Below are positions 1 to 64,000 of a stretch of 64,000 nucleotides of DNA, piece after piece (position 1 is the stretch's first letter; each line of letters starts with the position of its first letter). The notes below the pieces were generated by a model. The model was not told the DNA's origin and made no database searches. It worked only from the letters and a program-made list of their open reading frames with translations. This DNA comes from Actinostola sp. cb2023. Its lineage: Eukaryota; Cnidaria; Anthozoa; Actiniaria; Actinostolidae. The position numbers and the translations under genes are program-made. Location: positions 90,001 through 154,000 of the forward strand of contig JAUJYZ010001384.1 of NCBI GenBank assembly GCA_033675265.1, written 5' to 3'.

Positions 1-765
1 AGTTGGTTGCCAGGACAACGTGACGTCACACTTGATCACTATGGGAGAAGAAGAAATAGATGAAGAAGTTGGTTGTCAGGACAACGTGACGTCACACTTG
101 ATCACTATGGGAGAAGAAAAAATAGATGAAGAATTTGGTTGCCAGGACAACGTGACGTCACACTTGATCACTATGGAAGAAGACGAAATAGATGAAGAAG
201 TTGGTTGTCAGGACAACGTGACGTCACACTTGATCACTATGGGAGAAGAAGAAATAGATGAAGAAGTTGGTTGTCAGGACAACGTGACGTCACACTTGAT
301 CACTATGGGAGAAGAAGAAATAGATGAAGAAGTTGGTTGCCAGGACAACGTGACGTCACACTTGATCACTATGGGAGAAGAAGAAATAGATGAAGAAGTT
401 GGTTGTCAGGACAACGTGACGTCACACTTGATCACTATGGGAGAAGAAGAAATAGATGAAGAAGTTGGTTGTCAGGACAACGTGACGTCACACTTGATCA
501 CTATGGGAGAAGAAGAAATAGATGAAGAAGTTGGTTGTCAGGACAACGTGACGTCACACTTGATCACTATGGGAGAAGAAGAAATAGATGAAGAAGTTGG
601 TTGCCAGGACAACGTGACGTCACACTTGATCACCATGGGAGAAGAAGAAATAGATGAAGAAGTTGGTTGTCAGGACAACGTGACGTCACACTTGATCACT
701 ATGGGAGAAGAAGAAATAGATGAAGAAGTTGGTTGTCAGGACAACGTGACGTCACACTTGATCAT
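1..765. repeat. 66-bp minisatellite with a CRE octamer in every unit
   Basis: Twelve near-identical units spaced exactly 66 bp run from before the window edge. Each unit holds the palindrome TGACGTCA, the first two at 21-28 and 87-94. Because 66 is divisible by three, a 269-residue open frame (20-829) arises with a 22-residue acidic repeat. The sequence decays into low-complexity A/T-rich DNA immediately after the array. I read it as a noncoding minisatellite, although a repetitive coding exon cannot be excluded. Confidence 0.85.
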
Positions 766-951
766 AGACATAGACATAGACTTTATTTTAGTACCAGTAG
801 CTTACATACTATGGGAGAAGGAAAAATAAATAAAATAAAAGAAGATGAAGAAACAACAACAATGAATTTAAAATCACGGCCCTTCGTTAATAATATTTAC
901 AACATAAACTGGTGTTTTATTTATACATGAACAATGGTAAATGCCATAACT

Positions 952-1203
952 ATGTGCAGTAATACGTGCAACAAAATCGTGCAACTTAATTGTCGCGCAA
1001 CATTGTTGCATTGCAAGTTGCAGAGCAATGTTTCTCGTATTACCACCGTTCGCGCAACTTGTCGCGCAACACATTTTCGTGTTGCAGGATGCAAAACTTT
1101 GTTGCGCAAAGTAGAAGCTCTTTCTCTACTTCATGCAACAAAGTTTTGCAACCTGCAACACCGAAAAGTTGCACGATTTTGTTGCCCGTATTACCGCACC
1201 TTA
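952..1203. mobile_element. Diverged copy of a palindromic PIF/Harbinger-like MITE
   Basis: Rich in GTTGCGCAAC-type words and ends in CGTATTACCGCACCT, like the better preserved copy at 19152-19497. The left end (GTGCAGTAATACG) is degenerate and I cannot define a target duplication here. It is noncoding; short open frames on both strands come from the palindrome. Confidence 0.6.
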
Positions 1204-1207
1204 AGCA

Positions 1208-1356
1208 TAATGTTTGTCCATTTCAGACCATGTGTCATTCCCCTGAGTATTATATTCTTTGTTTGAATGACATCCATGTTTACGTCAATTCTCAAGATAG
1301 AGAAAGAAATAATACTCAGGGGAATGACACGTGGTCTGAAATGGGAAAACATCTCT
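1208..1356. mobile_element. Short foldback element
   Basis: Left arm from 1218 (CCATTTCAGACCATGTG, followed by TCATTCCCCTGAGTATTAT) is repeated in inverted orientation at 1309-1344 with a loop of about 55 bp. Arms are about 36 bp with one mismatch and weaker pairing beyond. No coding content. Confidence 0.65.
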
Positions 1357-1363
1357 CTATCTA

Positions 1364-1620
1364 CAATCATTCTCAAAAAGGTTGTCCAGATGAAAAGACT
1401 ACAATACTACAATAAAGTCACGTGATTCATTATGTATTCAATTTCCTCGCATAGAATTTCAATTTGAGATGCAAAAGTACACGGCATTGTGAGAACTGAA
1501 TGTAATGCCGCTGGTATCAACTCGCAGTTCCGCGCGCAGAAATTGAAAACATAATGAATCACGTGACTTTATTGTAGTATTGTAGTCTTTTCATCTGGAC
1601 AACCTTTTTGAGAATGATTG
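1364..1620. mobile_element. Mariner-type MITE with 72-bp terminal inverted repeats
   Basis: Begins CAATCATTCTCAAAAAGG and ends with its reverse complement. The two arms (about 72 bp each, near-perfect) flank an internal region of about 115 bp. A TA dinucleotide lies on each side (1362-1363 and 1621-1622), as expected for Tc1/mariner integration. Length 257 bp, noncoding, so non-autonomous. Confidence 0.75.
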
Positions 1621-1650
1621 TATATGTTTGAGGAAGAGATTAAGGAGTAA

Positions 1651-1764
1651 GGATCATGGCTTAGTTGGTTAGTGCGCGACCTTTTAAGCGAGAGGTGCCC
1701 AGTTCGATTCTTCACGACCTCACATCCTTGTTTCGACTTCTTTCTAATCCGTGTAGCTCAGTGC

Positions 1765-1796
<32 letters not shown>

Positions 1797-1998
1797 AGAA
1801 AGAGGGGAGTAAAGTGCGCACCGTCGGCCTAAGGTTTGTCAGTGGAATTACTGTTACGAGTTACCAACGTTAAGTAAGGTTGCTTTAATATAAATACCCG
1901 TAAAACGGAGCACTGACAGAAAGAGGGGAGTATAGTGTGCACCGTCGGCCTCAGGTTTGTCAGTTGAATTACTGTTACGAGTTACCGACGTTGTTACT
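1651..1998 (+). mobile_element. tRNA-derived SINE, two body units
   Basis: The head resembles a tRNA with an A box (TGGCTTAGTTGG, 1657-1668) and a B box around GTTCGATTC. The body, about 110-120 bp, contains TACCCGTAAAACGGAGCACTG and is present twice in tandem (about 1771-1890 and 1891-1998). Other copies: 23714-24175 with three body units, an inverted fragment at 48555-48674 and a fragment near 58215. The copies share the same tRNA-like head, which supports a SINE rather than a tRNA gene. Confidence 0.7.
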
Positions 1999-2089
1999 TT
2001 ACTTTTATTTTACTAGTTTTACGCCCAAGCTAAAATTAGTCTGAACCGCGACTCAAATATGACAGTTTTGTACGTTCTTCCATTCCTAG

Positions 2090-2296
2090 GCGAAGAATCG
2101 CTGTGCAAAAGTCTCCAGAAAGAATATTCGTCTCCAAATGCGTCGTCGCGTTTCGTACCTAAATGCTTGAAGAACGGTAACTTTGCATCGTCACAGTGCA
2201 GGTATTCCATTGATATGCCAGGGATATGTTGGTGTGTTGATGAATATGGCAACGAGATTCACAACACGTTGTCTTCAAAGAAACAAAACTGCTCTG
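2090..2296 (+). CDS. TY-domain exon 1
   Basis: 207 nt, acceptor ATTCCTAG, phase 1 at both ends. Encodes a thyroglobulin type-1 repeat: CK...PKC, GNF...QC, then CWCVDEYG and a final cysteine. The donor CTG|GTTAGT keeps phase 1; a stronger GTAAGA lies 4 bp later but would break the frame with the next exon. Confidence 0.75.
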
Positions 2297-5200
2297 GTTA
2301 GTAAGAATCAATATTTGGAAGAAAGGAAGGAAAGAGAGAAAGGAAGGGAAGAAGGAACAAAGAAAGAAAGGAGGGACGTAGGGAAAGAAGGGAAGAAGTA
2401 AGGCACGGCCGGAGGAAAGGGAGGAAGGAAGAAAGAAAGGAGGGACGAAGAGAAAGAAGAGAAGGAGTAAGGAACGGCCGGAGGAAAGGGAGGAAGGAAG
2501 AAAGAAAGGAGGGACGAAGAGAAAGAAGAGAAGGAGTAAGGAACGGCCGGAGGAAAGGGAGAAAGGAAGAAAGAAAGGAGGGACGAAGAGAAAGAAGAGA
2601 AGGAGTAAGGAACGGCCGGAGGAAAGGGAGGAAGGAAGAAAGAAAGGAGGGACGAAGAGAAAGAAGAGAAGGAGTAAGGAACGGCCGGAGGAAAGGGAGG
2701 AAGGAAGAAAGAAAGGAGGGACGAAGAGAAAGAAGAGAAGGAGTAAGGAACGGCCGGAGGAAAGGGAGGAAGGAAGGAAGAAAGAAAGGAGGGACGAAGA
2801 GAAAGAAGAGAAGGAGTAAGGAACGGCCGGAGGAAAGGGAGGAAGGAAGGAAGAAAGAAAGGAGGGACGAAGAGAAAGAAGAGAAGGAGTAAGGTACGGC
2901 CGGAGCCGGAAAGGAAGGAAGGAAGGGAGCAACGAAGAAGGAAAGGAGGGACGGAAGGAGGGAAAGAAGGAAGGCACGCCCGGAGGAAAGGGAGGAAGCG
3001 GGAAGGAAGGGTAGACCATGGATGGAGTGGTGGAGAACATACTGAAGGAAGGGGAGAAGGGGCGAAGAGATGAAATAAGGAGGGAGAGAAGCCACTGAGG
3101 GAGGGAGGGTGGGGAGAGTGAAGGACGTGTTTGAATGGACGATTAAAGAAGAAAAATGCATTGATATAAGAATGAAGAAAGAGCACAACAATGGATACAA
3201 ATGAGAATGAAAGAAAACTACATTTCCCTTTCTCTTCTTTTCTTTCATTTCAATTGCGTACTATACAGCTGTTGGCCTGACAATCTGTCAATATCGCCAT
3301 AACCAAGCACTAATGGACGGCATCACGATTGTCCCTCGATGTGATAGCGATGGCAGTTATGCTGCAATGCAGTGTGATAGCAAGACCAACGACTGCTGGT
3401 GCGTTGATCGATACTTTAAAGACGAGAAAGGAAGCAGACGACGAGGAAAAGCTGATTGCGAGTCACGAGGTTCGAAATATTTGTATTTACTCTTTTACTA
3501 TGACGACGATGAAACGATGATGCGATGTCACGATGATGACGATGATGACGATGATGATTTGTGACGATGATGACTCTTTTACGATGATGAAATGACGATG
3601 ATGACGATGATGATGATAACGATGATAACGATGATGACGATGATGATGATGATGACGATGATGACGATGATGACGATGATAACGATGATAACGATCATGA
3701 CGATCATGACGATCATGATGTTGATAATGGTAGAGATATATTGTTGCTATAGTCTGCGTAGCTGGCGCGGGAGAGAGTTGGAAGGGGAGTCTAGGGGGAC
3801 TAGGGTCTCCTCCACACTCTCTCTAGCCTTCCCCTCATCCTCTCTTTCCTCTCCTTTCGCCCCCTGCGACAGCCAACTTTTGCTATTGATACAATATTGA
3901 TAATGAGTGTTCCCAATTAGTAGGCTACTTGTTGCCAGATAACAAACAAAATGTTAAACAGCTCACAAAACTAACCCACACGCATGCCCGTGCCCCACCC
4001 TTTAAGAGGTGACCGCCTTAGACAGAGCGTGACCGTCTATATATCGTGACCGTGGTTTCTGGCGTGACCGTGACGTGACCGTGCAAGCACCGTGATTTTT
4101 CACGCTCATACGAAATCTGATCTCTCAATGGTGTTAAGGCCGATTTACACGATACGATTTGTCGGGCCGATTTTTGATAAGCTTCGTTCGGAAAAATGAA
4201 GAAATCGGCCCGATTCGGAAAAATCTGTTGCACTGCAACAGACTTTTTCGTGTCAGGCCGATTTTTTTAAGGAAAATCAAATGAATTGGAGTGTTAAAAA
4301 CAATAGAACTCAAATCGGGCCGACAAATCGTATCGTGTAAATCGGCCTTTAATTACATGTAATTACTTCCATAGAAGATATGGCGACATGCAACCTTCCT
4401 GCCGATGCTGGTCCCTGCCAGTCAAGCCTACTGCGATGGTACTTCAACAGCACATCCAAGACATGCAACGCGTTTATGTATGGTGGATGTGTTGGCAACG
4501 AGAACAAGTTTGTAGACTACCGGTCATGCCAAGAACAATGTAAAGGTAATAGAGCTGTTCGTCCCTACGGCAGCCATCATGTGTGTCTATACAATGACGT
4601 CACTGGTTTCGTTTGCGCCCCCTATACTACTTCGACGAGCAGAGCGTCGGCCATTTTGTAATAGAAGCAGTGCATCATGGGATACTAAAGTGAGGGAACC
4701 TGGGAACGAGGCTAGATCAATTCCTTAATATCGCAAACAACCTTGTCGTTTTGTGTTCGGCATTCACGCATGCAGCGGCCATGTTGGTGGTACAAACTAG
4801 AGAAGCTAACGAGGAATGCTTTGTTATCGGGATCCAACATGGCCGCCATGACGTCACGTGCACACCAGCGATAGGGCGTCGCCTTTTTCGAGAAAATATT
4901 TCCGTCGCTTCTTGACAGTTTTCCGTCACCCAGTCCATCACACTCGTTCCCAGGCTCTCTTCCCCTCGCCGTTGAAGAGCCTGGGAATGAGGTTGGATGT
5001 CCTTATTTTGACTTTATTATTTTCCTATTTCCAAGGCACTCCATTAACTCCTTGCCATCAAACAAGAAGCCTGTCCAAAGTTAAAACCAATAAACACACG
5101 CCAAAGTGTAACTCTGATGGCAGCTATCATCCGATCCAGTGCAATCACGTGACTAAGGAGTGTTGGTGTGTAGGCGAAGGTGGTCAAGAAATCATAGGAT

Positions 5201-5876
5201 CTAAAACAACTAATAGTACGGCTCCTATATGTCCTGGAATGAATACTGGTAAGTACTATATATCAAATAGAGCCGTTTTCGTATGAGTGGGAAACCTACG
5301 GTACCGTGACACTCAAATGGCTTCCTTTCTGAACCAATCAAAAAGCGTGCAGATGTATCTCATCCAATCAAACTCTTTCAATACGGCAGAGCACGGTACC
5401 GTAACTTTCCCACTCATACGAAAACGACTCTATATATATATATCGCTACGTAAGCGTACTGAGCCCAGCTAGTGTAATGCTAATTACACGTATTCTACTA
5501 CAGGAAACCCATAAAAAGACGCACCGCATACAATTTTTATTGTTTTACAATATGACCTCAGGAGAAATGGTTGGGCTGCCTGTGGAATATCGCACTCGTT
5601 CAATGAAGTCGACCTGCATGTATTAAGCACCCCTACCCCCTCAGAAACGGCTTTAGCACGATTCGTAGATGAAGGCGACTTATTGAAGGAATCCCATCTC
5701 ATCATCATTACTATTTTCATCACCATCGTTATCACCATCGTCATCATCATCATCAGTATCATCCTCAGTCATCATCATCATCATCATCATTAATATCACG
5801 TGTTTATGATTCTTTTTCCGCAGACAAAACAACACCGGCATCAGCAATACACGGACGCAAGTGGCTTAATCTTTAA
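2090..5876 (+). CDS. 3' part of a secreted thyroglobulin type-1 / Kunitz multidomain protein
   Basis: Five exons can be assembled: 2090-2296, 3269-3469, 4375-4545, 5036-5248 and 5824-5876. The first four begin and end in phase 1, the classic arrangement for extracellular cassette modules. They encode thyroglobulin type-1 (TY), TY, Kunitz/BPTI and TY domains; the last gives a 17-residue tail and TAA. TY domains often bind or inhibit cysteine or aspartic proteases, and Kunitz domains inhibit serine proteases, so a secreted protease inhibitor or matrix protein is likely (family knowledge). No signal peptide or first exon is visible; phase 1 at 2090 requires a coding exon further upstream, perhaps outside the window. 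Introns carry microsatellites and MITEs. The identity of the whole protein is not recognised. Confidence 0.75.
2310..3010. repeat. Purine-rich minisatellite, about 60-68 bp unit
   Basis: About nine units rich in GGAAGGAAGAAAGAAAGG, with a recurring AACGGCCGGAGG box, inside the intron between the first two TY exons. The repetitive proline/serine/phenylalanine open frames on the minus strand are by-products of this composition. Confidence 0.9.
3269..3469 (+). CDS. TY-domain exon 2
   Basis: 201 nt, acceptor CTATACAG, donor GAG|GTTCGA, phase 1 at both ends. Encodes a TY repeat with C(x)nPRCDSDGSYAAMQC followed by CWCVD and a closing C. All six expected cysteines can be placed. Confidence 0.8.
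3495..3725. repeat. GATGAC/GATGAT microsatellite
   Basis: Interrupted (GATGAC)n and (GAT)n tract in the intron after TY exon 2; it yields spurious Asp- or Met-rich open frames. From 3726 to 4020 I see no gene. At 4020-4100 there is a short run of CGTGACCGT words. Confidence 0.9.
4137..4348. mobile_element. 212-bp MITE with TTA target duplication
   Basis: Starts AGGCCGATTTACACGATACG and ends with the reverse complement; inverted repeats of about 38 bp are nearly perfect. TTA flanks both ends (4134-4136 and 4349-4351), which fits PIF/Harbinger insertion. It lies only 26 bp upstream of the Kunitz exon. Noncoding. Confidence 0.8.
4375..4545 (+). CDS. Kunitz/BPTI-domain exon
   Basis: 171 nt, acceptor TTCCATAG, donor AAAG|GTAATA, phase 1 at both ends. 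The six-cysteine Kunitz pattern is complete: CNLPADAGPC, a WYFN core, C, FMYGGC, then CQEQC. The residue after the second cysteine (the P1 position in BPTI, Lys15 there) is Gln, which is unusual for a trypsin-type inhibitor and suggests another target or a non-inhibitory role. Confidence 0.88.
4699..4954. mobile_element. Inverted-repeat element with CCTGGGAACGAGG ends
   Basis: CCTGGGAACGAGG at 4699 is matched by CTCGTTCCCAGG ending at 4954. The interior has AACATGGCCGCC words on both strands. A related end lies at 4978-4997 and another near 47325. Non-autonomous and noncoding. Confidence 0.55.
5036..5248 (+). CDS. TY-domain exon 3
   Basis: 213 nt, acceptor ATTTCCAAG, donor ACTG|GTAAGT, phase 1 at both ends. 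Encodes C...TPKCNSDGSYHPIQC, then CWCVGEGG and a final C followed by PGMNTG. Canonical TY motif. Confidence 0.82.
5268..5432. mobile_element. MITE, AGAGTCGTTTTCGTATGAG family, copy 1
   Basis: TAGAGCCGTTTTCGTATGAG at the left and its reverse complement at the right bound a 165-bp element with a shared interior (GGTACCGTGACACTCAAATG). Ends carry TA. Full or partial relatives: 29870-30030, 46868-47200 and 57766-57927. Confidence 0.75.
5690..5800. repeat. ATC microsatellite
   Basis: Interrupted (ATC)n and (CATCAT)n in the last intron of the TY/Kunitz gene. Confidence 0.85.
5824..5876 (+). CDS. Putative terminal exon of the TY/Kunitz gene
   Basis: Follows a pyrimidine-rich acceptor (CTTTTTCCGCAG). 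Read in phase 1 it continues DKTTPASAIHGRKWLNL and ends in TAA at 5874-5876. It is short, so the call rests on acceptor quality and phase agreement. From 5877 to 6900 there is no further exon I can support. Confidence 0.45.
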
Positions 5877-6106
5877 TAACTGTAGTAATCTTTACATATA
5901 ATTCCAGTAAGATACTGTATCGCCAGTTGTTAGATAAAATGAGATTAATTATTTCTCATTCTAGTGTGCGCTTTCTATAATTTTTTCTTCTGCTGACCAA
6001 TACTGATATATTATTGTTAATAGTAGTGATTTTACGCTTTGAGACAGTAACGTAGCCCAAAATTCGACGACAAACGCATCAAACGTTTTTTGAATTTTCA
6101 GTAACA

Positions 6107-6240
6107 AAATGTGGAATTTTGTTGCCAAATATGGAATTGTTTTACCATATATGGAATTTTGTTACCAAATATGGAATTTTGTTACCATATATGGAATTTT
6201 GTAACCTTATATGGAATTTTGCTGCCATATATGGAATTGG
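6107..6240. repeat. ATATGGAATTTTGTTACC minisatellite
   Basis: Six or seven units of about 19-20 bp (ATATGGAATTTTGTTACC with small variations). It runs into a fragment of the ACGCAAGCATAAG dispersed family at about 6250-6360. Confidence 0.85.
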
Positions 6241-6414
6241 CCCGAAATACTTTCGCTGAAGCCTGTTTTTCACTGGCGACGCAAACATAAGAACTTGTCT
6301 CGTGAAAACGGGCTCGACGCATGCATATTCGCATGCATGAGATGGAAAAATTGCGTGCGCTGCTTGTGTTTGCGTTTTTGCTTATATCGATAATGTAAAG
6401 CAGGTTTAATTCCT

Positions 6415-6415
<1 letters not shown>

Positions 6416-6452
<37 letters not shown>

Positions 6453-6453
6453 C
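6416..6453. repeat. CTGT microsatellite
   Basis: About nine CTGT units. A tRNA-like B box (GGTTCGATTCCTC) at about 6568 may be a SINE relic; nothing else is recognised up to 6900. Confidence 0.85.
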
Positions 6454-6909
6454 TTTTTACATGCAAAAACGCAGTCAAAACGGTTGCTATAGTTGGCATG
6501 TATCCCATACTTACTCACTCGAGCTCTGTTTTCTTGTTACGTCTTGCATGTCTCGTGTAGTGGCGAGGTTCGATTCCTCGGTGACAGCTGACAATGTTGG
6601 TTGTACCCACTTACCTGATCGGTTAGAATATAGATGTTCCAAGACTGCCTTATAAATACATGTAGCTAGCTTCTGACTATATTCTCACTCCTAAATTAAA
6701 ATATAATACAATTTTAAAATACAACTTTTTCACGGGTTTGTAATCCACGAGTTAAAGTACGAAATCTGCGCGAGCGATACAGAAAGAAGCATACTGTAGT
6801 AGTATTGTGAATCTTTAAGTATGATTTAGTACACAGTGCAAATATCTCCCGAATTATCTATGTACATTGTTAATTAATTGCAGAAATAAAGTTCAAGGGT
6901 GATTTGATC

Positions 6910-7345
6910 ATCTCTTCTTCTTTTCTTTCTTTCTTCCTTTCTTCCTTTCTTCCTTTCTTCCTTTCTTCCTTTCTGCCTTTCTGCCTTTCTGCCTTTCTGC
7001 CTTTCTGCCTTTCTGCCTTTCTGCCTTTCTGCCTTTCTTCCTTCCTTTCTTCCTTTCTTCCTTTCTTCCTTTCTTCCTTCCTTCCTTCCTTCCTTCCTTC
7101 CTTCCTTCCTTCCTTCCTTCCTTCCTTCCTTCCTTCCTTCCTTCCTTCCTTCCTTCCTTCCTTCCTTCCTTCCTTCCTTCCTTCCTTCCTTCCTTCCTTC
7201 CTTTCTTCCTTTCTTCCTTTCTTCCTTTCTTCCTTTCTTCCTTTCTTCCTTTCTTCCTTCCTTCCTTCCTTCCTTCCTTCCTTTCTTCCTTTCTTCCTTT
7301 CTTCCTTTCTTCCTTTTTTTCTTTTTTTCCTTTCTTCCTTCCTTT
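6910..7345. repeat. CCTT microsatellite tract
   Basis: Pure and interrupted (CTTC)n with internal CTGC and TTTC variants. The Ser/Phe/Leu/Pro and Lys/Glu/Gly/Arg open frames on the two strands are composition artefacts. 7490-8171 is non-repetitive DNA upstream of the ORP gene and holds no gene I recognise. Confidence 0.95.
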
Positions 7346-8171
7346 CTTCCTTGTCTCTTCTCTCTCTCTCTTTTTCTTCACCTTGTTCTCTTTCTTTTTT
7401 TATCTCCCTCTTTCTATCTTTCTCTCATTCATTCTTTCTTCTTATTTTCTTTCTTCATTTACTTTACAATTTTTGTCCATAAATGTCTCTCATCGGTAAC
7501 CAGTCTCCGCGGTCCCTAATTAGCATACCAAGCCCCATACAATTTACCTTATTTACTTCCGGTTCATAACGAAACCCCACGGCGCCAAGCTGTATCGCGT
7601 TACTGTTTGACTATTCAATAACCTTGTTGGGTCGATCAACGTACTTTTGGCGGCCTGAAGGATCCTTTCCGAAAATCTATAACTCTTATGATATTACATT
7701 TCGATGAAGGATTTCAACACTTCAGTAGGGTACTGACAGACTGTGTAGAAGTACTCGCAGAAGACAACTTGAAGGTACTGTATGGATATGCATTTATAAT
7801 GAGATTAAAGTTACTTATTAAGAATATCTTTCAAAGCTTTCTGCCAGAAAACTGTGATGCTTTAAATTTATCTCGCTTCGGCAACTCTCTAGTCTTGACT
7901 GTTTATATATACTGTATATCCTGTTCAGAATACTAAAGTTTGTAATTTTAATGAGAAAAATATACACGTAGATCAGTGAGTTCATTGACCACTCCACTAA
8001 TAAAACGTTCACAGATTTCAGTGGCATCGTGAGAAAATCTAAGATCTTTTAAAAATCTAAAAATCTTACTATAAAAATATGAATATCTCTGACGGACACG
8101 TAGTATGTAAAACCCCTACCCACCCCACCCATGGTACAAAACTGTTACTCTACTCTTCCACAATTTCCAAG

Positions 8172-8276
8172 ATGGCGACCGCCACTGTGATTCACGATGC
8201 TTCGGGAGACATTGATTTAAGCATATACACGGAAGAAGAAAGAACTGCTATTCTCTCAGTGTTAGAGAAGGCAAAG
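8172..8276 (+). CDS. OSBPL11: ORP exon 1
   Basis: 35 codons from a Kozak-like ATG, donor AAAG|GTATCC, phase 0. Contains [19 protein letters not shown], which resembles the first half of the SHD1 Rab-binding helix of Slp/MyRIP/rabphilin proteins. An in-frame ATG 93 bp upstream (8079) is in weaker context. Confidence 0.75.
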
Positions 8277-11200
8277 GTATCCTTCTATTGAGCTGTCCTT
8301 TGAGGGCCAAGCACTTTATTTTCTGTGTAATTTTTGAGTTTTTTGTACGAAAAACAAACTTCACATCGGGTTTCTATTTTCGGCTCTGACTTTATGCCTT
8401 TTATTGTTAAAACTTAGAGATTTTAGTGAATATTGTGTATTCTTCTTTCATAGACGTTTCAACAGCACGAAGAAAATAAATTCAGGTACAGAAAATCCAG
8501 TGAAAAAACTGTTCACGTAACATAATTTAGTCAGATGTTTTGTAATTAGATTACGATAACTTTTATGGCGAGAAACCACGAGAATTTGCAAAATGTGTTG
8601 CCATCATCTTCTCAGCTTGTAAAAAGACATAGAGTTCGTTGAAATACCGGTTTCCAAACCTATCAGTTGAGTTTAACAACCTAGTCATTTGAACACAAGT
8701 TTATACTGTTGTGTAAATTTATATAAGCTTAAGCTATATTACAACGTTTTCGTAGAGTATATATTTTATGACTCTGAAAGCCCTTACTGAGTATAGAGAG
8801 GATTATGTTAGGGCAAAATGTCATGGCATGTCTGCGGCCTGAGTCATAAATATGTTTATTAAAAGGTACAGCATATACATTGTACAGTGCATTTATATAG
8901 CTACATTTTTAATCATCACATACATACATACATACATAGTTTTAATGTACCTCCCAATATGGGCTTTTCAGTTACATATAATATAATCACCACCATCATT
9001 ATCATAATCAACTTTATCATCATGACTATCATAGAGAACTTATGCAGCAGACGTTTTGTCAAAATGGACGATGCGTGCACTACGATGTTTAAAACGTCTG
9101 TGATGGCAATCTACGATGGCACTTCACCTGTTTTCACGTCGTAGATTGCCTTCAGGGTTATCAACGGTCGTTTTGAGCATTACTTGTCAGTGCATGCAGT
9201 GTCTCCATTTTCATCAGTCTTGATTATAATCACCATCATCCTAATCATCATCAACACCAACACCACCACAATCGCAATAGGACCAAGATGATGTTTTGTG
9301 TGTGTTTCCAGGCAACCAATGGAGGGACAGCTAAGCAAATGGACCAACTATGTTAGAGGTTGGCAATATAGATGGTTTACTTTAGATCCTGACACTGGCA
9401 TGCTGGACTATTACATGGTAACTTTAGCACTGTGCGACCACCCAAGACCAAAGTTACGACTTGTAGTTTGTGCAATGCACATTCAGCATACATGTATTTA
9501 ATGTTGATGATTGACGGAAGTCTATTGCAAACTTACCAGTCATAACTTTCACCTTGAGTGGTCTTGTAGTAATTGAACCAGCCGCATATGCAATGTGTTT
9601 ACACATTTTAGCTCCCATTGCTGTCACCAGTGTCCAGAACTGACAAGTGACATATACATGTACAATATGAGCAACCGATTTGTATGGGAAGGCTTGCCAT
9701 TGTACATGTACTGTATATCTCATACAGTACTGTTGTGAATATTGTATATTGCATGTACTTATCATATGCACAGAGCACAAACAATATACCGTAAAGTTCC
9801 AAAAGTAGCGAGCCCCCGAAAGTAGCGACCCTCTGAAAGTAACAGTAAAAATTGATGCTTACTAGCAAATCCCGAAAGTAACAACCCCCTGAAAGTAGCG
9901 ATTCCTCCTCTAGAGCAATGATTAGATTAGGTGACGAACAGCGCTAGCAAACAGAACGTAAAGAGCCAGAACATTTACTGCTACACTGATAAGCAAATGT
10001 AACAAAAGAAATACTAAGGCAAATAACATACTGTACGTTCTAGATCCTGTGAATATTTGTTTGTTGGTTAAAAAAAGCATAGAGACTTTGTTGAATGCAT
10101 TTTTCAAGAACTTATTATTATTATTATTATTAAAATACCATAAAAGATGTCATTTAAGGTACTTGGTATGGCTCATTAATGATTTTAGCACCCCGAAAGT
10201 AGCAACCACCCGAAAGTAGCGACCCCCCCCCCCCCCCCAAAAGTAACAGTTACATGTACCTAATGTTGCTAAATCAGAAAGTAACGACCTCACTACATTG
10301 TACTTTCGGAACATTACAGTATCCGTGAAACAGTACTAACTACATTTGTACATGTATGTAATTAGTACTAAATAGTACTGATGAAACAATAGAAAACAAT
10401 AGAGATAACACTATTTAGTAATAGTACTAGAGTGGTTTTCATTAACCCGTGAAACAAAGTGTACTAATTAGAGGTGTAATAGTCAGATAAACACAATAGA
10501 AAACAAAAGAATTAGAGCAAAGTAGTACTAAATTCGCTAAAGTGTATTTCACTGGTTTAATTATGAAAACCACTCTATTTCACAGTTATATATTTTGCAC
10601 TATCATGCTCTACCATAATTTTCAAGATGCCAGTATTAAAGTTTGGCCGAGAAAATCAAAGTTAAATTCTATGCAAATGAAGATGATTTAGTATCCGAAT
10701 TACAAGCTCTGCTATACTGTTATGATTTCTACTGTGTTTTCGTCATGAATTATTATTGAATATGGACAGAGCGGAAAAACTGCAAAGCTGCTGTTTTCAT
10801 ACAGTTTTCATTAACTGGCAATGATACATCAAAAACTGCAATTGATACATTTGTGCTACCATTACTCAAAACTTGTGACAAAATCTTATCAAGTTACAGT
10901 AAAGCTTCTCGGAGATATTTACGAAAACAATGGTTTATCTGCTGATCAAAATGTCACCTCTCCCAATGTACAAGGCCTTATATCTCTGAGACACATTCAC
11001 CGAATTTTGGTGGCATTTGATATTTTGTTATTTGAGCATAAAAGGGCAGCCTTGTATACAAAATATTGAGCTTAACGACCTATAGGTGTCCTTATTAGAA
11101 GAGGCTATAAAACGTTTTTCCGCTCTGTTTTGAAGATATGATAAATTCTACTCGCATGTAGTGTCTAGTCCAGAGATTGAACCAGACATCACACTACTTG

Positions 11201-14200
11201 GTAGTAATAATAATTTCTTATTATCTTAAATGTTTGTAACTTGTTCTTTCATTTTAGGAGAAAGAAAGGATTAAACAGGGCCCAAGAGGATCTGTGAATT
11301 TGGCTGTAAGTACTCTATTTGCACACAACTTTCTATGTTACTACATGCTTTGCTGATATAACACTTGATTTGAGCCAAATATCCTGTGGGAACAGCTGTT
11401 CTGACGGCAAACAAACTTTGAAAACACTATTTTAGAAAGATCAGCAATCAACTGTAGGTCAAAAAAGTGTAGCGTTTTAAACAGGTTTTTCTGATGACAT
11501 TAGGGACTTTATGCAATGATGAAAGGAGACCTGCACAATGGCGTTGACAACAAAAATATGCCACAAATTTCCAGTATGCATGCGTAATTATCAAGGCATT
11601 CCTGCATGACAGTTGCAGTCGTGCTCTCGATCTTCTTGATGCGTAATGTTAACATGACAAGTGGATGGCAGAGGTTGTGGTCCCAATTTTTTTCGATCAT
11701 GAATGCCGTTGTGAAGTCTCCTGTAAATTGCGTAAAGTCCCTATTACTGATCTTGTGTAAGCATCTTGAAATAAACAAAGTCAAGTCAGATTTTTTTGTC
11801 AGCAGTATCTAAGCAACTCAAAACTAGAGTACTACATTCAGTATATTTACACAGCTTTGAGTTGTTTAGGATTATAAGTTCCAAGTTGTTATTGTTTTGC
11901 TCAGGGTGCTGTCGTCTCTCCCAGTGATGAAGACTCCTTTACCTTTAGTGTCAATGCTGTCAATGGCGATGTTTTTAAATTACGAGGTACTTTATGAATA
12001 TATATATGGAATTGAGTGTGAATGAAAGGATGGATGGATGAATGAATAATATAAATGGATGGATGGATGGATGAATGAATAAAAGGATGGATGGATAAAT
12101 GAATGGATGGATGGATGAATGAATAAATGGATAAATCATTAATTTATGTACATGTAGATGAATGAAAGGATGGATGCATGAGTGAACAGAAGGATTTATG
12201 AGTTTTATATGGATAGATGGATGGATGGATGAATGGAAAATATATTTGAGCAATGAAGTGAATGAATGGATAGGTGAATGGGTAGGAACCAGTAATTTGT
12301 GTGATTCAAATCTGAATTCTCCTATAGAATTGATTGGCAGTAACTGTAATAGAATTGACAGAGTCTTCAGGAGAGTTTAGATTTTGATAAGCAATTTTTT
12401 TGGTTTTCAGCCAACAATGCCAAAGAAAGACAGCATTGGATCAATTCCCTTAGAAGTGTTGCACAGTTTCATGAACATCATATGGCACAGGTAAGCAAAC
12501 TAACTTTGAATATTTGGCACAGGTAAGCAAAATAACTTTGAATATTTAGCGCGCTTTTAATTGGGTGTACTCTCACACAATTTGTTCCATTATTTTTCTT
12601 TGCATTATACATACCAACGTGTAAATAGAGTATATATACTTAGCCTTGACTATTTGTAATCACACTGAAGATGACCTGATGCGAGTATGTCAAAACGTCT
12701 GGAAAACGAACACTAAAATGTATCGTTATCATTATAAAAAATTTCAACTGTTAAATTATATGCAAATCAAGACGATTTTGTATCAGAAATGCAAGCCTTG
12801 CCACGGTTGTGATTTCTATGATGTTTTCCTCATGAATTATTAATGAATATGATAACATCTTATATCATGATTGTAATTATAATTCTTAATTTCCTAGGGT
12901 GAGAATCTAATATTAATAATTATTATTATTATTATTATTATGTCAGGCTGCTCCTCCGCTCACATCACATAACCAAACAGTCTCAACCTCTACGCTATCA
13001 ACTCAATCAGGTGGACAAATTCCTGCCCCAGCACCACCCCAAGCAGTACATAGCTCAGAACCCATCCAAGAAGACAAGCCACAAAGTGGTAGATCATACT
13101 TCAAGGGACCACAAACCCAGTTCCATCAAATTCCTTCTTATGTGACGGATGAGTTGATCAAAGTTAGAGATATACTACATAGTATTGAGGATGAACAGAT
13201 GATAATGATTGACCAGTTAGAGGTATGTGTGATGTGAGGATGTGGTTTTGATTAGCGACACATGCACAAGAGGTCTTATTTCACTGTGAAAATGAGCTTG
13301 ATGCAAGCATAAGTACAAGAGGTCTTATTTCACTAAAAACGGGCCTGACACAAGCATATGCGCAAGTACAAGAGACCTTATTTCACTGTGAAAATGAGCC
13401 TGATGCAAGCACAAGCGCAGGCATTAGCACAAGATGAAACAGTTCTGATGCAAGCATACATGGCCATGCAAGCAAAATAGATTGAAAAAGTTTGATATTT
13501 TTGTTTATGCTTGCGTCAAGCCCAAGTTCTGGCGAATCCTTAGCATTGGTTTATATAATCCATATGGAAACTTTGTGTGACTATTGGCATATAAAGAAAT
13601 AAAGATTTTCAATTTTCTTTCTTTCTTTCAGATTGATCCTGAAGATGAAGAGACTGTCTTTCCACTAGATGAGGTATAAATTATTAGTTTATTGTGATTC
13701 ACCACAACAATGCTACAGTGTTTACAATATTAATTACATGGAAGGAAAATTATACATCACATACAAACATACATATGTACAGTCGTCAAGGGTCAATAAC
13801 GGGGCTTGCTCCCCAGTTGAAAATTGCCCATTATATTAAAAGGGAAAACATTAAAAACTACAAAGATTACCATTTACATGTACATGCACTTCCTTCCTGC
13901 CTTCTTTTCCTCCTTCTTTCTTTCCGTTCTTCCTTGCTTTTTCATTCCATTCCTCCTTCTTTCCATCCTTTCTGACTCCATCCTTGCCTCCTTCCATCCC
14001 TCCCTTCCCCAATCCATCCATCCTTCAATCCTTACTTCCATCCCTCAATCTTTCCATCCATTCTTCATCCTTTTCTTCCTTCCTTCCATCCCTTTGTTTT
14101 ATCCAGTTGTAAAAAGCATTGAGGTTTTTGAAGTGTGTTTTTAAGTAATAAATTATTATTATTATTATTATTCTTTCTTCCATCCTTCTTTCCATCCTTC

Positions 14201-17200
14201 TTTCCATCCTTCTTTCCATCCTTCTTTCCATCCTTCTTTCCATCCTTCTTTCCATCCTTCTATCCATCCTTCTTTCCATCCTTCTTTCCATCCTTCTTTC
14301 CATCCTTCCTATCCTTCTTTCCATCCTTCCTATTCTTCTTTCCATCCTTCCTTCCATCCTTCTTCCATCCTTCCTTCCATCCCTCCTTTCATCCTTCCTT
14401 CCATCCCTCCTTTCATCCTTCTTTCCTGCTTCCCTCTAATATTTTAGTGACTCATATCTTCTTGTGTTTTAGCATATACTAGTTCTAAAAGCCACTTCTC
14501 AGGTATGCTAATCCTATGGATTCTTACTTCCTTTTGCTTTAAAATACAACTGTATCTTCAAAGCTATTTATGAACTGCATATAGATTTTCTATTCTCATT
14601 TTTTTCGTAGTCCACTTTAAATTCACTGCATCACTGTTTCTCTATTCTACAAAGAAGGGTAAGTACGATGGATATATTTATTGGTTTTTCCATGGTTTTC
14701 TATGGAATACCGGCATATATTTACATGTATACATATATTTATATTATTATTATTATTTCACGAAAAAATTATAGTATTTGGTATACAACGAGCCTTTATA
14801 GCCATATTATCCTATACATATTACATCAACAATTAAAATTTACAACGTTTTGATTGGCTAATACAAACTATGAAATACCGCTCTGTATTTCATAGAAAAA
14901 ACTATGTAATACTGCTCTGTATTTCATAGAAATGGTGAGCTCTGGTTGGCTGAGATGTAATATGTATAGGATAATACATGTACATCATATTGTACAGTGT
15001 ACACCTAATTGCATAATCGTTGTTGGGTCGACATCCAAGAAAGCTATAAACAAAAGGAATTCTTAGACATTCTCAAATAACATTGTAACATAAAAAACCG
15101 GGTTCTGGCTGAACTGTTCTTGAATTTTGAAAATCTCGTGAAGATCTAGAAGAACTTCATCTGTGTGAAACATGGCTCATGAGATGATTTCCCAGATATC
15201 CTTGCGGTCATAGCTTCGATGATTTATGATTTTCAACCCGGCAATGATGATGATGATTATTATTATTATTATTATTGTCATACACTAGGTAAAAGAAGCA
15301 CAGAACCAATCAACTGATCAATCGATCAACCAACCTACTACGCAACCAACAAACCAACCGACTGAGCATTACAACATACTACACGTACCTAATACAGACC
15401 AGCTAACCAGTCAACTAACAGATCTGCTATTAGGTCTACCAACTGAATAACTACCCTACTCAATAAAGGTTTCAAAATACCATGTAGTAATACCCTACTC
15501 AATAAAGGTGTTTGTTCAAAATACCATGGAAAAGAATAAAAAGTACAATAACGTGTCTTTAAGGTCTACAGACTAATACATGTAGGTTTTTACATACATT
15601 CTGAAATCAGTAAGTGCTTATAGCTTATTTTTTTATGTTGAAAATCGATTACCTGAATAGATGTTTCAGTGTGTGAAATTGAGTTTCACTTGAAATCGTG
15701 ATATCCCAAAAGGCTTTTGCTGTAAAAATTTTTTCAAGTAATGGAAAAGAAAAAAAAGTTTAACATCTTATAATAAGTTGTATAAAACTTTTTGCCATTA
15801 AAATCAGTCATTTTTAAGCTTTTGTATATTAAATGATGCCTCCTTTGACGTCACTGAATTACCATATACGATTTCAAACCTTGTAACTCGTAAATGCGAA
15901 GCTTGCTATCCCACTATCACTTCATATGTAACGATTTTCAAAATGAAATAAGCTTCATAAGCACTTTAAGACTAAATGTAAGAATGTAAAAAAATTGGAC
16001 AACAGAATTTATAATTCATCATCAATCTTCAACATCATAATTACCATCACTTTCTCATCATCATCATCATCATCATCATACCATCACTTTCTCATCATCA
16101 TCATCAATCATCAACATCATAATTACCATCACTTTCTCATCAGTCATCATCAATCATCAACATCATAATTACCATCTTTCTCATCATGTAGTTGACTGTT
16201 GATATCATCCTATTGTCTATAGGTTGAAGTCAAAACACTGAATCCTCTTCAGGTTTGTATAGTGATCTCTGAAAACACTAAATCCTCTTGAGATTCTTTT
16301 GTCATAGTGAATCTTTGATCACAAATCTACAAATGGACCCCTTCAGTTAGGGTTACTCTGATCAAAATCTCCTGAGATTCTTTGAATTTCAAAGGAGAAT
16401 TTGGATTTTGATCACAAGTCACTTACTCTGTTCACATGGACTCCTTCAGTTAGGGTTACTCTGATCAGGGATTCCTTGAGATTCTTTGAATTTCAAAGGA
16501 GAATTTAGATTTTGATCACAAGTCACTTACACTGTTCTTGCATGAACCCCTTCAGTTAGGGTTACTCTGATCAAAATATAAATTCTCTTTGAGATTCTTT
16601 AAATTTCAAAGGAGAATTTGGGTTTTGATCACAAGTCACTTACTCTGTTCTTGCATGGACTCCTTCAGTTAGGGTTACTCTGATCAAAATATAAATTCTC
16701 CTTGAGATTCTTTGAATTTCAAAGGAGAATTTGGATTTGGATCACAAATCACTTACACTGTTCTTGCATGGACTCCTTCAGTTAGGGGCCGTCGACATAT
16801 TCACCTTTCACCGCTTAACGTCCACTGGACGTTTAGGTCAGACCCCCCCCTTAACGTCCACTTGGAATTTCCTGTTTTTCGTATTGAAAATGTGTGGGAA
16901 TGGTTTTGCATTCGGCAACATGACTCAAAACAAACGGTAGCAAACAACAGTCCAAGGTTCTTTATGCCGCTGGAAAATCCTCAAAACTGCCCCCATTCCA
17001 TGTAGTTCAATTCATTCTCCTTAATAACAATGCTTTTGTATCTCTACATCTTGCCTCTATGTATCTCTATTATCTGTGCAAAATATATTCGGTCAGTCCA
17101 CCGCCATTTTGTCCGACTAATTCCCAATGAATTCCCAATGGATACCACAGGTAATCCAAGCATTCTCGTACCCAAGCCACCGCAAACAGAGCTGGCCGTC

Positions 17201-20200
17201 CATGATTTTCGATAGTTTATATCAGAATCTATTTATATAACACTGAAGTTTGTAAGAACGTACCACCAGTTTGTTCGTTTTATCTTTGCTTTCTTTTTGT
17301 TTTCAACATCAAGTAAAAAAAAATTTTTTTTTTTACAAAAATGCCCCATATTAACGTCCAAATTCCCCCCCGCCTTACCCCCTCCCCCCCTAAACGTCCA
17401 GTGGACGTTAAGCGGGGAAAGGTGAATATGTCGACGGCCCCTTAGGGTTGCTCTGATCAAAATCTAAATTATCCTCGAAATTCTTTGAATTCTATAAGAG
17501 AATTTGGGTTTTGATCACAAGTCACTTGTATAGATTAATTCCTAATTTCATGAACAAAACAATAAAACTTTTCTTATGCAAATGTTTTTATTGTTTTGTT
17601 CTTCAGATTGGGAATTAGCACAAGAGGTCTATTGTGAGAGATGATTGTTTGGGCTTCCTGTGGTTTTACAAAGTCACGTGACTGCACAAATGCTTATTGT
17701 GGGCTCCCTGTGCCCACAGTGTTTTGTTTTGTCTATTATGACTCCGTGAATCTTGAAATAAAATTATTATGAATTACACACAAAAATATATTGTAATTAA
17801 CAGATCTTTAACAGGAGAAATTGAAATAATTGTACAAAAAAATCCCGAAAAATGAGTTAAAAAAATAAACATTTCAAATTGTTTTTCTGAAATAAATTTA
17901 ATTTTGTAAAGAAATTTATATAAATTTTCTTTGTTCCAAATTGTTTTTCTATGTATTATTTTTATATAATCTTATCTTCTGTCTTTTAAAAATAAATTTA
18001 ATATGGAAAACATGTTGACTAAAATAAATGTTAAAAAATATTTTTCCAAAAATGAAAATTAGACTTTTTTTTTTTATAGCTTTTGGGTTTATCTGACGAG
18101 ATTGTTTTTTTCCATTGTTAAATATGGAGTAATGAGTTGTTCACTTCTATTATTGATTTTATAACTTGATGATATCGTTAGTTTTATAACAGACAGCTAC
18201 TCAAGTTATGCAAATAATAGATGATTACTTGAATTACCATATGGTCGTTTTAGTTGGACGTGAAATTCTAATCTCAACTGTCTTGAGCGAAATTCAGACG
18301 ATTTTCGGTGATATTTTAGCAAAAATATCAAACCTGACAGATTCAGAAAGAACTGGGGAAATTCCTGTTGTTTAATCGTCAAAAATTGGGACAGACATTG
18401 GTTGCCTTTGCCTCGAATTCAAGTTTATGTTTTTACAATTCCCGAAGACGGTAAGAAAATTGGGAAATTTTAGACTGAGATAATAGATAGTTTTAATGTA
18501 TACTCAAAGTTGTACTTTACGAGAAGTGGAAGTCTAAGTTACGTATGCTATGCTTAATGAGCCCGAAATTATTACTGCATGTATTGTATTTTCTATTTTT
18601 CTTGAAATTATTTGGGCTAATTGCAATGCAAATAGTACAAGCGATGCACAAAATAAATATTAATCCTTCAATATAACAACCAAAAGGACTATAACTAAGG
18701 ACGGACTTTGTTAAGTTATATCGCAAAACTGTGTTACGTTTTGATGTGTTGTGTACATGTTGTGCTTTTTGATCATGAGTTTTCAAATTTAAAAATAGCA
18801 AAGTAGTTAGCTAATGCATCGAGCACGCTGAATGCATAGCATGGAGAAATACAAAGCCATCATTATCGTTTCTTGCAAGTTGGGAATTTTATTTGGGATT
18901 AAAATTTATTTATTTATTTATTTATATATTTTTTTCATATTTTTTTCTATGAAACAAGACTAAAATCCCGCTCTCGTTTCAAGTTCGTTTCAATTTTACC
19001 AAGAAAAAGATCCCTAATCCTCATTCTATGTTTTCAAATTTACACTTATATAAATTTAAACTCCCCAAGCTTATGTTTTTTGAAACGTTTTTTAAGTATA
19101 CAGTCGAACCTCCCATAAGCGACCACCCGAGTCAAGTTTTGTGGTCGCTTAAGGTGCGGTAATACGAGCAACAAAATCGTGCAACTTGTGGCGCAACATT
19201 TTCAGATTGTTGCGTTGCAAGTTGCAAAGCAATGTTTCTCGTATTACCATCGTTCGTGCAACTTGTCGCGCAACAAATTAAATTTTCGGTCATTTGTTGC
19301 AGGTTGCAAAACTTTGTTGCATGAAGTAGAAAGAGCTTCTACTTTGCGCAACAAAGTTTTGCAACCTGCAACACGAAAATGTGTTGCGCGACAAGTTGCG
19401 CGAACGGTGGTAATACGAGAAGCATTGCTCTGCAACTTGCAACGCAACAATGTTGCGCGACAAGTTGCACGATTTTGTTGCCCGTATTACCGCACCTTTA
19501 CGAGAGGCGGTCGCTTACGAGAGGTTCCGACTATTGTGATTTGACTTGAAACTGATCTTTTGGTATTTTGGAAAACTGGTCGCTTAGAAGAGGTGGTCGC
19601 TTATACGAGAGTGGTCGTAACCGGAGAATCGACTGTATTGAATTTATCTAGAATTGTTTTTTTATTTTTATCTACATGTCCCATGTCTCAGTATTCGACT
19701 CTGATCACGTAACAGACCTTACAAAGAACTCTATCAATGCTCTATCAACTGATTACATGCAGTTTTTGTTAGGACTGAGTCTTACTTTCAAAATATATTC
19801 TTTAAAATTCCAATAGTCATCGGTAGATTGATATCGTTGAATTTTCGCAGTATGAAACGAGTTTATTCCATCGATTGATAATTTGCCAGCGTATATTTTT
19901 ATATCATATATTATTAATATCCGACCATTTCAACCACAATTAATGAAGACAGAGTACCTCGAATAGCTCTCTAAATTCGAAAAGCAATACTAAGGAAAAC
20001 TCCTTAGATTTTTCTAACAAATGTGTATATTTGTCTTGTTTTGAGGGTAAACTTTTGTTTTCCATAAACTATTTGTGTTTGCACTGAAATGGTATCCGTT
20101 ACATTTGGAATCTTTGCATGTTAGATTGTAGTTTATTAATTATTTAACCGCAGACGCGACGCTAAGATGTTTTACGTAGTTTTCACTGGCATGAAAATTT

Positions 20201-23200
20201 CTTTAGTTTTTCGCTTACAATGGAAAGGTCTTTCACCAGCATTGAAATATTTTTTCGTGGTCGCTGACAGTGAAATGGTTTTACGTAGTTGTTACTGACA
20301 TTGAAATGGTTTTACGTAGTCGCTGACATTGAAATGGTTTTACGTAGTTGTAGCTGACATTGAAATGGTTTTACGTAGTTGTTACGTACATTGAAATGGT
20401 TTTACGTAGTTGTCGCTGACATTGAAATGGTTTTACGCAGTTGTTATTGGCATTGAAATGGTTTTACGTACTAGTTGTTGCTGACATTGAAATGGTTTTA
20501 CGTAGTTGTTATTGGCATTGAAATGGATTTACGTAGTCGCTGACATTGAAATGGTTTTACTTTCGCTGACATTGAAATGGTTTTACGTAGTTGTCGCTGA
20601 CATTGAAATGGTTTTTTTTCTTCTACGAACACTGAAATGGTTTTCCATCAAAAAATTAATTTGTTAATATAAACATCAGCTGACGCAATTCCTGGTACAA
20701 TATTACGTAAGCTACGTGGGATTCCTCTCAGTAAAGCAATACAAAAGAGTAGAATTATCCTTGTGTTTTATTGTTCTTTAATTAATCTCTGTTCTGTTAT
20801 TCACCATTTCAAAGTTGTTATTATTATTATGATTACAAAGCATACGTACACATTCAAAGTGATTTATTCTCAATCAATACATCATACGAGCATTTTAGTG
20901 TTATCTATGGCTTCATTGAGGGTTTATCATGTAATTTCAAAACTCATAGGACAAAAATATGATTATCATAGCTGGAAAGAGCTCGTTGAAATTAGTAAAA
21001 ATGTGAAGTTTGAAAAAGATCGCTTCACAAATTGCGAAGATATGAATTTTCAAAATCGAAAATTTACATGAAAACCTTTGGAAATTTACGCTGGTATACA
21101 GCTGTATAGGCAACTCTTGCCTACCAACAAAGGTTTTCATACAAAATTTCAATGTTTGAAAATTCATATCTTCGCAATTTGTGAAGCGATCTTTTCCAAT
21201 CTTCACATTTTTACTAATTTCAACGAGCTCTTTCCAGTTATGATAATCATATTTTTGTCCTATGAGTTTTGAAATTACAATGTCGTCCACTAATAATATA
21301 GAGACGCAAGCATAAGCGCAAGCATAAAAATGGAAATATTTTTACTTTTATGCGCTTATGCTTATGTTTATCTCTTTTCACTGAGAAATAGCCTGCTTTC
21401 AGGCTCCCCATGTAAGAGAGCCTGAAAGCAGGCTAACTGAGAAATGACGTCTTTGGTTTTTATGAGCGACGCAACATGAGCGCAAAAATCGAAAATTTAT
21501 TTTTCTTTCAATTCATTACTCCTGTTCATTATTCGACGCAACGCAAACATAAGCACAAGAAATGAAGAAAATTGTAAAAAGGGGCAAAATCATTGTCTAG
21601 TTCGTAAGTCGGCTTATTGTCTAATAATTTGATTCTCTGGTTACGAATATTCGCTTTGTTCAGAGCTAATGGGGAAAAAAGTATAATAATAATGTAAAAC
21701 TGATTACTTAATGGCGTCCCGTTGAAGCACGGGAGCACGGCAGACTGCTGGTTGTTCACGATTTCTTTTGTCGAGTTTGATAGCCATCTATTTTCAGCGG
21801 GAGAATTATAATAACAAAATGGCATAAACGATATCAACTGAAATCGACAACAAGCAGCAGTTTGCCGTGCTCCCTTGGTTGAAGACAGCGCGCGTGCGCT
21901 CTCCGTCGTGTGCTTGCGTGTGCGACTTACGTCACAAACACTTTCACAGCTTGCTGAGAGAGTTTGAGTTCAGTATTAACGTTGTTTTGTCTGGTTTTGT
22001 TTAGGAGTAACGCTAGAGCATTTGGATCAGCCAAGTACAAGGTAAAACCCTTATACCAAACCTTGTTATTAAGTCTATGTCTTTACTATCGAATGTTTCT
22101 TACATTGGCTGGAATTTTTACGGGCTTAATTTCGAGGAGGGTTTGTAATTGGAGTAACTATAATCGGAATTTTACGGTATTTTTACGCAGTTCGGTGTTT
22201 GAAAGTTTGGTTGTTTATTTGTTTGTTTGGTCGTTTGTTTGTTTGGTTAGTTGGAAGGGTGGGTGGTTGTTTATTTGTTTGTTCGGTCGTTTGTTTGTTT
22301 GTTTGGTTGGTTAGTTGGAAGGGTTGGTGGTTGTTTATTTGTTTGTTCGGTCGTTTGTTTGTTTGGTTGGTTAGTTGGTTAGTTGGTTAGTTGGAAGGGT
22401 TGGTGGTTGTTTATTTGTTTGTTCGGTCGTTTGTTTGGTTAGTTGGTTAGTTGGAAGGGTGGGTGGTTGTTTATTGTTTGTTTGTTCGGTCGGTCGGTCG
22501 TTTGTTTGTTTGGTTGGTTGGTTAGTTGGAAGGGTGGGTGGTTGTTTTGTTTGTTTGTTCGGTCGGTCGTTTGTTTGTTTGTTTGTTGTGGTTGGTTAGT
22601 TGGAAGGGTGGGTGGTTGTTTATTTGTTTGTTCGGTCATTTGTTTCGTTTGGTTTTTGGTTAGTTGGAAGGGTGGGTGGTTGTTTATTTGTTTGTTCGGT
22701 CGTTTGTTTGTTTGGTTGGTTTAGTTTGTTTGTTGGAAGGGTGGGTGGTTGTTTGTTTGTTTGTTCGTTCGTTTGTTTGTTTGGTTTGGTTAGTTGGAAG
22801 GGTGGGTGGTTGTTTATTTGTTTGTTCGGTCATTTGTTTGTTTGGTTGGTTAGTTGGTTAGTTGGTTAGTTGGAAGGGTGGGTGGTTGTTTATTTGTTTG
22901 TTCGGTCGTTTGTTTGTTTGGTTGGTTAGTTGGTTAGTTGGAAGGGTGGGTGGTTGTTTATTTGTTTGTTCGGTCGTTTGTTTGTTTGGTTGGGTTGGTT
23001 AGTTGGAAGGGTGGGTGGTTGTTTTATTTGTTTGTTCGGTCATTTGTTTGTTTGGTTGGTTAGTTGGTTAGTTGGAAGGGTGGGTGGTTGTTTGTTTGTT
23101 TGTTTGTTCGGTCGTTTGTTTGTTTGGTTGGTTAGTTGGTTAGTTGGAAGGGTGGGGGTTGGGTGGTTGTTTATTTGTTGGTTTTCGGTGGGTTATTTGT

Positions 23201-23817
23201 CGTTTGTTTGTTTGGTTGGTTGGTTGGTTAGTTGGAAGGGTGGGTGGTTGTTTATTTGTTTGTTCGGTCATTTGTTTGTTTGGTTGGTTAGTTGGTTAGT
23301 TGGAAGGGTGGGTGGTTGTTTATTTGTTTGTTCGGTCGTTTGTTTGTTTGGTTGTTAGTTTTGTTTAGTTGGAAGGTGGTGGTTGTTTATTTGTTGTTTT
23401 GTTTGTTGTTTGTTTTTTTGTTTGTTTGAAGGGTTGGTGGTTGGTTTATTTGTTTGTTCGGTCGTTGTGGATTAATTGGTTAGTTGGAAGGGTGGGTGGT
23501 TGTTTATTTGTTTGTTCGGTCATTTGTTTGTTTGTTTGTTTGGTTAGTTGGAAGGGTGGGTGGTTGTTTATTTATTTGTTTGTTCGGTCGTTTGTTTGTT
23601 TGTTTGTTTGGTTAGTTGGAAGGGTTGGTGGTTGTTTATTTGTTTGTTCGGTCGTTTGTTTGTTTGTTTGATTAATTGGTTAGTTGGAAGGGTGGGTGGT
23701 TGTTTATTTGTTTGTAGTTGGTTAGTGCGTGTCCTACTATGCGAGAGGTGCCCGGTTCGATTCTTCATGACCTCACATCCTTGTTTCGACTTCTTTCTAA
23801 TCCGTGTAGCTCATTGC

Positions 23818-23848
<31 letters not shown>

Positions 23849-26800
23849 TAGAAAGAGGGGAGTAAAGTGCGCACCGTCGGCCTCAGGTTTGTCAGTTGAA
23901 TTACTGTTACGAGTTACCGACGTTAAATAAGGTAGCTTTAAATACCCGTAAAACGGTCGGAGCACTGATAGAAAGAGGGGAGTAAAGTGCGCACCGTCGG
24001 CCTCAGGTTTGTCAGTTGAATTACTGTTACGAGTTACCGACGTTAAATAAGGTTGCTTTAATTACCCGTAAAACGGAGCACTGATAGAAAGAGGGGAGTA
24101 AAGTGCGCACCGTCGGCCTCAGGTTTGTCAGTTGAATTTACGAGTTACCGACGTTAAATAAAGTTGCTTTACTTTTACTTTGGTCGTACGTAGCTGTCGT
24201 ACGTAAGTTTGGCAAATACAAAGACAAATTTTGTGAAGCGGCATATATTCACTACGAAGCTCAAGAAAACTCGCTTCGAAATACTGCATTTTCTATTCTG
24301 TTCGACCATTGTTTAAATTTATATTAAGTACCAAATATGAAAAACAAAATTATCAAATTCTTCCAGAGAAAATGTTTTAAATTATCGTGAAAAATCTTCA
24401 TTTTTTGGCCTAAAAGTTGGAATTACTGGAAGGTATTTTTGCGAAGAATAAGGAATAATTTACGACGTAACTCATTTATTATTGAACCACGACAATTATG
24501 TGAACGTCCTTTTCGATTTGATGTCGTTGGGAGGCTGGTATAACTAATTGAACGATTGGTGATGTTATCGCTGTGTCTAGCTTTGTCCTCTCAAACTTCG
24601 TTCGCTCGTTACTGCCCATGTTTGAAAACAACGATGGAATCTTGACCAGTCGGGGAAGGACTTTTCGTCTTGCGTTGAATTGTTATTTATTGATTGCTTT
24701 TTCTCTCTTTTTGATGTTAGTAATTAGGGGTTTTGGAATTCAGCTTGTCAGAGATGGTATTGGGGTAGATTTTTATTTGATATCAAAACATTGTTTTTAC
24801 TTGATTTATGGAAGTATTCACGGGTTGTAAGAAACTTTCTTATATATTGTATTTATATTACTTCTTTCCTTTCTTTCTTCCTTCTTTCCTTCCTTCCTTC
24901 CTTCCTTCCTTCCTTCCTTCCTTCCTTCCTTCCTTCCTTCCTTCCTTCCTTCCTTCCTTCCTTCCTTCCTTCCTTCCTTCCTTCCTTCCTTCCTTCCTTC
25001 CTTCCTTCCTTCCTTCCTTCCTTCCTTCCTTCCTTCCTTCCTTCCTTCATTCTTCCTTCCTTACTTCTTCCTTCCTTCCTTCCTTCCTTCCTTTCTTTCC
25101 CTCATTCCTTCCTTCCTTCCTTCCTTCCTTCTTTTCTCATTGCTTCTTTCCTTCCTTCATTCTTTCCCTCATTACTTCTTTCCTTCCTTCTTCCTTTCCT
25201 ACATTCTTTCCCTCATTGCTTCTTTCCTTCCTTCCTTCATTCTTTCTCTCATTGCTTCTTTCCTTCCTTCATTCTTTCCCTCATTACTTCTTTCCTTCCT
25301 TCTTCCTTTCCTACATTCTTTCCCTCATTGCTTCTTTCTTCCTTCCTTCTTCTTCTTCTTTCTCTCATTGCTTCTTTCCTTCCTTCTTCCTTTCCTACAT
25401 TCTTTCCCTCATTGCTTCTTTCCTTCCTTCCTTCATTCTTTCTCTCATTGCTTCTTTCCTTCCTTCTTCCTTTCCTACATTCTTTCCCTCATTGCTTCTT
25501 TCTTTCCTTCCTTCCTTCATTCTTTCTCTCATTGCTTCTTTCCTTCTTTCTTCCTTTCCTACATTCTTTCCCTCATTACTTCTTTCCTTCCTTCCTTCCT
25601 TCATTCATTCTTTCCCTCATTACTTCTTTCCTTCCTTCCTTCCTTCATTCATTCTTTCCCTCATTACTTCTTTCCTTCCTTCCTTCCTTCCTTCATTCAT
25701 TCTTTCCCTGGTTGCTTCTTTGCTTACTTACTTCCTCCATCTCTTCATTTAGCTTGGCTTCATTATTCCTTTCAAACAAGCATTTTTCAGTATATAACAT
25801 CCTTATCATCTAATCGAACTGAAGGGTAATGTAAAGCTATTTGTCTATACAATAATCTTAATATGACTTTATCAGCATTTTTATCCGAATAAAATCATAG
25901 ACTAAAAATATATTGATGTCTTCAAAACCTTCTAGAACTCGAGGCTAATATATTTGCACTTTGTTTTCTGTAGTGGGATTGATATCTGTGATGATAATGT
26001 GTTTTCCAGTGAAGAATTGCTTATTAAAAAATCTTAAAATGAAACGGAAAACGTTTTTATCGTGCAAATATTATTTTGATTTTTTTTAAAGTTTTCCTTC
26101 ATTCTTAATTTAAATATAATAATTTCAATTCATTCCTATTATGAACTCCATTTCTTATTTCAAATTCATCCATAGACATGTGTTTTATCACGGCTTGGTG
26201 ATATATTGAATAACTTTAAACTATTTTGCTTTGGTTGAATCTTTTCTTTGATATTCAAACAAGCTGTAGAAACATTTTTTGTTTTTGTTTGTTTGTTTGT
26301 TTTTTGAAAAAAATTACTATAAAATTCAATCTCAATCTGATCGAATTCGCGCGTGAGAGTTCGATGTTTTGAAAATCAAGTTCACCACTTTCCCAACATC
26401 GAAAAATTGCGTAGGCTCAGTATTCTTAAACAACTGAAGTTCCCTTTTTATAACAATGCACAACTTCAAATATCTGGAGGCAAAACTCCCAAGTTATGAC
26501 GTCATAATTAGCTGTAAAATGACGTCAATGACACAAATTATTCCTTCTGAAATAAAACTCGATAAATATTTCATCTACTGAGCTGAAGCGTGTTGTGAAG
26601 GAATTGGAGAAGAGTCCAAGTATTCAGCTATTTTTCGCCCCAAATTACCAAGTCCATAAGACCCTGCGAAGCTAATCAAACGAAAGAGATTGATCTTGAA
26701 TCGTCGAGGCAAATTCACTGAATTTCGCTCAAAGGTAAAGCAAAATTCGCAATATTTGAATACATTTACTACATACTACAAATCCAGGAATTTCATTCCT

Positions 26801-29800
26801 TTGGCGTTCATTCCCTTACGTATTTTCTTGGTGAGTTTTAGGGGTGTTCGGTGCTCATTTTCTTTGCCTTATTTCGTGCTAATGTTGCTAGAAATTTCGA
26901 TAAAACTGATTCCTTTGGGTTTGAATGTTTATCTGAATTTGATTAATTTCAAATGGACATAGCTGTGTTTACATGTCCAGTGGGTCACAAAGAATTGCGT
27001 TTGCATTGTGTATCTTAAATTATTCAACAAAATACTACTTCTTCACTTCAGAATGCCTCGGGACGCCCCCAAGAAATCAAAACACGAAACCAGTAGTGTT
27101 TTGAGCGGTAATTTACTCTAAAAACCGGAAAATACTCGAAGTATTTGATTTGCATAACTGGTCGTGTTGAACGTGGACTTCTACCTTTAGAGATTGATGC
27201 CTGGTAGTGTTTTATTTTAGCCGTGTTTGTGGTGGGGAATATTCTCACTGCTAGAGTGTTGATTGTTCCTGGTGTTGAAGTAATGATTGTGTCTGATAGT
27301 ACACATTTATTTAAGTATAATATTTATTATTTTATGCAATTTCATTTCCGTTTTATTTTCTGTATTGTTTAAAATTGTTTTCATTTCTTTTATTGAAATA
27401 TAGTATTAATTTTATGTTGATTTTATTAGTATTGAATTATATTTAATATTATTTATATTTTATTTTATTTTAGATTATTTTTATTTTATTTTAGATTATT
27501 TATATTCTATTCTATTTTAGATTATTTCTATTTTATTTTATTTTAGATTATTTATATTTTATTTTATTTTAGATTATTTTTATTTTATTTTATTTTAGAT
27601 TATTTGGTATTTTATTTTATTTTAGATTATTTTTTATTTTATTTTATTTTAGATTATTGGTATTTTATTTTATTTTAGATTATTTTTATTTTATTTTAGA
27701 ATATTTATTTTATTTTATTTTAGATTATTTCTATATTATTTTAGATATTTTATTTTATTTTAGATTATTTCTATTTTATTTTAGAATATTTCTATTTTTA
27801 TTTTAGAATATTTCTATTTTATTTTAGATTATTTCTATTTTATATTAGATTATTTCTATTTTATTTTAGATTATTTCTATTTTATTTTATTCTAGATTAT
27901 TTCTATTTTATTTTAGATTATTTCTATTTTATTTTAGATTATTTCTATTTTATTTTAGAATATTTCTATTTTATTTTAGATATAATTTCTATTTTTGATT
28001 ATTTCTAATTTTAGATTATTTCTATTTTGATTTTAGATTATTTCTATTTGATTTTAGATTATTTCTATTTGATTTTAGATTATTTCTATTTGATTTTAGA
28101 TTATTTCTATTTGATTTTAGATTATTTCTATTTGATTTTAGATTATTTCTATTTGATTTTAGATTTCTATTTGATTTTAGATTATTTCTATTTGATTTTA
28201 GATTATTTCAATTTATTTTAGATTATTTCAATTTTATTTTAGATTATTTCTATTTTATTTTAGATTTTTCTATTTATTTTAGAATATTTCTAATTTATTT
28301 TAGATTATTTCTTTTATTTTAGATTATATTTTGATTTTAGAATATTTATATTTGATTTTAGATTATTTATATTTTGATTTTAGAATATTTATATTTGATT
28401 TTAGATTATTTATATTTTGATTTTAGAATATTTATATTTGATTTTAGAATATTTATATTTGATTTTAGATTATTTATATTTTGATTTTAGAATATTTATA
28501 TTTGATTTTAGATTATTTATATTTTGATTTTAGAATATTTATATTTGATTTTAGAATATTTATATTTGATTTTATTCTAGGTTATTTTATTTTATTTTAG
28601 ATTATTCATGTTTTATTTTAGTTATTTAACAAATCAGGCGTGCATCATTTTTGTTTAGAACATAGAAAGCCATCTTCTATTTATTTTATAATATAAATAG
28701 TATTTCACTGGAAAAGCCCAACATTCTGAAGTTGTTGTAAACGTTCGAGTTAATTAATATTCAACATGAGTTTATGTAAATTAGATAATGACATTCCAGC
28801 GTGCAGCGCGCGAACTTCAACTAAAATTTTATTCAAAAACGCAACAGAATCCTCAACTTTCTTGCCATTTTGTTCGCCATTCTTGCTCTTTTTTTGATCA
28901 AAAATGCATAGTTTCGATGTATCGCAATGTTTTCAACACCAAAGTCGAGGAAACGTTTGATTTTGAGATTGTTTTAGCTATTCAGTTTGAACCTAAGCTC
29001 ACAGCCGTGCACCATAAAATAAAAGTTTGCAATTTGATTGGTAGCTAAGCGTGCACCATACAAAATGGTGCACGCCTAGCATCCAATGAAATCGCGCGTT
29101 CTTAGGATGTTACCAATGTTTATATTTTAAATTATTTATATTGTATTTTAAAACTATCTGATTCTTTATTTTAAATTATGCGTCTATTTTCCATTGTATT
29201 TTATTTTATTCTCTGTTTTAAAACTGACTTATCTTAATTAATTCTCTTTTATCCCATTTTCATTCATTCATTTTCTCATTCATTCATTCATTTATTCAAC
29301 GTTGTCTTTGTATTCCTCCAGACCTCCTAACCCCGATACCAGTCAACCCAGTCCTGATATGAGACACTTCAGATCTCATCGAAACCCAGGCACGCCACGT
29401 TCACAGAGGAACGCAGACAAGACTTCAACGCAGAACCCCAATGACGACGAAGTTAGTTGTTGTGAGAAAGCTTTACAGACATTGGACGAAGCGTTAGGTA
29501 AAAACGTGTAGCCATAGTCTTTGGACGTCATTACTATACAGAAATGTAGTTACCTTGTTGAGTCCTCATCATCATCACCATCATCATCACCGTTATCATT
29601 GTTATCATCACCACCATCATCATCACCGTTATCATCATCATCACCGTTATCATCATCATTATCATCGTCATCATTGTTATCATCAACACCATCATCATCA
29701 CCGTTATCATCATCATCACCGTTATCATCATCATTACCATCATCATCATTGTTATCATCACCAGCATCATCATCACCGTTATCATCATCATCACCGTTAT

Positions 29801-32800
29801 CATCACCGTTATCACCATCATCATCATTATCATCGTCATCATCACCACCATCATCATCATCACCACTGTTAGAGTCGTTTTCATATGAGTTGGAAAGTTA
29901 CGGTACCGTGCCGTATTGAAAGAGTTTGATTTGAATCTGAATGTATCTGCACGCTTTTTGATTGGTTCAGAAAGGAAGCCATTTGAGTGTCACGGTATCG
30001 TAGGTTTCCCGCTCATATGAAATGACTCTATGATCATCATCACCATCATCATCACCACCACCATCATCATCATTGTCTCTATTACTAGAATCACCATCAT
30101 CACCACTATCATCATCATCATTGTCTGTATTATTATAATCATCATCATCATCATCATTGTCTCTATTAGAATCACCATCATCACGACTATCATCATCATC
30201 ATTGTCTGTATTATTATAATCATCATCACCATCATCGTTGTCTCTATTAGAATCACCATCATCACGACTATCATCATCATCATTGTCTGTATTATTATAA
30301 TCATCATCACCATCGTCGTTGTCTCTAATGCTAGAATCACATTACCATTACCACCACTGTCATTGTTCACCATTATCATCACCATCACCAGCGTTGTCCA
30401 TCGCCACAATCATCATCATTGTAGAAACTACCACAAATGAATGTGTATTTTATGGACTTTTAATACTCTCTTTGCTCGACTCCATTCAGTCCGTCCCTCG
30501 TACAGCCTAGTGCGCATGTCTGTCACGCGCTCTTCTAGTTAATGTAACGCTACGACATTACATCTCTTCCTTCCTCTAGAGAAAATGTTCATGTCCTTAT
30601 CTATATAACGTATGAAACTCAAAACAGTTAGTAAATAACAATGACTGCATGTGACATTGTATATTGTTCAAGTAGAATAGTCATTCAAGTATTCAGGAGC
30701 TCTCCGGTTTCTTGATGATCTTCGCAAGGGAGGTGGTGTCCCTGGATCCTGTGGATCAGCATTTGACTGTGCTTGACTTGATGTCTCATCAGTCTCGTTG
30801 TTTGGGTGGAGTTCCTCCTCCTCATCACTTAACGTGAGTGGTACTTGTGTGCTAGAAGGTATTTTCTTGAAGAAGGATGTGTTTCTGGTCACAGTGTACT
30901 CTGCGTTGTGAGCTGTAATCATGCTTCCTTTCTTTTCTTTTACTTCCAATGGTTCAGGTTTAAACGGTGTTGACAGCTTGTTCTTCTTTGGTTGTTTGAC
31001 TAGTACTTTGTCACCAACTTTGAGGTCTGACGCTCTGGCATGGTTATGTCTGTCTGCATACTCTTTCATCTGTTCTTTCCTCTTGGCGTCATTTTGCCTG
31101 ACCTCTGGTGATGCTTGATCCTGTTGTAGTCGAGGCATTGTAGATTTCAACTTTCTTCCATTCAACAATTCTGAAGGTGATTTTCCTGTAGTACTATGGG
31201 GTGTTGCTCTGTATTGTCGCAGAAAGGTGAAAAGCTCTTGTCTCCAGCTTTTGTGCTCTATGACAGCAGTCCTAATGGCTTTCTCTAGGGTTCGCATCAG
31301 TCTTTCTGCCTCGCCATTTGCTCTAGGCCATATTGGTGTTATCTTACGATGGTTAAAGCCAAGATGAGTAGCAAACATTTGAAAGTTCTCACTGTTGAAA
31401 GGTGGCCCATTGTCGGTTCTGACTACATCTGGAATTCCTTGTCTGGCAAAAATGCTGTCTAGATGTGGAATTACTGCCTTTGCTGAGGTCGACCTCAAGA
31501 TTTCAACCTCTGGAAATCTGCTAAAATCATCTACGACCACTAGTAGGTAATCCCCATTGGGAAAGGGACCACAGAAGTCTATGGACAGTTCTTGCCATGG
31601 TCCTTGTGGTAGAGGGGACATCTTTAAAGGCTCACATGCTGGGCTTGAGTTATGATTTGCTGCTTGACATGGTAGACATTGCTTAATCATCTCTTCAACC
31701 ATTCCGTCTATTCCTGGGAACCAAACCGAGTCTCGCAGAAGGCGCTTTGTCTTGACTATGCCTTGATGACCACTATGGGCAAGCATAATCATTCGTTGAC
31801 GTAGGGTTTCAGGAACTATTATGCGAGTACCTCTCAAAATCACTCCATTTGCCACAGTTAGCTCTTGTTTGACTTGCTGATATTCACAGACATCTCTTCC
31901 AGCTTCATACCATCTTTGAGTGGCTATCACTTTTGCCAGGTTTTGCAGTGTATGATCTTTTGCTGTTGCATCCTGAATCTCCTGGAGAGTAACTGCATTG
32001 GGTACAGCGTTTGCAGTAACGAAATTGACATAACTATCAACTCTTGACAAATGATTAGGACTGGTGGAATGTTTTGGATCTGGATGCCGGCTCATATAAT
32101 CAGCGGGATTATCTGCCCCTGGTCTGTAGACCACTGTGATCTTGTACGGTTGTAAGCGCAGCTGTAATCTCTCAAGTCTTGCAGTTGCTTTGCAGGTTGA
32201 CTTGTTGAAGATTGTTTCAAGTGGTTTATGATCAGTGATGGCTTGGAAGGATGATCCATGAAGATATAAATGGAAGTGTTCAGTTCCCCAGACTACTGCC
32301 AGCGCTTCTCTTTCCGTCTGACTGTAGCGGCTTTCACAATCGGTGAGGGAGCGGCTTGCATATGCTACAACGTTTCTTCCTTGGTCATGTGTCACTTGTG
32401 CTAGAATAGCCCCAAGTCCAACTGGGCTGGCATCAACAATCAGTTCAGTTTTGAGCAGTGGATCGAAGTACTTCATTACTTCAGGAGCTGCCATGCTAGC
32501 TTTGAGGGAAGCAAACGCATGTTGTTGATCTGGTCCCCACACCCACTTTGCATCCTTGTGTGTGAGTTGACGAATGGGGGCAGAGATGGATGCAAAGTCC
32601 TTGATGAAACGTGCTAGGTATTGTGCAAAACCTAAGAAGCTGCGTGCTTCGTTGGCATTCTTTGGGGGGCTTGAGTTAATCAACGATGATATTTTCTTGT
32701 CATCTGCGCTGATGCCTTCTGCAGAAAAGTGATGGCCAAAGAAGTCAATGGATGACTGGTTAAACAAACACTTGTCTGGGTTTGCAGTTAGATTGTTATC

Positions 32801-35800
32801 TCTCATTCTCTGGAGGACAGCTCGAAGTGCATTGTCGTGATCATCTTGTTGCTTGCCAAAGACTATTATGTCATCAGAGATGTTTCTTGCACCTTGAATT
32901 CCTTGTACTGCTTCCTCTATGGCTTTCTGAAAGATTTCTGATGCTGAGTTGATCCCAAAACTCAGACGCTTATAACGAAACAGACCAAGATGAGTAGCAA
33001 AAGTAGTAATGTTCCTGGAGTCTGCGTCTAATTCCAACTGGTGGTAGCCTTGGTTTAAATCTATCTTGCTGAAAACAGTTGACCCATTAAGATCAACGAT
33101 TAGATCTTCGACTGTGGGCACTGGGTGTCGTTCTCGTTCTATGGCTTCGTTGGCAGCTCTCATGTCGACACATATACGTATTCCTACTTTCTTGGGGACT
33201 ATCACTATGGGTGAGACCCAAGGAGTAGGGCCTTCAGCTCTTTCAATTATGTCGAGGTCTTGTAGATTCTTGAGCTCAGCTTCAACTTGGTCGCGCATGT
33301 GAAATGGTACTCTTCGATGTCTCTGAGCAAGTGGCTTGACGCTACTATCAATGTGTAATTTTGCAGTCTTGTCTTTCATCTTCCCCAGTCCCTTGAAACA
33401 GTCACTGTATTCATCCATGATGCTTGTTCCTTTGGGTGTTGATAGGGTGTTCACAATGTGCAGCAGTCTGAGGTCAGTGGCCGTTTTGTAGCCCAGAAGA
33501 TTTCCATCCGCTCCATCCACAACATAGAATTGAGCAATATTTGATGTATTGGTGACTGCTGAGATGACATTGGCTTCGAACTTCCCCAGTACTGGTAAAG
33601 GCTTGACTGCTTGGTAACTATATATCTTCTTTGAAGTAGGTGACAAGGGGATGTTCAACTTGTTGTAGGTATGTGAGTCAATGACATTTACACCAGCTCC
33701 AGAGTCAATAAGACACTTGACTGTCTTGTTTCCAATGGTGACTTCACTAACAGGATGTCCTTTGTCTTGGAGAGAGTGCAGTGTAACATGATAGGTGTAT
33801 TCTTCATCAGTGGAATCATCAGACTGATCATCCGATTCTTTCTCCTTAGTTGCGTTGACTCTCTTGCTAGTTGATTTACTTTTGCACACTTTGGCAAAAT
33901 GACCCACCTTCTGACAGTTCCGGCAGGTCTCATGCAGAGCTGGACAGGGACGACCTTGGTGAGGGTAGTTTCCTCCGCATCTGTAGCACTGCTTTTGATC
34001 CGTCTTTGTCCTCACGTTTCGTGGTTTGACCATCTGTACTTCCGTTGCTTTGCACAGTTTTTCGTGTTCCTCGATGCCTTTAGCTTGTCGTTCAGACATT
34101 TCAAAACCTCTGCCATAGTCGAGAAGAGCTTTGAGATTCATATCTTCTCGCAGGGCTCTACGTCGTAGCCGTGTTGACGAGCAGGATAGAATGATATGAG
34201 ATTTAATTTCTTCTTCCTCATTAGTGAACTCGCAAGTTTGGGTCAGGCGTCGTAGTCGTGTGTAGTAGGAATCTAGCGATTCACCTGAATCTTGTGTAGC
34301 ATTTCTGAACATGTAAACTTCGTAGGTTTTGTTTACTTTTGGTTGAAAATAAACATTTAGTGCAGCGACTGCAGCTTTGTAATCCTTATCTTCTCCTTGA
34401 TCTGGTAGCGTTTCAAAGATGTCGCTGACCTCTTCGCCTGCTGAGTATAATAATAGTGCTCGCTTTCGTGTAGGATCTTTGATATCATGTGCAGCGAGAT
34501 ACATCTCAAAGCGTTTAAACCATTTCTTCCAGCGAGGACCAATGGAAGTATTATCCTCGTGAACAGCAAATGTAGGGAATGGCGGTAAGACATTCGCCAT
34601 CTTGTTGAGTAGCGTGGCACGTGGCGTAGAAGAAAATGCCGTTAATCTTGACTGTTATTCTTTGAATGTGGCTGTAAATTGTCTCGAAGACGTAGTTGTA
34701 TCTTGTTCGTTGATCCTCGTCGCCAGTTGTAGAAACTACCACAAATGAATGTGTATTTTATGGACTTTTAATACTCTCTTTGCTCGACTCCATTCAGTCC
34801 GTCCCTCGTACAGCCTAGTGCGCATGTCTGTCACGCGCTCTTCTAGTTAATGTAACGCTACGACATTACAATCATCACGACCATCTCATCTCCAAATTTG
34901 TCTTGTTTATCCTTTGTTAGTCTTCTCTTGAATATTACTTGCGATCATAATCTATGTGTAAATTTTGCCTGAAATCTTATCAACTTGTTTTTTTTACAGT
35001 TAACGCGCCAAAAAGTGATGAAGATCTTGACAAACAAGTATACAGCACAGGGGAGGAACCCGAGAACCAGAGTGTCGAAGAACACAAAAGTGTAGTGTTA
35101 CACTTGATATCACAGTTAAAACTAGGCGTGGACTTAACCAAGGTAGAAAACTAGGCATGGACTTAACCAAGGTAGAAAACTAGGCATGGACTTAACCAAG
35201 GTAGAAAACTAGGCATGGACTTAACCAAGGTAGAAAACTAGGCATGGACTTAACCAAGGTAGAAAACTAGGCATGGACTTAACCAAGGTAGAAAACTAGA
35301 CATGGACTTAACCAAGGTAGAAAACTAGGCATGGACTTAACCAAGGTAGAAAACTAGGCATGGACTTAACCAAGGTAGAAAACTAGGCATGGACTTAACC
35401 AAGGTAGAAAACTAGGCATGGACTTAACCAAGGTAGAAAACTAGGCATGGACTTAACCAAGGTAGAAAACTAGGCATGGACTTAACCAAGGTAGAAAACT
35501 AGGCATGGACTTAACCAAGGTAGAAAACTAGGCATGGACTTAACCAAGGTAGAAAACTAGGCATGGACTTAACCAAGGTAGAAAACTAGGCATGGACTTA
35601 ACCAAGGTAGAAAACTAGGCATGGACTTAACCAAGGTAGAAAACTAGGCATGGACTTAACCAAGGTAGAAAACTAGGCATGGACTTAACCAAGGTAGAAA
35701 ACTAGGCATGGACTTAACCAAGGTAGAAAACTAGGCATGGACTTAACCAAGGTAGAAAACTAGGCATGGACTTAACCAAGGTAGAAAACTAGGCATGGAC

Positions 35801-38800
35801 TTAACCAAGGTAGAAAACTAGGCATGGACTTAACCAAGGTAGAAAACTAGGCATGGACTTAACCAAGGTAGAAAACTAGGCATGGACTTAACCAAGGTAG
35901 AAAACTAGGCATGGACTTAACCAAGGTAGAAAACTAGGCATGGACTTAACCAAGGTAGAAAACTAGGCATGGACTTACCAAGGTAGAAAACTAGGCATGG
36001 ACTTAACCAAGGTAGAAAACTAGGCATGGACTTAACCAAGGTAGAAAACTAGGCATGGACTTAACCAAGGTAGAAAACTAGGCATGGACTTAACCAAGGT
36101 AGAAAACTAGGCTATGGACTTAACCAAGGTAACCAAGGTAGAAAACTAGGCATGGACTTAACCAAGGTAGAAAACTAGGCATGGACTTAACCAAGGTAGA
36201 AAACTAGGCATGGACTTAACCAAGGTAGAAAAAAACTAGGCATGGACTTAACCAAGGTAGAAAACTAGGCATGGACTTAACCAAGGTAGAAAACTAGGCA
36301 TGGACTTAACCAAGGTAGAAAACTAGGCATGGACTTAACCAAGGTAGAAAACTAGGCATGGACTTAACCAAGGTAGAAAACTAGGCATGGACTTAACCAA
36401 GGTAGAAAACTAGGCATGGACTTAACCAAGGTAGAAAACTAGGCATGGACTTAACCAAGGTAGAAAACTAGACATGGACTTAACCAAGGTAGAAAACTAG
36501 GCATGGACTTAACCAAGGTAGAAAACTAGGCACTTTGATAAAAAAAATAAGGAATGGTATTTTTGTGTAATTCTAGGTCGTCCTTCCGACCTTCATATTA
36601 GAACCCCGATCATTACTAGAGATGTATGCGGATTTCTTTGCTCATCCAGATCTTTTTATAAGGTAGGTTGTTGATGATAATAGTAATGCTGGTGATGATG
36701 ATGATAATAATAATGGACGTTCTTTTCGGACTGCATATGAAAGGCGCCCATGGCAGCCGAGCAACTTACAGCTTGATGGTGTTGGAGATGATCATGATCA
36801 TGGTGATGTTATTGTTGTTGACGATGATGATGATGACTGATCATGGAAGGTGGTGGTAGTAGGTGGTGGTGGGTAATGGTGGTTGTGGGTGGTGGTGTGT
36901 AGTGGTGGTAGGTGGTTGTGGGTGGTGGTAGTAGGTGGTGGTAGTGGTTGTGGGTGGTGGTAGTAGGTGGTGGTGGGTAGTAGTGGTTGTGGGTGGTGGT
37001 AGTAGGTGGTGGTGTGTAGTGGTGGTAGGTGGTAGTGGTTGTGGGTGGTGGTAGTAGGTGGTGGTGTGTAGTAGTGGTAGGTGATAGTGGTTGTGGGTGG
37101 TGGTAGTAGGTGGTTGTGGGTGGTGGTAGTAGTGGTTGTGGGTGGTGGTAGTAGGTGGTGGTGTGTAGTGGTGGTAGGTGGTTGTGGGTGGTGGTAGTAG
37201 GTGGTGGTGGGTAGTGGTGGGTGGTGGTGGTAGGTGGTGGTGGGTAGTGGTGGTAGGTGGTTGTGGGTGGTGGTAGTAGGTGGTGGTGGGTAATGGTGGT
37301 AGTGGTTGTGGGTGGTGGTAGTAGTAGGTGGTGGTGGTAGTGGTGGTGGTTGTGGGTGGTGGTGTGTAGTAGTGGTAGGTGGTTGTGGGTGGTGGTAGTA
37401 GGTGGTGGTGGTAGTGGTTGTGGGTGGTGGGTGGTAGTAGGTGGTGGTGTGTAGTGGTGGTTGTGGGTGGTGGTAGTAGGTGGGGTGGGTAGTGGTGGTA
37501 GGTGGTGGTGGGTAGTGGTGGTAGGTGGTGGTGGGTAGTGGTGGTAGGTGGTAGGTGGTTGTGGGTGGTGGTAGTAGGTGGTGGTGGGTAATGGTGGTAG
37601 TGGTTGTGGGTGGTGGTAGTAGGTGGTGGTGTGTAGTGGTGGTAGGTGGTTGTGGGTGGCGGTAGTAGGTGGTGGTGTGTAGTGGTGGTAGAGGTAGTGG
37701 TTGTGGGTGGTGGTAGTAGGTGGTGGTGTGTAGTGGTGGTAGGTGGTTGTGGGTGGTGGGTAATGGTGGTTGTGGGTGGTGGTGTGTAGTGGTGGTAGGT
37801 GGTTGTGGGTGGTAGTAGTAGGTGGTAGGTGGATGTGGGTGGTGGTAGTAGGTGGTGGTGGGTAATGGTTGTGGGTGGTGGTAGTAGGTGGTGGTGTGTA
37901 GTGGTGGTAGTGGTTGTGAGTGGTGGTAGTAGGTGGTGGTGGGTAGAGGTGGTTGTGGGTGGTGGTAGTAGGTGGTAGTGGTTGGTGGTAGTAGGTGGTG
38001 GTGATGTGTAGTGGTGGTGGTGGTAGTAGGTGGTGGTGGGTAGTGGTGGTAGTAGGTAGTGTAGTGGTTGTGTACTTAACCCTTTCGTTTTTCTAGTATA
38101 CCCGATGGTCTAACTGCAGAAGACAGAATGCTGTCGGTTCTTAGATTTTTCTTAACGTCCTTCCACGTTGGAAGAAAAGTAAGTTTCGTTGTCTTTTCAC
38201 AACCATTACTTCATAATCAATGTCTTAAAATAGTGAATTTACTTGTAGGGTGCACTAGCGAAAAAGCCCTACAACCCTATGTCTTACAATAGTGAATTTA
38301 CTTGTAGGGTGCACTAGCGAAAAAGCCCTACAACCCTATGTCTTACAATAGTGAATTTACTTGTAGGGTGCACTAGCGAAAAAGCCCTACAACCCTATGT
38401 CTTACAATAGTGAATTTACTTGTAGGGTGCACTAGCGAAAAAGCCCTACAACCCTATGTCTTACAACAGTGAATTTACTTGTAGGGTGCACTAGCGAAAA
38501 AGCCCTACAACCCTATGTCTTACAATAGTGAATTTACTTGTAGGGTGCACTAGCGAAAAAGCCCTACAACCCTATGTCTTACAATAGTGAATTTACTTGT
38601 AGGGTGCACTAGCGAAAAAGCCCTACAACCCTATGTCTTACAATAGTGAATTTACTTGTAGGGTGCACTAGCGAAAAAGCCCTATAATCCTATACTAGGA
38701 GAAACGTTTAACTGTTCCTTCGACGTGAGAGAAGAGTGCAGTACAGGCATTGAGAGAAACCCTCTGAATGCAGCTAATGATGTGTCGTCTAGTGAAGACA

Positions 38801-41800
38801 CTAAAGAAGTTAGGTTCTATGCTGAACAAATATCGCATCATCCACCAGGTGAGATCATCTATCAGCATCAATAGGCTATCATTATCATCATTATCAATAG
38901 GCTATCATCATCATCAGCATCATCATCTTAAATAGGCTATCATTATTATCAGCATTATTATCAATAGGCTATCATTATCAGCATCATTATCATCATCATC
39001 ATCATAATAATAATAATAATATCCATTGGCTATCATTATTAATCAGCATCATCTTAAATAGGCTATCATCATCATTATCATCAATAGATTATCATTATTA
39101 TCATCATCTTAAATAGGCTATCATCATAATCATCATCAATAGATTATCATTATTATCATCATCATCATCATCAATAGATTATCATTATTATTATCAGCAT
39201 CATTATTATCAATAGATTATCATTATTATTATCATCATCATCATCATCATCATCATCAATAGATTATCATTATTATTATCAGCATCATCATCAATAGATT
39301 ATCATTATTATTATCATCATCATCAATAGATTATCATTATTATTATCATCACCATCTCCTATACCGTAATCATCATCATCATACAATACAAAACATGAGG
39401 GAATTTTGTGTGCGCATGCGTCACCACAGTCGGATGAACACAAGAAGTACACGAGACAAGTTGTTTGGTTCTAATATTTTACAGTTTGTGCGGACGTTGG
39501 TGGAGGCTAAAAGGGATGCCTCAAAAGGACCTCATTAAATATTCAATTTCACGACGTTACGGATAATGTACGACAATCCCCCGAGCTCATTTCCCGAAGA
39601 ATCAAATTCAATATGGCGGAACACATGGTGAACTCAAAATGCACAATCGCTGGCTCTGAGTGTACTGAAAGTTGGTTTTATTTATTATGATGGGGTGATG
39701 AGTATCATCGATTATCACTGTATGATAATTTTTATCGGAGAATATTTGTTATCAATGTTCAGAATCACGTATAGGGAGGGTCACAACCTACGATTTCAAT
39801 CGTATTGATTCCTCTCCAGTAAACTCTATACTATCCATGTCTACACAAGAAAAAAACAACTTTTCCTCAACTGAAAAAGTTCGCCCTTGTGTCAGTTCCC
39901 AAACAATTGCCTCCAAAAGGGATTTTTTTAAACGGAAACTCTTCAAAGACCCTGCTCGTATACACCGTGTCTAGACAGCGTGCGGTATTGTTTTTGTGTC
40001 AATTTCTCAACTTGGCAATTACAAAGAGCATTTCATTTCGATTTTTCTCGGTAGTAAATAAAAATCATGCCATGACATCCTGAGAGAAACAAATAAATGT
40101 GGCACTCAGTACGTCGTGGCACCCTGAAGGCTGAACCTAAAAGTAACTTTTACGTCTTACTGCAATTTCACGCCAAAACGGATCTTGCAAGTCACCTGCA
40201 GAACACTGACAGCCGATTCAAGTATACCTCACCAGGGATACAGGCCGGGACGAGCTCATTCGGTATCTGCGCTCTTATGATGTTCTTCAACACTTTTCGG
40301 TTGCTCGCTTAAAGCTGAAAATGCCGCCCAGGAACGCGCCTGTAATATCTCTTTTGTTTACCAAAATATTTGCTATAAAACTGAGAAAATCGAGTCGTTG
40401 TGATGGTTTCGAACTGCATTAGAGCTCGATATGTTTCTTCTATAGCCAAACTAGTGAGTCGTTCAATTTTTCAAGTAGTCCATAGCGAATCCATGAGCAC
40501 AGGGATTTAGTTATTTTAAAATTTAAAATATTCCTGCTCTTTCCCGCATTATTATTACCAAAACATTAACGTCCCTGGCTCAATATAATGCAGTTCTCGA
40601 AATTCCCGTCGATCAGTCGATAAAAAAAACGAAACCCGAGAACTCTTTCGGAGAACGTCGACTGACGTCATGGAAATGAATATTTAATAAGGTCCTTTTG
40701 AGGCATCCCTTTTAGCCTCCACCGGACGTATTACGAGAATTGTATCTACTGAACACAAAAAAATGATGCCTATTAATATATTTCATTATTGCTATAATCG
40801 ATTTTTGTACTTCCGAAATTACGCTTTGATGGTTAAGCGCATGCTCGTGCAAATTTCCCTCCTGTTACAATACAATACAATAGTTTACTAAGAAATCCAA
40901 TAGATGGTTTTTCATCGTTTTTCACCCTTTTTCATCATCATAATTATAATTAATATGATTACATGTAGAGTTAATATTGTTTGTGTTTTAGTGTCTGGGT
41001 TTTACGCTGAATGTCCGCACAAGAAAATATGTTTCAATGCCCATATATGGACAAAGTCTAAATTCTACGGGATGTCTATTGGAGTAAACAATATCGGTGA
41101 AGGTGAGCAGCATTTCCCATCACTTTTGACGAGCGGGTTCCGAAGTTTGTTCGGAAGTTCCGAAGTTTGTTCGGAAGTTCCGAAGTTTGTTCGGAAGTTC
41201 GGAAGTTCGTTCGGAACTTCCCAACGAACCGCTTCGGAACTTCCGAATGAACTTCGGAACTTCCGAATGAACTTCGGAACTTCCGAATGAACTTCGGAAC
41301 TTCCGAACGAATGAACTTCGGAACCCGCTCGGAAAAAGTAACTTAACATAACAGCAGCAACCACATAAGTATCACCTCGATACACAATAATAACTAGATA
41401 TTTTGTTTTCCCATAAACATCATCCACTGTCACACATCCCTTCTTACCGATGTTTTTCTTCCAGCCATCATATCGTTGTTAGACAAAGGTGAAGATTATC
41501 ATTTTACATTTCCGAACGCTTATTGCAGGTAGGTGTTATTGATGATGATTGATGGTGATGATGACGATAATAATTACTGATGATAATGACTGCTGATGAT
41601 GATGGTGATGATGAGATGATGATGGTGGTACTGAATGGTAATGGTGATTGATGATGGTGATAATGAAGAGATGATGATGGTGATGATGACTGATGATGGC
41701 GATGCCGATGATGGTGGTGATAATGATGAGATGGTGATGACGATGATGAGGTAATGATGATGGTGGTAATGGTGATTGATGATGGTGATAATGAAGAGAT

Positions 41801-43817
41801 GATGATGGTGATGATGACTGATGATGGCGATGCCGATGATGGTGGTGATAATGATGAGATGGTGATGACGATGATGAGGTAATGATGATGGTGGTAATGG
41901 TGATTGATGATGGTGATAATGAAGAGATGATGATGGTGATAATGACTGATGATGGTGATGCCGATGATGAGATGATGATGGTGATAATGATGAGATGGTG
42001 ATGGTGATGACGATGATGAGGTAATGATGATGGTGGTAATGGTGATTGATGATGGTAATAATGAAGAGATGATGATGGTGATAATGACTGATGATGGTGA
42101 TGCCGATGATGAGATGATGATGGTGATAATGATGAGATGGTGATGACGATGATGAGGTAATGATGATGGTGGTAATGGTGATTGATGATGGTGATAATGA
42201 AGAGATGATGATGGTGATAATGACTGATGATGGTGATGCTGATGATGAGATGATGATGGTGATAATGATGAGATGGTGATGCCGATGATGACATGATGGT
42301 GGTACTGGTAATGATTGGTGATAATGATGGCAAAGTTGGTGATGATGATGATGAAGATGATGAGCATACGATACGTTTTCTAATGTGTCCCATTACTAAC
42401 CTCACTCGTTTGTTTCCAGATCAATTCTAACGTTTCCCTGGGTAGAGCTTGGAGGTAAAGTCCACGTAACTTGTGCTAAAACAGGCTACAACTCCTCGGT
42501 CACCTTTCACACCAAACCCTTCTACGGTGGGAAACTACATCGCGTTACTGGTGAGGTAAAAAACACTGCAACAGGGAAAGTCATTTGTAAAGTCAATGGA
42601 GAATGGAATGGGAAAATTGAATTTCTGTACACTAGTAACCAGGTAAGGTTATTATAATAATATTATTATAATATTATTAATGGTATTAGAAGTGTCGTTG
42701 TAATTGCTTGATGATATATCATGATGCAGATGGTTGTAATGATGATGATGATGATGATGATGATAAGGTTATTAGAAGTGTCATTGTGATTGCTTGATGA
42801 TATATCATGATGCAGATGGCTGTAATGATGATGATGATGATGATGATGATAAGGTTATTAGAAGTGTCATTGTGATTGCTTGATGATATATCATGATGCA
42901 GATGGCTGTAATGATGATGATGATGATGATGATGATAAGGTTATTAGAAGTGTCATTGTGATTGCTTGATGTAATTGCCTTTGGCCGTTACGGACAGTTG
43001 GTCGTTGTTGGCCGTTAGTAGAGGTTCAACTGTACTTAATTAAATATATTGTTACGCGATATCACAGGAAACGCCTTCTGTGATCGATACTAAAAGTCTC
43101 AAGGTACACCACAAGAGAGTACGGCCTGTTGCTAAGCAACACGATTACGAGTCACGCAAGCTGTGGAAGACAGTCACGGATTCACTTAAATCTAAAAACA
43201 TTAAAGCTGCTACTGAAGCCAAACACGCTGTTAGTTTCCGTCCGTCCGTCCTTCCTTCCTTCCTTCGTTCCTTCCTTCCTTCCTTCCTTCCTTCCTTCCT
43301 TCCTTCCTTCCTTCCTTCCTTCCTTCCTTCCTTCCTCCTTTCCTTCCTTCCTTCCTTCCTTCCTTCCTTCCTTCCTCCTTTCGTTCCTTCCTTCCTTCCT
43401 TCCTTCCTTCCTTCCTTCCTTCCTCCTTTCTTCCTTCCATCCTTCCTTCTTTCCCCACCTCCTTCCTTCCTTTGCCTCTTCCATCCCTCGCCTTCCTTCC
43501 CCCTCTAATTGATTCATCCATCATTTCATTCATTCCTATTTGAACTCTTTATACAGTTAGAGGAACGACAAAGAAGAGAAGCAAGAGAAAGATCTGAATC
43601 AGGCGAGGAATGGAAAACAAAGGTAAAAAAATCTCATTCCTTTCCCATTTCATTCGTCTTTCTTCCTCCCTTCCTTTTCCTCCCTTGAAAATTCCATCCA
43701 TCTTTTTTTCATTTTTAAAAGAGTTTTTGTTTTCAGATGTTTCATCGTCATGGCGACGGCTGGCGCTTTAATAACCACTTAATTTCCCGGTCAAAAGATT
43801 CGAATGACGCATCTTAG
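8172..43817 (+). CDS. OSBPL11: Oxysterol-binding-protein-related protein, ORP10/ORP11 type, complete 23-exon gene
   Basis: Joining 23 coding exons gives 2,412 nt and 803 residues; all junctions are GT-AG and every phase agrees. Order: a Rab-binding (SHD1)-like helix (about residues 13-46), PH domain (about 49-150), a low-complexity linker, a conserved ATMNCL-type helix ([10 protein letters not shown]..., about 258-283), then the ORD lipid-transfer domain (about 425-790) with [18 protein letters not shown], the family signature EQISHHPP and the WVELGGKV strand. ORP10/11 proteins exchange phosphatidylserine for PI4P at ER contacts (family knowledge); the PI4P-contacting KPYNP lysine and HH pair are present. 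Length is close to human ORP10/11 (about 750). The match is closer to ORP11/10 than ORP9. Start codon context CCAAGATGG is strong. The intron between exons 13 and 14 carries an antisense gypsy element. Confidence 0.92.
8454..8485 (+). CDS. OSBPL11: ORP exon 2
   Basis: 32-nt micro-exon, acceptor TTCTTTCATAG, donor TTCAG|GTACAG, phase 0 to 2. Adds [10 protein letters not shown] and, with the first base of exon 3, Arg. It supplies the E-E-x-K part of the SHD1-like helix. Confidence 0.7.
9312..9417 (+). CDS. OSBPL11: ORP exon 3, start of PH domain
   Basis: Acceptor GTGTTTCCAG, donor ACATG|GTAACT. Encodes [18 protein letters not shown] and the rest of the first PH strands, ending LDYYM. The W-x-x-R-[WF]-F core of PH beta strand 2 is present. 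Confidence 0.92.
9787..10322. mobile_element. Non-autonomous element with CCGAAAGTAGCGACC subrepeats
   Basis: Left end ATACCGTAAAGTTCC and right end GGAACATTACAGTAT form imperfect terminal inverted repeats of about 22 bp. Both subterminal zones carry several copies of CCGAAAGTAGCGACC, including a long C run near 10227. No coding potential. Confidence 0.6.
10430..10575. mobile_element. 146-bp TA-flanked MITE
   Basis: Starts GAGTGGTTTTCATTAA and ends with the near reverse complement (about 30 bp with a few mismatches); TA flanks both ends. Confidence 0.65.
10618..11130. repeat. Interspersed repeat related to 12660-12870
   Basis: About 93 bp (from ATGCAAATGAAGATGATTTA to TGAATTATTATTGAATATGG) recur with about 80% similarity at 12760-12850. 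An inverted pair ACAGAGCGGAAAAAC / GTTTTTCCGCTCTGT at about 10768 and 11115 suggests a transposon end. Confidence 0.45.
11258..11305 (+). CDS. OSBPL11: ORP exon 4
   Basis: 16 codons, acceptor TTTCATTTTAG, donor GGCT|GTAAGT, phase 0/0. Gives [16 protein letters not shown], matching the PH segment RGT/SLxLA of ORP10/11. Confidence 0.9.
11501..11743. mobile_element. Inverted-repeat element TAGGGACTTTATGCAAT
   Basis: TAGGGACTTTATGCAAT at the left is answered by ATTGCGTAAAGTCCCTA at the right; arms are about 45 bp with mismatches. The adjacent stretch 11387-11500 is similar to 63288-63400, inside another inverted-repeat element, so the two families are probably linked. Confidence 0.55.
11905..11986 (+). 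CDS. OSBPL11: ORP exon 5
   Basis: 82 nt, acceptor TTTTGCTCAG, donor CGAG|GTACTT, phase 0 to 1. Encodes [19 protein letters not shown] and the following residues, a near-exact match to the ORP11 PH domain. Confidence 0.93.
11995..12275. repeat. GGAT/GAAT microsatellite
   Basis: Interrupted (ATGG)n and (ATGA)n tract in the intron after exon 5. Confidence 0.88.
12411..12490 (+). CDS. OSBPL11: ORP exon 6, end of PH domain
   Basis: 80 nt, acceptor TGGTTTTCAG, donor CACAG|GTAAGC, phase 1 to 0. Encodes [19 protein letters not shown], the C-terminal PH helix with its conserved Trp. Confidence 0.93.
12947..13222 (+). CDS. OSBPL11: ORP exon 7, linker
   Basis: 276 nt, donor GAG|GTATGT, phase 0/0. Ser/Thr/Gln/Pro-rich start, then [20 protein letters not shown] and an acidic helix, corresponding to the ORP11 helix before the LMLKATS segment. 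The acceptor (TATTATTATGTCAG) has a weak pyrimidine tract because an ATT microsatellite precedes it. Confidence 0.85.
13255..13530. repeat. ACGCAAGCATAAGCACAAG dispersed family, copy
   Basis: Three to four units of about 55-60 bp pairing a GCAAGCATAAGNNCAAG box with TTATTTCACTGTGAAAA. Other copies: about 6250-6360, 21300-21365, 43915-44115, 49795-50645 and a fragment near 60448. Confidence 0.8.
13632..13673 (+). CDS. OSBPL11: ORP exon 8
   Basis: 14 codons, acceptor CTTTCTTTCAG, donor GAG|GTATAA, phase 0/0; acidic [14 protein letters not shown]. No FFAT motif is evident here. Confidence 0.75.
13890..14440. repeat. CCTTCTTTCCAT microsatellite/minisatellite
   Basis: (CCATCCTTCTTT)n and related C/T-rich repeats in the intron between exons 8 and 9. 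At about 14113-14170 a stretch resembling a retroposon tail (AAAAGCATTGAGG, ending in (ATT)n) interrupts it. Confidence 0.9.
14473..14502 (+). CDS. OSBPL11: ORP exon 9
   Basis: 30-nt micro-exon [10 protein letters not shown], acceptor TGTGTTTTAG, donor TCTCAG|GTATGC, phase 0/0. Corresponds to the LLMLKATS motif of ORP11. Confidence 0.85.
14611..14658 (+). CDS. OSBPL11: ORP exon 10
   Basis: 16 codons [16 protein letters not shown], acceptor TTTTTTTCGTAG, donor AGG|GTAAGT, phase 0/0. Matches the ORP11 segment that follows LKATS. Confidence 0.88.
14804..14977. mobile_element. Inverted-repeat element, TATTATCCTATACATATTACATC ends
   Basis: About 23-bp terminal inverted repeats bound a 174-bp AT-rich element with two internal copies of CTCTGTATTTCATAG. 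14980-15288 shows nothing beyond an ATT microsatellite. Confidence 0.6.
15289..15433 (+). CDS. OSBPL11: ORP exon 11, Gln/Asn/Thr-rich linker
   Basis: 145 nt, phase 0 to 1, acceptor CATACACTAG, donor TTAG|GTCTAC. The frame would meet a TAA 14 bp after the donor, so a short isoform ending here is possible. Using the donor restores phase with exons 12 and 13. Linker composition is poorly conserved, so this rests on phase and acceptor. Confidence 0.65.
15434..16200. other. Intron DNA; short duplication and ATC repeats
   Basis: CCCTACTCAATAAAGG occurs twice at 15463-15510. 16020-16190 is (ATC)n with ATCACTTTCTCATC units. No gene seen in this part of intron 11. Confidence 0.7.
16250..17540. repeat. 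About 110-bp tandem repeat, interrupted by a MITE
   Basis: Five or six units containing CCTTCAGTTAGGGTTACTCT and TTTCAAAGGAGAATTTGG. The array is split at 16785-17441 by a transposon and resumes at 17445 with TTAGGGTTGCTCTGATC. Confidence 0.88.
16785..17441. mobile_element. 657-bp MITE with TTA target duplication
   Basis: Ends are GGGGCCGTCGACATATTCACC and its reverse complement; the inverted repeats extend about 55 bp through CCGCTTAACGTCCACTGGACG. TTA lies on both sides (16782-16784, 17442-17444). Sister units of the host repeat show the empty site CAGTTAGGGTT, proving the 3-bp duplication. PIF/Harbinger-like; no transposase. Confidence 0.85.
17545..19095. other. AT-rich intron DNA without recognisable features
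   Basis: About 1.5 kb of A/T-rich unique-looking sequence with poly-T and TTTA runs. No open frame of interest and no splice-supported exon found. Confidence 0.6.
19101..19635. mobile_element. Mariner/pogo-type element CAGTCGAACCTCC with nested MITE
   Basis: Terminal repeats CAGTCGAACCTCC and GGAGAATCGACTG with TA on both sides (19099-19100, 19636-19637). Subterminal boxes GGTCGCTTACGAGAGG recur. A truncated sister copy lies at 50802-51041. The element is split at 19152-19497 by another MITE. Confidence 0.8.
19152..19497. mobile_element. 346-bp palindromic MITE (GTTGC-rich) with TTA target duplication
   Basis: Starts AGGTGCGGTAATACG and ends CGTATTACCGCACCT. Almost the whole element is self-complementary. 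TTA is duplicated at 19149-19151 and 19498-19500. The uninterrupted host sequence GGTCGCTTACGAGAGG exists in the sister element near 50860, which confirms the insertion. PIF/Harbinger-like; a diverged copy is at 952-1203. Confidence 0.85.
20160..20650. repeat. About 30-bp minisatellite (CATTGAAATGGTTTTACG)
   Basis: About fourteen units of CATTGAAATGGTTTTACGTAG followed by a variable TTGTCGCTGA-type spacer. 19640-20160 before it holds no recognisable feature. Confidence 0.88.
20929..21282. mobile_element. Long foldback element with about 135-bp arms
   Basis: Left arm from TAATTTCAAAACTCATAGG (about 20929-21067) and right arm (about 21138-21280) are about 95% complementary with a loop of about 70 bp. 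Mirror-image open frames on both strands follow from the palindrome. Confidence 0.8.
21300..21365. repeat. ACGCAAGCATAAG family fragment
   Basis: One GACGCAAGCATAAGCGCAAG box and an inverted partner. A perfect small hairpin TAGCCTGCTTTCAGGCTC / GAGCCTGAAAGCAGGCTA lies at 21390-21437. Confidence 0.7.
21731..21874. mobile_element. 144-bp inverted-repeat element (GGGAGCACGGCA)
   Basis: GGGAGCACGGCAGACTGCTG at the left pairs with CAGCAGTTTGCCGTGCTCCC at the right; arms about 35 bp. Ends about 130 bp before ORP exon 12. Confidence 0.65.
22005..22041 (+). CDS. OSBPL11: ORP exon 12
   Basis: 37-nt micro-exon, acceptor GGTTTTGTTTAG, donor TACAAG|GTAAAA, phase 1 to 2. It reads [12 protein letters not shown] when joined to exon 11, and its leftover AG completes an Arg codon with exon 13. 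Supported by phase and good splice sites, not by conservation. Confidence 0.6.
22200..23715. repeat. G/T-rich minisatellite, 60-75 bp unit
   Basis: About twenty units of GTTAGTTGGAAGGGTGGGTGG plus GTTTGTTTGTTCGGTCG words, starting about 160 bp after exon 12. Valine/glycine/leucine-rich open frames are artefacts. GGG and GG clusters on the sense strand could form G-quadruplexes in the pre-mRNA. Confidence 0.93.
23714..24175 (+). mobile_element. tRNA-derived SINE, three body units
   Basis: Same family as 1651-1998. The head is 5'-trimmed to AGTTGGTTAGTGCG with B box GGTGCCCGGTTCGATTC. The CGTAAAACGG body is repeated three times (about 23822-23940, 23940-24055, 24058-24175). It abuts the end of the G/T minisatellite. 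Confidence 0.7.
24180..24850. other. Intron DNA, nothing recognised
   Basis: Unique-looking sequence with an 85-codon open frame (24573-24830) that lacks splice support and similarity to anything I know. Confidence 0.5.
24862..25735. repeat. CCTT microsatellite grading into a TTCATTCTTTCCCTCATTGC minisatellite
   Basis: Pure (CTTC)n to about 25050, then about 50-bp units mixing CTTCCTTC with TTCTTTCCCTCATTGCTTC. Long low-complexity frames on both strands are artefacts. 25800-27300 that follows is A/T-rich with no gene seen. Confidence 0.93.
27300..28650. repeat. TATTTTATTTTAGATTATTTC A/T-rich tandem repeat
   Basis: About 1.35 kb of units of about 20 bp with TTTTAGATTATTT cores, so it contains dozens of pyrimidine/T-rich TTTTAG motifs that look like 3' splice sites. 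It lies in the intron before exon 13. Confidence 0.92.
28650..29320. other. Intron DNA with small hairpin
   Basis: A hairpin GCGTGCACCAT / ATGGTGCACGC lies at about 29048-29078. The rest is A/T-rich; an 86-codon frame (28788-29048) has no support. Confidence 0.55.
29322..29497 (+). CDS. OSBPL11: ORP exon 13, linker
   Basis: 176 nt, acceptor TGTATTCCTCCAG, donor TTAG|GTAAAA, phase 2 to 1. Pro/Ser/Arg-rich ([20 protein letters not shown]), then acidic with a CC pair. It is a plausible disordered linker before the lipid-transfer domain. Confidence 0.8.
29555..29868. repeat. ATC/ACC microsatellite
   Basis: (CATCATCACCGTTATCAT)n tract. Poly-His, poly-Ser and poly-Met frames here are artefacts. 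Confidence 0.93.
29870..30030. mobile_element. MITE, AGAGTCGTTTTCATATGAG family, copy 2
   Basis: AGAGTCGTTTTCATATGAG and an inverted mate, with the interior inverted relative to the copy at 5268-5432. It sits between two ATC microsatellite tracts. Confidence 0.75.
30035..30419. repeat. ATC microsatellite with about 66-bp higher-order repeat
   Basis: TTGTCTCTATTAGAATCACC and TTGTCTGTATTATTATAATC blocks alternate in (ATC)n. The retrotransposon at 30420 inserted at the end of this tract. Confidence 0.9.
30420..30562 (-). repeat. 3' LTR of the gypsy element
   Basis: 143 bp. In element orientation it starts TGTAATGTCGTAGCG and ends GTGGTAGTTTCTACA, with TG...CA ends. Confidence 0.93.
30563..30579 (-). 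other. Polypurine tract
   Basis: AGAGGAAGGAAGAG (element strand), ending 2-3 nt before the 3' LTR; it primes plus-strand synthesis in LTR elements. Confidence 0.75.
30668..34600 (-). CDS. Gag-Pol polyprotein of Ty3/gypsy element (K02A2.6-like)
   Basis: A single 1,310-residue frame. Gag occupies about 1-250 with two zinc knuckles (Cys residues starting at 205 and 226; the second is [14 protein letters not shown]). A retropepsin follows with catalytic D-S-G at 299-301. Reverse transcriptase has its active-site motif at 574-577, reading ISDD in place of YxDD. RNase H has candidate acids near 723, 763 and 790. Integrase has an HHCC finger (942-978) and a D,D-35-E triad (D1008, D1063, E1099). There is no stop or frameshift, Gag and Pol are fused in one frame, and no chromodomain or envelope gene is seen. 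All catalytic domains look intact, so the copy may be active. Confidence 0.95.
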   Translation of the reverse strand: MANVLPPFPTFAVHEDNTSIGPRWKKWFKRFEMYLAAHDIKDPTRKRALLLYSAGEEVSDIFETLPDQGEDKDYKAAVAALNVYFQPKVNKTYEVYMFRNATQDSGESLDSYYTRLRRLTQTCEFTNEEEEIKSHIILSCSSTRLRRRALREDMNLKALLDYGRGFEMSERQAKGIEEHEKLCKATEVQMVKPRNVRTKTDQKQCYRCGGNYPHQGRPCPALHETCRNCQKVGHFAKVCKSKSTSKRVNATKEKESDDQSDDSTDEEYTYHVTLHSLQDKGHPVSEVTIGNKTVKCLIDSGAGVNVIDSHTYNKLNIPLSPTSKKIYSYQAVKPLPVLGKFEANVISAVTNTSNIAQFYVVDGADGNLLGYKTATDLRLLHIVNTLSTPKGTSIMDEYSDCFKGLGKMKDKTAKLHIDSSVKPLAQRHRRVPFHMRDQVEAELKNLQDLDIIERAEGPTPWVSPIVIVPKKVGIRICVDMRAANEAIERERHPVPTVEDLIVDLNGSTVFSKIDLNQGYHQLELDADSRNITTFATHLGLFRYKRLSFGINSASEIFQKAIEEAVQGIQGARNISDDIIVFGKQQDDHDNALRAVLQRMRDNNLTANPDKCLFNQSSIDFFGHHFSAEGISADDKKISSLINSSPPKNANEARSFLGFAQYLARFIKDFASISAPIRQLTHKDAKWVWGPDQQHAFASLKASMAAPEVMKYFDPLLKTELIVDASPVGLGAILAQVTHDQGRNVVAYASRSLTDCESRYSQTEREALAVVWGTEHFHLYLHGSSFQAITDHKPLETIFNKSTCKATARLERLQLRLQPYKITVVYRPGADNPADYMSRHPDPKHSTSPNHLSRVDSYVNFVTANAVPNAVTLQEIQDATAKDHTLQNLAKVIATQRWYEAGRDVCEYQQVKQELTVANGVILRGTRIIVPETLRQRMIMLAHSGHQGIVKTKRLLRDSVWFPGIDGMVEEMIKQCLPCQAANHNSSPACEPLKMSPLPQGPWQELSIDFCGPFPNGDYLLVVVDDFSRFPEVEILRSTSAKAVIPHLDSIFARQGIPDVVRTDNGPPFNSENFQMFATHLGFNHRKITPIWPRANGEAERLMRTLEKAIRTAVIEHKSWRQELFTFLRQYRATPHSTTGKSPSELLNGRKLKSTMPRLQQDQASPEVRQNDAKRKEQMKEYADRHNHARASDLKVGDKVLVKQPKKNKLSTPFKPEPLEVKEKKGSMITAHNAEYTVTRNTSFFKKIPSSTQVPLTLSDEEEELHPNNETDETSSQAQSNADPQDPGTPPPLRRSSRNRRAPEYLNDYST
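34708..34725 (-). other. Primer-binding site
   Basis: Element strand reads TGGCGACGAGGATCAACG starting 2 nt after the 5' LTR. The TGG start is typical of pairing with a tRNA 3' end; the specific tRNA is not resolved. Confidence 0.6.
34728..34870 (-). repeat. 5' LTR of the gypsy element
   Basis: 143 bp, same sequence as 30420-30562 by visual comparison. It should contain the element's promoter. The leader between the LTR and the ATG spans 34601-34727. Confidence 0.93.
35000..35142 (+). CDS. OSBPL11: ORP exon 14, start of the ORD
   Basis: 143 nt, acceptor TTTTTTTTACAG, donor CCAAG|GTAGAA, phase 1 to 0. It ends [20 protein letters not shown] then DLTK, the hallmark entry into the ORD of ORP9/10/11. 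Its last 25 nt and donor seeded the minisatellite that follows. Confidence 0.95.
35143..36531. repeat. 29-bp minisatellite made of ORP exon 14 end plus its splice donor
   Basis: About 48 units of 29 bp (GTAGAAAACTAGGCATGGAC then TTAACCAAG). Each unit repeats the last 25 nt of exon 14 followed by the same donor AAG|GTAGAA. The exon copy differs mainly at GGCGTGG versus GGCATGG. Units are nearly identical; single-base and short indels occur near 35980, 36110 and 36230. Use of any donor other than the first would read VEN then TAG. Confidence 0.96.
36577..36662 (+). CDS. OSBPL11: ORP exon 15
   Basis: 86 nt, acceptor TGTAATTCTAG, donor TAAG|GTAGGT, phase 0 to 2. Encodes [20 protein letters not shown] and on to HPDLFI, among the most conserved ORP segments. 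Confidence 0.96.
36840..38065. repeat. GGTGGT-rich minisatellite
   Basis: 1.2 kb of (GGTGGTAGTAGGTGGTGG)-type repeats on the sense strand between exons 15 and 16. It is extremely G-rich and C-poor, with strong G-quadruplex potential in DNA or pre-mRNA. A short GAT-rich stretch precedes it at 36670-36840. Confidence 0.95.
38097..38178 (+). CDS. OSBPL11: ORP exon 16
   Basis: 82 nt, acceptor CTTTCGTTTTTCTAG, donor GAAAA|GTAAGT, phase 2 to 0. Encodes [19 protein letters not shown] and then TSFHVGRK, matching ORP10/11. Confidence 0.95.
38220..38700. repeat. 59-bp tandem repeat made of ORP exon 17 start plus its splice acceptor
   Basis: Eight units of 59 bp. Each contains the acceptor ACTTGTAG followed by the first ~33 nt of exon 17 (GGTGCACTAGCGAAAAAGCC onward). 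The eighth unit is the real exon start at 38662; the first acceptor copy is at about 38249. Use of an upstream copy would add 59n nt and run into a TAG after [17 protein letters not shown] and a few more residues. Confidence 0.95.
38662..38848 (+). CDS. OSBPL11: ORP exon 17, ORD core
   Basis: 187 nt, acceptor TTACTTGTAG, donor CCAG|GTGAGA, phase 0 to 1. Begins [18 protein letters not shown], includes a variable Cys/Ser/Asn-rich loop, and ends with the ORP signature EQISHHPP. Confidence 0.95.
38860..39375. repeat. ATC/ATT microsatellite with AATAGGCTATC units
   Basis: Interrupted (ATC)n in the intron after exon 17, with a recurring AATAGATTATCATTATT motif. Confidence 0.9.
39394..40864. mobile_element. 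Outer non-autonomous DNA element with a nested second element
   Basis: CATGAGGGAATTTTGTGTGC at the left and its imperfect inverse (GCACGAGCATGCGC context, AAATTTCCCTCCTG) at the right. ACAATACAA words occur on both flanks. The element is interrupted at 39499-40723. Confidence 0.5.
39499..40723. mobile_element. 1.2-kb inverted-repeat element nested in 39394-40864
   Basis: Ends GGTGGAGGCTAAAAGGGATG and its reverse complement, about 45-bp arms. It is flanked by GGACGTT (39492-39498) and GGACGTA (40724-40730), a likely 7-bp target duplication with one change. Two open frames of 64-71 codons inside resemble nothing known. Confidence 0.65.
40992..41102 (+). CDS. OSBPL11: ORP exon 18
   Basis: 111 nt, acceptor TTGTGTTTTAG, donor GAAG|GTGAGC, phase 1/1. 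Encodes [19 protein letters not shown] then [12 protein letters not shown], diagnostic of ORP10/11. Confidence 0.96.
41128..41335. repeat. Palindromic TTCCGAAGTTTGTTCGGAAG repeat
   Basis: A run of TTCGGAAGTTCCGAAG units on the left half is mirrored by CTTCGGAACTTCCGAATG units on the right half, with GAGCGGGTTCCGAAG / CTTCGGAACCCGCTC at the two ends. The transcript could fold into a long hairpin between exons 18 and 19. Confidence 0.85.
41465..41528 (+). CDS. OSBPL11: ORP exon 19
   Basis: 64 nt, acceptor TTTTCTTCCAG, donor TGCAG|GTAGGT, phase 1 to 2; [21 protein letters not shown]. Confidence 0.93.
41535..42360. repeat. GATGGT microsatellite with higher-order units of about 125-150 bp
   Basis: Five or so long units of interrupted (GAT)n and (GGTGAT)n. 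His/Ser-rich minus-strand frames are artefacts. Confidence 0.93.
42420..42642 (+). CDS. OSBPL11: ORP exon 20
   Basis: 223 nt, acceptor TTGTTTCCAG, donor AACCAG|GTAAGG, phase 2 to 0. Encodes [18 protein letters not shown], then [17 protein letters not shown] and GEWNGKIEF. This is the beta-barrel of the ORD. Confidence 0.96.
42660..42970. repeat. About 100-bp tandem repeat
   Basis: Three copies of GTTATTAGAAGTGTCATTG plus TATATCATGATGCAGATGG and a (GAT)n run. Confidence 0.88.
43068..43229 (+). CDS. OSBPL11: ORP exon 21
   Basis: 162 nt, phase 0/0. Encodes the [20 protein letters not shown] segment. Donor CACGCT|GTTAGT is a weaker match to consensus and is followed at once by a CCTT microsatellite. 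Confidence 0.92.
43232..43500. repeat. CCTT microsatellite
   Basis: (CTTC)n beginning a few bases after the exon 21 donor. Both strands give low-complexity open frames that overlap the true exon and mask it. Confidence 0.93.
43557..43622 (+). CDS. OSBPL11: ORP exon 22
   Basis: 66 nt, acceptor TTTATACAG, donor ACAAAG|GTAAAA, phase 0/0. Encodes [19 protein letters not shown] then KTK, matching the ORP C-terminal helix. Confidence 0.95.
43737..43817 (+). CDS. OSBPL11: ORP exon 23, terminal
   Basis: 81 nt, acceptor [31 protein letters not shown], then KDSNDAS and TAG at 43815-43817. The F-x-x-x-G-D-G-W core is conserved. AATAAA at about 44117 is a possible polyadenylation signal. Confidence 0.92.
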   Translation: MFHRHGDGWRFNNHLISRSKDSNDAS

Positions 43818-43914
43818 TATTTGTAGAATAGTGCATAGATTAAAAATATAAATCCACCATCAAAGTAACAGTCCTTTTGACCCCGCACCAAACACAAAAT
43901 CACTTAAACCTGGT

Positions 43915-44115
43915 CTACACTAGCGACGCAAGCATAAGCACAAGTACAAGAGGCGTTATGTCACTGTGAAAACGAGCCTGACACAAGCATAAGCGCAAGT
44001 ACAAGAGGCGTTATGTCACTGTGAAAACGGGCCTGACGCAAGCGCAAGAGGCGTTATTTTACTGTGAAAACGGGCCTGACGCAAGCACAAGAGGCCTTAT
44101 GTCACTGTAATCATG
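43915..44115. repeat. ACGCAAGCATAAG dispersed family, copy
   Basis: Four units with GCAAGCATAAGCGCAAG and GTTATGTCACTGTGAAAACG. Confidence 0.8.
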
Positions 44116-44269
44116 GAATAAATGTATCGTAGCCTCAACACTAGTGTCATGCTATCGTGCCTCTGTGACGCTCTACTAGCTGCGCTGTATTGAAACCACT
44201 GTGTTGATATGTAATACAGTTTTAACCTTTCGACAAGCGTCTTCCTCTATTAGTAATGTTGCTGGAATG

Positions 44270-44870
44270 TGACATTGCATTTGCGATTGTAAAATTGATG
44301 TTGCGTTACATACTTGCGCTCTTTTTGAATTGATTCACGCGTGACATACTTGTGTTGTGCGCGTGACATAGAAACGTCATCTAATACCAGAGCATTGAAC
44401 TATCGATGTTGCGTGACATATATTTTGATTTTTACTTGTGTTAGTGCGTGACTTAAAAGGGTCTTCGAATACCAGAGCATTGAACTGCATTTGTGATTGA
44501 AAAATTTATGTTGCGTGACATATTTTGAATTGATTCACGCGTGACATACTTGTGTTAGTGCGTGACTTAAAAGGGTCTTCGAATACCAGAGCATTGAGCT
44601 GCATTGCGATTGTAAAATTGATGTTGCGTGACATACATTTTGAATTGATTCACGCGTGACATACTTGTGTTGAGTGCGTGACATGAAAACGTCTTCTAAT
44701 ATCAAAGCATTGTATTGAGCTACATTTGCGATTGTAAAGTTGATGTTGCGTGACATACATTTTGAATTGGTTCACGCGTGACATACTAGCGTTTGTACAT
44801 AATTGCTGCGAGCGTGACATAAAAGTGCTTTCGTGACTTGACCTAATTTAGAATTGAATTCATACGCGAA
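44270..44870. repeat. About 115-bp tandem repeat rich in GCGTGACAT
   Basis: Five units with GAATTGATTCACGCGTGACA and ACCAGAGCATTGAACTGCAT. The GCGTGACAT word recurs throughout. From 44870 to 45360 I see no gene. Confidence 0.88.
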
Positions 44871-45374
44871 AGACATGCCCTAGTATGTTTTCACTATGCG
44901 TGTGACATTCTGGCGTGACAAGCATTCTAGTTTGTTTCGTGACGTGCGCATAAATGACGCATGCGTAATCGATACTCGTACAAATCCGTCACACTTTCGA
45001 AAATCGACTTTTCTAAACGTATCCTGTCTGCAGAAAGTAATTTACAAATCAACGATCCCCCAGCATTCATCATTTTATTTTGTCCGTTTTTACTAAACCA
45101 ACCTTTTAGAAAATGTTGTATCACCTCCCAGGATCCTTTATGGTCGCAGTTCAATTTTTCTTAGGGTACTGAAAACCTTGTTAAACTTGCTGTATTATAT
45201 TAGATGTATGTATTATAGTATTACAAAGGTCTTGCTGCGTATTTTAAACACGTTTTAAGCACCCTTAAATAGAAAACTTATTTATCTCAACAAGGAAATA
45301 GTAACTATTTTTCGCAATAAAAACTGATTCCAATCAAACCTGACTAACGCTTGTGTAGTAAGCAGAAGCTATTA

Positions 45375-46215
45375 TAATAGTAATATTATTATTATGATGA
45401 TGATGATAATAATATGATGATGATAATAATATGATGATAATAATAATGACGATAATAATGATAACAATGATGATTTTTACAACACTTGTCAAATTTCTCG
45501 CGCGCTGATTGGATAAGAGCCATTGTCGATAAAAGGACAGACGCATAGAAATAGAATGACGCTTGCGCACGGAACGAGCGCGCGCTTGAATCTGATTTTC
45601 TTTCAAATCTATTAGTCGTTTTGGGAGCCTTTTCCGCTTTTCTGAGTAAATATTGTAAAAAACAAATCGAACATGGTTTTCCATTGTCTGTACTCTTATC
45701 GACAACGGATGACGCCATAAAATGTTCAAAACTTTGCAGTGAAACAACTCGCTACGTTCGTTCCACTTGAGTTTTGAACATTTTATCCGTTGTCGATAAG
45801 AGTACAGACAATGGAAAACAATGTTCGATTTGTTAAGGTGATAATAATAATATGATGATAATAATAATGACGATAATAATGATGATGATGATGATAACAA
45901 TGATGATGATAACAATGATGATGATAATAATATGATGACGATGATGATTATGATTATGATTATGATAAAAAGCATTGAGACTTCGGTTAATGCGTTTTTA
46001 AGAAATTATTATTATTATTGTTATTATGTGATGATTATGATAATAATAATATGATGATGATGACGATGATAATAAGATTGAACATATTGTAAAGCGCATT
46101 TAGACTTTTAATTTAGGGAGATGCGCTATATAAATATTGAATATTATTATTATTATTATTATATTGATAATAATAATATGATAATAATGACGATGATAAT
46201 AATGTAATGATTTAT
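45375..46215. repeat. ATA/ATG microsatellites
   Basis: Interrupted (GATAATAAT)n tracts at 45375-45470, 45840-45970 and 46010-46215, some following retroposon-like tails (AAAAGCATTGAGACTTC; GCGCTATATAAATATTG). Confidence 0.85.
45661..45834. mobile_element. Foldback element with about 66-74-bp arms
   Basis: AACAAATCGAACATGGTTTTCC (left; 45661-45733) pairs with 45769-45834 around a 35-bp loop. The left arm has a 7-bp insertion GACGCCA. Confidence 0.75.
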
Positions 46216-46247
46216 ATTGTACAATATGCATTATTGAAGAGATAGAA

Positions 46248-46396
46248 AACGAGGCAGCGTGCTCTATCGAGTTATCGAAGCATGTGGGAATTGGAAGAAG
46301 ACGAGAGAAGTGTTACGCCAAGTGCTTCTCGCACTTCTCGAGTCTTCTTTCCATTCCCAAATGCTTCTATAGCTCGATAAAACACACTGCCTCGTT
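46248..46396. mobile_element. Foldback element with about 65-bp arms
   Basis: AACGAGGCAGCGTGCTCTATCG pairs with the inverse at 46330-46396, with a loop under 20 bp and several mismatches. Confidence 0.7.
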
Positions 46397-46867
46397 GCTG
46401 TGTGCTCTCGTAGAGCGCGTGGCATACACATTCTTTGGCCAGTCAAAGTGCACGGTTATATCACAGTTATTTTATAAAACGATCTAATAAACCATAAGCG
46501 TGACAATCGTGTCATTGCGCATGTGTGTGGCGACTGCAAACGCTCTTTACGTTTGTACACGTGCGTATTTTAAACCATTAATTGTCAGTTTGTGTTGTTA
46601 GTTTACGATTGTATATCGTACATGTGTAAAGTCAATGTTCCTGATTTGTGAAAGAGATAACATTAAATGGAATAAATATTTTAAACGTTTTCCAAGAGTC
46701 AATCTGCTAAATATGCTTACGCACTAAATCCCATAGCAACATAAACTTAAAATCGTTAAAAACTCTGCTCCCATGCTTCTTCAAAGTGTTTGTGTATGCG
46801 CGCGCAAAGGATTATGGTACTATTCGAGATAGAGGGGGCAAATCTATTGTCTTAACTAAGGAATACA

Positions 46868-47200
46868 GTCGTTTTCATATGAGTGGGCTACCTGTGGTTA
46901 GTGGTACCACAGGTAACCCACTCGTCGAATAGAGTCGTCTTCATAGGAGTGGGCTACCTGTGGTTAGTGGTACCACAGGTAACCCACTCGTCGAATAGAG
47001 TCGTTTTCGTATGAGTGGGTTACCTGTGGTTATTGTTACCACAGGTAACCCACTCGTCGAATAGAGTCGTTTTCGTATGAGTGGGAAACCTACGGTACCG
47101 TGACACTCAAATGGCTTCCTTTCTGAACCAATCAAAAAGCGTGCAGATGCATCTCATCCAATCAAACTCTTTCAATACGACACGGTACCGTAACTTTCCG
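46868..47200. mobile_element. MITE, AGAGTCGTTTTCGTATGAG family, tandem ladder plus truncated copy
   Basis: Three head-to-tail 63-66-bp mini-units (GTCGTTTTCATATGAGTGGG, then a TACCTGTGGTNNNGGTACCACAGGTA palindrome and CCCACTCGTCGAATAG) precede a longer member whose right end is missing (TTTCCGATAGTGG). Confidence 0.8.
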
Positions 47201-47204
47201 ATAG

Positions 47205-48140
47205 TGGATTTATTTATCTATTTTGTAAATCCTCAATTTCTTTGGATTTATTAAGACCTTAAAATACTATCAAACGTTCATGTGAATATTGAAGACTGGC
47301 CGTTGCCTGGGGAGGAGGAGAAGGGTCTGGGAACGAGGTCACCTGATTGGTTCCTCGTGCTAAATAGGCGCATGCTCAGTTGCAATCTACTCAGGACTAC
47401 AAGATGGCGGCTGTATAGAGATGTATATCGCTTGGATTTTGGACAGTGGATTTGGACGTCTCTAATTCGACCCCATTCGTGTAATTCCTCGTGTTCCAGA
47501 GGTTCTGCTTTTTGTAATGGTACTGGTAACCGTATTTACAGCTCTGTTTACTGAACTACAGCAGAGTAATCTCATGACTTTCATCTAGGTCACGATCGTG
47601 TGGTTTGTGGTGATGTAGCGGCTTTTCGATACCGATTACGCACAGTTATGGATCTCGTAGCACGCGCAACTCCGGAAACATTCCGAAAACCACAAAAACT
47701 ACTCTCCTTTACCAGAAAGTCGTACACGGTCTTTTCTTACTGTTCTATTCTCCTTTACAGCCTATTTTGTCACGCAACGCCTTCCGTCACGAGCTCGGGA
47801 GACACACAAAACCGGAAAGGTTCCAAATTGTGGGCATTAAGAGGAGATTTATATAAACACTCTTTTCTTAAAACAATGGTAGATAGAAAGGTGCAGTGGT
47901 TGTGTTCGTGCTTGACATTTGCGTCGGCCAGTTTTGCGGTCGCGGAACGTTTTAGAAAACCGGAAAACTCGCTAAACGTGCGCATTAGTATTAAGGCTGC
48001 AGATGTACAAAACAAAATAGATACCAGTGCACAGTCCGTCCATTTAGGCCTATACTTTTAGACACCGTTATTCCTACTCCTGTCAAGACTCGCTGACATT
48101 TCCAAAAAAAAACGTCCGCTCTTCGAAAATTTCGAAATTG
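47205..48140. other. Region with two unsupported open frames
   Basis: Frames at 47282-47554 (90 codons) and 47600-48061 (153 codons) resemble no family I know. A CTGGGAACGAGG end (about 47330) and a GCACGCGCAACTCCGGAAAC motif with a relative near 49095 point to transposon-derived DNA. Confidence 0.4.
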
Positions 48141-48148
48141 TCCAATTT

Positions 48149-48378
48149 CCAAGGTTTTGGACATTTCCAAAGAATTTCCAAGGTTTTGGACATTTCCAAA
48201 GAATTTCCAAGGTTTTGGACATTTCCAAAGAATTTCCAAGGTTTTGGACATTTCCAAAGAATGTCCAAGGTTTTGGACATTTCCAAAGAATTTCCAAGGT
48301 TTTGGACATTTCCAAAGAATGTCCAAGGTTTTGGACATTTCCAAAGAATTTCCAAGGTTTTGGACATTTCCAAAGAAT
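48149..48378. repeat. 29-bp minisatellite (TTTTGGACATTTCCAAAGAA)
   Basis: Eight units of TTTTGGACATTTCCAAAGAA plus TTTCCAAGG. Each unit is internally palindromic (TTGGACATTTCCAA), so open frames exist on both strands. Confidence 0.93.
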
Positions 48379-48554
48379 TCCCGAGGTTTGAAGAGCCACA
48401 GGCAGCCCAATCTCTTTATCTGACAATATTTAGCGTATCAACACAAGCCATAAATAGATGGAAATTTATAGTTGCAAAAATATGAATTCTTTGAAATAAA
48501 AACACGAAATACATTTGTATGACATTTCATATGTCGAAGCTTTTCGCACTCCCT

Positions 48555-48674
48555 CCGTCAGTGCTCCGTTGATCCCACTGGTATTTAAAGCTGCACTGAG
48601 CTACACGGATTTCGAGGGAAGTCGAAACAAGGATGTGACGTAATGAAGAATCGCGCACTATAAACGAACCAAGC
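48555..48674 (-). mobile_element. Truncated SINE, inverted
   Basis: The reverse complement carries CACATCCTTGTTTCGACTTC, GTGTAGCTCAGTGCAGCTTT and GGAGCACTGAC of the SINE at 1651-1998, with a damaged tRNA head. Confidence 0.65.
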
Positions 48675-48679
48675 CAACC

Positions 48680-49790
48680 TTGCTACACATGTACACATTG
48701 GAGGTAGAAATTTGACAGTTACTTGTAAACGCGCCTGTTTCTCGAAAGCCCTGTAACCTTTTCGGGCCCGAAAAGACATCCCAGAAATACACATTCAATA
48801 CACATTCCTAACGATCTCAGGTTCGATCGGTACGTGCACCCGTTCTTAGTTTCGGGATCCCTGTGCTCCGTTACGTGACGGAACTAAAAACGGCTGCGAA
48901 GGAGACTAGTATGTACCCTGTAGAAGAAACTAATGTAGGGTTTATCATATTATAAACTAATGTAGTGTACATTTGATCGCTTTACCAAGGTACAAATCAA
49001 GAAAACTATTGTTTCTTAATCGGCTTTCTGGTTGTTTACCGTGATGTGTAACGGGATTTATAATTATACATTGGTTACATTTCAAGAGCTTGGCTCTCGA
49101 CGCACGTGCGACCCCAGAAAAACCGGAAAAGTGTAGAGCTATAAACAACACGATAATACACTTGTGTTGTATACAGTGGGTTGATCAATGGATGCGGTTC
49201 TTAGAGCACGTGCGTGGCCGGAAACGTGAAGAAAACCAAACAGTTCACCGGAAAAAACTCCAGTACTTTCTTAATTAGTAGGCTCTTCATAACGACGATT
49301 TGGGTTTCCTGTGCGACAATGAACGTGTGATCAAGAGGAAATTAAAAAAAAAAAAATGAAGTAATGCGCCCAACGGACGAGGAAAGAATCTACGAACTTC
49401 GTTGTCATTGACTGACAAAGGACAGTAGATTGCGTTACACTGCTTGCCTAAGTACAGTAGCACTAACTCGTCAATCATCTATGTGATATGTCGTTCTAAA
49501 AACGTTCGGCCATCGTTCGTTCGTTTATAGCCGTGGCGAAGATGAGCGAAGATATAGGCGACCGAGCGAAGAGCGTCTGGTGGAAAACGCAGAGTGCGGA
49601 GTCAAGTTAGAAATCATGGTGTGGTAGTCTCCGCGTTTTCTACCAAAGTGGAAAACGCGGAGTTCTAAAAAAAATTATGATCAAATTAAATTTCGCCTCC
49701 AACAATGGATTTTCTTTCTTTCTTTCTCTCTCCCTCTCGATTTTTATATTACTGCAAAATAAACATAGACCAGTCATTCACTGAGTTCCA
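48680..49790. other. Intergenic DNA, nothing recognised
   Basis: Unique-looking sequence with short frames only. A 12-A run lies near 49345; CACGTGCG-CCGGAAA motifs repeat near 49095 and 49205. Confidence 0.5.
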
Positions 49791-49794
49791 TAAG

Positions 49795-50645
49795 CTAAGA
49801 ACTTGTCATGTGAAAACGAGCTAGACGCAAGCATAAGAACTTGTCAGCCCGACGCAAGCATATGAACTTGTGTCGTGTGAAAACGAGCACGACGCAAGCA
49901 TATGAACTTGTGTCGTGTGAAAACGAGCACGACGCAAGCATAAGCGCAAGCATAAGAACTTGTGTCGTGTGAAAACGGGCCGACGCAAGCATATGAACTT
50001 GTGTCATGTGAAAACAAGCCCGACGCAAGCATATGAACTTGTGTCATGTAAAAACGAGCACGACGCAAGCATATATGAACTTCTGTCATGTGATGAAAAC
50101 GAGCACGACGCTAGCATATGAACTTGTGTCATGTTAAAACGAGCCCGACGCAAGCATATGAACTTGTGTCATGTGATGAAAACGAGCACGACGCAAGCAT
50201 AAGAACTTGTGTCATGTGAAAACGAGCACGACGCTAGCATATGAACTTGTGTCATGTTAAAACGAGCCCGACGCAAGCATATGAACTTGTGTCATGTGAT
50301 GAAAACGAGCACGACGCAAGCATATGAACTTGTGTCATGTGCAAAAACGAGCACGACGCTCATGTTAAAACGAGCCCGACGCAAGCATATGAACTTGTGT
50401 CATGTGAAAACGAGCACGACGCAAGCATATGAACTTGTGTCATGTGAAAACGAGCACGACGCTAGCATATGAACTTGTGTCATGTTAAAACGAGCCCGAC
50501 GCAAGCATATGAACTTGTGTCATGTGATGAAAACGAGCACGACGCAAGCATATGAACTTGTGTCATGTGCAAACGAGCACGACGCAAGCATATGAACTTG
50601 TGTCATGTGAAAACGAGCCCGACGCAAGCGTAAGCGCAAGCAAAA
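49795..50645. repeat. ACGCAAGCATATGAACTTGTG array, 40-60-bp units
   Basis: About eighteen units of GACGCAAGCATATGAACTTG followed by TGTCATGTGAAAACGAGC. It is the largest local block of the dispersed ACGCAAGCATAAG family. Confidence 0.9.
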
Positions 50646-50801
50646 CAATGGATAAAAAATGATTTTTGTGTGCTTATTAAGCCGGTTTGCACACTGAAAT
50701 AATGTGCTAGTCCGGTGTTACATTTCGAGTAAATTCCCCTACCTCCATTCTAAATTATCCTTACTCCTCTGGGCATTCGTTCTTCAAGGAGATTACTGCA
50801 T

Positions 50802-51041
50802 TCTTACCTCCCGTAAGCGACCACCCAAAATGTTAAGCCATGTGGTCGCTTACGAGAGGTTCCAACTATAGTGATTTGACTTAATTGGAAGCATTTGGTA
50901 TTTTAGAAAACTGGTCGCTTAGGAGAGAGGTGGTCGCTTACGAAAGTGATTTCACTTAATTGGAAACTTGGTATTTTAGAAAACTGGTCGCTTACGAGAG
51001 GTGGTCGCTTACGAGAGTGGTCGCAACTGGAGGTTCGGCTG
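50802..51041. mobile_element. Truncated mariner/pogo-type element
   Basis: Shares GGTCGCTTACGAGAGG boxes and the right end (GGAGGTTCGGCTG, then TA) with 19101-19635. The left terminal repeat is missing. It includes an internal duplication of about 85 bp. It preserves the empty site for the MITE nested in the other copy. Confidence 0.75.
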
Positions 51042-51430
51042 TATTCGATTACAGTAATAATCTTAATTTAATCCAATAAATACCATCTTTGGTACATAGG
51101 ATACATACATATACTAATTACACAAATATAAATCATTTACACTAAAAAATACAAGTATCAAAAACTGTTAACACACAACAAAATTTTGAAACCAATTTCA
51201 CAATAGATAAATCCTGCAAGAATGGTAAGAATGCTGCTCAAACTGAAGTGTACTGCTGTTGTTGGTGTTGCTAAGCCGTATAACTAAGGATTTGACACAG
51301 TAGGAATTGTGCATTGGTCTATTGACGTCTACACATTTACTACGGATCCTTGTGGAAATAGTAGAATGGTTGCTATAAACTCTGGACGCTGGACTGAGGA
51401 CTGGTCTATTATTATTTACGTCTACACATT

Positions 51431-51521
51431 TTAAAAATATTTTCTGAAAACCACCATATAAGAGCTTGGGTTGTCTGTGGCCAAGCGAACAAACACTGCA
51501 TTCTGGATATATTCTATAGCT
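51431..51521 (-). CDS. Possible terminal exon of an unidentified minus-strand gene
   Basis: On the minus strand an acceptor (TTTTTGTATTTTAG) is followed by an open frame reading AIEYIQNAVFVRLATDNPSS and ending RKYF-stop. The composition looks protein-like, but I recognise no family and no upstream exon; treat as a candidate only. Confidence 0.25.
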
Positions 51522-51628
51522 CCTAAAATACAAAAACATCCATCAAGGACGTCTGTGAACACGCCGGCCAGTCTGCCAGCAAACCATTCACAGACAAGCA
51601 AACAAATGATCACGGAATATAAACCAAC

Positions 51629-51800
51629 AAACATGACGTCAATCAAAACAGACCAATCACAACAGACCAACAAACATGACGTCAATCAAAGCAGACCAAT
51701 CACAACAGACCAACAAACATGACGTCAATCAAAACAGACCAATCACAACAGACCAACAAACATGACGTCAATCAAAACAGACCAATCACAACAAACTACG
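51629..51800. repeat. 43-bp minisatellite with CRE and CCAAT-type motifs
   Basis: Four units of AACATGACGTCAATCAAAAC plus AGACCAATCACAACAGACC. Each holds TGACGTCA and GACCAATCA, the core of CREB/ATF and NF-Y sites. Promoter function is inference. Confidence 0.85.
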
Positions 51801-51930
51801 AGAGATTAATTAACATCCGGCAAAATGACGCTCACTTCGTGTTGTTGCGAATATGTTCGACGAATTTGCAATTAACAGCTACAAGACTAGATCGTAAAAA
51901 CTGCACATTCTACAGAACTATGTTCCCCCC

Positions 51931-51955
51931 GCGCTCTGAAGTCACTTCAGAGCGC
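51931..51955. other. Perfect 12-bp-arm hairpin
   Basis: GCGCTCTGAAGT, one C, then ACTTCAGAGCGC. GC-rich flank (CGCCGGGGC). Function unknown. Confidence 0.8.
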
Positions 51956-51959
51956 CGGG

Positions 51960-52840
51960 GCATGCAAAATCCGCTGGATCCTCGTGAGCATGTGTTCCCC
52001 CGTACCAAGGGCTTGTTATCCGACCCCTAAATTATCACTTTCAACGTTGGAGATCCAAATCCTATATATCACTGTCTTGCAAACCTAATCTATGGCCTAG
52101 CGTGCATCGCTGTACGCACGAGAGGAAAGTTAAATGGCTGATGGCGCAAGCATCGTGGGGGCCGGATTGGGGGCATGCTCCACTCCCCTTGAAATTTGAA
52201 ATCTGGAGCCTCGAAAACGCCATTTTCTTCGGGGTTTTTTTCTTCTTTTTTTCTACATATGCATGTGGGTTTGATTCTTTCTTTATTCATTCAATAATAA
52301 ATTAAGGTTCAATTTTTTTTCCTTCGTTATACAATGAACGCTTTCTCTAAATCAAAACGCAGTTCAACGCCAGAGTTCTTTTAATTTGTATTTAGTTAGT
52401 TTGAAAGACTGATCAACTAAAAAATTGAAGTTCACCGCAACTGAAGTGCTAAGACGGCTCTACGTTATGAAATCGCTTTTCCATCTGGTTCTGATGCACT
52501 GATAGGCATTGCCATATTGATATAGTTACTGAAGTACATTGCAACATTCTCGGTTATAATTAAATACGGTGACCATGCATTTAACCCTTTTGAACGGGCC
52601 ACCACCGTTTTAAGATAAAAGAGCAATAGATAGCCGTACACTGAATTTGGACTGACATATCTTTTGACAATCTGTGTGCTATGTAAGGCATTGTACCTTT
52701 ATCTCGTAACCGCACATTGCCAGTCCTGGAGGGCCTAGGCCGTATCAACAAAGTGGTATGGGCGATAGGTTTCAGTGTGAGAGTTTTATAATCAGTGCTA
52801 TCGTATTCATCTAGTCGTGACAGCTGTTATATACTGAATC
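51960..52840. other. Intergenic DNA, nothing recognised
   Basis: Short frames only. No splice-supported exon, no repeat array. Confidence 0.5.
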
Positions 52841-52849
52841 TAGCTTCTT

Positions 52850-53025
52850 GTTCTTGTTGTTGCTGTTGTTGTTGTTCCCTCTTGTTCTTCTACTCTTTTT
52901 GTTCTTCTCGTTGTTGTTCTTGGTATTTCCCTCTTAGCTTCGGTTCTTCTTCTCTTTGTTCTTCTCGTTCTTGTTCTTGGTATTCCCTCTTGTTCTTCTA
53001 CTCTCTTTGTTCTTCTTGTTCTTAG
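52850..53025. repeat. TTGTTCTTCTCG repeat
   Basis: Pyrimidine/T-rich TTCTTGTTCTTGGTATTCCC units. Confidence 0.85.
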
Positions 53026-53030
53026 CACCA

Positions 53031-53361
53031 TTTCCCTGCTGACAGAGTCTCCTTTTATCCCGGCCGAGGATGGGAAGAGAAGAAAAACAGTCTTCCTTGG
53101 AGAAAAGGAGATTGTCAACAGGGAACTGCACTGGTCATCGGCTCAGTGAGCATGACGAAGAAGGTGGTGATGATGTTAAAAGGTGAAAAAGTACCTGACC
53201 GAATAGCAACTGAGCTAAGACACGGCAAGCTGCAAGAACATCATCAACAATTAACAACGCCAATCAGTTCCCTGTTGACAGGGTTCCTTTTTCTCCCGAG
53301 GAAGAGAAGAAAAGAAAAGCAGTCTTCCTTGGAGAAAAAGAGACTCTGTCAGCAGAGAAAC
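53031..53361. mobile_element. Inverted-repeat element with GCTGACAGAGTCTCC ends
   Basis: TTTCCCTGCTGACAGAGTCT and the inverse AGACTCTGTCAGCAGAGAAA bound a 331-bp element. Inside, AGTCTTCCTTGGAGAAAA is present twice. No coding content. From 53400 to 54600 I see no gene. Confidence 0.7.
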
Positions 53362-54621
53362 AAAAAAAAACAGTAAAAAGTGAACATTCCTGAAGAACAA
53401 TATTTCTTCGTCGCCGGATTAACTTCTTTTAAAATGAAGACTGCAAGCATCAATTTGCACAGTTTATTTCTATGGACATCTAACTCTCCAGTCATTGTAT
53501 AAGAACACTATTGTGATAACTTTGAAAATATCACTTCCTTAGTTATTGTTTCAGTGTGTTATCTAATTGTTCACCCTTTAAAACGTTAATAGGATCTTGT
53601 GGCCCAATAATGGATCAATATGTCGTGTTTTAAAAAATTAATGTCCAAGTTTTCATCTGTTACTCAGATGGTTAGTTCTATTGCCCGAAGCGCCGCTGTC
53701 AGAGGATGATGAAGCCAGTACGTCGTTCTTGAATCCGCACAGTTTCTGTTTCCCATTTCAAATTACGTCGTGTAGTAATTATAGTTTTGCACATCGATAA
53801 TGTGGCTGTTTCTGTTTACAAACACCAACGCGAGTTTTCTTTCAAAACCATCAAAACCATCTCTGTAGACCGGAACCTTCAGAGATGAACTTCTCGAGCA
53901 TTTGTGCCCATCATTAATAAAGTGTTTCTTATCCAAACAATAGAGACTTATCTGCCCTCACATTGAGGTAACGGCTAAGATGGACGGGCAGATAAGCACG
54001 TCATTCCAAGTTTATCTGATGCTAGTATCGGCTAGTATCTTAAAATGTGCCATCGACTCGACAACACCGTACAAACAGCACGGCGGTCATTTGTAAGTCT
54101 ATTATATTCAAACCATTTAGAGTTTTCCTAGAGACAAAAGAATACAACAAACTCCTCCCCTACAATAATACAAACCCTTGGCGATGATAATACAGTTCAA
54201 TGATTTTGATTTGCATGAATGGTGGATGGTGTCATATGTCAGCATCCTCAATACTAATCGGATTAGAACCATTTGACCATACTATTTCACAGATAACTCA
54301 AGTTGATAACCTCGGAGTTCGTTGCCTCCAATGGTCCAGCCCGAAATAACTCTTAACAGATTGGCAATTGGCGTGCAATCACACAATTCCCAGGCGCTTG
54401 AAGCTCGATCAATATTTGTGCTATGCGTTAGCCTTTTTCAATTCAACATCGTATCAGAACCACAGCAACTAGGATCAACAACAGTGTCCAATGTTTATGT
54501 TGTTTCTCCTTCCCCTGGTGTCATCATTTGAAAGTTGAGCCACCTCGTGATATTCAGTCAACCAGGCCTTGAATGGTACATTAGAAAGATCAATTGTGGC
54601 TACACGTTCGCTGTGTTGGGG

Positions 54622-55488
54622 ATGAATTGGTACAATCTGTGGATTTCGTTTGGAGTCTTGTGTATTTACTGTCTGAAAAAGACAGAGCAGTGCTCACCCC
54701 CTGATGGCTGGTGGCCTATGCAGCCGGAGAGACGAGCGGAAAAAGCGGAGATCGTAGTATTCGGGACAGTGGTCTCGATCCCTCAACGCAATAACAGTTC
54801 TCAAGAGGAAGGTCGATTCTACACTGTGAGACTTCACGTCCACTGCATTGTAAAAGGATCTGAGCTACCACCCTTCATCCATGTGGCCGGGTTTTCAGAC
54901 TTTTCAGGTGGTCTGTGCGTGCACTCGAAAGCGTTCCTGAACACAACCTACGTGTTGTTCGTAGAGCCTGATGTTGACAACCCTAAAGGATTTCGAGTTT
55001 TGGAAGTTAACCTTCAAAGAGGTGCTGTTCATCCCGGGCACAAGCTGTCAGTGCTACGAGAAATCGTGTATCTCACAGGAGAAAATGCCTCGCTTCCAAC
55101 GGGTGTTAAAAATGACACGAAACCCGGATGTCCACATTTTCCACACAAGAGAAAGTTTCGCGATCCTGCTCCACACAGAGTGAAGCAAAACAAGCCTTGT
55201 CGATGTAGAAGAAAGAAGCAGAAGCACAAGAAACGAAAGCGAACCAAAGGCAATTCGTGGACCAGGACCCACTGGATGGACATCACAGAAATTCCAACGC
55301 TGCCCAGAACACGAAGATACAGTGTAATAAACTTTGAACAGGATAAAGTGGCGAGAAAGAACATACTGCCACCCTCGGGTGAGACTGTGTCGTTGACCAC
55401 AAGTTCTGGCTCACTCCGATTAGTTACAAAGTGTTTCTGGTGGTTGTTGACAGTTCACTGTCTTGTTCGGTGGAGGCTACCGACTTGA
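54622..55488 (+). CDS. Secreted CCDC3-like protein with a polybasic segment
   Basis: 288 residues from the chosen Met (the frame also opens 29 codons earlier at 54535, without a credible N-terminus). The N-terminus MNWYNLWISFGVLCIYCL reads as a signal peptide. Then comes AEIVVFGTVVSI, FYTVRLHVHCIVKGSELP, a Cys-containing loop, TTYVLFVEPD and VLEVNLQRGAVHP, the same order of strands and motifs as CCDC3 (VYARV, FYSAEVEMLC, YFFFLR, VNFQDAIFP) and as the minus-strand gene at 61.1-62.7 kb. After the domain lies a strongly basic cluster (CRCRRKKQKHKKRKRTK), suited to heparin binding or proprotein cleavage. It ends in a short hydrophobic tail. Single exon here. The family link is from remembered CCDC3 motifs; the polybasic region is unlike CCDC3. 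Confidence 0.65.
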   Translation: MNWYNLWISFGVLCIYCLKKTEQCSPPDGWWPMQPERRAEKAEIVVFGTVVSIPQRNNSSQEEGRFYTVRLHVHCIVKGSELPPFIHVAGFSDFSGGLCVHSKAFLNTTYVLFVEPDVDNPKGFRVLEVNLQRGAVHPGHKLSVLREIVYLTGENASLPTGVKNDTKPGCPHFPHKRKFRDPAPHRVKQNKPCRCRRKKQKHKKRKRTKGNSWTRTHWMDITEIPTLPRTRRYSVINFEQDKVARKNILPPSGETVSLTTSSGSLRLVTKCFWWLLTVHCLVRWRLPT

Positions 55489-55489
55489 A

Positions 55490-57760
55490 ACTTTGCGACC
55501 AATCTTCCAGGACTGAAGGTTTGACAGTTATTGTTGAAGATGATAGGAGCGACGTATTCTTCGGAAGGAGTGAAATGAACCATACGTCAAACGAAACAGA
55601 CTTTAGTTCGATCGGTATGGTGGACATCTTCCATGTCGCCGACCGACGGCAAAGGCATCAGAAATATGTATGTCATATTATACAGTATGTATTATTTGGT
55701 TCTATATTCCATTAGCTAGGACACGGCGTCTGAAAGTGCAAGGACAAAGTTATTCGAACAAATTCATGGCTAATAGTGAACTAACTTGTATTTAAAATAC
55801 TACGTAGTTTTGAACCGTGCTTCCATGGCCAATTGTTCGTGAAACCCACGCTTTTCAAAGGCTAGAAAACCATTATCGCCATTAACACCTATGAGTAATC
55901 GTGTAGGGGAACTACACGTACTTTTGGCGACTCAAACGAACTTAACAACACAGGAAAGGAGAATAATTTCATAGAAGTATAAACAACAAAGAGAACTATT
56001 ATGAAAGTTCATTTTATATTACGACACATAACTCTGTGGTTTGCTCTAATCAGAAAACAATGAGGTTCAAACAATGTACATTTACGCCGCTCATTGTTGA
56101 CAAATGCATGTTCAAAAAACCCCATAAGTGGTGTGTAAATACTAGATAGCCGACATTGATAAAAGCAAAAAAAAAACTCTGTTCAAACTGCTATTATGTT
56201 GTTTAGAGTGAAGAGTAAATTTCAAGGCTTTAAAGCTTATAAGAGTACCACCGGATACATCATTTAACAGTGTACGAGTCTCGCGTAGAAAGTTGTTTTT
56301 ATAGAAACAAGACCAAATGTTGATCACTTTGTAATCCAAGACGTCAAAATCGGACATAGACACGATACAACGCAAGCAGGATAAACACAAAAGCATTTCA
56401 AGTATGAGGTGAGACGTCTAGGGATAGCAAGCCTCCTGCATCAATCGCGTGAAGACCGCTGCTTAATCCATCTAAGTATTAGAGGATTATCGCCACAACG
56501 ACGTGTGGTTATTTATACTATCGTGTACAGCCAGAGTCTTTACCGCTTCGTATAACCTAGCGGTTTTTCCTGCGGTCGATGAACTAAGACTAAAGTTAAT
56601 GTGTTCTAATGGGCACTGAAGTGATGTGATAACCTTTGAAAGGTCATTAAACGTACTATAGTATGAATAGCCACTGTCAGCCTAAGTCCACACGGCTGCC
56701 GAGATCTGGTTGGACTGGATTGAAGAACTTGTTTGTAAAAATGGAATATTTCCTTAATTGATACGAATGGCTCTGTGCATGTGCGCTTGATTGCCCGCTG
56801 CGGGACCGATGTCATTGTGTTTAACCCTTCTTATCAAAACTGCACTGGCTCATTGATTCTCAAGTCTCGAGCGGCGAGCACGCAGTGGAACAAACAACGT
56901 GCTTCGAATAGGCAGTAACTCCTCCGAAAACGTGTGATTCGCGTTGGAAACTGCTATTCTGTTCCGGAGTTTCACCGGCGCGAACGCACTAGTAAATTTC
57001 CACAAGGGTAAATATCATGTTCCCTTCGTGTCCCTTGCGGACCTTGCGAAACTATAGGATTCAGGCTTCGCTGTGTGAGGCATTCTTGATTCGAGGTCAT
57101 GTCTTCAGCCGATGCTTAACCAGTCGGGGGCGCTCGCCTTGTGTTTGTTTATTTGTTACATTTCAACAAATTTGGGCTCAATTCGATCGGTATTCACTCT
57201 GTATTCGCTTGTGGATCGACTAGTCGGCATGACTTCAGTCTCCCGTTGTATGGGTCTTCATGTTCCGTTCTTGCCTTAATATTGGATCTAGTACTTTTCT
57301 TTGGTATTATATAATGTATTTATGTTTACGTCCTTTACACTTACCATCCAAAAAAAAGTTTTTAGAAGAAAAATATATATATATATTCGCCGCATTTTCC
57401 TCGACGCGTAGTTAAACACTGCAGTGAACACGCAAATAAATCATTAGATCAGCCAGACGCGTGGGATGATCGACGCAGCTAGCTCGTATTATTAACAATG
57501 AGATTACGATATTATGAATACCGAGTTAAGTATAAAAGTTAATTACTAGCTAATCAAATATGTATTGCATGAGATAAAGTGTACTCAAGAGATAAAGAAG
57601 CCCAAAGGCCTTTAAGGCAATAGTACAAAGTATATAGAGAGATAATCCCCGTGTAAATAAAACAACTTGTCGGGAGATTTGTTTTGAAGCTTAGAAAGAA
57701 ATCCACAAAAGAGCTGCGCATTGAAATGCTAAATTCGAGCCGTGATGTCGGTTTGCGCGT
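55490..57760. other. Intergenic DNA, nothing recognised
   Basis: A 94-codon frame overlapping the gene end (55431-55715) has no recognisable features. Non-repetitive otherwise. Confidence 0.5.
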
Positions 57761-57765
57761 GAAAA

Positions 57766-57927
57766 TAGAGTCGTTTTCGTACGAGTGGGAACCCTGTGGT
57801 ACCGTGAAACTTAATGGCTTCATTTCTGAACCAATCAATCAGCCAGCATCTCATCCAATCCAACTCTTTCAATACGGCACGGAACCGTACCATAATTAAC
57901 TTTTCCACTCCTACGAAAACGACTCTA
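57766..57927. mobile_element. MITE, AGAGTCGTTTTCGTACGAG family, copy 4
   Basis: Both terminal repeats present (AGAGTCGTTTTCGTACGAG and its inverse), with the interior diverged from the copy at 5268. Confidence 0.75.
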
Positions 57928-58084
57928 GCAATTTTTACTAGTGTTTCCAACGGCGGAAATTCGGCTACACATAGCTATGTATGTTACCCCTATATTCCGG
58001 CGAAGTTGATGTCTGGTCAGCCGGAGGGGAATTCCATTGATTTAGGGAGGAGAGGGAGAACGACCGAGTACTGTCAGAGAAATA

Positions 58085-58345
58085 ATAATAATAATAACTT
58101 AATAATAATAGTAATAATAATAATAACTTTATTAAATATTAATTTGCGAAATAGAAATGTGAAAAACTTAATGTTACATGTTAAGAGAAATGTAACAATT
58201 AAGCGAGATATGCATCGTTTATTCCATTCTTCGTCCGTGTCCTCACTGACTCTTGTTTGGACTTCCTTCTAATCCATGTAGCTTTAAATACTCGTGTTAT
58301 GGAGCACTGGGGGAGAGAGGGGGGGGGGAGGGCACACGGTACCGA
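58085..58345. repeat. AAT microsatellite, SINE fragment and G run
   Basis: (AAT)n at 58083-58125. At 58215-58310 TTCGTCCGTGTCCTCACTG to GGAGCACTGG resembles the SINE body. A run of G lies at about 58317-58330. Confidence 0.55.
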
Positions 58346-58349
58346 CCCC

Positions 58350-59530
58350 CCCCTTGGAAAATCACGTGCTCTTGCTCTTGTACATTTTCAGTCAACTCCT
58401 CACTGAACATGTTCAACATAATACTTCTCTATCGTTCGTAAAAATACTCTTTATTCTTGTTCCTGGTGCTTTAAAATACTTCGAGGAAAAAATGAAAATT
58501 TGGTCCGCGAGATTGCTTTTAATCAATTATTTAAAATATTTTTTTTACAGAAAAAAAATTCAAGATATACACGGCCGACAGCCCTTTGCAAAAATTCGAT
58601 AAAATTCTGTCATTTCCAAACATATCAACAATATTGGGTGATCTATGGGTAGTTAATTAAATGATCGTAAATTCCCCGGCCCCTATAAGTGGTTTGACGC
58701 TAGCAACTGGGTTGGTAGACAAACCCCTTTGTAGACGGAAAATGCTGTCATCTCTAAACATATATTGGGTGAGTTATGGGTAGTTAATTAAGTGATTGCA
58801 AATTAAAAATTCCCCCTTCAAGTGGATTGACGCTAGCAAAGTTGGTAGACAAACCGCTTTGTAGAAAATAATGCCATTGTAAGCATTCTGATCCCACCGG
58901 CCAACACCTTAGTGTTCGGTGGCTTTTGCTGAAGAGTATATATCTTCAGGGCCGTACACAGCACAGGGACAGGGGGGGGCAATTGCCCCCCTAGCAAGGC
59001 GAAAAAGATACCAAAACGGTACTGAGAACTGTACTATTTTTATTTATTTTTTGCTGTTAAATACGTACTGTCTCCCCTTGAATTTTGGGTCATGATCGGC
59101 CCTGATCTTGGACAGAGATGATTTTCTCATCGTCGGATATGTCATCTGTTCTGATCTTGATCGTCTTACACCAGAACCTTCTATTCAGTATACATGCATG
59201 TTCACATCCACAGACCTATTTTAAGAGTAGGTAGGGCTGGAACTGCCGGGGTAAATTAATCACATGAGTGTTGTATCAAGGAAGGTAACCCTTTGCACAT
59301 GTTATGTTTGACGTGGCAACTCCAGATGACTATTACCGATTGATTAACGAGATGAGATGTTGCTTAAATGCCCAGCGAGTTGAACATAGATCAGATAGCA
59401 AGTGTTGCACCGGTTTGGGGAAGTGGAGTGAAAAAGAATTGAGAAAGCCCGGAAGAGGAGTACTCGGGAAATATTGGGGTGTGTCGAGGAAGCTTGGTGA
59501 CCCTAAGTTGGAAAACTATACTCTAGTCAT
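58350..59530. other. Intergenic DNA with short local duplication
   Basis: AAACATATTGGGTGA..TATGGGTAGTTAATTAA and TTGACGCTAGCAA..GTTGGTAGACAAACC recur at about 58620-58740 and 58755-58865, an imperfect duplication of about 130 bp. No gene seen. Confidence 0.6.
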
Positions 59531-59536
59531 TCCGAA

Positions 59537-59845
59537 CTTCCATTGTAGCTTCTCAACTGATAGAATAATGTCTGCGGTTTCGAGTTGTTACGCACCGCTG
59601 TACTCCTTGACAAATTAAAAGACGCATTTGCTCAGGCTTAGCCTCAATTCATTATGCACAAATACCGACGAGAACGCGAAAACGTGTTGACATTCAACAA
59701 TAGAAACCATTTTTAATTGCACGGGTTATTCTCTGGATTGAGGCTAAGCCTGAGTAAACGCGTCTTCTGTCAAGGAGTAGAGCGGTGTCTAAACAACTCG
59801 AAACCGCAGACATTATTCTATCAGTTGAGAAGCTACAATGGAAAT
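59537..59845. mobile_element. Foldback element with about 105-bp arms
   Basis: TTCCATTGTAGCTTCTCAAC at the left and its inverse at the right; the arms include CTGCGGTTTCGAGTTGTT and GCTCAGGCTTAGCCTCAAT. The frames at 59304-59618 and 59785-60066 overlap its arms. Confidence 0.8.
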
Positions 59846-60234
59846 TCTTCAAGAAGATAATTCAGGAACCCATGACAAAGTTAGCGATATCTGCGCTGGT
59901 TTTGCATACCCTATACCGGGGCACTATACCCGTATATAGGTTGTGTAGGGGAGTATCCCCCTTTAAAATCCCCTGCAGGCATGGTAAGAAAGATCACACT
60001 TTTGTAGACAGGCCAAGCTACTGCTCGATTTCCCATCATGCATCGGTTCATTATATTTACCAGTGACGTCACGTGGATGACATTTGTTTCTCACGACAAA
60101 GAACTACGCATGCGCACTGATCAGTTATTGGAGTTTTTATTGTTTTTCGCTTTTCGCAAGATTCAATGAAGATTTTTCAAATGCAATAGTAGAAGGTTTG
60201 GAAACTCCATGGGTTTTTCATCGCAAGGTAGTAT

Positions 60235-60376
60235 CGCAAGGTACCATGGGTAATCGCAAGGTACCATGGGTAATCGCAAGGTGCCATGGGTAATCACAAG
60301 GTACCATGGGTAATCACAAGGTGCCATGGGTAATCACAAGGTACCATGGGTAATCACAAGGTATCATGGGTAATCG
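60235..60376. repeat. 20-bp minisatellite (GCAAGGTACCATGGGTAATC)
   Basis: Seven units of exactly 20 bp with C/T and G/A variants. Confidence 0.93.
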
Positions 60377-60399
60377 CATATAAATGGCATATTTATGCC

Positions 60400-61100
60400 A
60401 CTGAGGAATGCCCTATCAGTCATACGCTTTCTGGCCTGCACTAGCGACGCAAACATAAGCGTGAAAAGCAACTGTTAAATGAAATGTAGGATAGTGAGCG
60501 GTGTCCGCCAGCATGCCAAACCCCTGACCTTTATAATCTTAAAATCACTAGGCTTTCTAAAGACCGAGTAGTAATTGAATCCATAGATAACGCCTTTAAA
60601 CTCTACCGTATTTAAATCAGATATTTTCTCAGGGTCAAAGTACAACATATGATACCCTATATATATAATTAAGAAATCAATGGCTCAAAAACCCTACCCT
60701 ACCCGGCGGCACATATGTACCTATAGATGTTATGCATGGGAGTCCCCCCCCCCCCACTAGCTCCACCGGAGGGAGGTGGCCCAGCTCGCGGAGCATACAT
60801 GATACTAATTGGCATATGATCCAAGTGATCGCGTATGTATGTGTGTGTGGCTTTCTACAAGCGGTGGTCGATCGGTACTTGTTCGATGCTCGAGTTTATG
60901 TATTCGGCAATTAAAGGAAAGTTCTTGTACTTGGTTGTGAAGAGTAATCTATTGACCACAAGCCAACACAAGCAATAACACCGGAACCTTTTACTTGAGC
61001 GAGTCAGATTATATCTCCTCAATTGCCCCGCGTAAGAAAGATAAGACTAGGCCTAGCTTCCACGGCCAATCCAGATTGAGGTAGCCTGGGCACGAGTTAG
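60400..61100. other. Intergenic DNA, nothing recognised
   Basis: Contains a poly-C run (about 60746-60758) and an ACGCAAACATAAGCG fragment near 60448. Confidence 0.55.
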
Positions 61101-61365
61101 CTAAAAATTTGTCGCCATAGCAACCATACTCATTACCATCGCCATAGCAACTGGTAAGACTGTCAGGCCATTGGCTCCGCTATACGGCTTGCAAATCGGA
61201 TCTGTTTTGTTGACCCAGACCCCCATGGCCGCGTGAGCATGGCCGCCAGCGATTCTGAAGACCGGAAGAAGATCTGTGGTTGCGCTGGGAACTTCTACCA
61301 TGGCCGGCTGGACGTTGATTGGGTGTAAAGTGAAGCTATCTTCCTGTGGCATGAAGTTGTGTCTC
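61101..61365 (-). CDS. CCDC3-like exon 2 (terminal)
   Basis: Acceptor on the minus strand TTTTCATTACAG. Encodes RHNFMPQEDSFTLHPINVQP through the hydrophobic tail and a TAG at 61103-61101. Confidence 0.75.
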
Positions 61366-62684
61366 CTGTAATGAAAACATAAAGAATCATCATATAATCA
61401 TCACCGATCATAATCATCATCGATCATCATAATAATACGGTTCTTATTGGACGCACTCAATTTGGATCTTGTGCAGCGCGTTTTACAACTGGGTGAAAAA
61501 TAAATAATAATATAACAATAATAATAATAATAATAAGGTTCTTATTGAACGTACTAAATTTGGGTCTCAGCGCGTTCTCCAACTGGGTGAAAAATATTGT
61601 AAGATCAAAGTACGTACTTCAAAAGAAGTCCAAAGTTTCGATTCCATGAAATTGTAAGGATAATAATTAAGATTTTTGGCTTTGGGTTCTTGTGTACGCG
61701 ATATTATGCCCAGAAAAGAATCCAGTTTGCGCAGTTTTAAGGCTAATCAATAATTAATGGCAAATAACGTAACGGTAAAAGTGAGTCCGTTCCTGAAAGT
61801 ACGCGAGAAAATGCATCGTAATACTCGATTTACCCCTGATCATGAATGGATAGAGTTCCAAGGGGGTAATGATCCATCTAGATTCTTCAATAGCCAACGC
61901 CTTGTGTGGTATACAAAGCTGATAAAAGCATTGTTCTGTAGGCGCGCACTTACCGTTTTAAGAAGAACGTGTAGTTTTGCCCATGGTACGCATGATAGTC
62001 GTGCTCCGTCTCGTTCCAGTCATACGAGATACACATATCCTCACTGAGCCCTATCCCGTCGATATTGATATACTCCGGCAACGCTCCCCCTTTGATTACA
62101 CAAATGACTATATACTTCTCACTCACTTACCGTTTTAAGAAGAACGTGTAGTTTTGCCCATGGTACGCATGATAGTCATGCTCCGTCTCGTTCCAGTCAT
62201 ACGAGATACACATATCCTCACTGAGCCCTATCCCGTCGATATTGATATACTCCGGCAACGCTCCCCCTTTGATTACACAATGGATTTTCACACTGACGTT
62301 ATACGGATCCGTACTGCAGTTGTGCCTCGGCTCGATGGAGGACGACACATTCATAGGTACAGTGGTAGGGACACTAGTGGTCGTGGGAATTGGCGTCGGT
62401 TCGGGGGTCGCATACTCAGTTTCATTCCCGGTTGAATTCCCGGTTGAATTCAGGCCGATTTTCTCCAAGATCGCCGCAGTGGTGGGCGGTGGAATCGTCG
62501 TCAACGGAGCAGGCTTTCTACACGGACTGTCCATGATTTCTGCGAAGATGATGATATCTGCGTCCATGCTTCTCTCGACTATACTCTGAGGCTCCCAGAC
62601 GAAGAAGTCGTACGGCCGTGAGCAGAAGCCATTAACAGACACAGCGCACACTCCCAGGAGTATCAGTAAAGTAACGTTGAACAT
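61101..62684 (-). CDS. CCDC3-like secreted, probably GPI-anchored protein (two exons)
   Basis: Exon 1 is 62684-62131 and exon 2 is 61365-61101, joined phase 2 to 2 (AAACG|G), giving 272 residues. Signal peptide MFNVTLLILLGVCAVSVNG, then FCSRPYDFFVWEP, ADIIIFAEIM, a Pro/Thr-rich mucin-like stretch with many N-glycosylation sequons, YNVSVKIHCVIKGGALP, MCISYDWNET, YTFFLKR and HPINVQPAMVEV. These motifs parallel the gene at 54622-55488 and CCDC3. The C-terminus ends in a hydrophobic stretch (LTVLPVAMAMVMSMVAMATN) after a small-residue segment, as in GPI signals. Exon 1's donor region is duplicated in the intron. Function unknown; CCDC3 itself is a secreted factor. Confidence 0.75.
61385..61600. 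repeat. ATC/AAT microsatellites with a 60-bp duplication
   Basis: GGTTCTTATTGGACGCACT...AACTGGGTGAAAAAT occurs twice (about 61439-61500 and 61536-61594), separated by (AAT)n, in the intron of the CCDC3-like gene. Confidence 0.75.
61947..62280 (-). repeat. 177-bp-offset tandem duplication of exon 1 end with its donor
   Basis: 157 bp of the end of exon 1 including donor AAACG|GTAAGTG (62124-62280) are repeated at 61947-62103 with one visible difference (GATAGTCATG versus GATAGTCGTG on the + strand), 20 bp apart. The intronic copy has no acceptor in a compatible phase, so it is not an obvious cassette exon. Confidence 0.92.
62131..62684 (-). CDS. CCDC3-like exon 1
   Basis: 554 nt from ATG (signal peptide) to donor AAACG|GTAAGT, phase 2. 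The Thr/Pro stretch TTIPPPTTAAI and PEPTPIPTTTSVPTTVP is unique to this paralogue. Confidence 0.8.
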
Positions 62685-62689
62685 TTCGT

Positions 62690-63210
62690 CTTCTTCGCTG
62701 CAACTTCGATCTCTCGTCTCACCAGTTCAAATCTAAGTGCGCTGGTGTGCTTGAAAGCATCATGTTATACAGCGCCGTGAGAAGGGCGTTAGCAATGATT
62801 CTACAGGTATTTCTGAGGAACTAGATCAACTAGCCAATCAGAAACGAGAACGGAGTGACGCAATACAAGACACGTGAATTTTTAATACGTTATGGAATTC
62901 CACCTGCGTGTTGATATTTAAATCAATATAGAAAGGATTTTGATTGTTATTTTTGCGTTTAGAGGTTCAGTCACATGTATCGCAGTCCAAATTTTATTTC
63001 CGAGAAAGAAAACAAGGGTATAAATTAATTCCCTTGAGCGGGATGGAAAGTTATTTGCAAAATAGATAAGACTAACGAGTAACATTTGAGTACGGCATTC
63101 GATATATAATAAACATTGCAATTGAGAAGAGCAAATATATACTTCTTATAAACGATCAGAATTCGCCGTGTCTTTTGACATGTTTGAGTGATTCCAATAA
63201 ACCTGAGCAC
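62690..63210. other. Upstream region of the CCDC3-like gene
   Basis: Should contain its promoter; no TATA box or other element that I can defend. Confidence 0.4.
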
Positions 63211-63212
63211 TT

Positions 63213-63506
63213 CTAATAGGCCCTTTGCAGTTTACAGTCACATGCCAATATATCGCTTGAATAACGAATGAACTGCATGAGCCGAAGATCCCATGGGAAC
63301 GGCTCTGCTGACTGGCAAACAAACTTTGAGACGTTGATTGAGAAAGATCGACAATCAACTGGAGGTTGAAAAATAGCATTTCAAATAGATTTCTTTTCTT
63401 TACTGTCACTACTGATATCATGTAAGATTCTTCAAATAAATAAAATCATGATTTTTTTGCCAGTCAGTACAACCACGTGATCGTAATCCTGCAAAGGGTC
63501 TATTAG
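63213..63506. mobile_element. 294-bp inverted-repeat element (CTAATAGGCCCTTTGCAG)
   Basis: CTAATAGGCCCTTTGCAG and CTGCAAAGGGTCTATTAG bound the element; arms about 33 bp with some mismatches. The interior (GGCAAACAAACTTTGAGACG...GACAATCAACTGGAGGT) matches 11387-11500 in the ORP intron. 63510-64000 is featureless. Confidence 0.7.
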
Positions 63507-64000
63507 TTGTCGATGTTTATTAGATGCAAAGGAACAAAAGAAAACAAAAGAGTACAGGGGCGTATCTAGGACCTTTACTTTGCAGGCATGTGCACTCAAA
63601 AACATGCGCTGAAAACCCTGCCTGTGAAGCGGGGTTGTGTATGTGCGTGCACTCATCATTTGCGGCCTACATGCCTATAGGCTGGCTACGCCAATGGAGT
63701 GTCTAATAGTACGTGTGTAGTAAGGCTTAGTGGAATCACTCTAAGCTGGCATGAAGTTACTAAAATAATAATAAAGACTTGAAGTTTAGAAAGTTATTGA
63801 TTGTAAAAAATATTTTCACTGTCCATCATACTATGTTATTCTAAATCTTGGTGAGCTAGCTCGAAAACGAATGTTACTCTAGCTCTCCAGCACTTCTACC
63901 TTATTTACTATTTAACCTATTTACAATTTACACTATCATTTTATTCTCCTCCTTAATTTTATTTATCAATACAAAAAAACTTGTAATATTATGTAAAGTG

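Follow-up and report, generated by a model that had tools for sequence, protein, structure and literature searches.

How does a gene stay readable when the end of one of its exons, splice donor included, is repeated 49 times in tandem? The question is raised by an ORP11-like gene in the window, that is, in the whole stretch of 64,000 nucleotides of Actinostola sp. cb2023 that was analysed (Table 1). We regard it as fairly probable that the splice-junction minisatellites found here are tandem duplications tolerated as by-products, with the gene working via the copy that touches its exon. That copy is the one giving the full product, and all the others that were tested end in a stop or shift the frame.

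Table 1. Positions of the features in the window (position 1 is its first letter; a slash marks the exon-intron boundary).
Feature	Position	Strand	Basis
ORP11-like gene, 20 exons mapped	8172..43817	+	tblastn, in-frame joins, Pfam PH and Oxysterol_BP
32-bp duplication of PH-domain exon end and donor (donors after 12490 and 12522)	12483..12547	+	TRF, sequence, splice-product test
Exon ORD1 (exon 14 of the sequence-only reading), 143 nt; reads ...KLGVDLTK up to the productive donor	35000..35142	+	tblastn to Actinia and Nematostella ORP11-like proteins, in-frame join
29-bp minisatellite, 49 CCAAG/GT donors	35118..36532	+	TRF, direct parse
Donor 1, sole donor yielding the full-length product; intron 1434 nt	35143..35144	+	splice-product test
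Donor 49, closest to the acceptor; intron 59 nt, product ends VEN-stop	36518..36519	+	splice-product test
Exon ORD2	36577..36662	+	tblastn, in-frame join
Exon ORD3	38097..38178	+	tblastn, in-frame join
59-bp minisatellite, 8 copies	38220..38693	+	TRF, sequence, acceptor parse
Exon ORD4, full-length product via the 8th acceptor only	38662..38848	+	splice-product test
Second gene, 177-bp duplication of exon end and donor AAACG/GTAAGTG	61947..62280	-	TRF, sequence

No internal stops or frameshifts occur in the assembled pieces of the 20 exons, the mapped introns have GT and AG at their ends, and ORD1 joins ORD2 in frame; two or more small exons could not be located. Compared with the ORP11-like protein of Actinia tenebrosa, the piece carrying the ORD shows 83% identity over 451 amino acids with no stops, and the N-terminal and PH piece 71%. 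A PH domain (PF00169, 3.8e-14) is followed by Oxysterol_BP (PF01237, 5e-75), the same two domains as in known ORP11. The best named anthozoan matches are ORP11 or ORP11-like (among the 120 listed, two are ORP10 and others plain "oxysterol-binding protein"), the naming query being a provisional model that includes an intron stretch read as exon before the PH-domain exon. Relative to ORP11, the protein shows ordinary divergence and one V for M, and the oddity is confined to the introns.

That a donor array is present in the assembly, as the sequence-only reading held, is agreed on by TRF (period 29, 48.4 copies, 97% matches) and by direct parse. The unit consists of the last 25 nt of the exon followed by GTAG, so that the native donor context is indeed rebuilt in each unit. 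Its estimate of about 48 copies holds for the repeat units, while the donors number 49: the parse gives 49 CCAAG/GTA sites with +1 bases spanning 35143 to 36518, 48 of them reading CCAAG/GTAGAA. Donor-to-donor intervals are 29 bp in 44 of 48 cases and one identical sequence in 42; the six variant intervals comprise two G-to-A units, single units of 28, 30 and 32 bp, and a 9-bp stub. CCAAGGTAGAA occurs 48 times in the window, every time inside the array, and three probes made from the 29-bp unit have no match outside it on either strand of the whole window.

The acceptor of this intron, at 36576, lies outside the repeats. When the products were predicted assuming normal splicing elsewhere in the gene, donors 2-49 gave VEN-stop in 48 of 48 cases, and the earlier expectation that donor 1 alone gives the full protein was borne out. 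The position of the cut has to be revised from about residue 453 to near 420, an approximate count because at least two small exons are missing from the model; the equivalent lysine of Nematostella is residue 415 of 772. The Oxysterol_BP match covers 94-449 of the assembled piece and truncation at LTK leaves residues 94-106, so the predicted product retains its PH domain and loses almost the whole ORD. On inspection the array is unsuited to a coding role, as the 29-bp unit carries two TAG triplets and its length is no multiple of three.

What, then, distinguishes donor 1? By U1 pairing (-6.5 kcal/mol) it is weaker than 12 of the 18 other donors. RNA structure as its selector was rejected, as predicted accessibility is much alike for donor 1 (0.54) and for the remaining donors (mean 0.56). 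Of the features compared, only position and one upstream base mark out donor 1, a point against tolerance. Contrary to what had been supposed, the exon copy differs from the units: it reads GTG (Val), whereas 47 of 48 intervals read ATG (Met), the position being absent from the 9-bp stub. Methionine stands there in all 204 scorable homologues (37 of 241 were unscorable), and the valine of the exon copy could reflect relaxed constraint or an assembly error. Because a difference between exon copy and units has already arisen, and because units may be smoothed or mis-counted in assembly, the homogeneity of the array does not support the recent expansion that was read from it.

The sequence-only reading did not include the recurrence of the pattern, in an 8-copy acceptor array and two doubled donors. 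The 59-bp unit of the acceptor array joins 29 nt of intron end (...TTTACTTGTAG/) to the first 30 nt of the exon, and copies 2-8 have a CTTAC branch-like motif. Acceptors 1-7 give early stops in all seven predicted products, the rest of the gene being spliced normally, and the AG of acceptor 8 ends at 38661. The partner donor, at 38179, is again outside the repeats; the intron measures 70 nt for the far-end copy and 483 nt for the productive one. Both changes in the exon copy are synonymous. In the PH-domain duplication, the second donor shifts the frame and translation ends in the next exon. The duplication in the second gene, whose donors have their GT beginning at 62130 and at 61953, has an in-frame TAA directly behind the first duplicate copy. 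A public model of this gene, QZH41_018985, contains a 30-residue repeat from the duplicated exon end. This repeat is probably spurious, as a single copy of the sequence is present in the Exaiptasia relative; annotators should take it as a caution. This further junction duplication, in a different gene, lends support to tolerance.

Do repeats prefer or avoid junctions? Tandem repeats make up 33% of the gene span but only 65 of 2198 mapped exon bases. A local copy was counted where at least 17 of 24 nt matched at a distance of up to 600 nt. Such copies were found at 3 of 38 junctions, at 241 of 600 intron points chosen at random (none closer than 60 nt to a mapped exon) and at one of 367 exon-interior points (Fisher p 2e-5 and 0.003 for the contrasts); a further 33 of the 400 exon draws hit exons whose shortness precluded scoring and were dropped. 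This distribution is as expected for tolerated tandem duplications. With three repeat sets, random placement of whole arrays predicts that 9.9, 8.8 or 4.9 junctions are covered; 3 were observed, hence no excess on this measure; with the 20 cleaner arrays (4.9 expected) the shortfall is slight. When founder units are placed instead, 3 of 28 cross junctions with a mean of 0.99 expected (P 0.074), somewhat more than expected, and the 9 cleanest long-unit arrays give P 0.009 with cut-offs chosen afterwards, so that some bias towards junctions is conceivable. As the three tests (whole-array, founder-unit, local copies) are mixed, we do not claim enrichment of arrays at junctions.

We propose the following course of events. 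Amid rampant tandem duplication in the region, the founding duplication would by chance have spanned an exon-intron boundary. Selection would exclude arrays from exon interiors and leave them free to expand inside the intron. Growth of the array would shift the productive site away from its partner: the intron measures 59 nt from the far-end donor against 1434 nt from the productive one, and 70 against 483 nt in the acceptor array. Judging from the open and conserved reading frame, enough transcripts presumably use the exon-touching copy to keep the gene functional, and other splice choices would yield truncated or decayed mRNA. The exon-touching copy may most simply be selected by exon definition, in which sites are paired across the 143-nt or 187-nt exon and copies deeper in the intron can be disregarded. 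The arrays thus look tolerated rather than useful, and they are probably neutral.

In both large arrays an intact protein requires the exon-facing copy and hence a long intron, whereas the far-end copy, with its short intron, breaks the protein. By their predicted products, these arrays set intron definition against exon definition. A counterpoint to tolerance is that intron definition would favour the far-end copies, whose introns measure 59 and 70 nt. Carranza, Shenasa and Hertel (2022; PMC9225289) also dealt with near-equal sites competing at different distances; in their survey with minigenes, cross-exon proximity wins with long introns and cross-intron proximity when introns are shorter than about 250 nt, their switch point. 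They also state that, before correction for site strength, the downstream donor prevailed in the majority of events in each of the four architecture classes, and that it is favoured where a long intron lies upstream and a short one downstream. By this account donor 49 is another counterpoint, as it would create just such a layout. Their material was an alternative-site database and two-donor minigenes, whereas in the anemone 49 donors and 8 acceptors compete at a natural locus.

Alternatively, the equal donors and acceptors might divert transcripts to truncated ORP or to decay, at a ratio set by repeat number. Tuning by repeat number was raised by the sequence-only reading, together with suppression of the array by a first-donor rule; both are possible. 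Such regulation could exploit the early stops behind every one of the 48 surplus donors and 7 surplus acceptors, the near-complete loss of the Oxysterol_BP match at LTK and the short far-end introns, and use of extra repeat units as donors has a human precedent in IFI6 (PMC4526556). We nevertheless find it unlikely, for local copies are rarer at junctions than at intron points, and no regulatory logic is visible that would be common to the other cases, which involve other junctions and another gene. Quite improbable, in our judgement, is a related idea in which array length would switch the mode of splice recognition, repeat number would set ORP dose and selection would favour long arrays once the junction had been duplicated. 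With few units the short intron would let intron definition pick the far-end copy and give a truncated product; from about 8 donor or 5 acceptor units the productive intron would exceed about 250 nt and exon definition would rescue the protein.

It is also conceivable, if distinctly doubtful, that the array is an artefact in its size: hybrid correction and polishing may have lengthened a real short duplication or made its units uniform. Steps of the LoRDEC, DBG2OLC, Racon and Pilon type can smooth or mis-count tandem units. The published Actinostola genome assembly, which we infer to be the same, was made from LoRDEC-corrected PacBio reads with DBG2OLC, Racon, Pilon and Redundans, and copy number and uniformity of the donor array are uncertain to the extent that they depend on it. 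Still, reads from a 20-kb PacBio library (112 Gb) can in principle span 1.4 kb, the six variant intervals persist in the array, and it is unlikely that artefacts produced all four junction duplications of the window, each with its own unit. Very improbable is gene decay, with splice sites lost among decoys in an ORP heading to a pseudogene. It could account for the valine in the exon copy, for an LTR retrotransposon in the intron upstream, and for the lack of a near-identical Actinostola ORP among the 120 matches listed per protein search (candidates 0.55 to 1.75 times query length). Set against these are the intact exons with their GT and AG introns, the high identity of the ORD piece and the fact that the exon copy at the acceptor array has changed only synonymously.

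Repeat number of minisatellites generally varies between individuals. The minisatellite of IFI6 (6-16, G1P3), with its multiple splice donors, was reportedly described by Turri, Cuin and Porter in 1995. Splice-donor minisatellites are thus already known, and according to PMC4526556 two downstream repeat units of IFI6 serve as donors, with three mRNA species. Like IFI6, the anemone has a tandem minisatellite that crosses the end of an exon and brings a donor with every unit. The extra units are reportedly used in IFI6, whereas the extra donors of the anemone are predicted to lead to a stop, and the anemone differs in having 49 copies as well as an acceptor array in the same gene. No paper on splice-junction minisatellites besides IFI6 appears among the literature matches listed, which in several searches were a small part of all hits and came mostly from outside the subscription journals. 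Gain of new introns by tandem genomic duplication (PMC4974935, PMC2891723) likewise copies splice signals. An intron gained in this way takes its donor and its acceptor alike from the duplicated segment. In the anemone, by comparison, 36576 and 38179 are outside the repeats; since each intron has its partner splice site there, the case appears to be enlargement of an existing intron.

Taken together, one gene combines 49 donors in nearly the same context, 8 near-identical acceptors and 2 donors at a third junction, by arithmetic 784 pairings, of which one should give the full protein, as each array has a single productive copy when tested with the rest spliced normally. Distance is almost the sole variable along each array, and long cDNA reads could therefore measure the rule by which equal splice sites are chosen. 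The locus would thereby provide a natural test of splice-site choice in an animal outside Bilateria.

The 29-bp minisatellite at the end of exon ORD1 of the ORP11-like gene (donor array) has a unit in which GTAG follows the 25 nt that close the exon. It contains 49 CCAAG/GT sites (the stroke marks the exon boundary), and 42 of the 48 intervals between them are identical. When each donor was joined by script to the next exon, on a piece from exon E12 to the gene end, donor 1 gave the full-length product and all 48 others (donors 2-49) an identical VEN-stop. The intron measures 1434 nt from the first donor and 59 nt from the last. By U1 pairing, the array donor ranks 13th strongest of the 19 donors of this gene.

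Two exons further on, exon ORD4 begins within an acceptor array: eight copies of a 59-bp unit that joins 29 nt from the end of the intron to the exon's first 30 nt. In computed splicing, acceptor 8 yields the full product and acceptors 1-7 one and the same early-stop product, with introns from 70 nt (copy 1) up to 483 nt (copy 8). Copies 2-8 keep a branch-like motif, CTTAC, with its A 21 nt from where the intron ends; in copy 1 the motif is altered. The array acceptor is the poorest in pyrimidines among 19 scored acceptors (8 of 17 places).

Smaller duplications affect two other donors. The PH-domain exon ends in TGGCACAG/GTAAGC, which occurs again 32 nt on, and use of the second donor shifts the frame. 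A second gene lies on the minus strand near 62 kb; a 187-aa query from it matches QZH41_018985 of the sea anemone Actinostola sp. cb2023 (order Actiniaria) with 100% identity over 99% of the query. Its duplication takes in the closing 150 nt of an exon, with one mismatch, and the donor including seven bases of the intron. This sequence is single in the Exaiptasia protein; the public model QZH41_018985 holds part of it twice, as a repeat of 30 residues absent from the Exaiptasia relative and probably spurious. A 318-aa open frame elsewhere in the window is weakly similar to this gene and has no Pfam match.

Features of the window (positions within the window)
Feature	Position	Strand	Remark
Tandem units, about 120 bp	1770-1992; 23818-24171		near-alike by eye, 22 kb apart
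Thyroglobulin type-1 repeat and Kunitz domain	2017-4658	+	in reading frames upstream of the ORP gene
ORP11-like gene	8172-43817	+	20 exons mapped
Tandem units, 40-55 bp	13266-13415; 43925-44108; 49846-50629		look related by eye
LTR retrotransposon	30419-34870		in intron upstream of donor-array exon, antisense to ORP11-like gene
Donor array	35118-36532	+	
Intron after donor-array intron	36663-38096		mostly a 1.2-kb GGT-rich array
Acceptor array	38220-38693	+	
Open frame, 318 aa	54532-55485	+	
177-bp duplication, exon end and donor	61947-62280	-	second gene

Exons of the ORP11-like gene were located by tblastn with relatives from Actinia tenebrosa and Nematostella vectensis, and splice sites were then refined by reading; at least two small exons, in the intervals 8276-9312 and 14658-29322, were not found. 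The assembled pieces contain no stop and match PH and Oxysterol_BP in Pfam. Identity to the Actinia protein is 71% over 235 aligned aa for the N-terminal and PH piece and 83% over 451 aligned aa for the ORD, or lipid-transfer, piece. The LTR retrotransposon, whose 144-bp direct terminal repeats do not differ from each other and which has a single open reading frame of 1310 aa, is probably a recent insertion. The intron following that of the donor array is likewise exactly 1434 nt long, as far as can be told a coincidence.

The exon-touching copies (exon copies) have diverged. One codon of the donor array is GTG (Val) in the exon copy and ATG (Met) in the units, in 47 of the 48 intervals, the remaining one being a stub without that place. 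Met stands there in all 120 homologues listed by one protein search, and in all 204 scorable homologues of the full set (241 proteins; the other 37 failed the pattern). We infer that ATG is the older codon, retained in the units and later replaced in the exon, barring an assembly error at that base. The exon copy of the acceptor array carries two changes, both synonymous.

Provided that the two introns have lost no sequence, they would originally have measured about 59 and 70 nt. Far-end copies preserve that short distance, and exon-touching copies the protein. According to a published survey with minigenes (PMC9225289), long introns favour pairing of near-equal sites across the exon and short introns pairing across the intron, with a change near 250 nt; it also reports that donor choice, before strength correction, leaned overall towards the downstream donor, and that this donor was preferred when the downstream intron was short. 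Supposing that this distance rule holds in anemones, it would point both ways at the ORP locus, according to which of the introns is recognised first. That the reading frame is open and conserved suggests that enough transcripts would use the exon-touching copies.

Tandem repeats make up 33% of the ORP11-like gene span, yet only 65 of 2198 mapped exon bases. Whole arrays cover three of 38 mapped junctions, against 9.9, 8.8 and 4.9 expected from random placement of 30 arrays, 28 arrays (period 10 or more) and 20 cleaner arrays. Local copies (17 or more matches to the 24 nt around a point, within 600 nt) accompany 3/38 junctions, 241/600 random intron points and 1/367 exon-interior points; such copies are rarer at junctions than at intron points (Fisher, 2e-5) and commoner than in exon interiors (0.003). 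We read this as tolerance of duplications that are frequent in introns, almost absent from exon interiors and found now and then at junctions. Placement of founder units only points in the opposite direction to that of whole arrays (28 arrays, mean 0.99 expected, P 0.074; nine cleanest arrays, mean 0.49, P 0.009, with cut-offs chosen afterwards), and duplications may be biased towards junctions.

The precedent is IFI6, with a minisatellite that carries several splice donors. Among the literature matches listed, there was no account of such copy number, an acceptor counterpart, recurrence within one gene, or a stop behind every extra donor and acceptor of two large arrays. We take a paper on the genome of an Actinostola from a hydrothermal vent (PMC10803348) to describe the assembly containing the window. 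Its methods mention no RNA data for gene prediction, so the public annotation is no evidence on splicing. Taken together, the arrays are most likely neutral, and their value lies mainly in the natural experiment they provide.
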